Shown here one piece after another: positions 1-64,000 of a stretch of DNA of 64,000 bases. Numbering within the stretch: the stretch's first letter is position 1; every line of letters begins with the position of its first letter. The notes below the pieces were generated by a model. The model ran no database searches. It was not told where the DNA came from and was given only the letters and a program-made list of their open reading frames with translations. Source of the stretch: Parvularculaceae bacterium. Its GTDB lineage: Bacteria > Pseudomonadota > Alphaproteobacteria > Caulobacterales > Parvularculaceae. The translations under genes were made by a program, and so were the position numbers. The stretch is from positions 124,001 through 188,000 of the forward strand of contig JAJFFV010000001.1 of NCBI GenBank assembly GCA_021776475.1, given 5' to 3'.

Positions 1-2
1 CG

Positions 3-533
3 CTGATACTAATGTATTCGGATTTGGAGGGATTTCTTGTTTCCGTCTTAAAAAAAGGCGAGCCAGGTCGAAACTTCGTGCGCGTCCAGTACAATATCTT
101 TTCCCTGGATGAAGAATCGATCGCACAGATACCACAGCGCCAGGCGATGACATTCACTGATCTGCAGGTCGCCGCCCTGGTCTGGAAACATCAGCTGGGG
201 TTGTTTGGCCGCTATTTATCCCACCATCCATCAAAGATGCGCAGCCTCAAGGACAGCAGTTTCCTCGCCGACAAAGGCGCCGCGCTGCGCAGCGCCAGTC
301 AGCATCTTGGTCTCGGTTTGTCTGAGGGAGAAATAGCTGCTGCTCTCAGCGGTCCGGTTTTCAAACGGAATTCAAAGTTTGACGCGTCTGGTTTTGACTC
401 AACACAGAAAATTGTTGAGGCAGAAAAAATCCGGGATATATATGCAAGTGATATCGGCGCGACGCTGGAATGGGCCGAAACGGTCGATCTGGGCGAGAAA
501 TTACTTCTACCTTTGCCGCAACCAATAGTGTGA
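3..533 (+). CDS. C-terminal part of a protein, possibly sulfotransferase-like (5' end outside window)
   Basis: The frame is open to the left edge, so the start lies outside the window; the first in-window ATG (position 12) is probably internal. About 176 residues are visible and end in a TGA at 531-533. The fragment opens with a hydrophobic segment followed by a basic stretch (LVSVLKKGEPGR), then an alpha-helical, mostly soluble tail. The opening loosely recalls the C-terminal half of alphaproteobacterial sulfotransferase-like proteins, but no P-loop or PAPS-binding motif can be seen because the N-terminus is missing. The functional name is therefore a weak guess. The gene converges on the small Sel1 gene that follows. 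Confidence 0.5.
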   Translation: MILMYSDLEGFLVSVLKKGEPGRNFVRVQYNIFSLDEESIAQIPQRQAMTFTDLQVAALVWKHQLGLFGRYLSHHPSKMRSLKDSSFLADKGAALRSASQHLGLGLSEGEIAAALSGPVFKRNSKFDASGFDSTQKIVEAEKIRDIYASDIGATLEWAETVDLGEKLLLPLPQPIV

Positions 534-558
534 GCTGAGAGCGCCGGTTAGAGGCGAA

Positions 559-840
559 TTAACCGATCAGAACGGCTTGGTTGGATGATAACCACTCACG
601 TGCCATCCGCTGTGCTTCAGCAACCTGATTTGCGGTCATTTCAAGCAATAGCTCCTTGCGATAAACACGGGCCTCGGCGTTACCCTTCATGGCAGAAAGA
701 TTAAACCACTTGTGCGCTTTGACGATATCATAGTCCTCAGCTCCGGGAGTCGATGCTTCAAGCCCCATGCGGTACATATCTTCACTTGTCAAAATGCGCT
801 CAGCGCCTTCGAGTTGTACAGGTGAAACGGTTACGGACAT
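559..840 (-). CDS. Small Sel1-like repeat protein
   Basis: A 93-residue protein with one recognisable Sel1/TPR-like unit (MYRMGLEAS...DIVKAHKWFNLSAMKGNAEA) followed by a charged helix (MTANQVAEAQRMAREW). Single-repeat Sel1 proteins of this size are common in alphaproteobacteria and probably act as small protein-binding helices; the partner is unknown. The ATG at 840 is preferred over an upstream in-frame TTG because a G-rich Shine-Dalgarno sequence (GGGGGG) lies about five bases upstream. It has no signal peptide and stands alone, converging with the gene on its left. Confidence 0.75.
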   Translation of the reverse strand: MSVTVSPVQLEGAERILTSEDMYRMGLEASTPGAEDYDIVKAHKWFNLSAMKGNAEARVYRKELLLEMTANQVAEAQRMAREWLSSNQAVLIG

Positions 841-1003
841 TACGCCCCCCAAATTTGTTTTTTTAGGTCAACTGGGCGCCTTATTGCGCTGTTAACCATC
901 CAAGTATGAGCGGTCCAAAGTGAAGATCACGTTAAAGGGACATTTATGATTGGTTTACTGATTGTTCAGCAGTTGTTAAGGGTAACGAATTGCTAACCAT
1001 ATT

Positions 1004-2536
1004 TTATGGCGTGCAGAGAGTATTGTACAATACACTTGAAGATCCCACCTGGGAAATACCCCATTCGGTTTCCCGCCACCCTGTTTTTTTGAGCGGATGC
1101 TGCCATTGTCCAGTTACCTGAACCGTACTTTCGCCACCGGTTATGTGTTTGACTTTTTCCTCTACAGGTTGCCCAAGCAATTCTTCTGACCAGACGAAGT
1201 AACAACTTTTTTCATTCGGCTCTTTGATCGGCTGATAAAACAACAGGTTGAAAGAACGCACATCCGCTTTGGGCAACAATCTACGTAAGTTACCCGCTGT
1301 GTCTTCTTCATACCCAATAAAAATGGCTGATTCATCGATACCGGATTCTCTGATTTGATCTTTCAAAGCATCGTAAGGCCGCCAGCGCTGGCAATCATCA
1401 CAGACTGGTGCGCCGGCATAAAATACGCCCACAAACCGTATAAGGAGTATCACACCAGCCGAGACCGCTAACACGTGCAGCCATCTTGCGGTTTGCTTTG
1501 GCGTTGAAGACTGCTGCATCAGCCACATCACCCAAAAGAACCCCGGCAAAAAGAACGGAATGACGTACCGTTCGGTCACATTTGCAATCCCGAACAGAAC
1601 AATGCCCATTGTGATCAATGCAAGCGCGACAAAGGTGCTGCGATACAAAGCCCGCATCAGATTTTCCTTTGGCGGCATGCTAAGGTGTGCTGTTTTGAAA
1701 GCCTCCCTGAAAACCACAAACCCGGCAATCATAAACGGCAGGTAGAACGAAACCGCTGCAACGACCATGTTGCCGATGCCCTCGCCCACACGCGATATAT
1801 GACTATCATCAGGATTGCCCAATTTGGTTGCAACATAGGCGATGAACAAATCCTGTTTACCGTATAACCACAAAAAATGCGGCAGGCTGATTGTAACGGC
1901 GGCAGCCAGACTGACCAGAATACGGGGCGACACCAACAGGCCTCGCAAGTCGCGATCCATCAACGCGGGTATCAAAAGAACTGCCAGATAGCCGGCGAAA
2001 TTGTATTTGGAGATCATCCCTAGTCCGATAGACAAGCCGAATAGGAGATAGTCTTTTAGGCGCCGTTCTTGAGCCAACCGGACAAATGCCCAGAGCGAAA
2101 ATGCAACGACAGCAATAAGCATCAAGGAGTGCGTAAACGCTTGGTGATAATTATAGCCAAACTGGTAAAGCAGGATCGTCGAGAATACCGTCACGGCCGC
2201 CCACTTTTCGCTCTCAAAAAGACGGCGACCGGTCAAAAATAAAAACGCGGCGGTGACAGTCAGCAGGGCATATTTCAGGATCAAGAAACTGAACAATGTT
2301 GGTCCGGCGAATTGCTGAACAAGTATCAGCGTCCATTCATAGAGCGGCGGATTGTCTGGCAAATATCCCCATTCAAGCGATTGGGTGAAGATATTTTCCT
2401 TCGTGTCATCAAGCGCAAGATTGCTCCCCGCCGTCAGCCGAACAAGCGCGTTTGCCAAGCCAAAAATCAGCGAGACGATCACAACGCCTTTGAACGAAAA
2501 TGGATCAATAGCGATTTTGGGCGTAGCTGCCTGCAT
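1004..2536 (-). CDS. GT39-family membrane glycosyltransferase (ArnT/PMT-like)
   Basis: A 510-residue polytopic membrane protein. The first loop after TM1 carries the acidic DDTKE stretch and the NPPLYEW motif typical of the ArnT/protein-mannosyltransferase superfamily (GT39), whose members move a sugar from a polyprenyl-phosphate donor onto lipid A, protein or another acceptor in the periplasm. About ten to twelve hydrophobic segments follow, then a soluble C-terminal domain of roughly 120 residues with several cysteines (VCDDCQRW, CYFVW). It lies 39 bp downstream of gatB on the same strand, so it may be co-transcribed. The acceptor cannot be predicted; the LpxR-like gene nearby makes lipid A one possibility. 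Confidence 0.85.
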   Translation of the reverse strand: MQAATPKIAIDPFSFKGVVIVSLIFGLANALVRLTAGSNLALDDTKENIFTQSLEWGYLPDNPPLYEWTLILVQQFAGPTLFSFLILKYALLTVTAAFLFLTGRRLFESEKWAAVTVFSTILLYQFGYNYHQAFTHSLMLIAVVAFSLWAFVRLAQERRLKDYLLFGLSIGLGMISKYNFAGYLAVLLIPALMDRDLRGLLVSPRILVSLAAAVTISLPHFLWLYGKQDLFIAYVATKLGNPDDSHISRVGEGIGNMVVAAVSFYLPFMIAGFVVFREAFKTAHLSMPPKENLMRALYRSTFVALALITMGIVLFGIANVTERYVIPFFLPGFFWVMWLMQQSSTPKQTARWLHVLAVSAGVILLIRFVGVFYAGAPVCDDCQRWRPYDALKDQIRESGIDESAIFIGYEEDTAGNLRRLLPKADVRSFNLLFYQPIKEPNEKSCYFVWSEELLGQPVEEKVKHITGGESTVQVTGQWQHPLKKTGWRETEWGISQVGSSSVLYNTLCTP

Positions 2537-2575
2537 TGTTTCCCTTACCCGTCAGTTCAGGCAGATTGAAGCGCC

Positions 2576-4045
2576 TTATTCAATCCCAAGCTTCTTTTTC
2601 AGAATCTGGTTGACGGCTTGCGGATTGGCTTTTCCAGCCATTTCTTTCATCACCTGCCCGACAAACCAGCCCATTGTTTTTGGCTTATCTTTGACTTGCG
2701 CAACTTGCGCAGGGTTATCGGCGATGATCTTGTCGATGACGGTTTCAATGGCGCCGGTATCGGTCACCTGTTTCAATCCACGCTGTTCGACGATATCCGC
2801 TGGATTGCCGCCTTCGGTCCAAATAATCTCAAATACATTTTTTGCGATCTTGCCAGAAATCGTTTTATCTTTGATCAGTCCGATGAGCGCGCCAAGCTGC
2901 TCCGCCGTTACCGGACTTTCGGTAATATCTTTGTTTTCCTTGTTGAGCGCGCCGAACAGATCGCCCATCACCCAGTTACAAGCCATCTTGCCGTCGTTGC
3001 CGCTCGCCACGGCCTCAAAAAAATCTGCCGATGCGGTGTCAGCTGCCAAAACAGAAGCATCGTAAAGAGACAGTCCGTACGCGTCTACAAAACGACGTTT
3101 CTTGGCGTCCGGTAACTCGGGCAAGGATCGTTTGATTTCATCGACCCAAGTTTGCGCAAATTCAAGCGGCAGCAAATCTGGATCAGGGAAATAGCGATAG
3201 TCATGCGCATCTTCTTTGGAGCGCATGGTCCGCGTCTCGCCTGTCTTGACATTAAACAGCCGCGTTTCCTGATTGATCGATCCACCGGATTCCAGCACTT
3301 CAATCTGGCGTCTCGCCTCGTAGTCGATGACCTGTCTGACAAACTTAAGTGAATTTACGTTCTTGGTTTCAGTGCGGGTACCGAGTTCAGCGCCGGGGCG
3401 TCGCACAGACACATTGACATCCGCGCGCATTGAGCCCTGATCCATATTGCCGTCACACGTGCCAAGATAGCGCACGATGGTTCGCAGCTTGCCGAAATAG
3501 GCAGACGCTTCCTCTCCGGACCGCATCTCAGGTTTAGAGACGATCTCCATCAACGCAACGCCTGATCGGTTCAGATCGACATAGGAATCATTCGGTGACA
3601 GATCGTGGATGGACTTGCCGGCATCCTGCTCGAGATGCAGGCGTTCAATGCCGACGGTAATTGTTTCCTCGGGCCCAAGTTCGACCTCAATTTCTCCCTC
3701 ACCAACAATCGGGTCGAGATATTGCGAAATCTGATAGCCCTGCGGCAGGTCCGGATAGAAATAATTTTTTCGGTCAAAGCGCGACCATAAATTGATTTTT
3801 GCATTGAGGCCGAGGCCGGTTTTGATCGCCTGCTCAACGCAGAATTTGTTGATCACAGGCAACATACCCGGCATCGCCGCATCAACCAGCGACACATTTT
3901 CGTTCGGCCCGGCACCATATTCAGCGGACGCACCCGAAAACAGCTTGGACCGTGACGAAACCTGCGCATGGACTTCCAGCCCGATGACCACCTCCCAGTC
4001 GCCGGTTTCACCTTTCAGAAGTTTTCGTGGTTCAATCTCGATCAT
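2576..4045 (-). CDS. gatB: Aspartyl/glutamyl-tRNA(Asn/Gln) amidotransferase subunit B
   Basis: GatB binds the misacylated tRNA and, with GatA and GatC, converts Glu-tRNA(Gln) or Asp-tRNA(Asn) to the amidated form. The 489-residue product opens the core with [13 protein letters not shown] and has the family's metal-site and kinase-like motifs ([42 protein letters not shown]) and a helical YqeY-like tail ending in NQILKKKLG. The ATG at 4045 is chosen because GGAAG sits six bases upstream; ATGs at 4051 and 4096 are in frame but worse placed. gatB is about 3.5 kb from gatA-gatC, separated by three unrelated genes, so the trimer is encoded at two nearby loci. Confidence 0.97.
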
Positions 4046-4182
4046 AGCCATCTTCCGTATGCTTTTGTATTTCCTCAAGAAATTGGCTGTGGCCATGGCC
4101 CGAAAGCCGGTAGCACGACAGCAACGTCACCCGGTTATGCGCAAACCGGTCGCGCTTCAAGGGAAATATGCTGACCAACTCT

Positions 4183-5166
4183 TTAGAGAGCGAATGAGAG
4201 ATTTACCGACGCTGTTTTGTGCGGCGAGTCCTGAGTTTCAAAGGATTTGCCGCGCTCTTGATAGGTAAAACTAACCTGCGCGACGCCGACCTGAACCGCC
4301 CAACCGGCGAACCAGTCAGCGACAAGCGCCTCTTTATCGACGCTGCTACTGCTGGCAAACGTATTCCCGTCGAGAAACAGATCGCGGGCAACGACCCGCC
4401 CTGTTGCACCAAGATAAACATAGCCACTTGCCCAATTGACGTTGTTCCACTGCCCGGCGCTGGAGTAGGGGTAGAGCTTCGTTGGGCCCCAATCATCAGC
4501 AAGATCAAATCCCAGCCGCCAATTCGCGCCGACATGGCCTTGGGTCAGCAAAGTGCCGACGGACGCGCCTGCGTTCCCGATAATCTCGCTTTCGAGATTG
4601 CCCCATTCAAACAGTTTCACCTTGCGGGCTGTGTCATAGGTCGCGGCGAAGGCGATTTCAGTATCAAGCTGAGTATCCCAGCCTTGCGCTTCATCATCGC
4701 CAAACGCGTTGTGGAAGACATTCTGAACTTCCTGTCCCTGCGAGGGGTCACCCGTAACACCGACTTGCACGTGGAAACTATCGAGCCGATCATCACCTTT
4801 TTCCGCCAGAACGCCGTAAGTGCCATACAAAAATCCAGCGTATGGATGCTGGCCAACCGGTGTCCCCGGTCCGCTGGTGTCTTCAGGAATGAAGATGTAT
4901 TGACCGAGCGCGATGCGCTTGCGTACCGGATCATCATTGTCAGCCCGCAAGACATTGAACGCCAGATACCCGGTCAAGCCATCGCGTTGGGTCTTGGCCG
5001 GTGAGACATAATCCAACTGAAACCCGCTGGAATAATCGCGGTCCATGTTGAAGACATAATCGTTTTCAATGACCAGCGTATAAGTGGCATCTTCTGCCCA
5101 GGCCAGGTTGGTGAAAAGCCCCGTCAGCGCCGCTCCAAGACCAGCCACAGTTCCTTTGCGCAACAT
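4183..5166 (-). CDS. LpxR-like outer-membrane lipid A deacylase family protein (DUF2219)
   Basis: A 327-residue protein with a signal peptide (residues 1-24, ending LAWA). The N-terminal motif ENDYVFNMDRDYSSGFQLDY is diagnostic of the LpxR/DUF2219 family, 12-stranded outer-membrane barrels that in Salmonella remove the 3'-acyloxyacyl group from lipid A. Alternating hydrophobic strands run to the end, which closes with a typical barrel terminus (ASVNLSFAL). A purine-rich ribosome site (GAAGGGG) precedes the ATG. Many alphaproteobacterial homologues lack experimental proof of deacylase activity, so the family assignment is firm but the reaction is inferred. It is oriented away from the DUF1353 gene on its right. 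Confidence 0.85.
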   Translation of the reverse strand: MLRKGTVAGLGAALTGLFTNLAWAEDATYTLVIENDYVFNMDRDYSSGFQLDYVSPAKTQRDGLTGYLAFNVLRADNDDPVRKRIALGQYIFIPEDTSGPGTPVGQHPYAGFLYGTYGVLAEKGDDRLDSFHVQVGVTGDPSQGQEVQNVFHNAFGDDEAQGWDTQLDTEIAFAATYDTARKVKLFEWGNLESEIIGNAGASVGTLLTQGHVGANWRLGFDLADDWGPTKLYPYSSAGQWNNVNWASGYVYLGATGRVVARDLFLDGNTFASSSSVDKEALVADWFAGWAVQVGVAQVSFTYQERGKSFETQDSPHKTASVNLSFAL

Positions 5167-5337
5167 AGTATCCCCTTCAGCCGAAATTTGCCTGTCGGCA
5201 ATATGGTTAACGCCAAACCTAGCTGAATCACCGCTGTTGAGAAAGCTTATTTCTCCCCGCGCCCCAGGTCTTGCAAAAGTTCGACTTGGGACCTCTCTTG
5301 TTTTATACTTTTCAGCTGGGCAATCGGGGATCCTGAC

Positions 5338-6078
5338 ATGGTGAAATTTCTGACACGCATCGTGATTCTAGCGGGCATTGTGGCCCTCGCATCGTATGCG
5401 GTTTTTGACGACCCGCAAGAAGCCTATGGCAAAGCCTATGAAGATGCGATGTGCAGGATCGATGAGAGCAATTGCCCAGCGCCAGTGGCTTACGCCATTG
5501 TGCCGGGTGTAAACGTCCTGTTCGTTGCCAAAAGCCTTGCCGCACGCGAAGGCCGTCAGGTTGCGATTTTGGCGGACAAATGGCCTTACTGCGATGACGA
5601 AAACGGCGATGTTTTCCTGGTGCCGCAATTCTTTGAAACGGATTTCGCCTCAATTCCCTCTTTCGCACAATTTTATATCAATCCATCGGATGAGAAGATA
5701 ATCGGTGCCGCTATTATCCACGACTGGCTCTACGCACTCGGCGGTGACCCGGCCGCTGATGCGAAGGCCAGGGCCGACAATATTTTCCGCTACGAATTGA
5801 GGGAAGCTGGTGTGAATGCCTTCAAACGAAACATCATGTATCAGGCGGTCTCCCGTTTTGGCGGTAAAACATTTGGCGACCAGGTCGAAATGAGGTTGCG
5901 CGATCCAGCAACAGGCGCCCCTTACACGCAAGATAAACCAGGCAATCCGGTAATCGACAACCTTGGGCCGGGCTGTCCCAACTTTCTCGAAAAGCACTGG
6001 AATAATCAGAATGTGACGCAATACAAATCCCATACTCTCAGCCCGTTCATCCTGCAGGGCTGGTTTGATTTGCCCTGA
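5338..6078 (+). CDS. DUF1353 family protein, membrane-anchored
   Basis: A 246-residue protein with an N-terminal hydrophobic segment (residues 5-20) that is either an anchor or an uncleaved signal. The DUF1353 signature is clear: FETDFASIPSFAQF, then AAIIHDWLYALGG with the conserved HDWLY. The family occurs in phage tail regions and as free-standing bacterial genes, and its biochemical role is unknown. A second, shorter DUF1353 protein is encoded at 51698-52357 at the head of the retroelement operon; both contain the FASIP and IHDWLYA-G motifs and a similar N-terminal anchor. An amidohydrolase gene follows 60 bp downstream in the same direction. Confidence 0.85.
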   Translation: MVKFLTRIVILAGIVALASYAVFDDPQEAYGKAYEDAMCRIDESNCPAPVAYAIVPGVNVLFVAKSLAAREGRQVAILADKWPYCDDENGDVFLVPQFFETDFASIPSFAQFYINPSDEKIIGAAIIHDWLYALGGDPAADAKARADNIFRYELREAGVNAFKRNIMYQAVSRFGGKTFGDQVEMRLRDPATGAPYTQDKPGNPVIDNLGPGCPNFLEKHWNNQNVTQYKSHTLSPFILQGWFDLP

Positions 6079-6138
6079 TTAAACAGCGTCGCCATTCTCG
6101 CAACAAAGCTGACAGCCCGTCGATATCGGAATAAAAAG

Positions 6139-7413
6139 ATGAAAATATTAATTCTTATACTGATAACCATCTCTACACTGCTGTTTGCACCAGCCTTTGG
6201 GTCGACCTATGTGACCGCTGACAGACTGGCTGATCCGCTCAGCGGTCAAATAATCGCGACGCCCGCGATCATCGTTGAAGATGGCAAAATAACAGCTATG
6301 GGGACGCAAGCTGCGTTGGCTGCGCCTGCTGGCGCAACACGTATTGATCTGGGCGACATGACCATTTTGCCGGGTCTCATCGACATGCATGTGCACCTGA
6401 CAGGATCGGCGACCAAGGGCCGTGGCTACAGCGGGCTTGGCTTATCTGAACAGCGCCGGACGATCTGGGGCGTCATCAACGCCGAGAAAACATTAATGGC
6501 CGGTTTTACCACGGTCCGGAATGTCGGCACTGATGGCTACGAGACAGTGGCCCTAAGAGACGCGATCACTGAAGGTGAGATCCCGGGGCCTCGATTGTAT
6601 GTTGCCGGGCCGCCAGTTGGCATTGTCGGAGGGCATTGCTCTGACAATAATCTTCTGCCGGCGGAGTTCGATGCAACCGGCGAGGGCGTTGCCACCGGCC
6701 CGTGGGAAATGCGCTCGAAGGTCCGGCAAAACATTAAATACGGTGTGGATCTGATCAAAACCTGCTCGACCGGCGGGGTCTTTTCCAAGGGCACCTCGCT
6801 AGGGGCAGCGCAGGGTACGCTCGAGGAACTAACAGCCATAGTTGACGAGGCCCATGCGCGCGGGCTGAAGGTCGCATCACACGCGCACGGCGCTGTCGGG
6901 ATCAAGAACGCCATTCGCGCCGGTGTCGATACAGTGGAGCATGCGAGCTTCCTTGACGACGAGGCCATTCGGCTGGCGAAGCGGGCCGGTGTTTTCTTGT
7001 CGATGGATATCTACAATACCGAATTCACCCTTGGTGAAGGCGAAAAGCTCGGCGTACGACAGGAGGCATTAGACAAAGAGCGTGCCGTGGGCACCATCCA
7101 GCGAGAGAGTTTTACAAAAGCGGTTGCGGCCGGGGCCAAGGTCGTGTTCGGTTCTGATGCCGCAGTTTATCCGCATGGGGACAATGGCAAGCAGTTCTCA
7201 CGCATGGTACAGTTCGGCATGACCCCGGTTCAGGCCGTGCGCGCAGCGACAAGTCTTGCCGCTGAAGCGCTGGGTCAAGCGGACCTTGTTGGGTCACTTA
7301 AAGTGGGCGCATCAGCTGATATCATCGCGGTCGACGGTAATCCGTTCGACGATGTTTCTGCCCTGGAAGAGGTTGATTTCGTGATGAAAGAAGGCGTGGT
7401 CTACAAGCAATAA
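6139..7413 (+). CDS. Secreted metal-dependent amidohydrolase family protein
   Basis: A 424-residue protein with a signal peptide (about residues 1-21) and a complete amidohydrolase-superfamily metal site: HxH at residues 84-86 (DMHVHLTG), a probable carboxylated lysine in DLIKTCSTGG, histidines in ASHAHG and TVEHASF, and the late Asp in FGSDAAVYPHG. The closest family type is the periplasmic imidazolonepropionase/Xaa-Pro dipeptidase-like group, which hydrolyses C-terminal residues of dipeptides or cyclic amides. The substrate is not predictable from the sequence. It is likely co-transcribed with the DUF1353 gene and converges on gatA. Confidence 0.88.
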   Translation: MKILILILITISTLLFAPAFGSTYVTADRLADPLSGQIIATPAIIVEDGKITAMGTQAALAAPAGATRIDLGDMTILPGLIDMHVHLTGSATKGRGYSGLGLSEQRRTIWGVINAEKTLMAGFTTVRNVGTDGYETVALRDAITEGEIPGPRLYVAGPPVGIVGGHCSDNNLLPAEFDATGEGVATGPWEMRSKVRQNIKYGVDLIKTCSTGGVFSKGTSLGAAQGTLEELTAIVDEAHARGLKVASHAHGAVGIKNAIRAGVDTVEHASFLDDEAIRLAKRAGVFLSMDIYNTEFTLGEGEKLGVRQEALDKERAVGTIQRESFTKAVAAGAKVVFGSDAAVYPHGDNGKQFSRMVQFGMTPVQAVRAATSLAAEALGQADLVGSLKVGASADIIAVDGNPFDDVSALEEVDFVMKEGVVYKQ

Positions 7414-7501
7414 TGGGTAACCTGAGAAGGTGAAACCCTGCCTTGGGGATTTGTCGCGCACCTATCGAAGAACAACTCAGTGCCGCGCTAAAAGGTCAAT
7501 T

Positions 7502-8980
7502 CTACCCAACCCACCACTCATCCGGCCGCTGATTGAACCCAGCGGCTTGTTCAAGACTGAAGGCACCCCGCAACATGGTTTCTTCATCGAACGGTTTACC
7601 GATTAGCTGCAAACCAAGCGGCAGTCCCTGCCGGTCGAGACCAGCTGGAACAGAAATCCCTGGCAGGCCAGCGAGGTTGGCGGTCACTGTGAAGATGTCG
7701 TTCAGATACATCTGCACCGGATCATGGGATTTCTCGCCCAAACCGAAGGCTGCCGACGGCGTCGATGGGGTCAGCAGTAGGTCAACCTGTTTGAAGGTTT
7801 CAAGAAATTCATCAAAAATCTTCTTACGGACTTTTTGTGCCCGTAGATAATACGCGTCGTAATACCCGGCTGACAAAACGTAGGTGCCGATCAGCACCCT
7901 GCGCTTTACTTCGTCGCCGAAACCAGCCGCTCTGGTCTTTTCATATTGTCTGGTGATATCCGAGCCTTCGATACGCAAGCCATATTTAACACCATCATAA
8001 CGCGCGAGATTGGAAGACGCCTCAGCTGGCGCGACGATGTAGTAGACCGGCAACGCGTATTTTGTCAGGGGCAGCGAGACATCAACAATCTCCGCGCCCG
8101 CGTCTTTCATCCACTCAATACCCTGCTGCCACAGGGCCTCGATTTCGGCCGGCATGCCATCCAGGCGGTATTCTTTCGGCACCCCGATTTTCAACCCCTT
8201 GATGCCCTGACCGAGGCTCGCTTCGTAGTCTGGCACCGGCTGGTCGATGCAGGTCGAATCCTTCGGATCATGTCCGGCCATGCTTTTTAGCATGATCGCG
8301 GCGTCTCGCACATCCTGTGTGAGCGGGCCTGCCTGATCAAGCGATGACGCAAAAGCGACAATGCCCCAGCGTGAACATCGTCCATAGGTCGGCTTCAGAC
8401 CAACCGTACCGGTAAATGCCGCAGGCTGACGAATTGAGCCTCCGGTATCAGTCGCGGTCGCGCCTGCACAAAGTCGGGCCGCGACGGACGCGGCGGATCC
8501 GCCCGAAGAGCCCCCCGGCGTCAACGGTGTCTGCTGGCCTTTTCGGCGCCAGGGATTGATCACATTGCCATAGAAACTCGTCTCGTTCGACGACCCCATG
8601 GCGAATTCGTCCATGTTCAATTTGCCGATCATCACTGCCCCGTCACCGAACAGGTTGGCCGTGACCGAGCTTTCATATTTCGGCCTGAACCCATCGAGAA
8701 TATGACTGCCGGCAGTTGTCAGCGTACCCTCGGTACAAAACAGGTCCTTGATGCCAAGGGGCACGCCCTCAAGATCGCCGCCCTCACCCGTCGCCAGTTT
8801 GGCATCTGACAGCGCAGCCATCTCCAACGCTTTGTCAGGTGTCGGCGTAATGAATGCATTCAGCTTTTCCGCCGCTTCAGCACGGCCAAGATAAGCCTCG
8901 GTTGCTTCTTTTGAAGAAATCTCTCGGGTTTTAAGCCCTTGCCGCAGGCCTGCGAGGGTCAAATCGGTGATATCACTCAT
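7502..8980 (-). CDS. gatA: Aspartyl/glutamyl-tRNA amidotransferase subunit A
   Basis: GatA is the glutaminase/amidase subunit that supplies ammonia to GatB. The 492-residue sequence has the amidase-signature triad: Lys78 in [10 protein letters not shown], cis-Ser158 in the [10 protein letters not shown] loop and nucleophile Ser182 in [10 protein letters not shown]. Length and termini match the family. Its ATG directly follows the gatC stop codon with no gap, so the two genes are translated from one message. The order gatC-gatA with gatB elsewhere is common in alphaproteobacteria. Confidence 0.98.
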
Positions 8981-9280
8981 TTATTCAACAACTTTCGGAA
9001 CAACAAAAAAGTGATCTTCGGTTTTCGGTGCATTGGCGACGATATCACGCGCCCGCTTGCCGCCTGTATAATCCGTCGCCAGATTATCTTCACGCATCGG
9101 CAAGGTCACATCGACTGTACTGGTCATTGCTTCAACGCCCTCAACGTCCACTTCATTCAGCTGCTCGATCCAGCCAAGAATGCCGGAAAGCTCAGCCGCA
9201 AGGGGCTCGAGGCGTTCTTCTGGAACTGCAAGTCGCGCTAATTTTGCAACTTTTCGCACGGTTTCCTTGTCGATAGACAT
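8981..9280 (-). CDS. gatC: Aspartyl/glutamyl-tRNA amidotransferase subunit C
   Basis: A 99-residue GatC, the small subunit that wraps around the GatA-GatB interface and stabilises the complex. It has the expected MSIDKETVRKVAKLARLAV start, the LSGILGWIEQLNEVD helix and the C-terminal segment with DNLATDY and a hydrophobic FFVVPKVVE tail. AGGAT lies a suitable distance upstream of the ATG at 9280. It is the first gene of the gatCA operon. Confidence 0.97.
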   Translation of the reverse strand: MSIDKETVRKVAKLARLAVPEERLEPLAAELSGILGWIEQLNEVDVEGVEAMTSTVDVTLPMREDNLATDYTGGKRARDIVANAPKTEDHFFVVPKVVE

Positions 9281-9351
9281 AGGTTCATCCTGTTACTTGA
9301 AAATCTCGCGCTGCCTTATCAAGCGCCGTCAGTCCCGGCAAGGGCCCTTCG

Positions 9352-10656
9352 TCACAGGGTTCCCGCAAACAGTCGATCGATCACCTCATCCCGATCAGCG
9401 GATTTGTAGTTGGAGATCACAAACGACCTCAATGAACTGGTGAATTTATCGCTGCCGGACCAGTCTCGTGCAAACTGGTAGAAGGCTTCATCGGTCAGAC
9501 CTTGCATCTGCGTCGCCGATTCCGAAAAGGCGCGCCACATGGACATCACGGTGCCGCCTTCCCTTTGGCTGGCAAGCGCGGTTGCGGCCATATGGCCACA
9601 GGCGTAACCGGCCTGATAGTGTCCCCGGCCTGCCGCTCCTTTCAAAGTCCCGGTCCCAAGATACGCTGCGCATTCATTTTTGGCCGTCTCCAGGGCAAGC
9701 AGGTATTCATCGTCTTCCCACAGGCCAGATATATAAAGTGCTTCAGCTGCCAATGCGTTTGCAACACCTTCATGCAGCCAATCCGTCGTCGTGGCAACGC
9801 GTGCATGCTCAAGCTGCCAGAGATGGACCAGCTCATGCGCCAGATTGAACAGGACTAACCGGCGCATTTCAGGTGTATCATTCAAGTAGCCGCCGCCGGT
9901 ATATTTAATCACCGCCTGGCTTGCCACGGCCTCGCCTGTGACCGCGAGCTGGCCGGCATTGCCATCGGCGAACAAAAACATCAGCTGCGGCAGCGTCGAC
10001 AACTCTCGTCCAAATCCGTTGGCATAATGGCCGGCCAACTGATCTGCTGCAGGGGCGAGCAGGCTTGAAACAGGTGTCGGTAGACCAATATCAGAGAATA
10101 TCTGTATACGGTCGTTTGTAAATGGCTCTCCTGCGCCGACCCAGCGTAACAGCTGCTGCGAATTGTTGTCGCGAACTGCCTGTCCGTTTACCTGGACAGG
10201 ATTGAAATAACTCATATTGAGCACAGCAGCTGAAGTGCCAACCTGAGCAACCGGCTGATCGCGTTCAACAGCGGCATCATAATCAAGCTCTATGGCAGCA
10301 AGACCGAATGCTTCAGAGCCTGTCAGTGCGACACCTTCGCCGCGCTGCTTCAATGATATCTTGTCCTTGCCTTCAACAATTTCCAGACGGTCTATTTGAT
10401 CCGAAGGGAATAACAAGGTCATTTCGCTAATCGGTGTGTATGCGCGGTAGAGAATTTCGGCGCCGTTTTCGGTCGGCAGGGTTGCCACTCTAATATCGTA
10501 GCTTGGCACCTCCGCGATACCTTGTGGGGCCGGGCGCAGCACCAAACTAATAATCAGCAGGAGCACAGCTGCCCCAGCGGCAATAATCGCCAATCTTGCG
10601 GAACCGGACCAAATACCGGATACCGCCTGGATGTCAGATGCTTTCTTGGACGCCAT
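9352..10656 (-). CDS. Membrane-anchored gluzincin-type metalloprotease-like protein
   Basis: The true product is about 434 residues starting at MASKKASD; the frame stays open further upstream only through the ruvX shadow. One TM helix (about residues 22-40) is followed by an extracytoplasmic domain. HELVH at 274-278 is an HExxH zinc site, and E296 in WLHEGVAN is placed as the third ligand of a gluzincin (M1/M61-like spacing). A Cys-rich helix with AAYLGTG and YACGHMAA follows. The substrate is unknown. The 5' end overlaps that of the divergent ruvX by 26 bp, an unusual head-to-head arrangement. Confidence 0.8.
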
Positions 10657-11092
10657 TGCTACTTTTCCATCTTCCGGGCCACTTTTCGGCCTTGACTTAG
10701 GAACAAAGACAATCGGCATCGCGGTGTCAAACCCTGAACGAACGCTTGCAACTCCTGTAACAACGATCCAGCGAAAAAAATTTACGACGGACGTCGAGGC
10801 ATTACTGGTTCTGGCAAACAGCCGAAACGTCACCGGCATCGTTCTCGGCCTGCCACTCAACATGGATGGCAGTGAAGGGCCCCGGGTGCAGGCAACAAGG
10901 GCGTTCGCTCGTAATTTGGCCGGCAAAACTGACCTGCCGGTCGCCTTCTGGGATGAACGCCTGTCGACTGCGGCAGCTGAACGAGAGCTAATCGCGCTCG
11001 ACACAAAACGGGCCCGGAGAGCTGAAATAATCGATGAAATGGCCGCCAGTTATATCCTGCAAGGCGCGTTGGACCGGCTCAAATCGATTTAG
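10631..11092 (+). CDS. ruvX: Holliday-junction resolvase-like RuvX/YqgF (pre-16S rRNA nuclease)
   Basis: A 153-residue RNase-H-fold protein. The three acidic motifs of YqgF are present: [26 protein letters not shown], and [11 protein letters not shown] followed by [10 protein letters not shown]. In E. coli the enzyme trims the 5' end of pre-16S rRNA; a resolvase role was the older proposal. The ATG at 10631 gives the normal family N-terminus (about 17 residues before the first motif), which forces a 26-bp overlap with the divergent metalloprotease gene. Its stop overlaps the convergent SRPBCC gene by three to four bases. No strong Shine-Dalgarno sequence is seen. Confidence 0.95.
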
Positions 11093-11547
11093 GCTGGCTC
11101 AGTCGGTGAACCATTGGCTTCACAATAAACCTTCACCGCATCCATGTCTTTTTCAATCGCCTTATAAACCATGCCCTTGATCATCGGGTTGATCAGTTTC
11201 GACATAACTTTGTACGGCTTTGCCTCCATTACCATCGTCAAATCCGTCGCGCCGTCCGCCTCTGCTACCGTGAACACGGTATCCCAGATCGTACCCCCGG
11301 CATCTGACACTATCCGGACACGTTCATTTTCTGCGTACTCAGTAACCTCAAGTTCGGTGCTCGCCTCGCGGCCATTGATCAAGCGTGTTTCCCGAAATCT
11401 TGTTCCCTGTCCTTTTTGGACATCAGACAAAATTTCGATTTTGGTGATGTGCGGCATTGCTTTTGAGAAATTCTCGATATGCGCAACAGTATCAAACACT
11501 GTTGCTGTCGAGGCCTTGATGGATCTTTTTATTTTTGTTGTTGCCAT
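11089..11547 (-). CDS. SRPBCC (START/polyketide-cyclase-like) family protein
   Basis: A 152-residue SRPBCC-fold protein. It starts with the characteristic [28 protein letters not shown] helix-grip segment, quoted here in part ([20 protein letters not shown]), and continues with alternating strands such as [13 protein letters not shown] and [14 protein letters not shown], ending in a long C-terminal helix. The fold binds hydrophobic ligands; no ligand can be assigned. The start at 11547 is decided by a strong AGGAGG five bases upstream, ruling out an alternative at 11574. It is a single gene, convergent with ruvX and divergent from pyrB. Confidence 0.85.
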
Positions 11548-11646
11548 TGGTTCCTCCTGCCTAATAGCGACCACATTTCAACATACTTTGCCGTGTGACG
11601 AAACCCGCTTGCCTATGTGGACCAGTATCACGTACATGCAACGCCG

Positions 11647-12639
11647 ATGAGCAATTTGCCCGAAAGACCCGCCTCGCCTGTTGGCGGCTTATCCAGAATG
11701 CATCTCACCGGCATTGCCGACCTGACCGATGCCGATCTCCATTTTCTCCTCAACCTGAGCCAGTATTACAGCGCATTGGTCGGGCAGGATGCAGATATCC
11801 CGCAACGCCTGAAAGGCCGCACCCAGGTCAATCTTTTTCTGGAGAACTCGACCCGCACCAATGTCTCGTTTGAACTTGCGGGCAAAAAACTCGGCGCCGA
11901 CGTGCTCGTGCTGCCAGTTGCCGCATCGTCTGTACACAAGGGAGAAAAGTTACGGGACACAAGCCAGACTCTGGCGGCAATGGGCGCTGATGTTATGATC
12001 GTTCGGAATAAAGACCACGGCACAGCGCAGTTCGTTGCAGATGCGCTTGGGCAGTCGAATATTCCAAGCGCCGTGGTCAACGCCGGCGAAGGCATACACT
12101 CCCATCCGACACAGGCCCTTTTGGACGCTGTCACAATCCTCAACGCCCTTGGCCGAACTGTCAAAGACGGCCTTGAGGGCGTCACACTAGCGATCTGCGG
12201 CGATATCCGCCATTCACGCGTTGCCGGGTCGAATATCGAATTGCTCCCGCGCCTTGGGGCAAGGCTGCGCTTTGTTGGCCCGGCGGAGCTAATGCCCGCG
12301 GCATCGGCGCATTTACAAATAGAGCGTTTTTCAGAACTGCGCAGCGGGCTTGAGGGAGCCAACTTTGTGATGGCGTTGCGGATGCAAATCGAGCGCATGA
12401 ACGATGGCCCATCATTGTCAGGGCAAGATTTTTTTGAGCACTTCGGTATCACCCACGAAACTCTGAAATATGCCGCACCCGGTGCAAAAGTGCTGCACCC
12501 TGGGCCGATGAATCGCGGTGTCGAGATCGACGGCGGCTTGGCTGATGACCGGGCTCATTCCCTGATCCTCAATCAGGTTGCCAACGGTGTTACCACCCGA
12601 ATGGCCGTGCTTGATGCGCTACTCACCGAACAGGACTAA
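11647..12639 (+). CDS. pyrB: Aspartate carbamoyltransferase catalytic subunit
   Basis: A 330-residue ATCase catalytic chain, which makes N-carbamoyl-aspartate in pyrimidine synthesis. The carbamoyl-phosphate site STRTNVSFE, the HSRVAGSNIELLPRLG segment and the HPGPMNRGVEI motif are intact. The start is placed at ATG 11647 (MSNLPERP); a GTG at 11617 is in frame but has no better ribosome site. plsY begins three bases after the stop codon. In many alphaproteobacteria pyrC (dihydroorotase) sits between pyrB and plsY; here it is absent. Confidence 0.97.
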   Translation: MSNLPERPASPVGGLSRMHLTGIADLTDADLHFLLNLSQYYSALVGQDADIPQRLKGRTQVNLFLENSTRTNVSFELAGKKLGADVLVLPVAASSVHKGEKLRDTSQTLAAMGADVMIVRNKDHGTAQFVADALGQSNIPSAVVNAGEGIHSHPTQALLDAVTILNALGRTVKDGLEGVTLAICGDIRHSRVAGSNIELLPRLGARLRFVGPAELMPAASAHLQIERFSELRSGLEGANFVMALRMQIERMNDGPSLSGQDFFEHFGITHETLKYAAPGAKVLHPGPMNRGVEIDGGLADDRAHSLILNQVANGVTTRMAVLDALLTEQD

Positions 12640-12642
12640 GCC

Positions 12643-13230
12643 ATGATCTTGGTTGCCGCAGTTTTAGGGTATCTGCTTGGGTCAATCCCGTTTGGTTTGG
12701 CAATCACTAAAGCCGCCGGTCTGGGTGACATCCGTGAATTCGGTTCCGGCAATATTGGCGCCACCAATGTTCTGCGCACCGGACGCAAGGACCTCGCCCT
12801 TGCAACCCTACTCTTAGATTCCGGCAAGGGTGCTATCGCGGTCATTCTCATTGGCTGGATGAGTGGTTGGCAGGAGCTGCCGATGGCGTTGGCAGCAGCC
12901 TCATCATTCCTCGGTCACTGCTTTCCTGTTTGGTTACGGTTTAAGGGCGGAAAAGGCGTCGCGACATTCCTCGGCACATTGCTGGCGCTCAATATTTGGG
13001 CCGGTCTTGCGGCCTGTGGTATCTGGTTGATCAGCGCTTTTGTCAGCCGAATATCGTCACTGGCTGCGTTGGTCGCCGCCGCCTTGACCCCAATTATTCT
13101 GCTCGCGATGGGCCAGACCGTTTCTGCGGCCGCCGCTTTGGTCATGACACTGCTTATTTTCTACAGGCATCAGGCTAACATCAGCCGTTTACTTGCCGGG
13201 ACCGAACCGAAAATCGGTCCAAAAAAATAA
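12643..13230 (+). CDS. plsY: Acyl-phosphate glycerol-3-phosphate acyltransferase
   Basis: PlsY transfers the acyl group of acyl-phosphate to glycerol-3-phosphate at the inner membrane, the first step of phospholipid synthesis. The 195-residue protein has five hydrophobic segments and the three conserved loops: GSGNIGATNVLR, the KGGKGVAT phosphate-binding loop, and the FYRHQANISRLLAGTEPKIG C-terminus. It begins three bases after pyrB and is co-transcribed with it. Confidence 0.97.
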   Translation: MILVAAVLGYLLGSIPFGLAITKAAGLGDIREFGSGNIGATNVLRTGRKDLALATLLLDSGKGAIAVILIGWMSGWQELPMALAAASSFLGHCFPVWLRFKGGKGVATFLGTLLALNIWAGLAACGIWLISAFVSRISSLAALVAAALTPIILLAMGQTVSAAAALVMTLLIFYRHQANISRLLAGTEPKIGPKK

Positions 13231-13231
13231 C

Positions 13232-13250
13232 GGCAGGGTGTTATCCTGCC
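13232..13250 (+). terminator. Hairpin after plsY, possible terminator
   Basis: GGCAGG (13232-13237) and CCTGCC (13245-13250) form a six-pair stem with a seven-base loop directly after the plsY stop. It is not followed by a T-run, so it is a weak or Rho-assisted terminator candidate only. Confidence 0.35.
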
Positions 13251-13496
13251 TGCCGGTTACCCTCCCCAGGCCTGCGGCAATAGGCGCGATCATTCGCGCA
13301 GAAATTATTCACATATCATGGTAGAGAGCACCCCGGATGCAAGGACAATTGCTTCACCATTCGCATGGCGAACTGGTTTACGACAAAAATCTCCGAGGTT
13401 AGTGATTGCAGCGCACGATAGGTTGAACATCGGGCGCTTTTTTCTATGAATTCCTTCTCGAATGAGAGAAGAGAATTGAAAAAAAGGTCGAGGCTC

Positions 13497-14915
13497 ATGA
13501 CGACTAGCTTCATGCTTGGTTGGGAAGAATGGCTGGGATTACCTGGCCTGAGCCTGCCGGCCATCAAGGCGAAAATTGACACTGGTGCCCGCACTTCAGC
13601 ACTGCACGCAGTCGTGATTGAACCATTTGGCCCAAGCCACAACCCGCGGGTACGATTTCTGATCCATCCTGATCCGAACGACCCGGGCCTCGAGGTCACG
13701 TGTTCGTCTCCCGTGGTCGATCGCCGCAATGTCACCAGCTCGAATGGTGAACCCGAACTCCGCTACGTAATCACCACCGAGTTTGAGATCGATGGCCATC
13801 GCTGGCCAATCGACATCTCTTTGACAAACCGCGAAACCATGTCGTACCGGATGTTGCTTGGTCGCTCGGCTATTACTGAACAAATGATTGTCGATCCCAA
13901 CCGATCATTCGCCCAGCCAATACTGACATTCGACGCCTATAAAAACGTGCCCCGGCGAAAGCCGGTTAAACGCCCTCTGCGGATCGCGCTATTGACCCAG
14001 AACGCCGAAAACTACTCTTCCTCGCGGTTAATCGAAGCAGCCGAAGCGAGGGGTCACATCATTGAACCAATCAACACCCGCCGCTGTTACATGCGTATCG
14101 GCACGGTAAACCCAGAAGTACATTATGACGGTCGCATTTTGCCGCGGTATGATGCGGTCATCCCACGGATCGGGCCTTCAATCACCGCCTATGGCATGGC
14201 GGTCTTACGTCAGTTTTCCAACACCGGGGCCTATTGTCTCAATTCAGCTGACGCAATTGGTGCATCGCGCGACAAGCTATTAGCGCATCAGCGGCTGGCA
14301 CGTGTTCAAATTGCCATGCCTGTTACCGCCTTCGCCAACTCTCCAAAGGACTCGAAGGAACTTGTGAACTTGGTCGGTCGCTCCGGTATCGTGGTCAAGC
14401 TACTGGAATCGTCACAAGGTCGCGGTGTGGTCTTGGCTGAGACTCAAAAAGCAGCGGAAAGCCTGGTTGATGCCTTTCGGCAGTTGAACGCTAACTTTTT
14501 GGTCCAGGAATTTATTAAGGAAGCGGCGGGAACAGACGCCCGCTGTTTTGTTATCGGCAGCAAAGTTGTCAGTGCAGTACAGCGCCAGGCAGCTGACGGT
14601 GACTTCCGCTCCAACCTCCACCGTGGTGGGTCGGCAGTGAAGGTCAAATTGACGCGCCAGGAACGTGAGACCGCGCGCAAAGCCGCCCGTACCCTCGGGT
14701 TGTCGGTCGCCGGGGTAGATATCCTGCAAACATCTGATGGTCCAATGGTCTTGGAGGTCAATTCTTCCCCTGGCCTTGAGGGAATTGAAAAAGCGACGGG
14801 TAAGGATATTGCGTCTCTTATCATCGAACACCTTGAAGGCAAGGTTCGACCGCTGTCGCGTTATCGAGAAAAAACAACAAACAAGGGGACCAAAAAAACA
14901 ACCTCTACGTTTTAA
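13497..14915 (+). CDS. Fusion of ATP-dependent zinc-protease-like domain and RimK-type ATP-grasp ligase
   Basis: A 472-residue two-domain protein. Residues 1-140 are a Zn_protease/retropepsin-like domain (PF05618 type) with the signature IKAKIDTGARTSALHA. Residues from about 160 are a RimK-family ATP-grasp ligase: NSADAIGASRDKLLAHQRLA, the nucleotide loop SQGRGVVLAE, and the metal-binding end MVLEVNSSPGLEGIEKATG. RimK enzymes add amino acids, often glutamate, to proteins or small molecules; the N-terminal domain may process the product. The start at 13497 gives the usual MLGWEEW beginning; an ATG at 13446 is also open. It sits where dprA is often found, between plsY and topA. Confidence 0.88.
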   Translation: MTTSFMLGWEEWLGLPGLSLPAIKAKIDTGARTSALHAVVIEPFGPSHNPRVRFLIHPDPNDPGLEVTCSSPVVDRRNVTSSNGEPELRYVITTEFEIDGHRWPIDISLTNRETMSYRMLLGRSAITEQMIVDPNRSFAQPILTFDAYKNVPRRKPVKRPLRIALLTQNAENYSSSRLIEAAEARGHIIEPINTRRCYMRIGTVNPEVHYDGRILPRYDAVIPRIGPSITAYGMAVLRQFSNTGAYCLNSADAIGASRDKLLAHQRLARVQIAMPVTAFANSPKDSKELVNLVGRSGIVVKLLESSQGRGVVLAETQKAAESLVDAFRQLNANFLVQEFIKEAAGTDARCFVIGSKVVSAVQRQAADGDFRSNLHRGGSAVKVKLTRQERETARKAARTLGLSVAGVDILQTSDGPMVLEVNSSPGLEGIEKATGKDIASLIIEHLEGKVRPLSRYREKTTNKGTKKTTSTF

Positions 14916-14942
14916 CGAATATGCCGTGCGCACTGGCACCGC

Positions 14943-14960
14943 GGGGATCCTCCGATCCCC
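14943..14960. terminator. Hairpin between the RimK fusion gene and topA
   Basis: A perfect inverted repeat GGGGATC / GATCCCC with a four-base loop lies 27 bp after the RimK-fusion stop codon. It has no T-run and could be a factor-dependent terminator or an mRNA-stabilising structure. Confidence 0.35.
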
Positions 14961-15135
14961 AAAATGCGGACTAAAATTAACTCACTCATAGGTTGTTAAT
15001 TATTTTTATTACCAATCTTTGGTTGAATATCGACTTTCCCCGTTGACAGAAATTGAGGAGAACATCACGTTCGCGCGGAAAGCGAGACTATGCCCAGGCT
15101 CGTCATTCTTCTAAAAGGCAAGGAAAATCAGGTAG

Positions 15136-17778
15136 ATGCAGGTAGTCATTGTAGAGTCGCCTTCAAAAGCCAAGACCATCAATAAATATCTCGGCAGCGA
15201 TTTCACGGTACTTGCGTCCTATGGTCACATCCGCGACCTGCCTTCAAAAGACGGTTCTGTGAAACCTGACCAGGACTTCGAGATGCTTTGGGAGATGGAT
15301 TCAAAATCACGTCAGCGAATAAACGAGATCGTCGAGGCTCTGAAAACCGCTGACGGCTTGATCCTCGCCACTGACCCGGATCGCGAGGGCGAGGCGATTT
15401 CGTGGCACCTGCTCGAAGTGCTGAACAAAAAAAAGGCGCTGAAAGATAAAAAAGTCAAACGCGTGGCGTTCAACGCCATTACAAAAAAAGCCATCCAAGA
15501 AGCGATGGAGAACCCGCGCGATGTCGATCAGGCATTGGTCGATGCCTATCTGGCACGGCGGGCGCTTGACTATCTTGTCGGATTCACGTTGTCGCCTGTT
15601 CTGTGGCGCAAACTCCCGGGCTCGCGATCTGCTGGCCGCGTCCAGTCCGTCGCGTTGCGGCTGATCTGTGAACGCGAGCTTGAAATCGAAAAGTTCGTGC
15701 CAGAAGAATATTGGACCCTGGAAGCGCAAGTCAGCTCAGCCGGCTGCCCGGCGTTTGCCGCCCGACTGGTCGCGCTTGGCGGCGAAAAACTGACAAAATT
15801 CTCCCTTGCAAATGCGGACGATGCGGCGCGCGCCAAAGCCGTCGTTGAGACAGCCAACTTCCGTATTGCTGCTGTTGAATCAAAACCAACCAAACGTAAT
15901 CCGTCTGCGCCGTTCACGACATCGACATTGCAGCAGGAAGCCTCGCGCAAGCTTGGCTTCAACGCGCGCCGAACCATGCAAACGGCCCAGCGGCTCTACG
16001 AAGGTATCAATATCGGCGGCGAGACAACCGGGCTCATTACTTATATGCGGACCGACGGGATCGACATGGCGCCGGAAGCGGTTTTGGCGGCCCGTGAGGC
16101 GATCAAGGCCACTTACGGCGGTGATTACCTGCCAGCGGGTCCGCGCATTTATAAGAGCAAGGCGAAAAACGCACAGGAGGCACATGAATGTATCCGCCCG
16201 ACCAGCTTTGAGCGTCCACCTGACTCTTTGAAAAATCTCGATCCGGATCAATACAAGCTCTACAATCTGATCTGGAAACGAACGCTCGCAAGCCAGATGG
16301 AAGCAGCGCGCCTCGAGAGCACTACAATCGACATCCTGTCAAGCAACGATAAAACCGCACTGCGCGCCAGTGGTTCCGTTTTAGTTTTTGACGGGTTTTT
16401 GAAACTCTATACTGAAGGGCGGGATGACCAGGATGAAGACGGTGAGGACAACCGCCTGCCGAGGGTAACTGCCGGCAAACAGGCCGAAGCCCGCGATCTG
16501 CAAACCGACCAGCACTTCACGCAGCCCCCGCCCCGATTCAGCGAGGCGAGCCTCGTCAAACGGCTCGAAGAGCTCGGCATCGGACGACCTTCAACTTACG
16601 CGTCAATCATCTCTGTCTTGCAAGACCGCTCTTATGTGCGGATGGACAAAAACCGTTTCATCCCGGACGACAAGGGTCGCATTGTCACGGCATTTCTGGA
16701 GAACTTCTTTCAGCGCTATGTGGAATATGATTTCACCGCTAATCTTGAACAAACCCTCGACGAAATTTCCGGTGGCCGGGCAAACTGGAAAGACTTCCTG
16801 AAAAAATTCTGGGATGAGTTCTTTGCCACCGTTGAAGGCATGAGTGATTTGCGCATTACTGCTGTACTTGATGCCCTGAATGAATCCCTCGGCCCGCATA
16901 TATTTCCAGCAAAAGAAGATGGGTCAGATCCCCGACAATGCCCCACATGTGAGGAGGGCCGCCTGTCGCTGAAGATCGGTCGCTTCGGCGCCTTTATTGG
17001 ATGTGAGCGTTATCCAGAATGCAAACACACCAAACAACTCTCAAAAAACAATGCCAATGAAGGTCTGGAAGGTGGCGACAAGGTTCTCGGCATTGATCCG
17101 AACACGTCGCTGGAAGTGTCCCTGCGTGGCGGCAGGTTCGGCCCTTATATTCAGCTCGGCGAAGAAGATCCGGAGACCAAGGCCAAACCGAAACGCGCCA
17201 GCGTTCCAAAAGACTGGGGCGTCAGCAATATTGATTTTGAAAAAGCGTTGATGCTGCTCTCTCTGCCGCGCCTGGTCGGCAGCCATCCAGAGAACGGTAA
17301 ACCGATTGAGGCGGCGATTGGCCGCTATGGTCCTTATGTCAAACACGGATCGACTTACGCTAATGTTGAAACGACCGATGAAGTCTTTGAAATCGGTCTC
17401 AACCGCGCGGTTGTCGTCATCGCTGACAAGATCGCCAATCCGCGCCGTGGCCGCGGCCAAGCCGCAAAACCGCTAAAGGAGTTAGGTGAGCATCCTGAAA
17501 CAGGCGAAGCGGTTGCTATTTTTGACGGGCGCTATGGACCCTACGTCAAACACATGAAGACCAACGCAACGATCCCCGGCGGTGTCGATCCCGAGCAACT
17601 GACCTTGGATCATGCAGTCGAACTGATCGCCGCGCGTGACGCCAAGGGTCCGGCCAAAAAGAAGAAGAAAGCCACAAAGAAAAAGGCAGCAAAAAAGAGA
17701 CCGGCCAAGAAGAAAGCGACGAAAAAAACAACTAAAAAAGCCACAAAGAAAAAAGCGACAAAAAAGGCTGACGCCTGA
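15136..17778 (+). CDS. topA: DNA topoisomerase I (type IA)
   Basis: An 880-residue topoisomerase that relaxes negative supercoils. Order of parts: the Toprim domain at the N-terminus (MQVVIVESPSKAKTINKYLG, ATDPDREGEAI); the type IA core with catalytic Tyr in GLITYMRTDGID; one C4 zinc ribbon (CPTCEEGRL...FIGCERYPECKH); three topoisomerase C-terminal repeats, each with a GRFGPY or GRYGPYV core; and a Lys/Ala-rich tail of about 45 residues, as in many alphaproteobacterial TopA proteins. The start gives the normal N-terminus. An approximately 220-bp gap precedes it, enough for its own promoter. Confidence 0.98.
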   Translation: MQVVIVESPSKAKTINKYLGSDFTVLASYGHIRDLPSKDGSVKPDQDFEMLWEMDSKSRQRINEIVEALKTADGLILATDPDREGEAISWHLLEVLNKKKALKDKKVKRVAFNAITKKAIQEAMENPRDVDQALVDAYLARRALDYLVGFTLSPVLWRKLPGSRSAGRVQSVALRLICERELEIEKFVPEEYWTLEAQVSSAGCPAFAARLVALGGEKLTKFSLANADDAARAKAVVETANFRIAAVESKPTKRNPSAPFTTSTLQQEASRKLGFNARRTMQTAQRLYEGINIGGETTGLITYMRTDGIDMAPEAVLAAREAIKATYGGDYLPAGPRIYKSKAKNAQEAHECIRPTSFERPPDSLKNLDPDQYKLYNLIWKRTLASQMEAARLESTTIDILSSNDKTALRASGSVLVFDGFLKLYTEGRDDQDEDGEDNRLPRVTAGKQAEARDLQTDQHFTQPPPRFSEASLVKRLEELGIGRPSTYASIISVLQDRSYVRMDKNRFIPDDKGRIVTAFLENFFQRYVEYDFTANLEQTLDEISGGRANWKDFLKKFWDEFFATVEGMSDLRITAVLDALNESLGPHIFPAKEDGSDPRQCPTCEEGRLSLKIGRFGAFIGCERYPECKHTKQLSKNNANEGLEGGDKVLGIDPNTSLEVSLRGGRFGPYIQLGEEDPETKAKPKRASVPKDWGVSNIDFEKALMLLSLPRLVGSHPENGKPIEAAIGRYGPYVKHGSTYANVETTDEVFEIGLNRAVVVIADKIANPRRGRGQAAKPLKELGEHPETGEAVAIFDGRYGPYVKHMKTNATIPGGVDPEQLTLDHAVELIAARDAKGPAKKKKKATKKKAAKKRPAKKKATKKTTKKATKKKATKKADA

Positions 17779-17868
17779 TATATCAGTCTGCACTATTTCC
17801 CGGGATCGAACTTAATCAGTTCCGCTTATTTTTCTGAATCCAAATCTTATTCGATTGCACCAACTTTT

Positions 17869-20118
17869 ATGTCCACACCCTTGCCTTCAAAAAAACAACT
17901 GCGCGATTTCATTGAAGATGCGCAAAAAAAAGAAGGCCGTGTCACCCGCCGCGAGATTGCCCGAGCTTTTAACATAAAAGGCGATACAAGAACCGATTTA
18001 CGCCGACTTTTGAAAGAGATGGCCTCAGAGGGGTTGATTGATCAGAAAGGTAAAAGCGCCACCGCCCGGGGGCAGCTGCCACCCGTTGCCGTTCTCGATG
18101 TCATTGCCTTAGATGACGATGGCGACCTCACCTGCTTCCCACCGAACTGGAAGGAAGACTTTGCACCGCCCGCCATCCTGCTTCTGTCAAAGGCGGCATC
18201 TAAAACCCGGCCCGCGCTTGGCAAGGGGGACCGGTTTCTCGGTCGTTTGTCACGCGAAGAAGATGGCTCCTACCTGGCAAAACCCATCAAACACATTGGT
18301 CAGGGCGCAGATCGCCTGCTGGGTATTTATCGCAGCCGCAAAGTCGGCGGCAGCGTTGAACCCGTCAGTCGCAAGGCCGGACGTGCGTTACTGGTCGAGC
18401 GCGGTGACGAAGGAGCAGCCAAAGAGGGTGATCTCGTCTGGGCCGAAAGCAGAAACGAGAAAGGCTATGGCGCCCGGCGCGCCCGCATCCGCGAAGTTAT
18501 CGGCCCGATCGACGGCCCGGCCTCCTACTCGCTGATCGCCATCGCCAATCATGAAATCCGCACGGAGTTTCCGCTCGACGTTACAACAGAAGCGGAGGGG
18601 GCCACACTACCCGGCCTCAAGACTCGCGCAGACATCCGTAACAAGGCGCTTATCACGATCGACCCCGCCGATGCGCGTGATCACGACGATGCGGTTTTCG
18701 CAGAGCCTGACAGCGACCCGAAAAACAAAGGCGGCTGGCGGGTTATCGTTGCGATTGCGGACGTTGCTTATTTCGTGACCCCTGGTTCAGCGTTGGACCG
18801 CGAGGCGTTGAAGCGCGGCAACTCAACTTATCTGCCGGATATGGTTGTGCCGATGCTACCTGAACGCCTGTCGAATGATCTGTGTTCGCTGAAGGAGGGC
18901 GTCGATCGCCCTGCCCTCGCTGTTGAAATGGTCTTCGATGCCGGCGGCCGAAAACGGTCTCACAAGTTCATGCGTGTCATGATGAAATCTCATGCGCGTC
19001 TGTCCTACCGGGAAGTGCAAGAGGCAATTGACGGCTCACCTAACAACCGTGCGGCCCCGTTGATGGCCAGCGCCATCAGACCTTTATGGGGCGCTTATGA
19101 GGCCCTCAAGGCGGCCCGTGAACAGCGAGCACCGTTGGATCTTGACCTACCAGAGCGACGGATCCTGTTTGATGACAAGGGCGCCGTCAAAGGTGTCAAA
19201 CTCAAGGAGCGCTTTGATGCAAATAAGTTAATCGAAGAGTTCATGATACAGGCCAATGTCGCGGCGGCAGAAACGCTGGAAGAAACAAAGCTGCCATCTA
19301 TCTACCGCGTACACGGAGAGCCCGATCCCGAAAAACTTGAAGGGGTTCGAACATTCCTCGAAAGCCTTGGGTATTCCCTGCCCAAGGGGCAGGTCTTGAA
19401 ACCCAAAAACCTTAATCAAATCCTGCATCTTGCCGAAGAACGAGAAGAAGGACCGCTGGTCAGCCAGACAATATTACGCGCGCAGCGTCAGGCGATCTAT
19501 GACACAGACAATGTCGGACATTTCGGGCTCAACCTCCACCGATACGTTCACTTTACCTCACCCATCAGACGCTATGCCGATGTTACTGTGCACCGTGGCC
19601 TGATCATGTCTCTTGGTCTTGGCAAGGGCGCGCAGTCAGACAAGGAAGCAAACGAACTACAAAAAATTGCGCAGAGCATTTCCGATCTCGAGCGTAAATC
19701 AATGGCTGCGGAGCGTGAGAGTACCGACCGATTTCTGGCAAGCTGGCTTGAAGGACGCGTCGGTGCGGACTTTTTTGCGCGCATCAATGGGGTTATCGGC
19801 GCTGGCCTGTTTGTTACATTAAATGACACCGGCGCCGATGGCTTTATCCCGGTCCGATCACTCGGCACAGAATATTTCCGCTTCGATGATATTGCCAATG
19901 CGATGGTTAGCGAAGCAACAGGCGGCGTTTACCGTATCGGACAGCCCGTTGAGGTTCGTCTAAAGGAAGTCACCCCCTTGCAAGGTGGCCTCCTGTTCGA
20001 AATGCTGTCAGAGCCGATGGCGGGCGTCGTACTACCCAAACGTCACACTGGAGCGCCTAAACCGAAGCGTGGCAACGCCCCGACAAAAAGTAAAAAGGTC
20101 AAGCGCCGCCGTTATTAG
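17869..20118 (+). CDS. rnr: Ribonuclease R
   Basis: A 749-residue 3'-5' exoribonuclease that degrades structured RNA. It has an N-terminal winged-helix-like region, cold-shock/OB domains, the RNB domain with the metal-binding run IDPADARDHDDAVFAEPD, the HFTSPIRRYADVTVHRGL motif, an S1 domain near residues 640-720 and a Lys/Arg-rich tail. It follows topA by 90 bp in the same direction, a conserved alphaproteobacterial neighbour pair. Confidence 0.97.
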   Translation: MSTPLPSKKQLRDFIEDAQKKEGRVTRREIARAFNIKGDTRTDLRRLLKEMASEGLIDQKGKSATARGQLPPVAVLDVIALDDDGDLTCFPPNWKEDFAPPAILLLSKAASKTRPALGKGDRFLGRLSREEDGSYLAKPIKHIGQGADRLLGIYRSRKVGGSVEPVSRKAGRALLVERGDEGAAKEGDLVWAESRNEKGYGARRARIREVIGPIDGPASYSLIAIANHEIRTEFPLDVTTEAEGATLPGLKTRADIRNKALITIDPADARDHDDAVFAEPDSDPKNKGGWRVIVAIADVAYFVTPGSALDREALKRGNSTYLPDMVVPMLPERLSNDLCSLKEGVDRPALAVEMVFDAGGRKRSHKFMRVMMKSHARLSYREVQEAIDGSPNNRAAPLMASAIRPLWGAYEALKAAREQRAPLDLDLPERRILFDDKGAVKGVKLKERFDANKLIEEFMIQANVAAAETLEETKLPSIYRVHGEPDPEKLEGVRTFLESLGYSLPKGQVLKPKNLNQILHLAEEREEGPLVSQTILRAQRQAIYDTDNVGHFGLNLHRYVHFTSPIRRYADVTVHRGLIMSLGLGKGAQSDKEANELQKIAQSISDLERKSMAAERESTDRFLASWLEGRVGADFFARINGVIGAGLFVTLNDTGADGFIPVRSLGTEYFRFDDIANAMVSEATGGVYRIGQPVEVRLKEVTPLQGGLLFEMLSEPMAGVVLPKRHTGAPKPKRGNAPTKSKKVKRRRY

Positions 20119-20230
20119 CGAACCGCGTCCAACTTGGTATTGCATTAAGACGCATCCGGGCCCTAAAGAAGCTGGTTCCCCAAGGCGGGTCAATGCGCGC
20201 TACATGCGTTAGAAACTGAAGAGATTAGGC

Positions 20231-21967
20231 ATGTGCGGATTGGCAGGCATCATATCTAAAAATCAACTGACCGGTGCTGCCGAAAAATTAGCGCGCCTCT
20301 CAGACGCGCTGTTTCACCGCGGGCCTGACGGATCTGGCACGTTCATCGACGATCATGTAGCGATCATCCACCGCCGGCTATCTATTGTTGACCTAGAAGG
20401 CGGTGCGCAGCCGATCACCTCAACGGCAGGTAATGTCATTGCCGTCAATGGCGAGATTTATAACGACATTGAGATCAGGAAGCAGCACTGCGATGCCAAG
20501 TACCTAACTGGCTCTGATAGCGAAACACCTCTTGTTCTTTACGAAAAATATGGCGAGGCCTTCGTTGACCATCTGCGTGGCATGTATGCGCTGGCGCTCT
20601 ATGACAAAAGCCAGCATATGCTTATTCTCGCCCGCGATCCCTACGGTATAAAACCGCTTTATTATTCGGTCACCGACGATCAGGTACTGTTTTCTAGCGA
20701 GCCGCAGGCGTTGTTTCAGGCGGATCTGCTCGATCCAGAGGTTGAGCCCTCAAAGGCCGTTGAACTTCTGCAACTCAAATTTACAACGGCGCAGCAAACG
20801 ATTTTCAAAAATGTCGAGCGGGTTCTCCCTGGCGAAATGTTGGTCATCCAGCAAGGAAAAATCATACGGCGTAACCGGAAAAAATCGTTCGTCAGTAAAC
20901 ATCTAAATAAAGACAGACTCAAGAACGTTAAGCGCACACTCGACGCCGAATTCCAGAACAGTGTTAAAGCACATGTGCGCTCGGATGTACCCTATGGTGT
21001 GTTTTTGTCCGGCGGCGTGGACTCATGCAGCATTGTGGCGGCAATGGCTGAATGTGGGTTGCAGGATTTTCCATGTTACACGGCCTTTTTCCCGGACAGC
21101 TCGCTGCATCCAGAAATTATGGTTGCCCGAGCCGTCACAACCAAGGTTGGTGCAGAGCATATCGAAGTGCCAGTTGTCGAAGCAGATTTCTGGGCGACCC
21201 TTCCAAAAGTCATTGCCTGCGTTGATGATCCATCGCTCGACCCGGCAATGGTCGCGAACTATCTGCTGGCTGAACGAGCAACAAAGGACGTCAAAGTCGT
21301 TTTATGCGGTGATGGTGGTGATGAAGTGTTTGCCGGTTACCGAAGGTATGAGCGGGCAATATTGCCGTCCTTTTTGGGCCGTAAGGAAGCACGCACAAAA
21401 GGCCAGTTTGATGGCACGGACCTGACGTTGTTTTCCGCACAAAACTGGCGTGAAGGCTTTGCCGCCAGCGCCCACCAGGCCCGCGAGAACACGCAGACTT
21501 TTTTACAGAGTATGCAAGCGACTGACGCGGCTGATTTCCTACCACATTTCAATCTGATGAAACTGGATCGTTGCCTGATGGCACATGGTATTGAAGGCAG
21601 AACGCCGTTCCTCGATCAGACGCTGTCTCCCTTCGGATTTAATTTGCCGGACAGGCACAAATTGAAGAACTTCAGAGGCAAATGGATCATGCGCAACTGG
21701 CTGCGCGAAAAGTTGCCAGAGGCCGAACCGTTTAGCAGAAAACGAGGCTTCTCGGTTCCCGTCGGCCAATGGATCGCAAAACGAGCCAGCGAGTTTGCGG
21801 GCTTCGTCTGCGAGCAGCCGGGCGTCTGTGAATTGTTCGATATAAACAAGATCCGCCTGCTGTTTACGGACGATGATCATCCGCAGTTAAAGCTGCGCTG
21901 GTCGGTGTTCTACTATGCGTTGTGGCATCAGCATCACATCGCGCGCCAGACAAGCCCGCTGATCTAA
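20231..21967 (+). CDS. asnB: Asparagine synthase (glutamine-hydrolysing), copy 1
   Basis: A 578-residue class II asparagine synthase. The initiator Met is followed by the catalytic Cys2 (MCGLAGII), then the glutaminase motifs FHRGPDGSG and VNGEIYND. The synthetase half has the PP-loop LSGGVDSCS and the GDGGDEVFAGYRRY motif. AsnB family members make asparagine or amidate carboxyls in specialised metabolites; this one could be either. A distinct, longer copy occurs at 42341-44230. It is followed, after 94 bp, by a glutaminase gene. Confidence 0.9.
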   Translation: MCGLAGIISKNQLTGAAEKLARLSDALFHRGPDGSGTFIDDHVAIIHRRLSIVDLEGGAQPITSTAGNVIAVNGEIYNDIEIRKQHCDAKYLTGSDSETPLVLYEKYGEAFVDHLRGMYALALYDKSQHMLILARDPYGIKPLYYSVTDDQVLFSSEPQALFQADLLDPEVEPSKAVELLQLKFTTAQQTIFKNVERVLPGEMLVIQQGKIIRRNRKKSFVSKHLNKDRLKNVKRTLDAEFQNSVKAHVRSDVPYGVFLSGGVDSCSIVAAMAECGLQDFPCYTAFFPDSSLHPEIMVARAVTTKVGAEHIEVPVVEADFWATLPKVIACVDDPSLDPAMVANYLLAERATKDVKVVLCGDGGDEVFAGYRRYERAILPSFLGRKEARTKGQFDGTDLTLFSAQNWREGFAASAHQARENTQTFLQSMQATDAADFLPHFNLMKLDRCLMAHGIEGRTPFLDQTLSPFGFNLPDRHKLKNFRGKWIMRNWLREKLPEAEPFSRKRGFSVPVGQWIAKRASEFAGFVCEQPGVCELFDINKIRLLFTDDDHPQLKLRWSVFYYALWHQHHIARQTSPLI

Positions 21968-22061
21968 ATTTATAAGATCGTCTGGTCCTGAACGACGACA
22001 GATGATTCCGATGGATCTTAAGTTGGACGTCCCGATACGAAAAAAAGTGTGAGGTGATTGC

Positions 22062-22982
22062 ATGAACTGGCAGTTTATTCTTGAGAGCGTCTACGCTGAC
22101 GTAAAACCTGTCCTCGGCGAAGGCCGGGTTGCTGACTACATTCCAGCGCTGGCAACCGCGGACCCAGGCGCTTTTGGGATGTCCGCGGTTATGCTCAACG
22201 GGGATTGTTTTAGTGTCGGTGCCTCGGACACCCGATTTTCAATTCAGTCAATTTCAAAGGTTTTTTCGCTCGCCCTGGCGCTGCGAAACGCCGGCGATAC
22301 ATTATGGGACGATGTTGGACACGAACCCTCAGGCACAACATTTAATTCGATAGTCCAGCTGGAGCGGGAAAACGGTCGGCCGCGAAATCCGTTTATCAAT
22401 GCAGGCGCCCTGGTGGTCACCGATTCCATTATCAGTCAATACGGACGAGACCGTGCGTTGCAGGAAATATTGGCGTTCATCGATAAGGCCGCTGGCAGTG
22501 CCGGCGTCTCGGTGAATAAAACCGTCGCGGCCTCTGAAGAAACATGGGGTGACAGGAATCGCAGCCTTGCTTACTTCATGAAGAGTTTCGGGACTTTGAA
22601 GAACCTGCCAACGGACGTCCTGAACACATACTTCCATCAGTGTGCGATTGAAATGACGACAGCCTCTATGGCACATGCAGGCCTGTTTCTTGCGAACGAC
22701 GGTATCGACCCCATCAGCGGCTCCCGATTTGCAACGCACGAGCAGGTTAATCGGATCAATGCTCTGATGCTCACCTGCGGCCACTATGATATGAGCGGCG
22801 ATTTTGCCTGCCGCGTTGGCTTGCCCGGCAAATCCGGTGTCGGCGGCGGCATCCTCGCTGTTGCTCCAGGCAAAGGAGTAATAGCGGTCTGGTCGCCAGC
22901 TTTAAATCAAGCCGGAAATTCTCACGCGGGCACACTCGCCCTTGAGTTCTTCAGTGACAGAGCCGACCTAAATCTGTTCTAA
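22062..22982 (+). CDS. glsA: Glutaminase
   Basis: A 306-residue glutaminase (GlsA/YbaS family, serine beta-lactamase-like fold) that hydrolyses glutamine to glutamate and ammonia. The Ser-x-x-Lys site lies in FSIQSISKVFSL, and the conserved NPFINAGALVV, AIEMTTASMAHAGLFLANDG and KSGVGGGI motifs are present. A good ribosome site (GAGGTG) precedes the ATG. It follows an asparagine synthase, suggesting a local role in amide-nitrogen handling. Confidence 0.96.
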   Translation: MNWQFILESVYADVKPVLGEGRVADYIPALATADPGAFGMSAVMLNGDCFSVGASDTRFSIQSISKVFSLALALRNAGDTLWDDVGHEPSGTTFNSIVQLERENGRPRNPFINAGALVVTDSIISQYGRDRALQEILAFIDKAAGSAGVSVNKTVAASEETWGDRNRSLAYFMKSFGTLKNLPTDVLNTYFHQCAIEMTTASMAHAGLFLANDGIDPISGSRFATHEQVNRINALMLTCGHYDMSGDFACRVGLPGKSGVGGGILAVAPGKGVIAVWSPALNQAGNSHAGTLALEFFSDRADLNLF

Positions 22983-23075
22983 AGCAAGCCGGTGCCTGGC
23001 CTCGCGGTACATTTCGCTTTCGACGTGAGGCTTATTTTACTTGCCCTGTCTTGCAGCCGTGACCATGTTCCGCTG

Positions 23076-23522
23076 ATGGACAGCAAAACTGATGCACCAG
23101 TCATCTATGGCGGCAACGCAAAACCCAACCGCAGTACCAAGCAGGCGCTCTGGCGTGGCATGAAAAAGACTTGTCCGCGATGTGGCGCGGGGGACCTTTT
23201 CGGTAACTACACGGCGGTTCGGGAGGCATGCGATACCTGCGACCTCGATTATTCAGGCCAGCGCGCCGATGACGCGCCGCCTTATTTCACCATGCTGATC
23301 GCTGGCCACCTCGTGATCCCATTGGCGCTGGAGACCAAACGTCAGCTCGATCCACCACTGGCCCTACAATTCCTGATCTGGAGTTGTGTACTTGCTCTCC
23401 TCATCTGGCTCCTGCTGCCAATCACAAAAGGCGGCCTCATCGGTATTCAATGGGCGAACCGGATGCATGGTTTTTCTGACACCGGAGAAGATCAAACCGG
23501 CGCCGACCCATCCGATCCGTGA
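23076..23522 (+). CDS. DUF983 family membrane protein
   Basis: A protein of about 148 residues from ATG 23076. It has a zinc-ribbon-like segment (CPRCGAGDLF ... CDTCDLDYSGQRADDAPPYF) followed by two TM helices, the usual DUF983 layout. The function is unknown; in some species DUF983 genes lie near cytochrome oxidase genes. The frame is open upstream to 22992, but that extension lacks family similarity. Its last bases overlap a possible GTG start of the MFS gene that follows, so the two are probably coupled. Confidence 0.85.
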   Translation: MDSKTDAPVIYGGNAKPNRSTKQALWRGMKKTCPRCGAGDLFGNYTAVREACDTCDLDYSGQRADDAPPYFTMLIAGHLVIPLALETKRQLDPPLALQFLIWSCVLALLIWLLLPITKGGLIGIQWANRMHGFSDTGEDQTGADPSDP

Positions 23523-23524
23523 GC

Positions 23525-24694
23525 ATGACGGCCGGCCAATCACAAGAGTTTACGGACCGCGAAAGACGCACTGGCCTGATCGCGGCGATTGTCACAATTT
23601 CGGTTGCCGCTGCAGGCTTTGGTCATTCCATACCGCTCCTCGCCGTGCTTCTGGAACAGGCTGGCGCCTCCAGTACATTTATCGGATTCAATTCTGCGAT
23701 CGGGGCAATCTCGATCATTCTTGGTACGCCCTTTATGCCGGCCTTGATCAAACGGATGGGCATCAAACGGTTCATCTTCGCTGGTCTGTTCTTGATGGTC
23801 AGTGCTTATGCGGGTTTGTACCTGACCAAGGATGCCCTGTGGCTTTGGTTTCCTTTGCGGTTTATTTTCTCTTTTGGCGCGGCCTGCCTTTTTGCGGCGA
23901 GTGAGTTCTGGATATCGACCCTTGCCAGAGACGACAAGCGCGGCGCCGTCATCGGCGTATATGGTACTTGCCTCGCACTTGGCTTTGCCCTTGGCCCGTT
24001 CCTCATTCAACTGACAGGCTATTATTCGGTTTTGCCGTTTCTTGCCGGTATCGCTGTCTTCTCCCTCGCCTTCATCCCGGTCAGCCTCGTCAAGGGGCCG
24101 GTTATAGAAGCGCAGACCGGCAAGTTCTCGTTCTTTCCGCAGATCCGCCAGGCACCGGCAACCTTTCTCGCATCCGCCTTTTTTGGCGGCACCGAAGCCT
24201 CAATCTTCGCTTTCTTACCGATCATCATCCTGGATTGGGGATTTGCCGATCAGATCTCGGCCCAGGTGGTCACCGCGTACGCCCTGGGCGCCATTGGACT
24301 GCAGTTCCTGATCGGCAAATATTCCGACCGATTTGGCCGGGTAAGGCTGCTCCTCACCTGCACCAGCATCGCTCTTTTGTGCACAGTCCTGTTCACCTTT
24401 CTCGGCCAGAATCTGATGCTGCTTTATGGTATGCTGTTTGTCTGGGGGGCATCAGTGGTCGGCCTGAGCACGATCGGCCTTGCGACCCTGGGTGATATTT
24501 ACAAGGACGCGGATCTGGCGAGCGCCAATACAGGCTACGTCTTCATGTATGGGCTCGGCGCGCTTACCGGCCCAGCAATTGTCGGCGTTGCCCGGGATCT
24601 CATTGGCAACATGGCGTTGCCCGGCGTTCTGGCGGTTATTCTGTTCGGGTATTTCCTGTTACTTCTGGCCAGAGCCGGTCACGAAACACCTTGA
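23525..24694 (+). CDS. MFS transporter
   Basis: A 389-residue, twelve-TM major-facilitator transporter. Loop 2-3 has the degenerate MFS motif around MPALIKRMGIKR, the second half carries GKYSDRFGRVRLL, and TM5 has the GxxLGP-like ALGFALGPFL. It most resembles the YcaD/YfkF type of putative drug or metabolite exporter. The substrate is unknown. A GTG at 23519 that overlaps the upstream stop is an alternative start. Confidence 0.88.
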   Translation: MTAGQSQEFTDRERRTGLIAAIVTISVAAAGFGHSIPLLAVLLEQAGASSTFIGFNSAIGAISIILGTPFMPALIKRMGIKRFIFAGLFLMVSAYAGLYLTKDALWLWFPLRFIFSFGAACLFAASEFWISTLARDDKRGAVIGVYGTCLALGFALGPFLIQLTGYYSVLPFLAGIAVFSLAFIPVSLVKGPVIEAQTGKFSFFPQIRQAPATFLASAFFGGTEASIFAFLPIIILDWGFADQISAQVVTAYALGAIGLQFLIGKYSDRFGRVRLLLTCTSIALLCTVLFTFLGQNLMLLYGMLFVWGASVVGLSTIGLATLGDIYKDADLASANTGYVFMYGLGALTGPAIVGVARDLIGNMALPGVLAVILFGYFLLLLARAGHETP

Positions 24695-24757
24695 CATGCG
24701 GACGACGAAGGGTATTTTCCGCCGCTCACGCGTATGCGCAACAGGAGTTTTTGAGAG

Positions 24758-24925
24758 ATGGCCAAGCCAACCACCATCAAGATCCGTCTGAACAGCACGG
24801 CAGACACCGGCTATTTCTACGTGACCAAAAAGAATACCCGCAACATGACCGAGAAAATGGTCAAAAAGAAATACGATCCGGTGATCAAAAAGCATGTTGA
24901 TTTCAAAGAAGGCAAAATCAAATAA
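24758..24925 (+). CDS. rpmG: 50S ribosomal protein L33
   Basis: A 55-residue protein reading [20 protein letters not shown] and onwards, ending in [10 protein letters not shown]. It is the alphaproteobacterial form of L33, without the zinc-binding cysteines (the C- type). AGGAG lies ten bases upstream of the ATG, and a strong terminator follows 25 bp after the stop. Confidence 0.97.
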
Positions 24926-24950
24926 TTTGCCCAACCGTTTTCGAAAAAAT

Positions 24951-24979
24951 AAAGCCGCCCGTTTAAGAGCGGCTTTTTT
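24951..24979. terminator. Bidirectional intrinsic terminator between rpmG and pleD
   Basis: AAAGCCGC (24951-24958) pairs with GCGGCTTT (24969-24976) over a ten-base loop. It is followed by T's on the plus strand and preceded by an A-rich run, so it can end both rpmG and the convergent divK-pleD transcript. Confidence 0.9.
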
Positions 24980-25002
24980 CTTGTCCCCTACGGGCCAGGA
25001 CG

Positions 25003-26379
25003 TCAGGCGGCAGCGAAGACCACCTTATTTCGTCCCTGATTTTTGGCCTGGTAAAGCGCATCATCGGCTTTTTTGAGAATGTCCTGTGGTGAGGTCGTCT
25101 CTCCGGGCGATGTGGTCGCAATCCCGATACTGACGGTCACTTGGATAGTGTTGTTGCTATCATCCCCATAGGTAATCTTGTGGTTCTCGATATCTTCCCG
25201 CAACCGCTCAGCAATCATAGAGGCAAGCGCCGCATCCGTTTTCGGCATTAACAGAACAAACTCTTCGCCGCCATACCGACAGGCGATATCCATACCGCGC
25301 ACATTCTGCTCCAACCGGCTGCCCAGTTCACGCAAGACACTGTCACCAACATCATGGCCGTGCGTATCATTGACGGCTTTGAAATGGTCCACATCCATCA
25401 CCAGCACGGATATCGGCAGTTTTTCTACCTCCGCCGGATCAAAAAGATTAGCCATATGGGTCGCAAGATAGCGACGGTTATAAAGACCGGTGAGTTGATC
25501 AGTCACTGCAAGTTCGAGCCCAACCTGGAATGAGGCCCGCAATTGATCAATGTAATGCTTGCGCCGCAATTGCGTGCGAATACGCGCGCCCATCTCGCTC
25601 TTGTCGATCGGCCGCGTCAGGTAGTCGTTCACACCAACATCAAGCGAGCGCACGAGTTTTCGTGTGTCGCCTTGCCGCACCATCGCTAGCACTGGTGTCA
25701 GCCGCGTCTCGCTTAAGGTCCGGATCGTCGAGCAGAACCGGAGAGGATCATAGGTCTCAAGACTCATATTGACGATGATCAGGTCAACCTTCTGCTCGCG
25801 CAGAAGCGAGAATGCATTCTTTGTATCAGCTTCATAAATGATTGTGTAATTATCCGGCCGTATACTGAACAGTTCTTCATCGCGGTCCGGGTCATCGTCG
25901 ACAATGAGAATGACACTCGGTGTTGTATCAAACTCAGCAAGCTTGGCGTTGGTCAAAATGCCAAGCTCTGCGCCGGTTGCATGGCTGAGACGCAGTTCAT
26001 CAGTCATCATTTTGAGCCGCGTCAGGCTGCGCACGCGTGCAAACAGCGCAACATCTTCCACAGGTTTGGTCAGAAAATCGTCGGCCCCGGCATCGAGGCC
26101 GGCGATCCGATCTTCCTGCTGATCAAGCGCTGTCACCATTACCACTGGAATATGGCAGGTCTCATGATCTGCTTTCAATCGGCTACACGTTTCAAACCCG
26201 TCCATGCCGGGCATCATCACATCGAGTAAAATAATATCTGGCTGAACTTCTTTGGCAAGTTCCAGCGCTGCAGCGCCTGAATTTGCCCCGGTCACCTCAA
26301 AGTACTCCGCCCGAAGTTTCGCTTCGAGCAGTTTTACATTTGGCTCCAGATCGTCGACGACTAAAACATGCGCCGTCAT
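25003..26379 (-). CDS. pleD: PleD-type response regulator with GGDEF diguanylate cyclase
   Basis: A 458-residue protein with two receiver domains and a GGDEF domain, the PleD layout. Receiver 1 has the phospho-acceptor Asp in DIILLDVMMPG. In receiver 2 that position is Asn (IIVNMSLET), consistent with an adaptor role in dimerisation. The GGDEF domain has GGEEF and, five residues before it, the RxxD inhibitory site (RGMD). In Caulobacter, PleD makes c-di-GMP during the swarmer-to-stalked transition. The start at 26379 is chosen for AGGGG upstream and the family N-terminus. It is encoded 45 bp after divK, as in Caulobacter. Confidence 0.96.
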   Translation of the reverse strand: MTAHVLVVDDLEPNVKLLEAKLRAEYFEVTGANSGAAALELAKEVQPDIILLDVMMPGMDGFETCSRLKADHETCHIPVVMVTALDQQEDRIAGLDAGADDFLTKPVEDVALFARVRSLTRLKMMTDELRLSHATGAELGILTNAKLAEFDTTPSVILIVDDDPDRDEELFSIRPDNYTIIYEADTKNAFSLLREQKVDLIIVNMSLETYDPLRFCSTIRTLSETRLTPVLAMVRQGDTRKLVRSLDVGVNDYLTRPIDKSEMGARIRTQLRRKHYIDQLRASFQVGLELAVTDQLTGLYNRRYLATHMANLFDPAEVEKLPISVLVMDVDHFKAVNDTHGHDVGDSVLRELGSRLEQNVRGMDIACRYGGEEFVLLMPKTDAALASMIAERLREDIENHKITYGDDSNNTIQVTVSIGIATTSPGETTSPQDILKKADDALYQAKNQGRNKVVFAAA

Positions 26380-26424
26380 AAGTCCCCTACTTTCCCGGGC
26401 TCCCACGGCCCATTTCCAGGCGTC

Positions 26425-26823
26425 CTAGCCAAGATAACGCTTTACTGTTTCGATGAAGACCGGAATCGAGATCGGCTTGGCGAGATAATCCTCGCAGCCG
26501 CCATCCCTGATTCTCTGTTCATCGCTTTTCATTGCAAAAGCCGTGATTGCGACAACCGGTATATTGCTCAGCTCCGGATCGGCTTTCAGATCGCGGGTTA
26601 CATCAAGGCCCGAACGCTCAGGCAGCTGGATATCCATCAGGATCAAATCTGGATGGTGTTCTCGCGCCAATTCGAGCGCGTCATGTCCGTTGAAACTCTG
26701 CAAAGTGTCATAGCCGTGCGCCTCGAGCAGATCATTGAACAATTTCATGTTCAGCTCGTTGTCCTCAACTATCAGGACCGTTTTAGGCACCTCCGACAGA
26801 TCCAAAATCTCCACACTTGCCAT
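26425..26823 (-). CDS. divK: Single-domain response regulator DivK
   Basis: A 132-residue receiver-only protein. The core [14 protein letters not shown], phospho-Asp64 in [10 protein letters not shown], and Lys in EDYLAKPIS match DivK, which controls the DivJ/PleC-CckA-CtrA cell-cycle pathway. It has about 13 extra N-terminal residues before the normal start, and no internal Met, so the extension seems real. A consensus CtrA site lies in the intergenic region upstream (26952-26967). Confidence 0.95.
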
Positions 26824-26951
26824 GATACACTTTCTGATAAACGGCCATTTTTAGCCCCTGACAGTCACCAGCGTTATGCATCATAATGAGTTAATTGAGG
26901 GTTTATACCCATGCAAACCCTTCATGACAGACAAGAATTTAACACACCGCA

Positions 26952-26967
26952 TTAAGGATTGATTAAC
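26952..26967. promoter_or_regulatory. Putative CtrA-binding site between divK and dinB
   Basis: TTAAGGATTGATTAAC fits the full CtrA consensus TTAA-N7-TTAAC exactly. It lies about 130 bp upstream of the divK ATG and immediately before the dinB ATG (26971). In Caulobacter, divK is CtrA-controlled, so divK is the expected target. The position next to dinB could also affect that gene. This is a pattern match only. Confidence 0.55.
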
Positions 26968-26970
26968 GAA

Positions 26971-28323
26971 ATGCCGGAAGCCCTTAACAAAGAGCTAACA
27001 CGGGGCCGGAAATCGGCTGCGGGCCTGTGCCGGGACTGCCTGACATGGTTGCCGACGCCAGGTGCCAGATGCCCGCATTGCTCGGGCGGGCGCCTTCTTC
27101 GGCACCCTGAACTCGGTCAATTATCGATTGCACACCTTGATTGCGATGCTTTCTACGCCGCGATCGAGAAACGCGACGATCCGAGCCTCGCTGACAAGCC
27201 GTTGCTCATCGGCGGCGGCAGGCGCGGCGTTGTCTCCACCTGCTGCTATATCGCCCGCACCTATGGCATCCATTCGGCCATGCCGATGTTTCAGGCCCTG
27301 AAAGCCTGCCCCCACGCTGTGGTTTTGAAACCAAACGGCCCGAAGATCCGCGAAGCGTCCCTTGCCGTCCGCCGCGAGATGCAAGCGCTGACACCATTGG
27401 TCCAGCCGCTTTCCAGCGATGAAGCGTTCATGGACCTCTCCGGCACGGAAAAGCTCCATGGCACGCCGCCCGCTTTGACCCTCGCAAAACTCATGACACG
27501 GATCGAAGAGAAAGTCGGGATCACTGTTTCCGTCGGCCTCAGCCACAACAAGTTTCTCGCCAAGATTGCATCCGACCTCGACAAACCGCGAGGTTTTGCC
27601 ATTATCGGCAAAGAAGAGACCGTCCGGTTTCTCGCCAAACACCCGATTAACCTGATCTGGGGCGTTGGCAAATCATTCACTGCAAAACTGGCACGCGATG
27701 GTTTTCACACGATCAGCGACTTACAAAACACTGATATCAAGGAATTGGCCGAGCGCTACGGTGAGCACGGTCTTCGGCTGGCGCGCCTCTCCATGGGAGA
27801 AGATTACAGGTCAGTGAACGCGACTCGGGCTACCAAAAGTATCTCATCTGAAACAACTTTCTTTGAGGATTTGCGCAACTACAAGGAGCTCGAGGACATC
27901 CTCTGGCGCCTTGCAGAAAAAGTCTCGGCCCGGATGAAAGACAAGCACTATGCCGGCCGCATCGTGACTTTGAAGCTCAAGACGGCCAGCTTCCGCAGCT
28001 TCACCCGTCGGCGCACGCTTGATATGTCGACTAACCTGACCAATGTCATTTTTGATACCGGCAAAGCTCTGTTGCGCGACGTCATCCCCGGTGAGATGTC
28101 CCGTGAAGCCTACCGCCTGATCGGGATCGGCCTCTCGGGTCTTGACGAGGCCGGTGAGACCGGCCAGTCCTATCTCTTTATGGACGACCTCAATCGTCTC
28201 TCGGCCCGTGAACAGGCGGTTGATGCTCTCCGCGAAAAATTTGGCGCTGACGCGGTGCGTACGGGCCGCTCCTTGCGCAAGAGAACCAAAGAAAGGACCA
28301 CCGATGTCACTGATCGAGAATAA
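26971..28323 (+). CDS. dinB: DNA polymerase IV with N-terminal zinc-finger extension
   Basis: A 450-residue Y-family translesion polymerase. The first 40 residues contain CRDC...CPHC, a C4 zinc-finger-like extension common in alphaproteobacterial Pol IV. The catalytic motifs follow: HLDCDAFYAAIE and SSDEAFMDLSG. The helix-hairpin-helix (LIWGVGKSFTAKL) and little-finger domain are complete. It has no obvious C-terminal beta-clamp pentapeptide at the extreme end (ends TTDVTDRE). ATG 26971 follows AAGGA; a TTG twelve bases earlier is less likely. The last 20 bp overlap the ridA start. Confidence 0.94.
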   Translation: MPEALNKELTRGRKSAAGLCRDCLTWLPTPGARCPHCSGGRLLRHPELGQLSIAHLDCDAFYAAIEKRDDPSLADKPLLIGGGRRGVVSTCCYIARTYGIHSAMPMFQALKACPHAVVLKPNGPKIREASLAVRREMQALTPLVQPLSSDEAFMDLSGTEKLHGTPPALTLAKLMTRIEEKVGITVSVGLSHNKFLAKIASDLDKPRGFAIIGKEETVRFLAKHPINLIWGVGKSFTAKLARDGFHTISDLQNTDIKELAERYGEHGLRLARLSMGEDYRSVNATRATKSISSETTFFEDLRNYKELEDILWRLAEKVSARMKDKHYAGRIVTLKLKTASFRSFTRRRTLDMSTNLTNVIFDTGKALLRDVIPGEMSREAYRLIGIGLSGLDEAGETGQSYLFMDDLNRLSAREQAVDALREKFGADAVRTGRSLRKRTKERTTDVTDRE

Positions 28324-28765
28324 TTTATCTGAATACGGAGTTAAACTACCAGAACCGGTCGCGCCGGTTGCCAACTACGTGCCATTTGTCATCACCGGTA
28401 ATCTAGTAATGATTTCGGGGCAGGTCTCAATCGGTCCGGAAGGTCTAATCACTGGCAAGGTAGGCGGTGATCTCTCGATTGAAGACGGCATCAAAGCTGC
28501 CGAAGCCTGCGCTGTTAATCTCCTCGCCCAACTGAAAGCTGCCTGTGACGGCGAACTCGACCGCGCTGTGCGCTGTATTCGTCTCGGCGGTTTCGTCAAT
28601 TGCGGGCCTGCATTCAACGACCACCCGAAAGTCATCAACGGCGCCTCCGACTTGATGGTCACAGCGATGGGTTCAGCCGGACGACACGCAAGGGCGGCGG
28701 TTGGCTCGCCATCCCTGCCGTTGGGAGCGGCTGTGGAAGTGGATGGTATTTTCGAGATTGCTTAA
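28304..28765 (+). CDS. RidA family (YjgF/YER057c/UK114) protein
   Basis: A 153-residue RidA-like protein. It belongs to the subgroup of about 150 residues typical of alphaproteobacteria (NYVPFVITGNLVMISGQVSI, then LGGFVNCGPAFNDHPKVING). RidA proteins hydrolyse reactive enamine/imine intermediates, but this subgroup lacks the canonical RidA catalytic Arg context and may do something else. AAAGGA precedes the ATG, which overlaps the 3' end of dinB by 20 bp. Confidence 0.9.
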   Translation: MSLIENNLSEYGVKLPEPVAPVANYVPFVITGNLVMISGQVSIGPEGLITGKVGGDLSIEDGIKAAEACAVNLLAQLKAACDGELDRAVRCIRLGGFVNCGPAFNDHPKVINGASDLMVTAMGSAGRHARAAVGSPSLPLGAAVEVDGIFEIA

Positions 28766-28924
28766 TAAATCTGGCGTTATTTTCCCGATCTTCATAAAAA
28801 TTTGAAAGCATTTTGAAGGCAAAAGAAGGAAGGCGGGACCACAAATAATATTCGATTATATCACCTTCTTTGGAGACGATCCCCAATTTGACGAGAAATA
28901 TAGAACTTGAGATAGCCATAAGAC

Positions 28925-29378
28925 ATGCAGGCCCTCGCCACGATCACCGCCCGCTACCACGGCAATGCCGATGACATCTTCCGTGAAGCCCTCACTTTTG
29001 AGGAAATGACTGACGCGATGAAGGGTCTTGCCAGCTATGACGGCCTCCCGACCGGACCAGTAAAAGAAGGCGAAACCTACGCAGTCGACGTTACTATGTG
29101 GGGTTTCCTGAAGACAAAAGGCCATGTCATGCACATAGAGAAACTAGATATCAAAAACCGCGTTCTTGCAGAGCCGCGAGCACAATCCAGCTATCAGGCG
29201 CTGGGACCATAACCTCTCCGTTCAGCCCGAAGGCGAAGGAGTGCTATGGACAGATACTATCGAGGTCGGCGCTGGTTGGCGTACGCCCTTCATCGCACGT
29301 TTATGCGCTTACGTTTATCAGCGCCGCCACCGACATCGGCAGGCATTCGAAATCACCCGCAGGATCGAGAGCGCCTAG
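28925..29378 (+). pseudogene. Frameshifted SRPBCC family gene
   Basis: Two overlapping frames together make one typical SRPBCC protein of about 150 residues. Frame 1 (28925-29165) gives MQALATITARYHGNADDIFR and onwards to IKNRVL. The second frame (from about 29167) continues QSREHNPAIRRWDHNLSV through WTDTIEVGAGW to YVYQRRHRHR and a stop at 29376. One extra T around 29165-29167 breaks the frame; without it the sequence reads NRVLQSREH. The gene is either a recent pseudogene or a sequencing error. Its end overlaps the convergent ICL/PEPM gene by four bases. Confidence 0.8.
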
Positions 29379-30196
29379 CCTTTATTCCCGAACAGATCGT
29401 TAAGGGAATCAAAATCCATCGTATCCTGAGTAAAAGTAAAAGTGCCTGATGAACGCATTTCCTCAGCCCCGATCACGGCAGCCCTGAAGGCGCGCCGGTA
29501 CAGAGCGGAGCCGATGCTGATCCGGCTCGCCCCCCACTCGGTCAGATCCGCAAGAGTGGTCTTGCCACTGCGGACCAGTACATTCACGGGTCGATCCACA
29601 GAGCTGATGATCGCTCTGATCTCCTCTTCACCGGGCAAACCTGGTGCGAAGAGAACATCGGCACCCGCGTCCTGGAAGGCTTGTAGCCGCTTTATCGTGC
29701 TATCAAGATCCGGCCGCCCAAAAAGATAGTTTTCCGCCCGTGCTGTCAGCGTGAAGTTGAACGGCAAAGCCTGCGCGGCCTCTGCTGCGGCCTGTACTCG
29801 ATCAACGGCCTCATCGAACGCATAGATTGGATCAATATCTGACCGGTTCGCGTCTTCAATCGATCCACCGACAAGACCCGCATCCGCAGCACACTGAATT
29901 GTTGCCTGAATACCATCGAGGTCCACCGCATAACAATCCTCAAGGTCCGCACTTACCGGAACATCGACCGCAGCCGTTAGCATCCGCGAGTGGGCCATCA
30001 CTTCGTCCCGAGTGAGCGATCCCTCCTGCCGCCCGAGCGTGAAAGCAAAACCGGCACTGGTTGTCGCCAGAGCCTTGAATCCCATATCCGTCAGCATCCG
30101 AGCCGATCCGGCATCCCACGGATTGGGCATGATAAACGGCACATCGTTGTGATGCAGCCCATGAAACATGTCAGCTTTGTCTTTTTGGCTTACCAT
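29375..30196 (-). CDS. Isocitrate lyase/PEP mutase family protein
   Basis: A 273-residue TIM-barrel enzyme of the ICL/PEPM superfamily. It has NPWDAGSARMLTDMG, the metal-binding VSADLEDCYAVD, and later the conserved LFAPGLPGEEEI strand. Members cleave or form C-C or P-C bonds in small carboxylates (for example 2-methylisocitrate lyase-like, oxaloacetate decarboxylase-like); the substrate is not clear. The KKCGH-type ICL motif is absent. The start at 30196 has GGAG ten bases upstream; the longer frame to 30277 lacks family similarity. Confidence 0.85.
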   Translation of the reverse strand: MVSQKDKADMFHGLHHNDVPFIMPNPWDAGSARMLTDMGFKALATTSAGFAFTLGRQEGSLTRDEVMAHSRMLTAAVDVPVSADLEDCYAVDLDGIQATIQCAADAGLVGGSIEDANRSDIDPIYAFDEAVDRVQAAAEAAQALPFNFTLTARAENYLFGRPDLDSTIKRLQAFQDAGADVLFAPGLPGEEEIRAIISSVDRPVNVLVRSGKTTLADLTEWGASRISIGSALYRRAFRAAVIGAEEMRSSGTFTFTQDTMDFDSLNDLFGNKG

Positions 30197-30260
30197 TTGT
30201 CTACAACTCCAAAATTGCCCTAGCCCATTTCTCCATCGACAAAAATCCGGCATCAAATAA

Positions 30261-30343
30261 GCGCCAGCCTTTGTCAATGACGGGCGCTCTGGACGCGCTC
30301 CGCGCCGCTGGCAGAACGGGGGACGAAGTCGGAGGGCTGGCGC
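30261..30343. other. Long-loop inverted repeat in the ALDH7-PEPM intergenic region
   Basis: GCGCCAGCC (30261-30269) and GGCTGGCGC (30335-30343) are perfect inverted arms with a 65-base GC-rich loop. They lie in the 170-bp gap between the ALDH7 stop and the ICL/PEPM start. They could form an mRNA structure separating the two genes; no T-run is present. Confidence 0.35.
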
Positions 30344-30366
30344 GCCTGGCGGTGGCGACGCTACAT

Positions 30367-31863
30367 CTATAGATCAAACTCGACACCCTGCGCTAATGGC
30401 AGATCGGTTGAATAATTCACGGTATTGGTCTGCCGGCGCATATAGGCGCGCCATGCATCAGAGCCGGATTCGCGTCCACCCCCAGTTTCCTTTTCCCCAC
30501 CGAAGGCGCCGCCAATTTCCGCGCCGGACGAGCCAATATTGACATTGGCAATCCCGCAATCAGAACCGGAGGCAGAAACAAACCGTTCCGCTTCACGAAT
30601 GTCGGTCGTAAAAATACAAGAGGAAAGGCCCTGTGGCACATCATTTTGCATCTCGACCGCTTCGTCGAACGCTTGATAGGTCATCACAAATAGAATTGGC
30701 GCAAAAGTTTCCTGGCGGACAATATCGGTCTGGCCGGGCATTGCGGCAATTGCCGGCTGAACATAAGTGCCATCGCCGACACCGTCGGCTCTTTCACCGC
30801 CAATCACCGTGCCGCCCTGCTCTTTTGCTTGCGCCAAAGCATCCTGCATCGCCTTAAAAGCCGCCTCATCAATCATCGGCCCGACCAGCGTGCCTGGCTC
30901 AAGCGGATCGCCGATCCGGACCGATCCATAAGCCTGGCTTAGCCGGGCCAGCAAATCCTCTTTGATGCTGTCATGCACAATTACCCGGCGCAGCGATGTG
31001 CAGCGTTGACCACATGTTCCCACTGCGGAGAAAAGAATCGCGCGTGTCGCCAGATCAAGATCGGCCGACGGCGCGACGATCATGGCGGCATTGCCGCCAA
31101 GTTCCAGCAGGCTGCGGCCAAACCGTGCCGCGACTTTCGGCCCCACCACCCGGCCCATGCGGGTCGACCCGGTCGCAGATACCAGCGCGACTTTCTCGTT
31201 TTCGACCAATGCGTTGCCCGCGTCGAGACCGCCGATGACAACCTGGTTCAGGCCGGTTGGCGCATCGACGCCGAAGCGCTCAATCGCCCGCTCCAGCGCC
31301 GCATGACAGGCAATTGCCGTCAGCGGCGTTTTCTCAGACGGCTTCCAGATCACAGGATTACCGCAGACAAGTGCCAGCGCTGTGTTCCACGACCAAACTG
31401 CAACCGGAAAATTGAACGCGGAAATAACGGCAGTCACTCCCAGCGGATGCCATGTCTCCATCATTCTGTGCCCGGGTCGCTCAGACGCGATCGTTAACCC
31501 ATAAAGCTGACGCGACAGGCCGACCGCGAAGTCACAGATATCAATCATTTCTTGTACTTCGCCCAACCCCTCGGAGAGGATTTTGCCACAATCGAGCGTG
31601 ACCAGCCGACCAAGATCGTCCTTTGCCCCGCGCAACTCTTCGCCGAGCAAACGCACAAGCTCGCCGCGCCGAGGGGCCGGCACGTCGCGCCACTGCAAAA
31701 ACGCCTCCTGCGCGCAATCCACAAGCCTGTTCACATCGTCGGAAGAAGTCTCAATAATGTTGGCGATAACCGATCCGTCAATCGGTGTGCGTACTTCGAG
31801 CGTACCGTTGGAGAAGTTGTCGCCTGTCAGTCCATTTGCGGTAAGGATGTCAGTGTAGGGCAT
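30367..31863 (-). CDS. ALDH7-type aldehyde dehydrogenase (aminoadipate-semialdehyde dehydrogenase-like)
   Basis: A 498-residue NAD(P)-dependent aldehyde dehydrogenase. The ALDH7/antiquitin subgroup is indicated by SAFNFPVAVWSWNTALALVC, the catalytic Cys in GTCGQRCTSLRR and the Glu in LELGGNAAM. Close relatives oxidise L-aminoadipate-semialdehyde/piperideine-6-carboxylate in lysine breakdown (amaB in Pseudomonas). That role is inferred. The ATG is three bases after the guaA stop, so it is part of the guaA transcript. Confidence 0.9.
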   Translation of the reverse strand: MPYTDILTANGLTGDNFSNGTLEVRTPIDGSVIANIIETSSDDVNRLVDCAQEAFLQWRDVPAPRRGELVRLLGEELRGAKDDLGRLVTLDCGKILSEGLGEVQEMIDICDFAVGLSRQLYGLTIASERPGHRMMETWHPLGVTAVISAFNFPVAVWSWNTALALVCGNPVIWKPSEKTPLTAIACHAALERAIERFGVDAPTGLNQVVIGGLDAGNALVENEKVALVSATGSTRMGRVVGPKVAARFGRSLLELGGNAAMIVAPSADLDLATRAILFSAVGTCGQRCTSLRRVIVHDSIKEDLLARLSQAYGSVRIGDPLEPGTLVGPMIDEAAFKAMQDALAQAKEQGGTVIGGERADGVGDGTYVQPAIAAMPGQTDIVRQETFAPILFVMTYQAFDEAVEMQNDVPQGLSSCIFTTDIREAERFVSASGSDCGIANVNIGSSGAEIGGAFGGEKETGGGRESGSDAWRAYMRRQTNTVNYSTDLPLAQGVEFDL

Positions 31864-31866
31864 GAT

Positions 31867-33441
31867 TTATTCCCACTCGATTGTTCCTGGTGGCTTCGAG
31901 GTAACATCATAAACAACACGGTTGACCCCGCGCACCTGATTGATAATCCGCGTCGCGGTCTGACCGAGGAATTCATGGTTGAACGGGTAATAGTCAGCTG
32001 TCATGCCGTCCGTCGATGTGACGGCCCGCAACGCCAGTACATGGTCATAGGTCCGCTCATCGCCCATGACGCCCACAGTGCGCACCGGCAGCAAAACAGA
32101 AAACGCCTGCCAGATATCGTTATAAAGTCCGGCCTTAATGATTTCATCGAGATAGATCGCATCTGCTTTGCGCAGCAGATCAGCTTTCTCCTTCGTCACC
32201 TCACCTGGAATGCGGATCGCCAGACCTGGTCCCGGGAACGGGTGCCGACCGACAAAATGCTCCGGCAAGCCGAGCTCACGCCCCAGTGCCCGCACTTCGT
32301 CCTTGAATAGCTCACGCAAAGGTTCGACGAGCTTAAGGTTCATCCGCTCCGGCAGGCCGCCGACATTGTGGTGTGATTTTATGGTGACCGACGGTCCGCC
32401 ATCAAACGATACACTTTCGATAACGTCAGGATAGAGCGTGCCTTGGGCAAGGTACTTCGCGTCCCCAACCTTCTTTGCTTCTTCATCGAATACATCAATG
32501 AACAGCTTACCGATGATTTTGCGTTTGCGCTCGGGGTCTTCGATACCTGCGAGCTCGCCGAGAAACAAATCCTCTGCTTCGACATGGATCAGTGGGATAT
32601 TGTAAGAATCGCGGAACAATTGAACGACTTGATCAGCCTCTCCTGCTCTCATCAATCCGGTGTCAACAAAAACACAGGTGAGCTGCTCGCCAATCGCCTC
32701 ATGGATCAGAACCGCGGCCACCGAAGAATCAACACCGCCGGAAAGCCCACAAATCACTTTGCCTTCGCCCACCTGCGCCCGGATTTTGGCAATCATCTCG
32801 TCACGGAACGCCGCCATGGTCCAGTCACCCCGCATACCACTGATATTCCGCGTAAAATTGCTCAGCAATTTCGCGCCATCTGGCGTATGCACAACTTCCA
32901 TGTGGAATTGTGTTGCATACAATGATCTTTCTTCATTCACTATTGCTGCAAATGGGGCTGAGGGTGTTGCCGCAATGGCGCGAAAACCATCAGGCAATCC
33001 AACCACCGTATCGCCGTGACTCATCCAGACTGGATAGGTGCCACCCGGCTCCCAGACCCCGTCAAAAAGCAGATTGGACTCGACCACCTCAACTTCGGCG
33101 CGGCCAAATTCCCGATGCTCTGCATTTTCAACTTGCCCACCAAGCTGCGCCACCATCGTCTGTTCGCCATAACAAATTCCAAGCACTGGTACGCCGAGAG
33201 AGAAGACCTCATCTGCTGCGCGCGGACTTGTCGTTTTCGAGACACTGGCTGGCCCACCAGACAGAATGATCGCCTTTGGACCATAATCTTGGAGAAAATC
33301 TGCATCGACTTTATTGAACGGATGAATTTCGCAATAGATGCCATCCTCGCGTAAGCGCCGGGCAATAAGCTGTGTCACCTGGCTGCCAAAATCGATGACG
33401 AGCGCCCGCTCGTGGTGTTGTGTAATTTGGGTGTCCGACAT
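31867..33441 (-). CDS. guaA: GMP synthase (glutamine-hydrolysing)
   Basis: A 524-residue GMP synthetase that aminates XMP. The N-terminal class I glutaminase has Cys in [11 protein letters not shown] and His/Glu near [13 protein letters not shown]. The synthetase half has the PP-loop [13 protein letters not shown] and the C-terminal dimerisation domain ending KPPGTIEWE. It lies 9 bp after the RsmB-like gene. With guaB 1.6 kb upstream on the same strand, both committed steps of GMP synthesis are in one cluster. Confidence 0.98.
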
Positions 33442-33450
33442 GGCGCGGTG

Positions 33451-34761
33451 TTAGCCTTTCTTCACCAACGTTGCCACAAAAAACCCGTCTGTTTCGCTCG
33501 CTCTTGGGGTCAGCTGCAAGCCACCATCTGACTGAATAAGATTGCGCAGTTCTTCCGCTGCCCCCTCCCGCAGGGAACCGGTTTCTTCCATCTGATCAAC
33601 CGGGTTTGTGACCACAAAATCAGATCGCGTCTGGATGAACTTTTTGATCCGCTCGCCATTTTCTTCCGGCAACAGCGAGCAGGTCACATAAATAAGGCGC
33701 CCGCCTGGCTTCACAAATTCTGCAGCTTCGAGCAGGACAGCGTCTTGTTGCTCAAGGCGCTGGTACAATTGTTTCTTTGTCACTCGCCATTTGGTGTCCG
33801 GCTTTCGTCGCCAGGTGCCCGAGCCGCTGCAAGGGGCGTCCACAAAGACAACATTCATCTTGCCTTTAAGGTCATTGAGCATACCGCCATCGACCGGACT
33901 TCTTACCTGAACATTGCGTGTGCCGGCCCGGCGCAACCGGTCAAAAATCGGCGCCAGGCGCCGCCCGTCTGCATCCCAGGCGAAAATCTGCCCGCTGTTC
34001 CCGGCCATCGACGCCATCGCGAGTGTCTTGCCTCCTGCGCCAGCGCAATAATCAAGCACTTGTTTTCCGGTGATATTGCCGGCTGCAAGGCTGACGAGTT
34101 GCGAGCCGAGATCCTGCACCTCGACCCAGCCCTTTTGATAAGCGGGGAGCGCATCGAGCGGCGCGGCCCGTTGGTTCTGTTTCGGTGCCGCGATCCGGAT
34201 AGCCGAATTGCAATATTTCGCCTGCGCGCCGCCGCTCTTCGCGAGCGCCTTCAAAGCTTTTTCCTGATCCGCTTTCAGTTTATTCGTGCGCAGATCAACC
34301 GGCGCACGTAAAGCCAACGCCTGTCCTTCCCGAACGGTATCAAAAGTTTGCGCAAACAAGGTTCCCGATAGCCATTCAGGATAATCTCCGGCAATATGGT
34401 CGGGTGCATCAGCAAGTACGGGCGGTTCTTTGAGGATCAGCGTTTCATTTTTTGTGAGCGCCCCTGGTCCATATGGTTCTTCTTCCGTCACCTGCGCGAT
34501 GCGGGTGTCCTCCCATCCCCATATATGTTTTAGTGCTGCAAGACACAATGCGCGCGCAGTGCCATCCTGCATCAGAAACGCTAGAGACTGATTGCGCCTT
34601 AAAACGTCATGACACAGATCGGATATCCACGCACGATCACCCGAGCCGGCAAACCGATGAGCCCGGCCCCAATCTGTCATGCAGGCCTTAAACGGCGCGG
34701 GGCGCGCTTCAAACTCTGTCAGCACCTCGATGGCACCGGAAAGTTTTCCAGAGTCTTTCAT
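33451..34761 (-). CDS. RsmB-type rRNA (cytosine-C5) methyltransferase
   Basis: A 436-residue RsmB/NOP2-family methyltransferase. It has a NusB-like N-terminal region, a SAM site (VLDYCAGAGGKTLAMASM), the motif IV catalytic DAPCSGSGTWRRKPD and the motif VI Cys in YVTCSLLPEENGE. The family methylates C5 of cytosine in rRNA or tRNA; the exact target is not proven here. Its ATG overlaps the TGA of a small upstream ORF (ATGA), indicating translational coupling. Confidence 0.93.
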   Translation of the reverse strand: MKDSGKLSGAIEVLTEFEARPAPFKACMTDWGRAHRFAGSGDRAWISDLCHDVLRRNQSLAFLMQDGTARALCLAALKHIWGWEDTRIAQVTEEEPYGPGALTKNETLILKEPPVLADAPDHIAGDYPEWLSGTLFAQTFDTVREGQALALRAPVDLRTNKLKADQEKALKALAKSGGAQAKYCNSAIRIAAPKQNQRAAPLDALPAYQKGWVEVQDLGSQLVSLAAGNITGKQVLDYCAGAGGKTLAMASMAGNSGQIFAWDADGRRLAPIFDRLRRAGTRNVQVRSPVDGGMLNDLKGKMNVVFVDAPCSGSGTWRRKPDTKWRVTKKQLYQRLEQQDAVLLEAAEFVKPGGRLIYVTCSLLPEENGERIKKFIQTRSDFVVTNPVDQMEETGSLREGAAEELRNLIQSDGGLQLTPRASETDGFFVATLVKKG

Positions 34762-35003
34762 TGTGTCTCCTGGTTAAGTCCAAGTTCGCTTTGTTTTTTC
34801 TTGGAATGTCTCACCGAAACATTTCGATGTGGCCCCTTTTGGTACGCCCTGAGGTCGTCATCTGCTAGTCCCGATTTGTCAAATATCACATAGGCAATTT
34901 CAGAGACCTTGAAGGTAATTGCAGTCTCCCTCCCAGCAGTCGCCAATTGCAAATACTTTCCTGCCAACTTTCCAAACGCGGGCACCGCCCCGTTGAACAA
35001 CAT
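34758..35003 (-). CDS. Small hypothetical protein coupled to the RsmB-like gene
   Basis: An 81-residue ORF filling the gap between guaB (stop at 35012) and the methyltransferase gene. It starts eight bases after guaB, and its TGA overlaps the methyltransferase ATG. The product is basic, with no recognisable domain, TM segment or signal. There is no strong ribosome site, so it may rely on coupling from guaB. The placement is suggestive, but the ORF could still be chance. Confidence 0.4.
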   Translation of the reverse strand: MLFNGAVPAFGKLAGKYLQLATAGRETAITFKVSEIAYVIFDKSGLADDDLRAYQKGPHRNVSVRHSKKKQSELGLNQETQ

Positions 35004-35011
35004 GCGTGGTT

Positions 35012-37028
<2,017 letters not shown>

Positions 37029-37032
<4 letters not shown>

Positions 37033-37856
37033 GACGCGGCCCCCTTGTACCCAATCGCAATAACATACATCTCCGCTGAATCCTGCCTGCTCGCTTTTGG
37101 TTTTGCGTGAGCAACCTTTTTGAAGTTCTTTTTTAATCGAATGAGGAGGTCGTTGTCAGCACCACCTTGGAATACCTTGGCGACAAAATGCCCACCTTCA
37201 GTCAATACTTCTTCTGCAAAATCAAGGGCTGTTTCGGCAAGGGCAATGATACGCATGTGATCCGTCGCCTGATGGCCGGTGGTCGGCGCCGCCATGTCTG
37301 ACAAGACAACGTCGGCATCTCCCCCCAGTAACGCTTTCAATTGTTCCGGCGCCCCAGCGTCAAGAAAATCCATTTCAAGAACATCAGCTCCCTCGACTGG
37401 TGGCATATGGAGGTAATCAATCCCGATGACCCGCCCCTTCGGGCCTACCGCCCGCACCGCAACCTGACACCAGCCCCCCGGCGCCGCGCCAAGATCGACG
37501 ACGCGGGCGTTCTTGCTCAGAAGACCGAACTTCTCGTTAATTTCTTTCAACTTGTAGGCGGCGCGTGAGCGATACCCTTCTGCGCGCGCCTGCGCCACAA
37601 ACGGATCGTTCAGCTGCCGTTGCAGCCACAGTGTGGAAGATATTTTTCGACCTTTGGCCGTTTTGACGTTAGTGGTGAGTTCACGTTTGGCCCGTTGATC
37701 GGCGTCACTCTTCGTGGAGCGTTTCAGGACACGTTTTTCAGGTTCTTTACCAAGAGCAGTTTTGGTAATATCGGTTTTCTGCGTGGTTTTCGGACGGTCA
37801 ACAGATGTCTTCCGCCGCGCAGGTTTACCGGTTTTAGAATATTTCGAGTGCTCCAT
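37029..37856 (-). CDS. rlmE: 23S rRNA (uridine-2'-O-)-methyltransferase RlmE-like
   Basis: A 275-residue protein from ATG 37856. The C-terminal two-thirds are a RlmE/FtsJ methyltransferase with the K-D-K-E set: RSRAAYKLKEINEKF, VDLGAAPGGWCQVAVRAVG, VLSDMAAPTTG and FVAKVFQGG. The E. coli enzyme methylates U2552 of 23S rRNA. The first 60 residues are a Lys/Arg/Thr-rich extension not found in E. coli RlmE. The frame remains open to 37937, inside the ppx gene; the family N-terminus does not decide the start. Confidence 0.92.
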
Positions 37857-37887
37857 GTCGCTGTATAACGGAAGAGTCGTTCTAAAT

Positions 37888-39102
37888 CTAGCGCCGTCTT
37901 CGCTTGCCTTTGCGCCTGCTCCGTCGGTCTTTAGCAATCAGCTCCGCGAGCATACCCTCACGTAGTCCCCTGTCCGCTACACGTATCCGGGTCGCCGGCC
38001 ACGCTTTGAGAATACCTTCGAGGATGGCGCAGCCGGGTACGACTAGATCGGCTCGTTCCGCCCCAATGCACGGCTCCTTCTTGCGGTTTTCATTTCCCAT
38101 AGATCGCAGTTTTTCAGACAATGCCAACGCCCGATCAGACGCGAGCCATATCCCGTCCACTTCACGGCGGACGTATCGTTTCAGGCCGAGATGAAATCCT
38201 GCGATACTGGTCACCGTACCGGATGTCCCCAGGACATGGGCCTTGCCATCTTCAAAAACCGGTTTCAATCCGTCTGCATCTTTAAAGTTGCTGACGTTGT
38301 CAGCTACTAGATTAACAATTTCGTCATAAGTTTCACGAGTTAGATCGCTGCCGTCAAAGCGCTCCGAGATTGTCACCACCCCCATAGGTATGGATGTCCA
38401 GGTGATTATTTTGTGCCGCGGGGGTTGGGTTTCAGTCGCCGGTTTGACGCGGCGAACCCAGGATATCTCGGTCGACCCACCGCCAATATCAAAAACCAGC
38501 ACAGCTTCTGAGGTTGGGTCCGTTAAATCCATACAGCCACGAACCGAGAGACCTGCTTCTTCCTCGGGTGATATCAAGTCGAAGTTTAGCCCTGTCTCTT
38601 GTTTGATACGTACCAGAAATTCGGCACCATTCTCGGCTGACCGGCACGCTTGTGTCGCTATACTCCGCAACGATGTAACCCGGCGTTGCTTGACTTTATC
38701 GGCGCAAATTTTTAACGCCTCGACAGTTCGATCCATCGCATCTTCAGACAGGCGTCCGGTCCGGCTCAAGCCTTCACCGAGCCGAACGATCCGGGAGAAA
38801 GCATCAACCACCCGGAAGCCCTTTTTGTGTGGACTGGCGATCAAAAGCCGGCAGTTATTGGTGCCGAGATCAATCGCAGCATATTTGGGAGAAAAGATCG
38901 GTGTTGGTCGCCAGTCTTTTTCGAGGCGTTTTTCACCTTTGATTTCACCGTTCAAGGCAGGGGGTTTAGCTTTTTTTTCGCGCAGTTTCTTCAGGCGGCG
39001 CGCACTGATATGCCGTTTGTTTTTGCCCCGCCGATTCTTCTCGACATCGGTAGGGGATTCAGTGTCGGCCCCACTATTGGGGACAATGTTCTCCTCGGTC
39101 AC
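37888..39102 (-). CDS. ppx: Ppx/GppA family phosphatase
   Basis: A 404-residue exopolyphosphatase/pppGpp phosphohydrolase family protein with the ASKHA fold. Motifs are KYAAIDLGTNNCRLLI, RSIATQACRSAENG and VFDIGGGSTEISWV. It has an unusual N-terminal extension of about 70 residues rich in Lys/Arg (GKNKRHISARRLKKLREKKA) and a basic C-terminal tail. It is the first gene of the long minus-strand cluster running to the ALDH7 gene. Confidence 0.92.
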   Translation of the reverse strand: MTEENIVPNSGADTESPTDVEKNRRGKNKRHISARRLKKLREKKAKPPALNGEIKGEKRLEKDWRPTPIFSPKYAAIDLGTNNCRLLIASPHKKGFRVVDAFSRIVRLGEGLSRTGRLSEDAMDRTVEALKICADKVKQRRVTSLRSIATQACRSAENGAEFLVRIKQETGLNFDLISPEEEAGLSVRGCMDLTDPTSEAVLVFDIGGGSTEISWVRRVKPATETQPPRHKIITWTSIPMGVVTISERFDGSDLTRETYDEIVNLVADNVSNFKDADGLKPVFEDGKAHVLGTSGTVTSIAGFHLGLKRYVRREVDGIWLASDRALALSEKLRSMGNENRKKEPCIGAERADLVVPGCAILEGILKAWPATRIRVADRGLREGMLAELIAKDRRSRRKGKRRRR

Positions 39103-39205
39103 AACTGCGTCCTCGCTCGACCATCAGGTTTGCACCCGTTTTGTCAAACAGTACCCCGCGGGCAAGCGGTGCCGCAATAGCTATCTACATTAAGGAAACA
39201 GCACA

Positions 39206-40243
39206 TCAGTTCCGGAATATTTCTTCCGCTAACGTATCAGCAACTATGCCTGTTGAAGTATCTTCACTCACAGCTCGATCAAAAATCCTGGTCAATACGA
39301 CGGCTATATTGTCGAGCGCCTGATATAGTTTGCCGCGATCCCAATCACCCATGACTTCATGGCCAATGCTAATGACGCCGCCTGCATTAATCACATAGTC
39401 CGGCGCATATGTTATACCCATCTCTTTCAGCACACCATCATACCCTGGTCTTTGAAGCTGGTTGTTCGCCGCGCCGGCAATCACTTTGGCTTTGATTCTT
39501 TTGATCGTAGTTTCGTTGATAGCACCGCCCAATGCACAGGGCGCGTAGATTTCGACTTCCTGTGCGCACGCATCGTTAGGACCGACGACAACCGCACCGA
39601 ACTTATCTTTTGCGATTGCCAACACTTGCTCATTCACATCTGCAACAATAAGCTTTGCGCCCTCTTCGTGAAGATGTTCGGCCAACGCCATACCCACGGC
39701 GCCAAGGCCTAAAATTGAAACCCTCATGTTTTTGAGATCGCCGCTTCCAAGAGCATGCGCGGCAGCCGCTTGCATACCCTTCCATACGCCATAAGCCGTC
39801 ACCGGTGATGGATTGCCGCCTCGGCCTTGTTCGTCCACAACACCAGCGGCATATTTTGTGCTCTTGCGCATTTCATGAATATCGTCGGTAGTCACGCCTG
39901 AATCGGGGGCGCTGACGTAGAAACCGTTGAGCGAATCCACGGCCTTGCCAAAGGCACGCATCATTTCGGGAGTTTTTTCTGTATAAGGATCAGCAAATAC
40001 CACCGCCTTGCCGCCACCAAACGGGATACCACCTAACGCGTTCTTGTACGTCATACCGCGAGAAAGATTTTTTACGTCAGCCAGTCCGTCGTCGAATGAA
40101 GCATATTTGCGAATCCGACATCCGCCGAGCCCGGAACCGAGGTTGGAGTTGTGAACCGAAACGATTGCGTTGAGCCTGGTTTCCTGGTCGGTAAACTGGA
40201 CAACTTTTTCCCACCCATCCACTTCCAATATGCGGCTTTCCAT
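39206..40243 (-). CDS. Leucine/branched-chain amino-acid dehydrogenase
   Basis: A 345-residue Glu/Leu/Phe/Val dehydrogenase family enzyme; the short length and VHNSNLGSGLGGCRIRKY fit leucine/phenylalanine dehydrogenase type. It has the catalytic Lys region KNALGGIPFGGGKAVV and a Rossmann motif VSILGLGAVGMALAEHL. It deaminates branched-chain or aromatic amino acids with NAD. ATG 40243 is chosen because AGGAG lies nine bases upstream. An Lrp-family regulator is transcribed divergently 198 bp away and probably controls it. Confidence 0.92.
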   Translation of the reverse strand: MESRILEVDGWEKVVQFTDQETRLNAIVSVHNSNLGSGLGGCRIRKYASFDDGLADVKNLSRGMTYKNALGGIPFGGGKAVVFADPYTEKTPEMMRAFGKAVDSLNGFYVSAPDSGVTTDDIHEMRKSTKYAAGVVDEQGRGGNPSPVTAYGVWKGMQAAAAHALGSGDLKNMRVSILGLGAVGMALAEHLHEEGAKLIVADVNEQVLAIAKDKFGAVVVGPNDACAQEVEIYAPCALGGAINETTIKRIKAKVIAGAANNQLQRPGYDGVLKEMGITYAPDYVINAGGVISIGHEVMGDWDRGKLYQALDNIAVVLTRIFDRAVSEDTSTGIVADTLAEEIFRN

Positions 40244-40441
40244 GCGGGCCATCTCCTGATTTGAAGTTTTGTAATGGCGATGGATTAGAACTTCACGAGA
40301 CGCTGCACCAGTAGACAAACGGGCAGTGCCCAAAATAACGATACAACATTAGAATCGGCTACGAATCTGTAGTGTTCATGCCGATATGTGTTGATGATTA
40401 GCATTATATGTCATATGGCTAGAAAAAAATGAGTGCGCCAA

Positions 40442-40909
40442 ATGAAACTTGATCAGATCGACCGAAAAATCCTTCACCACCTGCAGGAAAACGCCAGAAT
40501 CACGAACGCGGATCTGGCTGAAAAGGTTGGTCTCTCCCCGACGCCCTGTTTGCGACGGTTGCGCCGCCTTGAGACTGAGGGGATTATCAAAGGCTATCAC
40601 ACTGAAGTAAACCGCGAAGCGCTTGGTATTGGTGTGACGGTTGTTATCATGATTAAGCTTGAACGTGAAGATGAGGCGTCTTTGCGCTCTTTTGAAGCGG
40701 ACATAAGGGAGCGCCCCGAAGTCATGGAATGCTATCTTGTGACCGGTAAGTTCGATTATTTCCTGCGTGTGATTATCCCGACGCTCGCAGCTTACGAGAC
40801 TTTTCTGTCAGAAACTTTGTTGCGCATGAACAATGTCGCGTCGGTGGAATCGAGTTTCACGTTACGAGAAGTCACCAAGAAAAATGTACTTCCGTTACCA
40901 AAAGCCTAA
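40442..40909 (+). CDS. Lrp/AsnC family transcriptional regulator
   Basis: A 155-residue feast/famine regulator. It has an N-terminal helix-turn-helix (KLDQIDRKILHHLQENARIT, then LAEKVGLSPTPCLRRLRRLE) and a C-terminal ligand-sensing RAM domain (VMECYLVTGKFDYFLRVIIP). It is divergent from the leucine dehydrogenase gene, the usual layout for a Bkd/Ldh regulator. ATG 40442 begins the normal MKLDQIDRKIL; a GTG at 40433 is in frame. It overlaps the convergent ispA gene by four bases. Confidence 0.95.
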   Translation: MKLDQIDRKILHHLQENARITNADLAEKVGLSPTPCLRRLRRLETEGIIKGYHTEVNREALGIGVTVVIMIKLEREDEASLRSFEADIRERPEVMECYLVTGKFDYFLRVIIPTLAAYETFLSETLLRMNNVASVESSFTLREVTKKNVLPLPKA

Positions 40910-41805
40910 GCCTGACGTCGCAAGATAAACTCCGCAATTCTCGTCAAAGGTTGAATGTCGGTTGAAAAACAAGCAAGCTGATCCTTCGCTTCACAGATAA
41001 GTTGAGCCGCCTTCTTGTGCGCACCAGCTTCCCCTAACAGATCAACAAATGTTGGCTTTTGATTTGCCGCATCGCGCCCGACCGGCTTGCCCGTAGAGGC
41101 TTCAGACCCCGATACATCCAGAAGGTCATCGGTAATTTGAAAGGCAAGGCCAAGCCGCGCTGCAAAAGTATCCACCGCCATAATATGATCCTCGTTGGCC
41201 TCGGCGAGATATCCGCCAAAGCGGCATGAGACGCGAATTAGCGCGCCGGTCTTCAATGACTGCAACAGTTCAACGTCTTCCGCCTCGGCCACACCAGTCT
41301 CCGCCAGAATATCCATCATCTGACCTCCGACCATTCCGCTTGCACCGGCAGCTGCCGCCAACTGACTGACCAGTGTCGTTCTGACCCCCGCATCAGGATG
41401 CGTCTCAGCGCTGGCGAGGACAGCAAAAGCTTCCGTAAGTAATCCATCGCCGGCGAGAATTGCCGTGGCGTCATCATAGGCGATATGCGATGTCGGATGC
41501 CCGCGCCGAAGATCGCTGTTATCCATGGCCGGCAAGTCATCGTGGATCAGGCTGTAGCAGTGAACCAGTTCGATAGCGCACCCTGCGCGAACCGAATAGG
41601 TCCGCGATACGCCAAACAGGTCAGCACTGGCCACGGTCAAATATGGGCGCAGTCTTTTGCCACCAGCCAGCGCACTATAGCGCATCGCATCGTAAATTCT
41701 CACGAGACCAGAAGCTGAAATCGGATTTTCTGGTGACAGTAAGTCGTCGAGCAGACCCTCGATAGACTCCAGAATCCGGGCGTCAAAAATGTCTTCAGTA
41801 CTCAT
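40906..41805 (-). CDS. ispA: Polyprenyl synthetase, probable farnesyl diphosphate synthase
   Basis: A 299-residue short-chain trans-prenyltransferase. The first Asp-rich motif is DDLPAMDNSDLRRG and the second is ITDDLLDVSGS; GGKRLRPYL binds IPP. The two residues before the first motif and the overall length suggest an FPP (C15) synthase rather than a long-chain enzyme. In many alphaproteobacteria dxs follows ispA, but not here. Confidence 0.93.
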   Translation of the reverse strand: MSTEDIFDARILESIEGLLDDLLSPENPISASGLVRIYDAMRYSALAGGKRLRPYLTVASADLFGVSRTYSVRAGCAIELVHCYSLIHDDLPAMDNSDLRRGHPTSHIAYDDATAILAGDGLLTEAFAVLASAETHPDAGVRTTLVSQLAAAAGASGMVGGQMMDILAETGVAEAEDVELLQSLKTGALIRVSCRFGGYLAEANEDHIMAVDTFAARLGLAFQITDDLLDVSGSEASTGKPVGRDAANQKPTFVDLLGEAGAHKKAAQLICEAKDQLACFSTDIQPLTRIAEFILRRQA

Positions 41806-42340
41806 TTTTCCCTGATGACTCCCGCAGCTTAAACTGTAAACAAGTCAGCGTAGTCTTAAGAAATCACCTTAAGATTGTCACGCCTGAGTTTTGACGAATT
41901 TTCGCTCAAATCATTAACAGCGCCTCTTCCTATTATGCTTGATAAGGGCAGAATTTCCATTGTGAAGGATATATTTACGCATAACAGCTTAGGTCATGAC
42001 TGCAAGATAACAGGTTAACGATCTCGTTCAAAGGATACGGGCAGGCTTAAAGGACCGTTAGGAGCCTTCCCTGACAGCCTATGTCAAAATCAGTAACTTC
42101 CTTGTGACAATTTGATGCAAATTGCGTCGGGCAGGTTCCTCATTGAATAGATAGGCTTTGACGCTACCTAAGATGCAGATAATCGCGATCGTACACGATC
42201 AAATAATACAAGACCAAGTTGTGATGGATGCCGTTGAAGTATCGAAACAGTTAACCATGGACATGATAATCTGCATGGATGAAATATTGCACTGGTTAAT
42301 ATGTGCCGTGACTAATTGAATCTCCGGAGTGGCAAGGCTG
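41806..42340. other. Intergenic region upstream of asparagine synthase 2
   Basis: A 535-bp gap with no convincing gene. It contains a perfect GATCGT-AC-ACGATC inverted repeat (42187-42200), which could be an operator. A 48-codon ORF (42173-42319) ends 21 bp before the asparagine synthase start; it lacks a clear ribosome site and is not called. The base composition is AT-richer than the flanking genes, consistent with promoter DNA for both neighbours. Confidence 0.4.
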
Positions 42341-44230
42341 ATGTGTGGTATCGCCGGTATAATGGACTTGAATGCGGCACGGGAAATCGACCGTGATGCC
42401 CTGAAACGCATGACTGATGCCCTCGCCCATCGTGGGCCTGACGGTGAAGGTTACTTTTACGAAGACGGACTGGGATTGGGCCATCGCCGTCTAGCGATTA
42501 TTGATCCGAAGGGTGGTCACCAGCCTTTTATTTCGAGTTCCAGCACGACAGTTCTGAACTTCAATGGCGAGATTTATAATTTCCAGACCCTGAAAAGTAC
42601 TATGAAGGCCGCTGGACTGAGTTTCCGCACGGAGAGCGATACAGAGGTGCTGGCCGAGTTATGGGACCAGAAGGGACCAGCGACACTTAGCGATCTCGGC
42701 GGCATGTTCGCCTTGTCGATCTGGGACAAAAACACCAGAACTCTAACACTTGCACGAGACCGGCTTGGTGAAAAGCCGCTCTACTACGCTGTGACCGATG
42801 ACGGTTTTTTTGTCTTTGCCTCAGAACTTCCTGCCCTGCTCGCGTCGGGTCTGGTGGCGAAAGCCTTGTCATACCCTGCCATCTCAGATTATTTCGCGTT
42901 CGGTTATATACCTGACCCGAAGACGATCTTTCGCAGCGTTTTGAAGTTGCCACCTGGCAGTTTGATGATACTCAGACAAGGTTGTGGCAACCCAGCGAAA
43001 CCCGAGAGATACTGGCAGCTCTCGATGCAGCCGAATATCGAGCGGACCTATCAGGACGCTATCGAACAATTGCCGGGTCTTGTTGATCACGCAGTGCAGG
43101 CCCAGATGGTCGCCGATGTCCCACTTGGGGCGTTTTTGTCCGGCGGCGTTGATTCCAGCGCCATTGTCGCCTCAATGTCTCTTCAAACGCCGGAGAGAGT
43201 TCACACAACGACCATTGGGTTTAATACGGTCTCCCATGATGAGCGAGAGTATGCGCAGCAGATTGCGACCCTTTATGATACGCAGCACACTGAACAGCTG
43301 GTTGATTTTGACGTCAACCACCTTATTCCCAAGATCGCCGATATTTATGGCGAACCTTTCGCCGACACTTCGGCCCTGCCGACATACCTTGTCTGCCAAA
43401 AAACCAGAGAACAGGTCAGCGTCGCCCTCTCGGGAGACGGTGGAGACGAAATCTTTGCTGGTTACAGGCGGTATCCGTTTTTTCGCCAGGAACAACGGAT
43501 CAGGTCGCTCTTGCCTGGCACCATCCGGCGACCGTTGTTCACAGGTCTTGGCTCGATCTATCCAGCACTTGACCGCGCACCGCGCCCTGTCCGCCTCAAG
43601 TCAACACTACTATCGCTCGGACAAACAGCAGCAGCTGGTTATTTTCGTTCAGTCAGTATCAACCGGCCTGATGCCCAACAGGCAATGCTTTCACCAGAAT
43701 TCAGACAGGCCCTTGGTAGTTATCAACCACAACAAATTATCGCAGACCTATTTGATGAAGCCGGCACAAACGATCCGCTGTTAAAGGCACAGTATGCGGA
43801 TTTGCATACATGGCTTCCCGGCCGGATGCTGGTCAAGGTTGACCGGGCGTCGATGGCAAACTCTCTTGAAGTGCGTCCTCCTCTTCTGGATCATAAACTG
43901 GTTGAATGGGCCGCGACATTGCCGCCGAATTTCAAATTGCAGGGCCATAGTGGCAAGCGCGTCTTTAAAGAAGCGATGCACTCGCGCGTCCCGCGCGATA
44001 TTCTGTACCGCAAGAAACAGGGCTTCGACATGCCTGTCTCTGCCTGGCTGAGGCAGCCCGACAACAATCCTCTTGACCTTCTGCGGGACACAATTCACTG
44101 GAAATCATGTGGTATACTGAATGAAACAGTTATTGACGCCATGATGTCGAAACATCGTTCAGGCAAGAAAGACTACGGTCAGGAGTTGTGGAGTATCATC
44201 ATGTTCAACGCTTTTCTGGCGACGACGTAA
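42341..44230 (+). CDS. asnB: Asparagine synthase (glutamine-hydrolysing), copy 2
   Basis: A 629-residue class II amidotransferase starting MCGIAGIMDL, with catalytic Cys2. It carries LAHRGPDGEG, NFNGEIYN, the PP-loop [10 protein letters not shown] and LSGDGGDEIFAGYRRYPFF. The length and the REKKQGFDMP-type C-terminal region (YRKKQGFDMPVSAWL) resemble the AsnB enzymes found in exopolysaccharide or surface-glycan loci. A GT4 glycosyltransferase gene overlaps its 3' end convergently by 26 bp, supporting a glycan context. It is clearly not a recent duplicate of copy 1. Confidence 0.9.
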   Translation: MCGIAGIMDLNAAREIDRDALKRMTDALAHRGPDGEGYFYEDGLGLGHRRLAIIDPKGGHQPFISSSSTTVLNFNGEIYNFQTLKSTMKAAGLSFRTESDTEVLAELWDQKGPATLSDLGGMFALSIWDKNTRTLTLARDRLGEKPLYYAVTDDGFFVFASELPALLASGLVAKALSYPAISDYFAFGYIPDPKTIFRSVLKLPPGSLMILRQGCGNPAKPERYWQLSMQPNIERTYQDAIEQLPGLVDHAVQAQMVADVPLGAFLSGGVDSSAIVASMSLQTPERVHTTTIGFNTVSHDEREYAQQIATLYDTQHTEQLVDFDVNHLIPKIADIYGEPFADTSALPTYLVCQKTREQVSVALSGDGGDEIFAGYRRYPFFRQEQRIRSLLPGTIRRPLFTGLGSIYPALDRAPRPVRLKSTLLSLGQTAAAGYFRSVSINRPDAQQAMLSPEFRQALGSYQPQQIIADLFDEAGTNDPLLKAQYADLHTWLPGRMLVKVDRASMANSLEVRPPLLDHKLVEWAATLPPNFKLQGHSGKRVFKEAMHSRVPRDILYRKKQGFDMPVSAWLRQPDNNPLDLLRDTIHWKSCGILNETVIDAMMSKHRSGKKDYGQELWSIIMFNAFLATT

Positions 44231-45323
44231 TCCCGGCGATCTTGTTGAACAGCGTGTCATAAGAGTCAACCATATGATCGAGGCTGTAGTCACGCTCTGC
44301 TTTTTCCCGATTCGCTGCACCTGTGTGCTCCCGCATCACTTTATTATGCACCAGTCTGATAAGCTCAGATCGCAAGCCGGTTTCATCGGCCACAGGGACG
44401 ACGAACGGTCGATTTTTATCGGACACCATTGAGGCGACATCACCGACATCGGTCGCGATAATGGGCAGGCCGCAGGCCATCGCCTCAAGAACACCAAACG
44501 GCATCTGTTCGGTTGATGATGTGAGGGCAAAAATGTCCAGTTGATGATAAATTTCAGCAGGGTTGTCGGTGTGCCCGGTGAATGTGATGTCAGCCTGCAG
44601 ATCCAGGTTAGCGACCTGCGCTTCGAGGCTTTGTCGATCCGGCCCATCGCCAGCAATGATAAGTCGCGCTTGATCTTTCAAAGCGCAATCAAAAAAAAGA
44701 CGGATCAGACGGCTAATGTTTTTTTCTTGGCGCAGCGCACCGACGGAGCCGATGACAACTCGCCTGCCAGGATCTCGTTCTGAGCGTTTGAAGGCCGCAA
44801 TATCAACACCGTTCGGGATGAAGCTGACATCACCTTTCGAAAGCCTCCATTTTTTTTCTGTTACAGCCTGCAGTCCACGAGATGGCACGACCACATGTCT
44901 GTCCCTCAACAACCAACGCCGTGCCAGAACACGCTGCCATTTCTGGCTGTCGGTGGTTTCATCTGGACCAAACCCGTCTTCAAAGTGAATCTGCGGTACG
45001 ATTTTTTTGCCAGAAGGAAAAAGACGATTGGCCAGGGCAACTTCGATGGTGCCCCAGTTATAGGTACATAGCAGGTCAGGATTTGCGCTGCGGATCAGAC
45101 TTTGAAGGTACCGGATATTGTTAAGAACAAAAAGATGTCGTTTCGTGACAACAACGTCACGCCGCGACCACAGAACATCGGAACCAAAGAGCGCCGTGGC
45201 ACCGTAGTCACCATCCAGCGCGACAATTTTATGCTCAAGTGCCGGCAGCCGATTTGCCAATAGGGCCAGCCGGCGTTGCTGGCCGCCGGTCGCAAAAGAA
45301 TTAAAAACGTGTAGTATCTTCAA
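44205..45323 (-). CDS. GT4-family glycosyltransferase
   Basis: A 372-residue GT-B glycosyltransferase (family 4). The N-terminus has the FNSFATGGQQRRLALLANRL donor-loop start; the C-terminal half has VIGSVGALRQEKNISRLIRLF and the nucleotide-sugar EX7E region (FGVLEAMACGLPIIATDVGD). It adds a sugar to a glycan acceptor on the cytoplasmic face. The acceptor is unknown. It precedes tRNA-Lys by about 180 bp. Confidence 0.9.
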   Translation of the reverse strand: MKILHVFNSFATGGQQRRLALLANRLPALEHKIVALDGDYGATALFGSDVLWSRRDVVVTKRHLFVLNNIRYLQSLIRSANPDLLCTYNWGTIEVALANRLFPSGKKIVPQIHFEDGFGPDETTDSQKWQRVLARRWLLRDRHVVVPSRGLQAVTEKKWRLSKGDVSFIPNGVDIAAFKRSERDPGRRVVIGSVGALRQEKNISRLIRLFFDCALKDQARLIIAGDGPDRQSLEAQVANLDLQADITFTGHTDNPAEIYHQLDIFALTSSTEQMPFGVLEAMACGLPIIATDVGDVASMVSDKNRPFVVPVADETGLRSELIRLVHNKVMREHTGAANREKAERDYSLDHMVDSYDTLFNKIAGITSSPEKR

Positions 45324-45504
45324 TGGTTTAACTCTTGTTCGCCTTGGATAATCGACAAGTTATGTTGGCCCTTTCCGGTCTGCAGGAAAAAGGCCAAGCC
45401 AGCTGTTCGCGTTCCCATCGATATCCCCATGATTCTTGCCGAAACAAGTCCCAATATCCGGTTGACCTTGCAATACGACTTGCTTATTAGTCCGCCCTTC
45501 ATGT

Positions 45505-45580
45505 GGGCCCGTAGCTCAGCTGGTAGAGCAACTGACTTTTAATCAGTAGGTCCTGGGTTCGAAACCCGGCGGGCTCACCA
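45505..45580 (+). tRNA. tRNA-Lys (anticodon UUU)
   Basis: A 76-nt tRNA with encoded CCA. The acceptor stem is GGGCCCG/CGGGCTC with one G-U pair. The D arm contains AGCTCAGCTGGTAGAGC. The anticodon stem ACTGA/TCAGT encloses loop CTTTTAA (UUU). The T arm contains GGTTCGAAACC. It marks the boundary between core genes and the accessory region, and tRNA 3' ends are common integration sites. Confidence 0.97.
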
Positions 45581-45827
45581 TGATTTATGTTTAAAAAACA
45601 ATTAGTTATACAAAAATCTAGCCCTTCATCTCACCTGGATCGTGTTGTTTGCTACCACATTGCAACCAATGTGAGTCAATTCACCTGTCACGCACCGGTT
45701 CCGTACACCAAATCGCACAATCGCATTTCTAATCCGATTATTCCCGAATGGTTGTCAGGAAAAGATCTGGCCGCTAGCATCTCTTCTCTCAGCGGGCAGG
45801 CTTTTTTAAGAAGTGAGAGGTTACCTC

Positions 45828-46011
45828 ATGTCTGAAAATTTGCCCGTTCAATTGGTTGAGTACGATACTCACGGCAAACTCCGCCCGCACTGCCCTTCCC
45901 ACTTACGGCATCGCAGTTTTTGAAGAAGCGGTCCGGCTGATGCCGCACCGACGATACGTGCTGTCGAACAAGGCCCACGTGCTGCGCAAACACAATATCG
46001 AGAAAGTTTGA
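45828..46011 (+). pseudogene. Remnant of a small gene, frameshifted
   Basis: An ATG at 45828 with a GAGAGG ribosome site starts MSENLPVQLVEYDTHGKLR, but that frame soon stops. The +1 frame continues TALPTYGIAVFEEAVRLMPH and onward to HNIEKV and a TGA at 46009. Joined, they give a protein of about 60 residues. The two parts look coding, but I do not recognise the family. The rest of the 600-bp region between tRNA-Lys and the TR holds nothing else I can support. Confidence 0.35.
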
Positions 46012-46180
46012 ATTGTAGTGGATTGCGGTCTGCTCCGGTTGCCCGCCCTCTGCTCCGGCTCAATTATCCGGCAAAGCAAGGACGGAGACAGACACCCTGC
46101 CACTCTTCAAGATCGACCTTGGACGCTCTAATGCACTCTCTTCAAAACCCTGATTTTGAAAATCCTCACTTCAGAGCATA

Positions 46181-46294
46181 CTGGCTAGACGAAACCCAAT
46201 ATTGTTGTTCCGGTTCGTCGGCGTGTTCCTGTTGCGGTTGGCGGAGCGGAGGTTCTCTGGCGTGTTGTTCCATGAGCCACCGCGGATCACGCGG
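46181..46294 (-). repeat. DGR template repeat (TR)
   Basis: On the minus strand this 114-nt non-coding repeat matches the VR at 47852-47965. If translated in the VR frame it reads [20 protein letters not shown] followed by [13 protein letters not shown], with ten Asn codons (AAC/AAT). AAC-rich templates are the hallmark of DGR TRs because adenine mutagenesis of AAC yields many residues but no stop codon. Its 5' end overlaps the last codons and stop of the reverse-transcriptase gene. Confidence 0.95.
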
Positions 46295-47381
46295 TTCGTG
46301 CAAAAGATCGATCAGGCCCTGCCCTAATGCTCTTCATTGAACGGGCAAGGATCGCGTGCCTTAGCGCACGCGAATTAGTATGCCGAGCATGAGCTGCCCA
46401 GGCGTTGATTTTGACAAGTGCTTCTTCGGTCGAGAGCGTGCCAGCTCTAACAGCAGCAACCATTCCTTTCAGGCGGCCTTTGAACGCTTTCACATTTTTT
46501 TCAGGCAAAGATCGTTTTCCATTTCTATGCAGAACAATACCCAGAAATTCTGATGCTTCCTCAGTAGGTGATATTTTCGTTTTTCGCTGGTGCAATTGCA
46601 ATCGGCGCTGACCGATGAAGCTCGCGATATTATCGCGCCAAATCGAGAGCACTTTCGGGTTATCATGAAACAGAGCGAAGTCGTCTACATACCGAAGATA
46701 AGGTGCAGCTAAAACTTCACTCGCGTAATGATCTAACGGATCGAGGTATAAATTTGCGCTGAACTGACTCATTAAGTTACCTATCGGCAAGCCTCTCGTT
46801 CTCTCCAACGGAGTTAATAAATCATCACCTTGAAAATGCCTATCAACTGGTTCTTGCGGGTTCGAGCCGTCAACTATGACATCCATTAACTCTAGCGTTC
46901 TCTGGCAGGAAATGCGTCGGCGAAAGTCACACTTCAATACTTCATGATCGATGGCGGGAAAATATCGAAAAACATCGCACCGCAAAACATAACGATACCT
47001 ATTCCGGTAGCGCTCATAGGTCTTTATTGCCCTATGTGTGCCTTTACCAATTCGATTGGCGAAAGAATTATCGATAAACCCAGCTTCAAACAGCGGCCCG
47101 ATAACTTCCACTAGCGCATTTTGCACGACGCGATCCCGAAAAGGGGCCGCCGAAACTATTCTTTTCTTCGGACGCTTCAACTCAATTTCCAGATACCGGC
47201 CCGTCCGATATGTGCCGCTTTCGAGTTCTATTTCCAGTTTGAGCAGTTCTCTTTCCAAAGAAAACTGAAACGCAGCAGCTCCCGCTTTGTTACGCTTGCC
47301 TCGAATGGCACGCTTTGAAGCTCGGTACAGAGCATCAAACGTTGCCACCTGTTGAAACAGCTTGTCGTGACGTTTTGGCAT
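46287..47381 (-). CDS. Diversity-generating retroelement reverse transcriptase
   Basis: A 364-residue RT starting [10 protein letters not shown]. The catalytic Asp residues are in [12 protein letters not shown] (D136) and YVDD (231-234). Motif 4 reads LPIGNLMSQ (198-206), with the SQ pair that separates DGR RTs from group II intron and retron enzymes. It copies TR RNA with adenine-specific errors, and the cDNA replaces the VR. The start at 47381 leaves a 47-bp overlap with avd; an open frame extends upstream to 47567, inside avd. Order on the minus strand is target-avd-RT-TR. Confidence 0.95.
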
Positions 47382-47739
47382 GTTGTGCTTTTTGCCACCC
47401 CCCGATGCTGCGTCCAATCTCGTCAATTTGTCGAGCTGCATACTGATACGAATCACCATTGATGAGTCGCGTTTCGACTGCAAGCCGAAACAAAAATCTG
47501 CTCTTTTCCAATTTGATTTGAGCTTGATACAAGAGGGAGCCTCGGTCCTTCTTGTATGTCGCCTCAACGACGATCATCAAGACATCAATAATCGTCGCAT
47601 GAAGTCGGTCACCGACAGTAAATTTGTGAGCCCTTGGAAATTTTTCGACCTTGGCCGTTACCCAAACCAAAAACTGAAAGCACAATTCGGCAATCGGCTT
47701 TCCTGGATTTTTGATGGTATTTGGCGCAGAACGATTCAC
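47335..47739 (-). CDS. avd: DGR accessory protein Avd
   Basis: A 134-residue, Lys/Arg-rich, all-helical protein matching the bAvd family: FQFLVWVTAKVEKFPRAHKF, DRLHATIIDVLMIVVEATYK, and the closing YAARQIDEIGRSIGGW. In Bordetella phage BPP-1, Avd forms a pentamer that binds the RT and is required for mutagenic homing. It starts at GTG 47739, 102 bp after the target gene stop, and overlaps the RT gene. Confidence 0.92.
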   Translation of the reverse strand: MNRSAPNTIKNPGKPIAELCFQFLVWVTAKVEKFPRAHKFTVGDRLHATIIDVLMIVVEATYKKDRGSLLYQAQIKLEKSRFLFRLAVETRLINGDSYQYAARQIDEIGRSIGGWQKAQHAKTSRQAVSTGGNV

Positions 47740-47841
47740 AAATGCTTCTTTATGTTGTATAAAGATTAAGTATTGATTCGTTATTTACGATTGCAACAGA
47801 GCAGGAGTTGAAACAGGTAAACATGTAAATAGGATAACAGG

Positions 47842-50052
47842 TTAAAGTGTCCTGGCGAGACGGAACCCAACCGTGTAACCCGGTTCGTCGGCGAGAACCC
47901 GGTTGCGGTTGGCGGAACGGAGGCCCTCTGGCGTGTTGAGCCATGAGCCGCCGCGGATCACGCGGCCCGTACATTTGCCGCCAAGATAGGCCGCGCCATT
48001 TGCATTTTGTCCGCTTAAGGAACTACGATAGCAATCCTCTACCCATTCATAGACATTGCCGTGCATGTCATAGAGTCCAAAGGGGTTGTCCAGGAACTGA
48101 CCAACAGGGGCCGTATTCACCCACTGGTCACGACCGCTCGCCAAGCCGGTACAACATTCATCCTTACCGTAGTTGGCAAACCCGTGGCTGGCAGATGAGC
48201 CCCAGGGATACGCCGATGTCGTGCCACCCCTCGCAGCATATTCCCACTCGGCTTCGGTTGGCCGACGATAGCCACTGCGCGAATTGGTATTGACGTAGGA
48301 AGCGAATACACCCGCGTCTGCCCAGTCAACTTCGATCACTGGGCGACGCCCCTTCCCGTAGCTGTTATCCCCGCCTGCAGCTGTGACCGGACCCTGATTG
48401 CAATAGCCTGCACTGACACAGGCATCCCATTCATCCCAGGTGGTTTCAAATCGAGCGATCGCGAAGCGACGAATAGAGACCCTTTGCTGAGGACCTTCGT
48501 CTGTCTGTCGCGTCGGTTCTGAGCTCGGGCTTCCCATGGTGAAGTTGCCGTTGGGGATCACCACCATGTCAGGACATTTTGCACATTCCCTGAACAAGGC
48601 GAAGTCAGGCAAAGTTGCAGGATCGACCGAGATGATTGGCGCCCGGGTAGACGGCGGCGTCGAGCGGGCATCCACATAAGATGGTTGTGCAGGTTGCTTT
48701 TCAGTTCGCAACAATCGTCCCGATACAAAGCCAACACTGCCGTCGGCCATTGCGATACGATACCAGTCCCTGCCAACAACCTCACCAGTCAGCGTGACTT
48801 CATCTCCGCCACCCAATTGAATGATAATTTCATACTCAGTGCTCGGTCCTAGACGAACATTTGCAGGTCCAGTGGTATACCGCGTACCAGTTTGTTCAAG
48901 CACTTCAAATGCCGGCTGGCTTACGACCGGATCGTTTCCGCCCGGTGCTTCATCCGTCAGTAAGCTCGCAAAGACGTAGCCGATTTCGCCTCCCGGCCCG
49001 ACGATCTGATACCATTCACGGCCATCCTGTCCCCTTTTGATACGGCCGGTGACGATGACCTTTTCCCCCGCTTCCAGCGTACCAAGAACACCTGAGCTGG
49101 CACTATCTGATCTGTAGACCGCAATTTCCCGCACGTCTTGTGCGTACATGATCTTATTCAGAACTTCATCAATTCGAGTAGCTCCGCCACCGCCTACAGA
49201 ATTTTCCACCAAAGGTGTTTCAAAGGCTTTGTTCAGCCTTAATAGTGGACTTGCTTCCAGAAGCTTCACCATGCGCTTGGCGGAGTTATACTTGCCGGGG
49301 CCAGTGCTGCCCGGGCCAGCATAATGTAGCCCGACGACGCCGCGACCAAACTCAGTAAAAATCGGCGCGCCGGAACTGCCCGGCAATGTATCGCACGAGT
49401 GAAAGATTTTGTCACTTGAAGGTTGGAAATTTCCTGCAACACGGCATCCCGTTCTCGAAACATATTTTGGATACCCTGCCGGATGATGAAACATCGTCAG
49501 CGAGGTTCCTGCCGACGGGTCTTCATCAAGTATCTTGATCGTGCCGTACTGTTCTGATGGATTACCGAGAACCCTCAAAATGGCGTAATCCAGATCCTTG
49601 TTTGCTTCCACAGGATCACTCTTGACACTGTACCGGCGTACCGTGTTCTGGTTGGCTTCGTCGTAGTAGCCCATGACTAGCTCGACGTCCCTGGCCTTTC
49701 CCGCATCGCCGGTGCCCGGTACGCAATGATAGTTTGTAAGGATCAGGTCTGACGAAATAATCGAGGCCGTGCAGGTGCCCATTCCACGGATGCCAATTAA
49801 GTTCCTGTAGAGAATATCAAGCCGGCCAATGGGTTCGCTTAGCTTCCTAAGAGCAGATTGAGCGTTATAGATAAGCAATGGTTCGAATTTGGCACGGTTA
49901 CCGAGAATTGCTTCATATTGTTCGCTCGTCTGCGTGCCCTGTTTAAACTCAAGGTCATTATTGCCGAACTGGTCGGCATCGAACATGAGATCCTGAGCGG
50001 CAGCGGACGCTACACCAAGAAATATGCTCACTATACAAATGAAAATTTTCAT
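47842..50052 (-). CDS. DGR variable protein: secreted trypsin-like protease + two SH3-like domains + FGE/C-type-lectin domain
   Basis: A 736-residue exported protein (signal peptide 1-20). Residues 60-275 are a trypsin-fold domain with a probable triad H109 (TNYHCVPG), D153 or D155 (KDLDYAIL) and S227 (LPGSSGAP). Two bacterial SH3-like domains follow (about 305-367 and 390-450). Residues 490-736 form a formylglycine-generating-enzyme-type C-type-lectin fold (IPNGNFTMGS, RRPTEAEWEYAARGG, GNVYEWVEDCY). VR covers residues 697-734. The likely role is a binding protein with a diversified surface. ATG 50052 follows GGAG; a TTG lies upstream. Confidence 0.93.
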   Translation of the reverse strand: MKIFICIVSIFLGVASAAAQDLMFDADQFGNNDLEFKQGTQTSEQYEAILGNRAKFEPLLIYNAQSALRKLSEPIGRLDILYRNLIGIRGMGTCTASIISSDLILTNYHCVPGTGDAGKARDVELVMGYYDEANQNTVRRYSVKSDPVEANKDLDYAILRVLGNPSEQYGTIKILDEDPSAGTSLTMFHHPAGYPKYVSRTGCRVAGNFQPSSDKIFHSCDTLPGSSGAPIFTEFGRGVVGLHYAGPGSTGPGKYNSAKRMVKLLEASPLLRLNKAFETPLVENSVGGGGATRIDEVLNKIMYAQDVREIAVYRSDSASSGVLGTLEAGEKVIVTGRIKRGQDGREWYQIVGPGGEIGYVFASLLTDEAPGGNDPVVSQPAFEVLEQTGTRYTTGPANVRLGPSTEYEIIIQLGGGDEVTLTGEVVGRDWYRIAMADGSVGFVSGRLLRTEKQPAQPSYVDARSTPPSTRAPIISVDPATLPDFALFRECAKCPDMVVIPNGNFTMGSPSSEPTRQTDEGPQQRVSIRRFAIARFETTWDEWDACVSAGYCNQGPVTAAGGDNSYGKGRRPVIEVDWADAGVFASYVNTNSRSGYRRPTEAEWEYAARGGTTSAYPWGSSASHGFANYGKDECCTGLASGRDQWVNTAPVGQFLDNPFGLYDMHGNVYEWVEDCYRSSLSGQNANGAAYLGGKCTGRVIRGGSWLNTPEGLRSANRNRVLADEPGYTVGFRLARTL
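47852..47965 (-). repeat. DGR variable repeat (VR)
   Basis: A 114-nt segment at the 3' end of the target gene that matches the TR. Relative to TR Asn codons it encodes Leu705, Gly710, Val719 and a wholly changed run of residues 719-728. Most substitutions fall at template adenines. The conserved 3' end (GGGTTCCGTCTCGCCAG against GGGTTTCGTCTAGCCAG) is the probable initiation-of-mutagenic-homing site. Confidence 0.95.
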
Positions 50053-50112
50053 ACTCTCCAATTTTCCAACCCCAGGGGCAACTTAAGTGACACTTTTAAT
50101 TACAATGACGAT

Positions 50113-51705
50113 TTACTGCAGTTCGCGCACCGTATCACAACTGATTTGATCGCCGCCGTTACAGGCCTTGCGATAATAGCGTAGAGCTTGGGTCTTGTTT
50201 CGGGTGACACCCTTACCATACTCGTACAACCTACCTAGATTATAGCAGCCGATGGCACTGCCACCATCGCACGCCATTCGATAATAACGCGCTGCCTCAG
50301 CGTAGTTTCTTGTGACGCCCTGGCCATTGTCATAACGAACACCAAGATCGGCGCATCCCTCCACATACCCGGCATCGCAGGCGTTGCGGAACAGGCGCAC
50401 AGCCTCAGCATAATTTTTGGTTACGCCAGTTCCTTCTGCATATAGAGAGCCAAGATTGGCACACCCTTTTGCATCGCCACTATCGCACGCCTTGCGATAA
50501 TAACGCGCTGCCTCAGCGTAGTTTTGTGAAACACCCCGACCATTGTCATACAGAATCCCTAGATTTGCACAGCCGATGGCACTGCCACCGTCGCACGCCT
50601 TGCGATAATAACGCGCTGCCTCAGCGTAGTTTCTCGTGACACCCTGGCCATTCTCATAGCGAAAACCAAGATTGGTACAGCTCCATGCTTCGCCGCCATC
50701 GCATCCCCTGCGAAAATACGGCACGGCCTGAACATAGCTTTGCGATACACCCTCTCCCGTTGCGTACTTGTATCCCAACACAGCGCAATCATAGGCGCTT
50801 CCTCCATCACAGGCGTTGCGAAGTTTGGCGCTTTCCGAAAGCTCGGCCTGGCTGCTCTCTGGCACCAACGGCTGACTGAAGTTTTGGTTGATCCGCAATC
50901 CCGGACTAGCGGCCAACAGGCGCACCATTCGTTTGGCTGAGTTATATTGACCAGGGCCGAGGCTGCCAGGTCCGGCGTAGTGAAGACCGAGAACGCCGCG
51001 GCCAAATTCGGCAAAAACCGGTGCGCCGGAAGAGCCAGGCAATGTATCGCAGGAATGGAGTATTTTGTCTGTGTTCGCCTTGTAATTTCCTGCCACCCGG
51101 CAGCCCGAACGGGTCACGTGTTTTGGATAGCCCGCCGGATGATGAAACATGAGCAATGATGCCCCAGGTTTCGGGTCCTCATTGAGGATTTTGATTGTAC
51201 CAAACCGGGCCGCAGGATTTTCAGAAACGCGCAGCAGCGCATAGTCAAGGGTGCGGTTTGCTTCAACCGGCACTGGGCTTACTGTGTAGCGGCGCACGGT
51301 GCTGGTATCGGCCTGATCATAATAACCCATGACCAGCTGCGCAGCTGTTACCGGGCCAAGATTTCCAAGGCCCGGCACGCAGTGATAATTGGTCAGTATG
51401 AGGCTCGATGAAACAACCGAGGCTGTGCAGGTTTCCATTCCACGTGAACCATGTCGCACATCCAACCGGCCAATGGCTTCGCTTAGTCGTCTGAGAGCGG
51501 AATCAGCTGAATAGGTTATGAGAGGCTCGAACTTGGCAGTGTTTCCGAGAATAGCTTCATATTGATCACCGGAACTCGATTGCCGGAACTCAAGGTTTAT
51601 GTTGCCAAACTGGTCAGCATCAAAAAGCAGGTTTTGCGCATTTGCCTCGGCGGACAACACCAATGCTGCGATCATCGAAAAACAGAATACGGACAATCTA
51701 ATCAT
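50113..51705 (-). CDS. Secreted trypsin-like protease with C-terminal Sel1 repeats
   Basis: A 530-residue protein with a signal peptide (1-24, ending EANAQ). The N-terminal 280 residues are a close paralogue of the DGR target, with the same DADQFG start, TNYHCVPG, LDYALL and LPGSSGAPVF catalytic segments. From about residue 285 there are six or seven 36-residue Sel1 repeats, each with paired Cys (CDGGSAIGCANLG), like the disulfide-bonded Hcp proteins. There is no VR. The start overlaps the DUF1353 stop by eight bases. It lies 60 bp upstream of the target gene, probably in the same operon. Confidence 0.88.
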   Translation of the reverse strand: MIRLSVFCFSMIAALVLSAEANAQNLLFDADQFGNINLEFRQSSSGDQYEAILGNTAKFEPLITYSADSALRRLSEAIGRLDVRHGSRGMETCTASVVSSSLILTNYHCVPGLGNLGPVTAAQLVMGYYDQADTSTVRRYTVSPVPVEANRTLDYALLRVSENPAARFGTIKILNEDPKPGASLLMFHHPAGYPKHVTRSGCRVAGNYKANTDKILHSCDTLPGSSGAPVFAEFGRGVLGLHYAGPGSLGPGQYNSAKRMVRLLAASPGLRINQNFSQPLVPESSQAELSESAKLRNACDGGSAYDCAVLGYKYATGEGVSQSYVQAVPYFRRGCDGGEAWSCTNLGFRYENGQGVTRNYAEAARYYRKACDGGSAIGCANLGILYDNGRGVSQNYAEAARYYRKACDSGDAKGCANLGSLYAEGTGVTKNYAEAVRLFRNACDAGYVEGCADLGVRYDNGQGVTRNYAEAARYYRMACDGGSAIGCYNLGRLYEYGKGVTRNKTQALRYYRKACNGGDQISCDTVRELQ

Positions 51706-52357
51706 CACTGAAGGTCCCATATGATATATATGTCTGCCGCAATTCAAAATACTGCGTCTCAAACTCATCACACGGAATTTCAGCGACATGGGCGTCAGCC
51801 GGTTTTTCGAATGGCGGCTCCACGGGCTTTAGCGTCAGTGGGTCGAAAAACGTCCATTCCTGATCCGCGCCATAGGCTTCATTGCCGCCCATCCTGACGG
51901 ACTGGTACATCGTGCGGCGGGGTAGAAATCCGACACCCTGTTCCTGCATCGCGAAACGGAAAATCTGGTCGGCTTCAAGGCGCTTGCCCTCTTCCCCGAC
52001 AGCATAAAGCCAGTCATGGATCACGGCTGCTTCTGCATGATCGCCGAAGGGATTGATGAGCCCCTGAACCGCCTCCGGGATCGAGGCAAAATCTGTCAGA
52101 TAACCACGCGGCACACGATAGACCTTGCCGGTCGGTGGGTAACAATAGAGCCAGTCATCGGACAGGATGGAAACGCGGCGACTTTGCTTGCGCGGGTCAC
52201 GCAGCAGGACAAGAGGCATCGACAATTGCGCCTGCTCAACAACGAAATCGTCAACGGTGTCGACAGGTGCGACATCGCTAGTGCCGAGAACGTCAAACTT
52301 GACAGCGGCAAAGGCTAACGCCGCAACAATCACCAAGAAAAGCAGTAAAACCCGCAC
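51698..52357 (-). CDS. DUF1353 family protein, membrane-anchored
   Basis: A 219-residue DUF1353 protein starting at GTG 52357, which has a strong GAGGGGG ribosome site. An N-terminal TM segment (VLLLFLVIVAALAFAAVKF) is followed by GYLTDFASIPEAVQG and AAVIHDWLYAVGEEG. It is a paralogue of the 5338-6078 gene. As the first gene of the operon that includes the DGR target, avd and RT, it could work with the exported proteases. Confidence 0.82.
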   Translation of the reverse strand: MRVLLLFLVIVAALAFAAVKFDVLGTSDVAPVDTVDDFVVEQAQLSMPLVLLRDPRKQSRRVSILSDDWLYCYPPTGKVYRVPRGYLTDFASIPEAVQGLINPFGDHAEAAVIHDWLYAVGEEGKRLEADQIFRFAMQEQGVGFLPRRTMYQSVRMGGNEAYGADQEWTFFDPLTLKPVEPPFEKPADAHVAEIPCDEFETQYFELRQTYISYGTFSDD

Positions 52358-52550
52358 CAGTGCCCCCTCTGAACTGTCCCTGCACAATAATGTACAGGCG
52401 GGAGGCTATTTTGCAAGTTGGACAAGAAACCGGCCAAATCCTGGTCGATCTGTACCATAGTCATGAATCGAAGGAGTCCTGCCAATGAGCCCAAACTTGT
52501 TACGGCCTCAATAAGATAGCCGCGCTTAGCCATAGGTTGTTTTTGTTGCT

Positions 52551-52633
52551 GTCTGTGCTCAAGACACCCTCTGTAGGGACGATTTTTCGCATAGCGGGCA
52601 TGTTAGGAGCTACCCTCACCTGTCTTCTGCAGT
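52551..52633. repeat. Direct repeat copy A (83 bp)
   Basis: This segment is about 86% identical to 61061-61144, in the same orientation, with one gap. It covers the 3' end of the DUF5681 gene and, on the minus strand, a possible ATG-initiated peptide MPAMRKIVPTEGVLST whose counterpart in copy B is MPGIRKIVRTEGVLST. Confidence 0.8.
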
Positions 52634-52987
52634 ACCTTCTTGAGTGTTCTCTAGGTCGGCCTTTAATCCAGATCGGCTACCAGCCTCAACAATTACGTGC
52701 CGCACTTCCGTAATCTGTTGGGATTGATTGTGCATCGTCAGCATCATCTCGCGTGGGATCAGGTGAGCAACGGTCTTTAGATAGGCGACCGGATTCTCTT
52801 TCGCCACACGGCTTAGAATATCACGTCCACGCTCTTGCCAGCTTTCATACAAGTCGGTGAGAAACTCTTCTCCAAGCTTGTTGCGTGCGCCTTTCGGTCG
52901 GCCTTTTGGATTACCTGACTGTCCGGGTTTGAATGCGTGTTCAACTAAGTGCGACGCCGGGTGTTTTCTGATTGTATTATCAGCCAT
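52616..52987 (-). CDS. DUF5681 domain protein
   Basis: A 123-residue protein with the DUF5681 signature FKPGQSGNPKGRPKGARNKL and a helical segment (ESWQERGRDILSRVAKENPV). DUF5681 proteins are small and frequent in phages and integrated elements, often near terminase genes; their function is unknown. Its last codons lie in direct repeat copy A. It marks the left side of the 8.5-kb repeat-bounded block. Confidence 0.82.
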   Translation of the reverse strand: MADNTIRKHPASHLVEHAFKPGQSGNPKGRPKGARNKLGEEFLTDLYESWQERGRDILSRVAKENPVAYLKTVAHLIPREMMLTMHNQSQQITEVRHVIVEAGSRSGLKADLENTQEGTAEDR

Positions 52988-53023
52988 TGCGGATTCCTTC
53001 TTTCCTGCTCCTCTGGTAATCCT

Positions 53024-56000
53024 CTAGAAAAGAAAATCACTCGCTTGGAGTGAGTCTGCTACGACCCCCTCAAGTATAAGCTTCGTGCCGTTGCCAAAAT
53101 CGATGATGGTGTCACCACCTGATTCTGTCATCAGTCCTTGTAATTTTGCAAATTGCGTCTCAGATCGGCCATCGAGCCAGCCAAGCCTGATAATGTCGCC
53201 CTCTGCTGAGTTGAAATCTTCGATGACATCTTGGCCTCCGCTGAATACAAAGACATCCGCTCCGGAGCCACCGATCAGTGTGTCGTCACCTCGGCCTCCG
53301 AGCAAGAAATCATCACCGGCACCCCCATCCAGGGTGTTGCCAAGATCCACGATCTCATCGGCAAAGAAAAAATCAAAAACGCCCGTGACAAGCCGAGGGT
53401 CAAACGTATCCATGAAAGAATGCAATGCACTATCGCCTAAGGGCACCTGAAGGCGAACCCCCATCGAGACTAGCGCATTGCCAAGCAGCAAGTCTGAACC
53501 CTCTCCCCCGATTAACGTATCACTTCCCGCTGAACCGATCATCGCGTCGTTATCGCCTCGAAAGTCGGCAAACAAGTCGTTACCGTCGGTTCCCCTAAGG
53601 ATGTTTATGCCTTCAAAAGTAAGTTGTATGTTGTCATATTCAACCTGGTCGGTCGATCCATTGATAGAGATGGACACATCTGTAGTTGCGCTACTAATTC
53701 CATCGGAAATTGTATAGGAGAAGCTGTCGAGTGCAGTCTCCCCGTCATTCAGGTCGGCAAAAACACCATTAGGATCGTAGGACCAAGTGCCATCTGCCTG
53801 AACATTCAGGATCGCGCCTGACGCCAATATGACCTGGCCACCGACGTTGGATTCACTTCCGTTTACAGAGGCAACGCGCAAAATATCATTCGTATCAGGG
53901 TCTTGATCATTACTAAGGAGATTACCCGGGCGGACAATTCGATCATCTTCGTTGACAGTTAATTCATCGGAAACCGCCTCGGGAACATCATTGATGCCGG
54001 TTACTGTTATCGAAACAGTCGCCTCCTCCGAGGTGTCGTTGTCCGCACCGCTGTCATCGCTGGCGACATATGTGAATGTCACTAGCTGGGTCTCGCCGTC
54101 AGACAATGTGTCAAAGTCGGTACCGGGATCGAAAGTAAACGTGCCGTCATTGTTGCTGATAGCAGAGCCTAGAACAGGTGCACTGGTGATGGCAAAGGTC
54201 AGTTCATCGTTCCGGTCAACATCTGAACCGTCAAAACTGCCGGTAACCGATGCATCTTCTATTGCTTCTGTTGAAACAAAGCCAGCAATCGGCGCATCGT
54301 TTGAACCGGTCACGGTTATCGAAACAATTGCCTCTTCCGAGGTGTCGTTGTCAGCGCCGCTGTCATCATTAGCAACATAACTAAACGTGACCAGTCGGGT
54401 TTCTCCTGCAGACAGATCATCAAAATCTGCACCGGGATCGAATGTGAATGTGCTATCACCGTTATTGATCACCGTTCCGAGAGGAGGTAAGGATGTAATT
54501 GTGAAGGTGAGTTCATCGTTCTCATCTACGTCGAAGCCACTGAAGATACCTGTCAATAGGTCATTCTCAAGTCCCTCGGACGTTACCGCATCTACAGTCG
54601 GTTCGGAATTTTCGAACGGTGGCAAGTCCGAGGTAACCACGGACTGGTCATCGAACTGCAGTTGATTGATGCCGAACAGGGTATCGGTGCCGTCTATACC
54701 CTCGACAGTGAGAGAGCCATCTGCGTTTACGGTAACTGTGTACTGATCGCTACTCCCTGAGAAAACGGCAATATCAGTTCCGTTGTCACCAAATAGGACG
54801 TCATTACCGCCCCCGCCGACTAGAGTGTCGTTACCAAAGCTGCCGACCAGGGTATCTGCCTGATCTCCACCTAGAAGAGTGTCATCGCCATGCGCCCCCA
54901 CAAGAGTAAGGTTACCGATTGTAACTTGTGAGCCGTCTAGGGTGTAAGCATTGGGTGTTGTTGAGTTTGATGTTCGTACTTCTAAGGCTCCGCTTGAGCC
55001 AATGTTTGCATCAGAAAACACAAACAGCTCATCTTCTGAAGAATTGCGGTCAACCTCTATAAACTCGAAGTTTCGTATCAAAGAAAAATCTATGGCAATA
55101 TCGCCGGCGCCACCGCCAAGTATGTTAATGCGATCAAATCCAGCACCTCCATCAATTAGTTCAGGCTGCTGAGTGAAGAACCTATTTATTTGTACCTGAT
55201 CATCTCCGGATCCCATATCAATAAAGCGTGCTTGACGACCAACCAAAAAGTCATCGTCATTTCCTGCGTACACTGTGATATTATAGACCCCGTTGAAGGT
55301 TCTTATTAAATCATTACCATCCCCGCCAAATACTTCTCCTTCGCCAATGCCCGAAGTTTCATCGCGATCACCGATATACAAAGTATCATTGCCTGCTCCC
55401 CCGTTTAAAATGTTAAACCCAGCATTGCCGATGAGTTGGTCACCACCAGCTCCCCCGAACAGAGTATCATTTCCGTCGCCTCCGGAAATAACGTCACCAC
55501 CAGCTCCCCCAATTAAAAGATCTGCTCCACCGAGCCCCTCTATAGTGTCATCACCACCAAGTCCGTTTATCTCGTCATCACCCTCAGTTCCGGTCAGAAC
55601 ATCATCAACCTCAGTGCCCGTGATAACATTGAAAAAAATGGGGTCGGTGCTGAAACCATAATAGATCGCTCCAGATCCAAATGATTGGTTCTGTTGGTTT
55701 TGAACTATGCCGCCAACAAACAGGTCATCAAATCCATCGCCGTTAACATCGCCGATTCCGGCCGTCGAGAAGTCTGGCGCATTGCTCAACATAAATACGC
55801 CATCGATGGTTACGCCAAGATCAATTGTTAAATTAGTTACGTCGATGGGTTCATTTCCAATGCTGGTTGATCCAAAGATGATGAAAACTTGTCCTGTTGT
55901 TGCGCCACCATCTGTAACGAAAAAATCATCTATCCCGTCACCGTTAAAATCACCGGCTTGGCCAATTTTTCGCGGTAACACGCCAGCCCCAGGGACAGTA

Positions 56001-57277
56001 ACTAGGAATCCCGTCTCCTGGCTCAATGACGATTGGCCAGGATCACTTGATACGAAGAAATCAGCCGCCAATTCGCCAGAAGATCCATAAATCACAAAAT
56101 AGCCAACATTCTCGACAAACACACCGATGTCATCCAATCCATCAGCATTGACGTCGCCCAGCCCGCTGAATGAGAAGCCTGTATTGTTCGCCCGATCATC
56201 GTCATTCCCAACAATTGTGAATCCGTTGCTTCCATTCAATCCACTAAAATCGAAATTTGCCCCAAAACCGTTTTCATCCCCGAATATGACGTGCACACTA
56301 CCATTCGGAAAATCGGCGGTGCCGATCAACAGATCATCAAGACCATCACCGTTGAAATCCCCGGCGTGAGCAACTTTTCGACCTGAGAATGAACCGGACG
56401 AGAACACAGTCGCGACGCTGTTGCTGCCTTGATTATTTCCAAGAACAAGGAAGGCATTGTCGGTCTTATCCTCACCGATGAGGAGGTCGTCAAAACCATC
56501 TCCGTTGATGTCTCCGACACCTGAAATAGAGCTCCCAAAATTTTGACTGTTCCCGATACCCCTGATCAGCAAGCCTGTTTCGGTTGTCAATGTGGTCAAA
56601 TCTATTAACGGTTGAAATCCATTCCCTTGGCCAAAGACTATATAAACGTCTCCTGCTGTTCCAACGCCGGGGCCGCTGACGGCAAAATCATCTATCCCAT
56701 CACCATTAAAATCGCCCAGACCGGTAACCGAAGCGCCAATTTGGTCATTCCCATTTATCTGGTTTGTACCACCAACAATATTAAACCCATCATTACCGTT
56801 CAATGAGTCAAGCCCTGTGCTTGTTGGTATGGCGCCCGTACCGAACACCAGCCACGCCTCGCCAGTGTGATTGCCGGGCGGTACAATCGGACCAGAGAAT
56901 CGGCTTCCGATGATGAAATCACCGAAGCCATCGCCGTTGACGTCCCCGGCGAAAGAAGCAACCCGAAAATTGGTCCCAAGATCCGCTGTGATGGCTGTTT
57001 GTATACCGACTGAATAAATCAGTTCCACCTGACCATTCATCAGATCAAATTGTAGCTGTTCTATGCTGGTTAAGACATCAAATCCATCCGGACCGGATAG
57101 AGATAAACCGCCACCAACGTTGAAAGTGAGCGAGTAATTTGACGATGAACTCGCAAAAACCGCGGTATCGATCCCGTCACCACCGTTTATCGTGTCATCG
57201 CCTTGCAAGCCTGTGAAGGTATCATCATCAGGCGTTCCAATGAGAACGTCATTAGAGACCGTGCCAATTACGTCCAT
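53024..57277 (-). CDS. Giant RTX adhesin with FG-GAP and cadherin-like repeats
   Basis: A 1417-residue exported, Ca-binding protein. An N-terminal RTX segment (GDDTINGGDGIDTAVFA) is followed by seven FG-GAP/integrin-alpha repeats (GDVNGDGFGDFIIGS type), RTX nonapeptide blocks (GGAGNDTL), two near-identical cadherin/VCBS-like repeats (SDDSGADNDTSEEATVSITV), a further VCBS-type domain and a C-terminal RTX block. It ends in a hydrophobic LQASDFLF tail, typical of type I secretion. ATG 57277 has GGAAGG eight bases upstream; the frame is open to 57358. No ABC transporter, membrane-fusion or TolC gene is in the window. Confidence 0.93.
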   Translation of the reverse strand: MDVIGTVSNDVLIGTPDDDTFTGLQGDDTINGGDGIDTAVFASSSSNYSLTFNVGGGLSLSGPDGFDVLTSIEQLQFDLMNGQVELIYSVGIQTAITADLGTNFRVASFAGDVNGDGFGDFIIGSRFSGPIVPPGNHTGEAWLVFGTGAIPTSTGLDSLNGNDGFNIVGGTNQINGNDQIGASVTGLGDFNGDGIDDFAVSGPGVGTAGDVYIVFGQGNGFQPLIDLTTLTTETGLLIRGIGNSQNFGSSISGVGDINGDGFDDLLIGEDKTDNAFLVLGNNQGSNSVATVFSSGSFSGRKVAHAGDFNGDGLDDLLIGTADFPNGSVHVIFGDENGFGANFDFSGLNGSNGFTIVGNDDDRANNTGFSFSGLGDVNADGLDDIGVFVENVGYFVIYGSSGELAADFFVSSDPGQSSLSQETGFLVTVPGAGVLPRKIGQAGDFNGDGIDDFFVTDGGATTGQVFIIFGSTSIGNEPIDVTNLTIDLGVTIDGVFMLSNAPDFSTAGIGDVNGDGFDDLFVGGIVQNQQNQSFGSGAIYYGFSTDPIFFNVITGTEVDDVLTGTEGDDEINGLGGDDTIEGLGGADLLIGGAGGDVISGGDGNDTLFGGAGGDQLIGNAGFNILNGGAGNDTLYIGDRDETSGIGEGEVFGGDGNDLIRTFNGVYNITVYAGNDDDFLVGRQARFIDMGSGDDQVQINRFFTQQPELIDGGAGFDRINILGGGAGDIAIDFSLIRNFEFIEVDRNSSEDELFVFSDANIGSSGALEVRTSNSTTPNAYTLDGSQVTIGNLTLVGAHGDDTLLGGDQADTLVGSFGNDTLVGGGGNDVLFGDNGTDIAVFSGSSDQYTVTVNADGSLTVEGIDGTDTLFGINQLQFDDQSVVTSDLPPFENSEPTVDAVTSEGLENDLLTGIFSGFDVDENDELTFTITSLPPLGTVINNGDSTFTFDPGADFDDLSAGETRLVTFSYVANDDSGADNDTSEEAIVSITVTGSNDAPIAGFVSTEAIEDASVTGSFDGSDVDRNDELTFAITSAPVLGSAISNNDGTFTFDPGTDFDTLSDGETQLVTFTYVASDDSGADNDTSEEATVSITVTGINDVPEAVSDELTVNEDDRIVRPGNLLSNDQDPDTNDILRVASVNGSESNVGGQVILASGAILNVQADGTWSYDPNGVFADLNDGETALDSFSYTISDGISSATTDVSISINGSTDQVEYDNIQLTFEGINILRGTDGNDLFADFRGDNDAMIGSAGSDTLIGGEGSDLLLGNALVSMGVRLQVPLGDSALHSFMDTFDPRLVTGVFDFFFADEIVDLGNTLDGGAGDDFLLGGRGDDTLIGGSGADVFVFSGGQDVIEDFNSAEGDIIRLGWLDGRSETQFAKLQGLMTESGGDTIIDFGNGTKLILEGVVADSLQASDFLF

Positions 57278-57472
57278 AAAACGGACCTTCCCAAGGATAG
57301 AGGCACTCAACAGTATTGGATCATTTTGACGCGCCGAGTTGACGTGAGTCAATGGCACGCAATACCTAGAATCACTCGCTTTTTGGGTTGCGTTGCCTCT
57401 TCAAATTCATTACCCGGTTAATAGCTCAAGGGATGTAGCGTCCGGTTATAGTTTGTGAAACAGGACTGAGTT

Positions 57473-57967
57473 ATGAACATTTGGCGAGTAGTCGGGTGGA
57501 TTTCCCTAGCTGTCTCAGTGATGTCGGCTGTTTCGCTGGTGGAGGGCGCTTTCACCGAAGCTCTTAGTCCATATTTGCAGAATCTCTTTGGAGAACTCAT
57601 CGAAAGATACCGAAACCTTCGGTCTGCTACATTTCATGCTGTTAGCATTCAGTTCAATGGAATTGTGAACGTTGTCGCACGGGCGCTAACCTGGTTCCCA
57701 CCGGCACCTTGGTTTGAAATCGGACCAATCGTCCAAGATGTGCTAACTGTTATTTCTCTATCTATAATTTCAATTCGAAACGGTGTCAGACAGGCGTAGC
57801 GGGAACTACTGCAGCGTCAGCGTAATCGTCGCAGTTATGCTATATTACAACGTGCAACGATCATTGGGTTTATAGCCAAAGAATCGATATGGTGTTTTGT
57901 TTCTCTATTGCTTTCGTCTAGCGTTTACTTTGCTCTTGCGTACGGCTCAACCCGGCTTGGGCTCTAA
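57473..57967 (+). pseudogene. Small membrane protein gene with in-frame amber stop
   Basis: From ATG 57473 the frame encodes MNIWRVVGWISLAVSVMSAV and on to a TAG at 57797. The same frame then stays open for a further 55 codons (RELLQRQRNRRSYAILQRAT through ESIWCFVSLLLSSSVYFALA) and ends at TAA 57965. The second part is a credible basic loop plus TM helix. Together they form a protein of about 163 residues with three to four TM segments. I do not recognise the family. Either the TAG is a nonsense mutation or the functional protein is the 108-residue first part. Confidence 0.5.
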
Positions 57968-58029
57968 CATTGGCTTGGAGATCACTCCGACCGTTCTTTG
58001 GTTCGCCATTCATTCTTAGGGAACTATTA

Positions 58030-58255
58030 CCTAGCCAGCGATCGGAGCTGGTGCGGCTGGTCCAAGTTCATTGATGAATCGGCTGGCGATCAGTACACCA
58101 TCGCCATAGTCTTTTTGCGCAGGCAAGCCCTACTGCAAATCCGTATTCATGCGCATACTCAACCATCGCCGGGATCGGTTCTGCCGTAGACGGCGCATCT
58201 GCCTGCCAATGCGATACAGGTTCTCTTCAAGCTGCGCTTCGGACTGGGTGGTCAT
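58030..58255 (-). pseudogene. Decayed small gene coupled to the upstream membrane protein
   Basis: An ATG (58253-58255) overlaps the TGA of the 58252-58908 gene as ATGA. Its frame gives MTTQSEAQLEENLYRIGRQM and stops at 58130. Two frameshifts downstream open a coding-looking run (IPAMVEYAHEYGFAVGLACA, then KDYGDGVLIASRFINELG) that ends in a TAG near 58035. It is likely a small gene carrying one or two indels. No family assigned. The remaining DNA between this and 57967 holds nothing I can support. Confidence 0.35.
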
Positions 58256-58908
58256 TTCTTATTGCTTCTGGCCATCAGCAATAAGATGACAAGCCCAATA
58301 AAAATGATCAGGAATGGCCTAATCTCAAGTGGAATAAAATCAAATCCCAGTTCAAATATAAGGAGAGTCAGCGCGATGAATACACCCATGCGGTTGGCAA
58401 TACGCTCCGCATCTGAAGTATTGTCCCAGAATTTTTCGAACCAGTTCTGTTTGCCTATATTGAAATGGAAGATCCCCGTTTTCTTCTCGGTGACGTCATC
58501 TTGAGGGAAAAGCGTGTGAAAGACTTCCAGCGGTAGTTCAATTTTGTTCTTGTTACCTTCTGCAGTAAAAGACCATACAATCTCAATATCTGTACCCAGT
58601 CTTTTATACTTTCCTTTGTTGTCTGGCTGCAAACTAAAAATTTTCAATAATTCACCGCGCTTGAACGGTCTGTTCTGAAACAAAGAGTTGGGAATTCGCA
58701 CATCTCTATAACGTTCGCTCGCGTGAATTTCCAACTCATGTACATGCTCGCTATCCAGAGACATCGTATCCCGTCGAAAGGGGTAATGCATCAACTGCGC
58801 TATCCACGGCAACAAAAGTCCGCCGAGAGCGCCAACAGCCAACAGAAAAACAAGTTGCTCAGCGGGCAGCCCGTCAAACATGTTCAGAACTTCTCTTACA
58901 TTCCCCAT
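58252..58908 (-). CDS. Hypothetical membrane protein
   Basis: A 218-residue protein from ATG 58908 (GGGGA eight bases upstream; 58923 is an alternative). It has an N-terminal TM (AEQLVFLLAVGALGGLLLPW), a soluble beta-rich domain of about 110 residues (HELEIHASERYRDVRIPNSL...EIVWSFTAEG), then two C-terminal TMs (FIALTLLIFELGFDFIPL and IRPFLIIFIGLVILLLMA). I do not recognise the domain. Its position between an adhesin and a restriction gene does not show a role. Confidence 0.65.
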   Translation of the reverse strand: MGNVREVLNMFDGLPAEQLVFLLAVGALGGLLLPWIAQLMHYPFRRDTMSLDSEHVHELEIHASERYRDVRIPNSLFQNRPFKRGELLKIFSLQPDNKGKYKRLGTDIEIVWSFTAEGNKNKIELPLEVFHTLFPQDDVTEKKTGIFHFNIGKQNWFEKFWDNTSDAERIANRMGVFIALTLLIFELGFDFIPLEIRPFLIIFIGLVILLLMARSNKK

Positions 58909-59177
58909 GACGATTATCCCCATGACACTTTCGCTCTGCTTATCAAACAAACTTCTTTGGCAACAGGCCTTTCTTGTACGCCTCGACTTGAGAGATTTGG
59001 GCGGCCACCGCTGCGGTCTTTCACTGTCCGAGAAAACCAAACTAGCAATCTATTTTGAATTGTATCAATATGAACCCCGCTACATGGCGGTGCGCGCTCT
59101 GATCACCAACCATCTTGCGAGCACACAGGGATTCAATTTAACCTAAACAGGTTACTTGAGCGAGCAGAGGCCCCCCA

Positions 59178-60860
59178 ATGACGATAAATGCCCAAAACCG
59201 ACTCCTGCCAGATTGGCTTACACGTATCCGAACTCGGCAGACCGTCCTCCCACGGTTTCAACGCTTTGAGGCGTGGAGCCATTCGAACGTTGCCCTGCTA
59301 CTCAACACGATCCTGCAGGGGTTGCCTGTGGGAGCGCTTTTGACACTTGAGATCGGTAATGAGGAGCCGTTCATCTCGCGGCCCATCATTGGCGCGCCTC
59401 AAGAGGGTGAGCGAATCACCGAGCATCTCTTGGACGGACAGCAAAGGCTGACCGGAATATGGCGTGCGCTTCACAACAATTACGAGGATCGCACATACTT
59501 CGTATTTTTTAGTCCTGACGAAGAAACGGGCACGCCCTATTACATTGACTCGATTGGGCGCTGGAAAAAGGACAAGGACGAGACATTCCGGCCGTTCTGG
59601 GCGAACACACCAATCGGTCAATGGCAGCGCAGAATGATTCCTTTGGATCTTTTTGCGCCTGGTGATGCGGCTAGTGAAGCTTACAAGCTCTGGGCGAAGC
59701 TGGCGATCAGCGGCTTCGATGAACGCGAGGAAATCGCTGATATACGGTCCACAATTAGGCAAAAGATAGCGACGTTCAACCTGCCTTATCTATCGTTGCC
59801 GGTGACCACATCCAAGGAAACTGCCCTCGACGTATTTCTCAAAATGAACACCTCGGCAGCCCCTTTGAAAACATATGATATTGTTGTCGCGCAGGTCGAA
59901 GGCGCACTTGGGCAATCACTCCATGACCTTGTCGCTGACGTGAAGACGACATGCCCCAACATTGCTTCATACTATGATCCGGCGGAGCTAACGTTGTATG
60001 CCAGCGCCTTGCTCCAGGAAAAACCGCCCACGAACAAAACTTATCTGGACCCCGCATTCGGAGAGCATCTGCTACGACATTGGGATGAGCTGACCAGCGG
60101 CATTGAAAGGGCTGAAGCCTTCCTTGAGGAAGAACGCATCTTCGATGCTGCGCGCCTGCCGACGGACCTCATCGTGCCTGTACTGACAGCCCTCTGGGCG
60201 ATCGCGCCTGATGGGCTGGACGCGGAAGGAAAATGGCGGTCGACCCTGAGAACCTATGTCTGGCGGGCGGCATTCTCGAACAGATACGAGAAATCCACGA
60301 GCACACGTGCGCTCACAGACTATCTAGAGATACGGGATCATCTTGTAGGCAAGCCTGACATGACACCCACGATCTTCAATCTGAACCTGCACCCTCTTCC
60401 AGAAGAAAGTGAGCTGCAACTCGCGGGCTGGCCAACGAAGAAAGAGCGTCTCGCACGCGCGATCCTCGCTCTGGCGCTGCGCGAAGGCGGGCACGATCTG
60501 GCCGACGGCAGCACGGTTAATCGCAACAACATAAAGAAGAGGGAGTATCATCACCTCTTTCCGGACGCACACCTGACCAAGCTGGGTCTCAGTCAACGCG
60601 ACATTTATCGGTCGCTGAACTGTGCACTGATTACATGGCGAACCAACCGCAACATCTCCGCCAAGGATCCCGAACGATACCTCGCCGAACGCCTGGACGG
60701 GACCGGCATCGACGAACAGGAAGTTCGGCAAAGGCTGTCTAAACACCTGGTCCCTTACGACGAAATGGTTGCTGGTGACTATGAGTCGTTCATGATCGCG
60801 CGCGCAAAGTTAGTGAACACCAAGATGCGACAGCTCTGCCGCGTCGAGGCGTCTGCATGA
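59178..60860 (+). CDS. GmrSD-type restriction protein (DUF262 + HNH-like), single chain
   Basis: A 560-residue protein. The N-terminal DUF262/ParB-like NTPase-type domain has VLPRFQRFEAWSHSNVALLL and the diagnostic LLDGQQRLTGIWRAL. The C-terminal part has REYHHLFPDAHL, the HNH-type motif of DUF1524. This is the GmrS-GmrD fused layout of modification-dependent type IV restriction enzymes, which cut DNA with modified cytosines and defend against phage. No partner gene adjoins it. It lies between direct repeats on an element. Confidence 0.85.
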   Translation: MTINAQNRLLPDWLTRIRTRQTVLPRFQRFEAWSHSNVALLLNTILQGLPVGALLTLEIGNEEPFISRPIIGAPQEGERITEHLLDGQQRLTGIWRALHNNYEDRTYFVFFSPDEETGTPYYIDSIGRWKKDKDETFRPFWANTPIGQWQRRMIPLDLFAPGDAASEAYKLWAKLAISGFDEREEIADIRSTIRQKIATFNLPYLSLPVTTSKETALDVFLKMNTSAAPLKTYDIVVAQVEGALGQSLHDLVADVKTTCPNIASYYDPAELTLYASALLQEKPPTNKTYLDPAFGEHLLRHWDELTSGIERAEAFLEEERIFDAARLPTDLIVPVLTALWAIAPDGLDAEGKWRSTLRTYVWRAAFSNRYEKSTSTRALTDYLEIRDHLVGKPDMTPTIFNLNLHPLPEESELQLAGWPTKKERLARAILALALREGGHDLADGSTVNRNNIKKREYHHLFPDAHLTKLGLSQRDIYRSLNCALITWRTNRNISAKDPERYLAERLDGTGIDEQEVRQRLSKHLVPYDEMVAGDYESFMIARAKLVNTKMRQLCRVEASA

Positions 60861-61060
60861 GGAAGAAAAGCATTAGGATTTTTATGCCGTTCCTATTGTT
60901 GAATGTGTGTTGAACAGTTGAGGCATTTCCAACTATGCACTCAGAAATCTACCGGCGGCTCCGCCTCATATCAGTCGCACAGAGGGGCTGCTCAATCAAA
61001 TCCACCAGCACTCGATTAACGACTAATAGACGCCGGTGGGCTCCTGTTCATATTTTTTGC

Positions 61061-61144
61061 GTCCGGTGCTCAACACACCCTCTGTGCGGACGATTTTTCG
61101 AATACCGGGCATTTTAAGAGCTAACCTCACCTGTCTTCTGCGGT
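61061..61144. repeat. Direct repeat copy B (84 bp)
   Basis: About 86% identical to 52551-52633 in the same orientation. It covers the 3' end of the small Cys-rich gene and a minus-strand peptide MPGIRKIVRTEGVLST. The two copies bracket 8.4 kb holding the adhesin and restriction genes. Confidence 0.8.
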
Positions 61145-61314
61145 GTGAGATTTGTAAGACTTCCCTTTCTTGAAGGATCAGGGTCTTTGCCAAACCGAAA
61201 CTTGTGCAACTCACAGTCTATCGATGCACAGAGCTTTACCTCCCTCACCTGATCAACACAGCAATCCAGGCACTTCAGCCGGATGAGTTTCAAAATCTCG
61301 GTTTTTGTGGTCAC
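61114..61314 (-). CDS. Small Cys-rich element-borne protein
   Basis: A 66-residue protein: MTTKTEILKLIRLKCLDCCV, then EVKLCASIDCELHKFRFGKD. Short proteins with CLDCC...LC...C spacing and an FRxGK(D/N)P end are frequent in phages and integrated elements. They may bind zinc or nucleic acid; the function is not established. It lies downstream of the ATPase gene on the same strand, separated by about 190 bp holding the GGAAACA cluster. Confidence 0.75.
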   Translation of the reverse strand: MTTKTEILKLIRLKCLDCCVDQVREVKLCASIDCELHKFRFGKDPDPSRKGSLTNLTPQKTGEVSS

Positions 61315-61413
61315 CTAATCCTCTCTCCATGATCTCTGTTTTTTCGCCTCATGAGTTGCTTCCAGTTGATCCTGTTTTTCTCCAACGCAGATCGCCTTTT
61401 GTTTCTGTTTGCC

Positions 61414-61505
61414 TGTTTCCTCCCCTAAAGGGGGGAGGGAAACACGGAAACAAGGAAACAAATTATGGGTTTGTTTGCCATTTTGTTTTGGAAACAACGG
61501 AAACA
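61414..61505. repeat. Iteron-like GGAAACA heptamer cluster
   Basis: GGAAACA occurs at 61438, 61446, 61454, 61490 and 61499, with an inverted copy at 61414. The first three are spaced exactly eight bases apart. Three more forward copies (61659, 61677, 61713) and one inverted copy (61640) lie in the adjacent ATPase gene. The array also contains an imperfect hairpin (61415-61443). This could be a replication or binding array for the element. Confidence 0.45.
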
Positions 61506-61508
61506 CTT

Positions 61509-62765
61509 TCATTTTTCAGCTCGTTCGGGGAGCCAAAACTCGGGGTTTTTGTATCCAATAAGCCCCAAAGTTCTGAGCTGCCCTAAGGCTTTGGCGATCC
61601 TTGCTTGATTTCTCCGCACACGTGATTTTTCTAGTGTGTCTGTTTCCAGATCGGGTTCGGAAACACCGCCAACAAGGGAAACAGGGGCGGGTTCTATGAA
61701 GCCTTTGGCCTCGGAAACAGAGTATAAATCGCGGGTCGTACCAACACGTGTTTGGAAGCCGTCTCCATTCGGATTCTTGAGGATTCCCCCGCCCTCGGCG
61801 AAATAATCAACAACGATTTCGTAGAGCTGCTTATTGACTCCCTTGATGGCTGTATTGTTTATTAATCGGACATTTGTTTTGAGACGAAAGTTCTCAGCAA
61901 TGCAGGTGGTGACGGGCTCACCTTCGTCATCATTGCCCAACTCTTTTACCGTCAAATCGAATGAATATTCCTGGCCGTCTTCACCGTCTTTGACTTTGAC
62001 AAATTTCATTATGCGCGTGCCATCGTCCGGGCGCGTAACACTGATCTCAAGGTCAACAGCACCTCTCAAACTGGAATGACCGCGAGCACCCTGCTTCGTG
62101 TCTTTGCCGGAATGGTGAATAAATAAACAGGCGGCGCCAGTCGCAGACTTAATCGTATCGGCGAAGTCAATCGCTCGTGACATTCCGGCGTTGGTGTTTT
62201 CGTCAGAGTCGCCAAGAAAGCGAGCCAGCGTGTCAATTATCACCAGCTCGATGTTTTCTGATTTCATAGTGTCTATAACAGACTGTAAAAACCTAGGGTC
62301 CTTAAAGTCTGATCCCCTCTGGCATGCGGCAAGAAACTGATCGTCAGGTTCAAAGCCATCTTCCTGCTCAAGACCAACCAATCTCTTTTTGAATCCGCTT
62401 TCGCCCTCAAGTGTCACATAAAGGGCACCACACTTTCGTGTTCGTCGGTCAACGAACGGGAGGCCGGCTGTTATATGACGACTGAGTGTTTTGGCGCAGA
62501 ACGATTTTCCGGCGCCTGGCGGGCCGTATACAACACCCAAGTCACCCGCATCGATAAGCCCCTTGAGCAAGTAGTTTGTGCAGGTTAAATCAAGTTTCAA
62601 ATCTGAAGGTCTGAAGATATTCAATACCGGCGGCGCACTGGCCTCTGGGTGCAGCGGGTGCACGGACACAGTGCCACCTTCAGAATGGCCTGAGGGGTCA
62701 TCACCGGGATCAACCTTGTGCTCCGTATATTGCCCCTCAAAGACGTTTTCAGGTGTTTCTGTCAT
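61509..62765 (-). CDS. RecA-like AAA family ATPase (element replication)
   Basis: A 418-residue protein with Walker A GPPGAGKSFCAKTL and Walker B LVIIDTLARFLGDSDE, of the RepA/AAA_25 hexameric-helicase-like group found on phages and plasmids. It has a C-terminal helix-turn-helix-like region (SRVRRNQARIAKALGQLRTL). It overlaps the primase stop (TAATG), giving ATG 62765; a start at 62789 is also possible. With the primase-like gene it forms a replication module. Confidence 0.85.
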   Translation of the reverse strand: MTETPENVFEGQYTEHKVDPGDDPSGHSEGGTVSVHPLHPEASAPPVLNIFRPSDLKLDLTCTNYLLKGLIDAGDLGVVYGPPGAGKSFCAKTLSRHITAGLPFVDRRTRKCGALYVTLEGESGFKKRLVGLEQEDGFEPDDQFLAACQRGSDFKDPRFLQSVIDTMKSENIELVIIDTLARFLGDSDENTNAGMSRAIDFADTIKSATGAACLFIHHSGKDTKQGARGHSSLRGAVDLEISVTRPDDGTRIMKFVKVKDGEDGQEYSFDLTVKELGNDDEGEPVTTCIAENFRLKTNVRLINNTAIKGVNKQLYEIVVDYFAEGGGILKNPNGDGFQTRVGTTRDLYSVSEAKGFIEPAPVSLVGGVSEPDLETDTLEKSRVRRNQARIAKALGQLRTLGLIGYKNPEFWLPERAEK

Positions 62766-63784
62766 TATGCGGCCTGCCTTTTCATCCATAGGTCGTTGAA
62801 GTCTTGTTTTTGAAATTTCGGGATTCTCATTGTTGTTTCAGCGCCACCTGCCTGCCATCGCTCACAACAGTTTTCTGAAAGTTCCTGACAAGTTTTGTCA
62901 TGAGGGCGTTTTTTGACATCGTGATCGCACCAGATCGTCAGGCTTTCGACGCCCGCAAGTACCGGAAACCGGCCAATGCCGCCCTTTGAGAGCGCCGCCC
63001 ACACAGGCGATATGCCAGCGGCGAGGATGGAGAGACCAGTTTCGATTCCCTCGACAAGATTCAATCCGTCAGTGACGCAATCAAAATCACTCAGACACAC
63101 AATTCCCGCCGGGCCATACATTTGCTTGTCGATATTGTGCGAGCCGTCAGCCGCCAAAAACGTTCTGTGTATTCCTGAAAACTCACCCGTATGAGGATCA
63201 ACCATCGCGGCAACGATTGCCGGTCCAGCGGGCGCGTTCATTCTTGGGCAATTCTGATGAAATCTGAAAACCTTGCGCGGGACAAAATCAATCGCAATAC
63301 AACGGGACGGGAAATAGGTTTCTGCCAATGTTCCGGTTAGAGGCTTGCACGCCAGCCAGATATTCCATGCTCGATTTCTGACTCGCTCACGGTCGGCCTG
63401 GTGGTCGGCTTTTTGCTTGGCGCGTTTTGCCGCTAGTTCTGCTGGGTCCGGCATATTCAGCTTGAACGGCTTGCCGGTCTCAATTCCCAAAAGATGTTTT
63501 GAATATTTGACGGCCTCGGCCATGTTACCACCGGTCAGCCGATGGCTTATCAACTTCAGGGCGTCGCCGCCGGTGGCGGAATAATGGTCGAACCATCTGT
63601 TCCGGGATAAATCTACAGAGACGCCCGGATTGTCGTTACCGGTTCCATATCGGATTTCTTTGCTGGTTCCGGATTTTTTCATGCCCTGGAATGCATTGTC
63701 TGCAATCTGCTCTATGAGCGGATCGAGTGCGCGGGCGATCTCCTGAACCGTGGGGCCGTTCTGATATGACAGAGAAACGCTCAC
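62765..63784 (-). CDS. Toprim-domain primase-like protein (element replication)
   Basis: A 339-residue protein. The N-terminal region has a conserved YSATGGDALKLISHRL segment, and the C-terminal region has a Toprim fold (LNLVEGIETGLSI, LTIWCDHDVKKRP). It matches the DUF7146/Toprim proteins of phages and integrative elements, which resemble primases. The zinc-binding cysteines usually found at the start are not obvious. Its start overlaps the stop of a 69-residue ORF by four bases. Confidence 0.83.
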   Translation of the reverse strand: MSVSLSYQNGPTVQEIARALDPLIEQIADNAFQGMKKSGTSKEIRYGTGNDNPGVSVDLSRNRWFDHYSATGGDALKLISHRLTGGNMAEAVKYSKHLLGIETGKPFKLNMPDPAELAAKRAKQKADHQADRERVRNRAWNIWLACKPLTGTLAETYFPSRCIAIDFVPRKVFRFHQNCPRMNAPAGPAIVAAMVDPHTGEFSGIHRTFLAADGSHNIDKQMYGPAGIVCLSDFDCVTDGLNLVEGIETGLSILAAGISPVWAALSKGGIGRFPVLAGVESLTIWCDHDVKKRPHDKTCQELSENCCERWQAGGAETTMRIPKFQKQDFNDLWMKRQAA

Positions 63785-63990
63785 TCAGCACACATCCCGA
63801 ATCTGCGCAGAGAATGTCGCCTCAGGGGTGCCTGTCGTGCGTTCCGCCACCGCTCCTGTAGCAGCTCATTCGCGGCCATCTCGGCGTCATCAAGCCGGGG
63901 GAAAATGCACCACATCTCAATCAGTGCGGTTCGGAGTTCCTGAATCTCATGCAGGTCTCGAAGTCGGGGAAGGCAATTATCAGCTGGCAT
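63781..63990 (-). CDS. Small hypothetical protein upstream of the primase-like gene
   Basis: A 69-residue helical protein (LRDLHEIQELRTALIEMWCI, then DDAEMAANELLQERWR) whose end overlaps the primase-like start (ATGA). The coupling suggests a real gene of the element's replication operon. No family recognised. Confidence 0.55.
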   Translation of the reverse strand: MPADNCLPRLRDLHEIQELRTALIEMWCIFPRLDDAEMAANELLQERWRNARQAPLRRHSLRRFGMCAE

Positions 63991-64000
63991 TTGGCAACGC

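Follow-up and report, generated by a model that had tools for sequence, protein, structure and literature searches.

Among described systems, those closest to the locus examined here are the diversity-generating retroelement (DGR) of the Bordetella phage BPP-1 (NC_005357), a DGR in Hyphomonadaceae bacterium UBA4763 (L010, also G180), the DGRs of cellular genomes such as that of Thiohalocapsa PB-PSB1, and the multidomain variable proteins of cyanobacteria. BPP-1 combines a target gene carrying a variable repeat (VR) at its 3' end with Avd, a template repeat (TR) and a reverse transcriptase (RT), and the spacer 3' of its TR folds and recruits bRT-Avd (excerpt of PMC12875486). Thiohalocapsa PB-PSB1 and related cellular DGRs have FGE/CLec targets, some of them predicted to be periplasmic or secreted; the consulted excerpt of PMC10907252 further describes peptidase or TIR effector domains at the N-termini of some targets and trypsin-like peptidases at some loci, although the trypsin-like peptidases named there sit in other proteins of the locus. 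In the cyanobacterial proteins, a peptidase (an orthocaspase-like N-terminus) is joined to the DGR-variable domain, but that peptidase is caspase-like, whereas the one in the present case is trypsin-like (excerpt of PMC7517822). A further close relative is Treponema denticola variable protein 1, considered below with the target.

The locus considered here lies within the window, by which we mean the whole 64,000-nucleotide stretch of a Parvularculaceae genome that was analysed (Table 1). On sequence grounds it is a real and complete DGR, an identity that follows from the RT phylogeny taken together with the Avd protein, the TR/VR pair, the FGE-domain target and a conserved spacer RNA; as a DGR, it is an ordinary member of an already known kind. 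A preliminary description of this DNA had reported all four DGR parts in one orientation, and this is borne out, as target (50052-47842), Avd, RT and TR follow one another in that order on the minus strand. In BPP-1, by contrast, the TR lies between avd and brt, and the target is a phage tail protein. We hold with considerable confidence that the cassette is a genuine DGR belonging to the Avd/FGE-target lineage, that it travels as cargo of a 21.7-kb element integrated at tRNA-Lys, and that it would operate through the TR-spacer RNA, homing and target-domain rewriting proposed below.

Table 1. Features of the DGR and of the element that carries it, in window coordinates.
Feature	Position	Strand	Basis or remark
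tRNA-Lys (TTT), integration site	45505..45580	+	tRNA call
attL, 55 bp	45532..45586	+	exact repeat at own contig C1:191235-191289 (attR, beyond window end)
Integrated element, part within window	45532..64000	.	att copies 21.7 kb apart
Conserved structured RNA 3' of TR (spacer RNA)	46028..46188	-	covariation, hold-out, covariance model
Template repeat (TR), 122 nt	46181..46302	-	RT stop codon inside TR
DGR reverse transcriptase, 364 aa from ATG	46287..47381	-	overlaps avd by 47 nt
Avd	47335..47739	-	NF033474 and bAvd above cut-off
DGR target, 736 aa: apparent signal peptide (by inspection), trypsin-like domain, two SH3_3 stretches, FGE-sulfatase domain	47842..50052	-	Pfam
FGE-sulfatase (lectin-like) domain of target, residues 493-734	47851..48576	-	Pfam 1e-52
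Variable repeat (VR), 122 nt, with +1/-1 frameshift patch	47852..47973	-	gapped TR/VR alignment
Trypsin_2 domain of target, residues 94-242	49327..49773	-	Pfam 4.6e-17
Paralogue of target's protease with Sel1 repeats	50113..51789	-	Pfam; 68% identity
AAA_25 ATPase of element	61509..62789	-	domain match
Toprim/DUF7146 primase of element	62765..63784	-	domain match

The earlier interpretation as a DGR had been made contingent on the RT not grouping with group II intron enzymes, and a 30-row tree of DGR, group II intron and RT-Cas1 RTs (retron RTs were not among the rows) placed it instead within the DGR group, with support of 100/100 and on the same side as the BPP-1 enzyme. Its sister is the RT of UBA4763 (68% identity), relative to which its branch is the longer (0.43 vs 0.21). 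The best PDB match is 8ub7, which we take to be the BPP-1 DGR RT, at 131 bits vs 69 bits for a group II intron RT. Both motifs reported earlier, LPIG...SQ (here LPIGNLMSQ) and YVDD, are found, and RT and avd are open frames with their motifs intact. That the RT derives from another system, be it a group II intron, a CRISPR RT-Cas1 or an antiviral RT, is exceedingly improbable: the NCBIfam, Pfam and PADLOC matches are generic or of the group II/DRT kind, with none of the NCBIfam ones coming anywhere near its cut-off (the best, a group II model, scores 127.5 bits against a cut-off of 300), but the tree, the SQ-type motif and the Avd partner argue against such an origin. A group II or RT-Cas1 identity was dropped on the strength of the tree. 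The partner itself, described earlier as an Avd-type protein, does indeed exceed two curated cut-offs, those of NF033474 (92 bits; cut-off 80) and Pfam bAvd (62.2 bits; cut-off 40).

The TR had been described as 114 nt long with ten Asn codons; the repeat stands, but its length is 122 nt, with 11 AAC/AAT codons, ten of them in the GGSW-GFR core. Likewise, the VR was correctly placed at the 3' end of the target but measures 122 nt (47973-47852) rather than 114. Their gapped alignment comprises 121 columns with 21 mismatches, plus one +1 and one -1 gap which compensate each other. Sorted by TR base, the mismatches fall at 15/33 A, 0/31 G, 3/41 C and 3/16 T (adenine share 15/21; hypergeometric P = 3.6e-6), and 0/18 VR adenines are mismatched. 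When the TR was used as a DNA query against the whole genome, only the TR itself and the single VR (E = 8e-26) were returned, and thus no second VR. Adenine enrichment alone was nonetheless rejected as proof of a DGR, since FGE genes from relatives that yielded no DGR RT also give low P values against the TR (L064, 1.8e-6; L060, 1.2e-4). What distinguishes the VR from ordinary FGE genes, as judged from these alignments, is the scarcity of its non-A changes: in the core, 5/68 non-A sites differ from the TR, vs 11/68 in the C5 paralogue of the same genome, and 18 other FGE genes differ at 15-27 of 64-68 (of 19 loci queried, one gave no motif). The C5 paralogue, which also differs at 17/28 A sites, may be a fossil VR; as a second VR it was dropped, as FGE genes of relatives give similar A enrichment. 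The notion that the TR is a duplicated scrap of an FGE gene, its adenine bias reflecting naturally variable codons, draws on this same enrichment in relatives, yet we judge it very improbable given that the VR is much closer to the TR at non-A sites than are those genes, that the covarying RNA after the TR is also found after the TRs of other DGRs, and that RT and Avd adjoin the TR.

The six non-A substitutions between TR and VR are all synonymous and all at codon position 3. Because of this synonymous drift and the persistence of the frameshift patch, full rewriting of the VR has probably long been rare or absent; together with the seeming lack of a G/C-rich hairpin after the VR, the patch suggests that homing is rare or has stopped. 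In a plain search for stems of at least 7 bp after the VR the window does pass, but with a 7-bp stem that has one G/C pair and starts at +94; of the relatives' VRs 24/47 pass, and in each of their stems four or more of the outer seven are G/C (2.2% of shuffles). The non-A share of the core (5/68, 7.4%) is higher than usual, being 100/2779 (3.6%; median 1.4%) in 42 VR-like ends of related loci, collected with no filter on adenine bias and including one that is clearly spurious (L022, minus strand); in 7/42 the share equals or exceeds that of the window. Earlier TR/VR pairs, given by 34/48 loci, were chosen so that A or T accounted for 60% or more of their mismatches, and counts from them therefore lean towards few non-A changes; one of the two earlier counts left out the second L018 pair. 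It is a serious contender, if somewhat short of an even chance, that the DGR has decayed, being the same cassette in identity but differing in present function, no longer able to retrohome in this lineage, its target now a fixed ordinary protein. The synonymous-only drift, the persistent patch, the seeming lack of a G/C-rich hairpin and the longer RT branch all speak for such decay, whereas the intact RT and avd, a spacer RNA that retains 33/37 pairs, and the seven related VR-like ends that have drifted equally or more speak against it. The contrast between adenine changes and a remainder that is purely synonymous gives a means of estimating, from a single genome, how long a VR has gone without rewriting.

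The spacer RNA that follows the TR is conserved and covarying across 35 loci, and no match to it was found in Rfam. Double changes are seen at 33 of its 37 pairs; 91.5% of cells are paired, vs 72.5% when shuffled and 42-47% when slid, and in held-out halves 87-95% are paired vs at most 49% when slid. The window's own spacer keeps 33/37 pairs of the structure derived from other loci, vs 28/37 for UBA4763, where a 24-nt spacer motif is identical and the TR translation near-identical to the window's, although that contig stops before the target, leaving target and VR outside it. A covariance model built without either locus recovered the window's spacer beside the TR at 62.6 bits (E 6e-15). This RNA probably corresponds to the spacer of BPP-1; the latter gives no match to the model (best 8.5 bits, elsewhere). 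Across 21 further sources, 16 of which have a DGR-type RT, the model produced six strong matches (those in L020 and L037 being near-copies of rows within it) and missed ten (L011, L029, L044-L047, L050, L053, L054 and L056); there was no match in the Fischerella, Nostoc UHCC 0926 and Prosthecochloris plasmid loci or in phages VP58.5, phiARM81mr and Magia. Weak matches lie shortly after the RT in an Anabaena plasmid (25.0 bits) and the Microcystis FD4 plasmid (23.2 bits), and Acaryochloris shows a 16.5-bit match at an unexplained place. A search of 299 genomes of the order, whose stricter filters missed the 62.6-bit match of the own genome, returned three strong matches, namely the UBA4763 genome, a contig that has FGE targets as well as an RT and Avd, and a 3.5-kb contig with a TR but without an RT; for three weak ones (26-30 bits), the 12 kb retrieved gave no hit to RT, Avd or FGE. 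What this adds is a covariance model that describes the spacer RNA in a single large lineage of cellular DGRs.

The lectin fold claimed earlier for the target agrees with its C-terminus, which is predicted to be an FGE-sulfatase domain (1e-52), and Treponema denticola variable protein 1 (PDB 2y3c), an FGE-fold DGR variable protein, matches the target at 1.7e-12, although the matched chain is without the protease part. The target, which carries the motifs TNYHC, DLDYA and GSSGAP, is a putative trypsin-like protease and probably secreted. FGE domains are present in 37/38 related targets scanned, the window's included, and related targets fuse them to TIR, caspase, kinase or NACHT domains, a pattern proposed for invasion sensors (excerpt of PMC10907252); no trypsin domain is listed among 37 related targets. 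In the open-licence literature, the words trypsin, protease and peptidase do not occur in PMC8144416 and PMC6642488, and in the excerpt of PMC8934634 Trypsin_2 appears only among the domains that are sometimes encoded next to RT genes. What the locus adds is a probably secreted trypsin-like protease fused to a diversified domain, together with a DGR on a small tRNA-integrating element.

It is reasonable to postulate that the TR RNA continues into the folded 3' spacer (46188-46028), which presumably serves RT and Avd as a docking site and also primes the synthesis of cDNA; that the RT would miscopy TR adenines; and that the cDNA would replace the VR, altering residues of the lectin-like FGE domain joined to the putatively secreted protease. 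The sequence itself shows the parts, the kinship of the RT, the covariation in the RNA, the ends of the element and its integrase, and priming, mutagenesis and homing we infer from the DGR literature. Least firmly of all, the diversified domain might direct the protease to a periplasmic or extracellular target that changes. In its fullest form, which we consider unlikely, the proposal is of a mobile, self-evolving secreted protease, whose fused recognition domain would be rewritten towards new periplasmic or extracellular cleavage targets (e.g. phage or competitor surface proteins), whose kit would move via tRNA-Lys integration, and whose TR RNA would share a 3' fold common to DGRs of several phyla, an RNA family absent from Rfam. 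Quite plausible, if a little less than evenly so, is a diversified domain that acts as sensor or adhesin, for instance in a surface protein binding changing environmental ligands, with a protease that is no defence effector. Pfam revealed no MoxR, vWA, STAND or other conflict-system partner in the target and scanned element proteins, and the RTX/FG-GAP/cadherin-like protein of the element is likewise in keeping with a surface role, but the fusions of related targets to TIR, caspase, kinase and NACHT domains, with their proposed role in sensing invasion, count against it. A ternary or STAND conflict system was dropped.

The DGR had been described as adjoining tRNA-Lys, which is indeed nearby, but its location was understated, for the DGR forms part of an element that has inserted into the tRNA gene itself. 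The element's 55-bp att repeats are exact and direct, with one completing tRNA-Lys; a tyrosine integrase (Phage_integrase, 1.5e-23) lies 156 bp from attR, and GC content is 50.3% vs 53.4% and 53.7% in the flanks. By these marks the DGR rides as cargo on an integrative element of 21.7 kb that occupies the 3' part of tRNA-Lys. Three members of the genus, all with tRNA-Lys in the stretch concerned, are syntenic on the left side, and the right flank is not next to it there; a clean empty site did not turn up in relatives. Neither capsid/terminase nor relaxase/secretion genes were named among the scanned element proteins (small ORFs left out), though a DUF1353 protein of the element has a match to a PHROG annotated as tail assembly chaperone, and a prophage or conjugative element was dropped for want of such hallmark genes among them. 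The preliminary description mentions neither an integrated element nor a fusion to a protease, a spacer RNA or signs that the VR has long gone unrewritten. A 407-aa gene of the element occurs, among 200 genomes, only in its own.

The DGR of the window is ordinary in kind and unusual in its target and its carrier. As the preliminary description had proposed, all four parts, namely template repeat (TR), variable repeat (VR) with its target gene, Avd and reverse transcriptase (RT), were found in one orientation on the minus strand; the repeat length of 114 nt proposed with them was not borne out, and the revised extents are listed in the table. The RT stop codon lies inside the TR, and the avd and RT genes share 47 nt. 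In a 30-row tree the RT grouped at 100/100 support with 24 other DGR-type RTs (including those of Bordetella phage BPP-1 and of two DGRs on cyanobacterial plasmids), with five group II intron/RT-Cas1 RTs on the other side, which upholds its identification as a DGR RT over a group II intron placement. Its sister is the RT of L010, the DGR locus of the Hyphomonadaceae MAG UBA4763 (68% identical). Avd scored above two curated cut-offs, and an Avd match is present in 41 of 48 related loci, which span several phyla. In one DGR locus from the same order (L124, G167:C44) two TR-like stretches occur, FGE targets lie on both strands and the RT matches are split over two frames.

Features of the window DGR
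Feature	Coordinates	Strand	Length	Description
TR	46302-46181	minus	122 nt	
VR	47973-47852	minus	122 nt	
Target	47842-50052	minus	736 aa	Apparent signal peptide, trypsin-like domain, two SH3_3 stretches, C-terminal FGE-sulfatase (FGE) domain ending in VR (Pfam)

A search of the whole genome with the TR returned the TR itself and the VR, with no others. Two single-base gaps are needed for a good fit, giving 121 columns and 21 mismatches, 15 of them at the 33 TR adenines (P 3.6e-6) and none at the 31 G. Within the core, the VR is changed at 12 of 27 A and 5 of 68 non-A sites; 42 VR-like ends of related loci, chosen by motif with no adenine-bias filter (one is spurious), are changed relative to their own TRs at 626 of 1121 A sites and, elsewhere in the core, at 100 of 2779. 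As a control, the TR was aligned to FGE genes of the same genome and of relatives with no detected DGR RT. Several of the 19 genes that aligned also show A enrichment, and as such this enrichment alone is no proof of DGR origin; they differ from the TR, however, at 11-27 of 64-68 non-A sites. The few non-A changes relative to these controls indicate that the window VR is derived from the TR, yet its share of such changes, equalled or exceeded in 7 of the 42 other ends, argues that it is less fresh than most. An FGE protein elsewhere in the genome (C5:914316-915083; L095:8316-10730) has a VR-like stretch that departs from the TR at 17 of 28 A sites and at 11 of 68 non-A sites; it may be a fossil VR, though the bias is similar in control genes.

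Approximately 160 nt following the TR could be aligned across 35 loci, the window included (37 had enough sequence, and two near-copies were left out). RNAalifold returned 37 pairs, in 33 of which both partners vary; 91.5% of cells are paired, whereas shuffles reach 72.5% and slid partners 42-47%. When structures were derived from one random half, 87-95% of cells in the other agreed with them, and no more than 49% did so after sliding (20 splits). A structure derived without the window and L010 is kept by the window at 33 of 37 pairs and by L010 at 28, and the corresponding model, scoring 62.6 bits, located the window RNA exactly 3' of the TR, where the runner-up within the window scored 7.8; it is the model's sole match in the genome. 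Rfam 15 gave no match for this RNA. In BPP-1 the folded spacer, likewise 3' of the TR, brings in bRT-Avd and primes cDNA (PMC12875486), and by analogy the window RNA likely has the same role; the BPP-1 spacer, however, is not matched by our model.

The six non-A substitutions in the complete 122-nt repeat are without exception synonymous third-position changes in the target's codons, as expected from drift under protein-level selection since the last rewriting of the VR. Because the L010 TR carries the window VR's base at two of the six, those two may have arisen in the window TR instead. The VR indels, one +1 and one -1, push about seven codons out of a reading frame common to the window and L010 TRs and then restore it. 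Gap lengths not divisible by three occur in 3 of 49 TR/VR pairs (window, L023 and L046, the latter two with gaps positioned by hand), and a compensating gap pair in the window alone. A hairpin/cruciform following the VR is critical to BPP-1 homing (PMC3240598). Stems of at least 7 bp follow 24 of 47 related VRs, compared with 2.2% of shuffled sequences, and these have four or more G/C in their outer seven; the window's, at +94, has a single G/C pair, and no G/C-rich hairpin was found 3' of its VR. Across the 48 related loci a G/C-rich, short-loop hairpin recurs after roughly half of the VRs inspected, mostly 46-57 nt past the VR core. That the DGR has decayed is thus a reading we regard as plausible, if somewhat short of probable: synonymous VR drift, the frameshift patch and the lack of a G/C-rich hairpin speak against activity, whereas RT and Avd are open and the RNA is conserved. 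Weighing these sequence features, we judge homing in this lineage to be either rare or stopped, about evenly between the two.

The target's signal peptide was judged by inspection. The H, D and S of its trypsin-like domain sit in what we take to be catalytic motifs, making it a putative protease. The adjoining gene (50113-51789) encodes a protease with 68% identity to it across residues 6-285, in which Sel1 repeats replace SH3-FGE. Two protein families seem to have been fused in the target, since among 61 genomes the nearest FGE domain is that of the non-DGR gene C5:914316-915083 (56% identity), against at most 43% for related DGR targets. FGE was found in 37 of 38 targets scanned, the window's included; the exception, L021, is probably in the wrong reading frame. 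Other targets carry TIR_2 (5), caspase (3), kinase (3) or NACHT (3) domains. A trypsin domain is listed for none of the 37 others, each scanned singly (for L020, among 25 of 39 families), and the window protease domain as a single-sequence query matched none of 49 other target entries (some truncated, some double) and no ORF in the 48 related loci. Peptidase or TIR domains at some DGR target N-termini are already reported in PMC10907252, and the joining of an effector to a variable sensor has been proposed for other DGRs (PMC10907252; PMC7517822). The architecture here fits that idea, a fit that does not amount to evidence of defence in this case. In PADLOC both neighbouring trypsin-like domains weakly match the protease portions of proteins involved in defence (RT-Protease_XI, 23 bits; LmuA, 18; Avs1b, 16).

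The tRNA-Lys described beside the DGR is present, but the DGR is more properly placed within an integrated element at that tRNA, with att repeats and an integrase. A 55-bp stretch (45532-45586), running from the anticodon arm onward, has an exact copy 21.7 kb away at C1:191235-191289, adjoining a tyrosine integrase. Between the copies lie genes for a primase, an AAA_25 ATPase, a GmrSD_N protein, an RTX/FG-GAP protein and the two proteases, together with the DGR; the GC content of 50.3% is lower than that of the flanks (53.4% and 53.7%). Three genus members with tRNA-Lys in the compared stretch keep the left-side genes, and nothing in them matches the portion of the element that lies in the window; no clean empty site was seen because their right flank is not adjacent to the tRNA. 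A search of 60 other genomes, of which 36 belong to its own family, turned up no DGR RT; one of its two weak matches proved to be an RT-Cas1, the other a group II intron RT. On this evidence foreign cargo is the most likely status of the cassette. Among the element proteins covered by the scans, none was identified as a capsid, relaxase or secretion protein. The element's RTX/FG-GAP protein, also cadherin-like, has 1444 aa (53024-57358). Past the window end, beside the integrase, is a 407-aa protein (C1:188677-189900) for which Pfam, PHROG and PADLOC gave no match; among 200 genomes of the order it was found in this one alone. Just past that end (64288-64566, extended numbering), a 92-aa ORF of the element appears AlpA/HTH excisionase-like by inspection.
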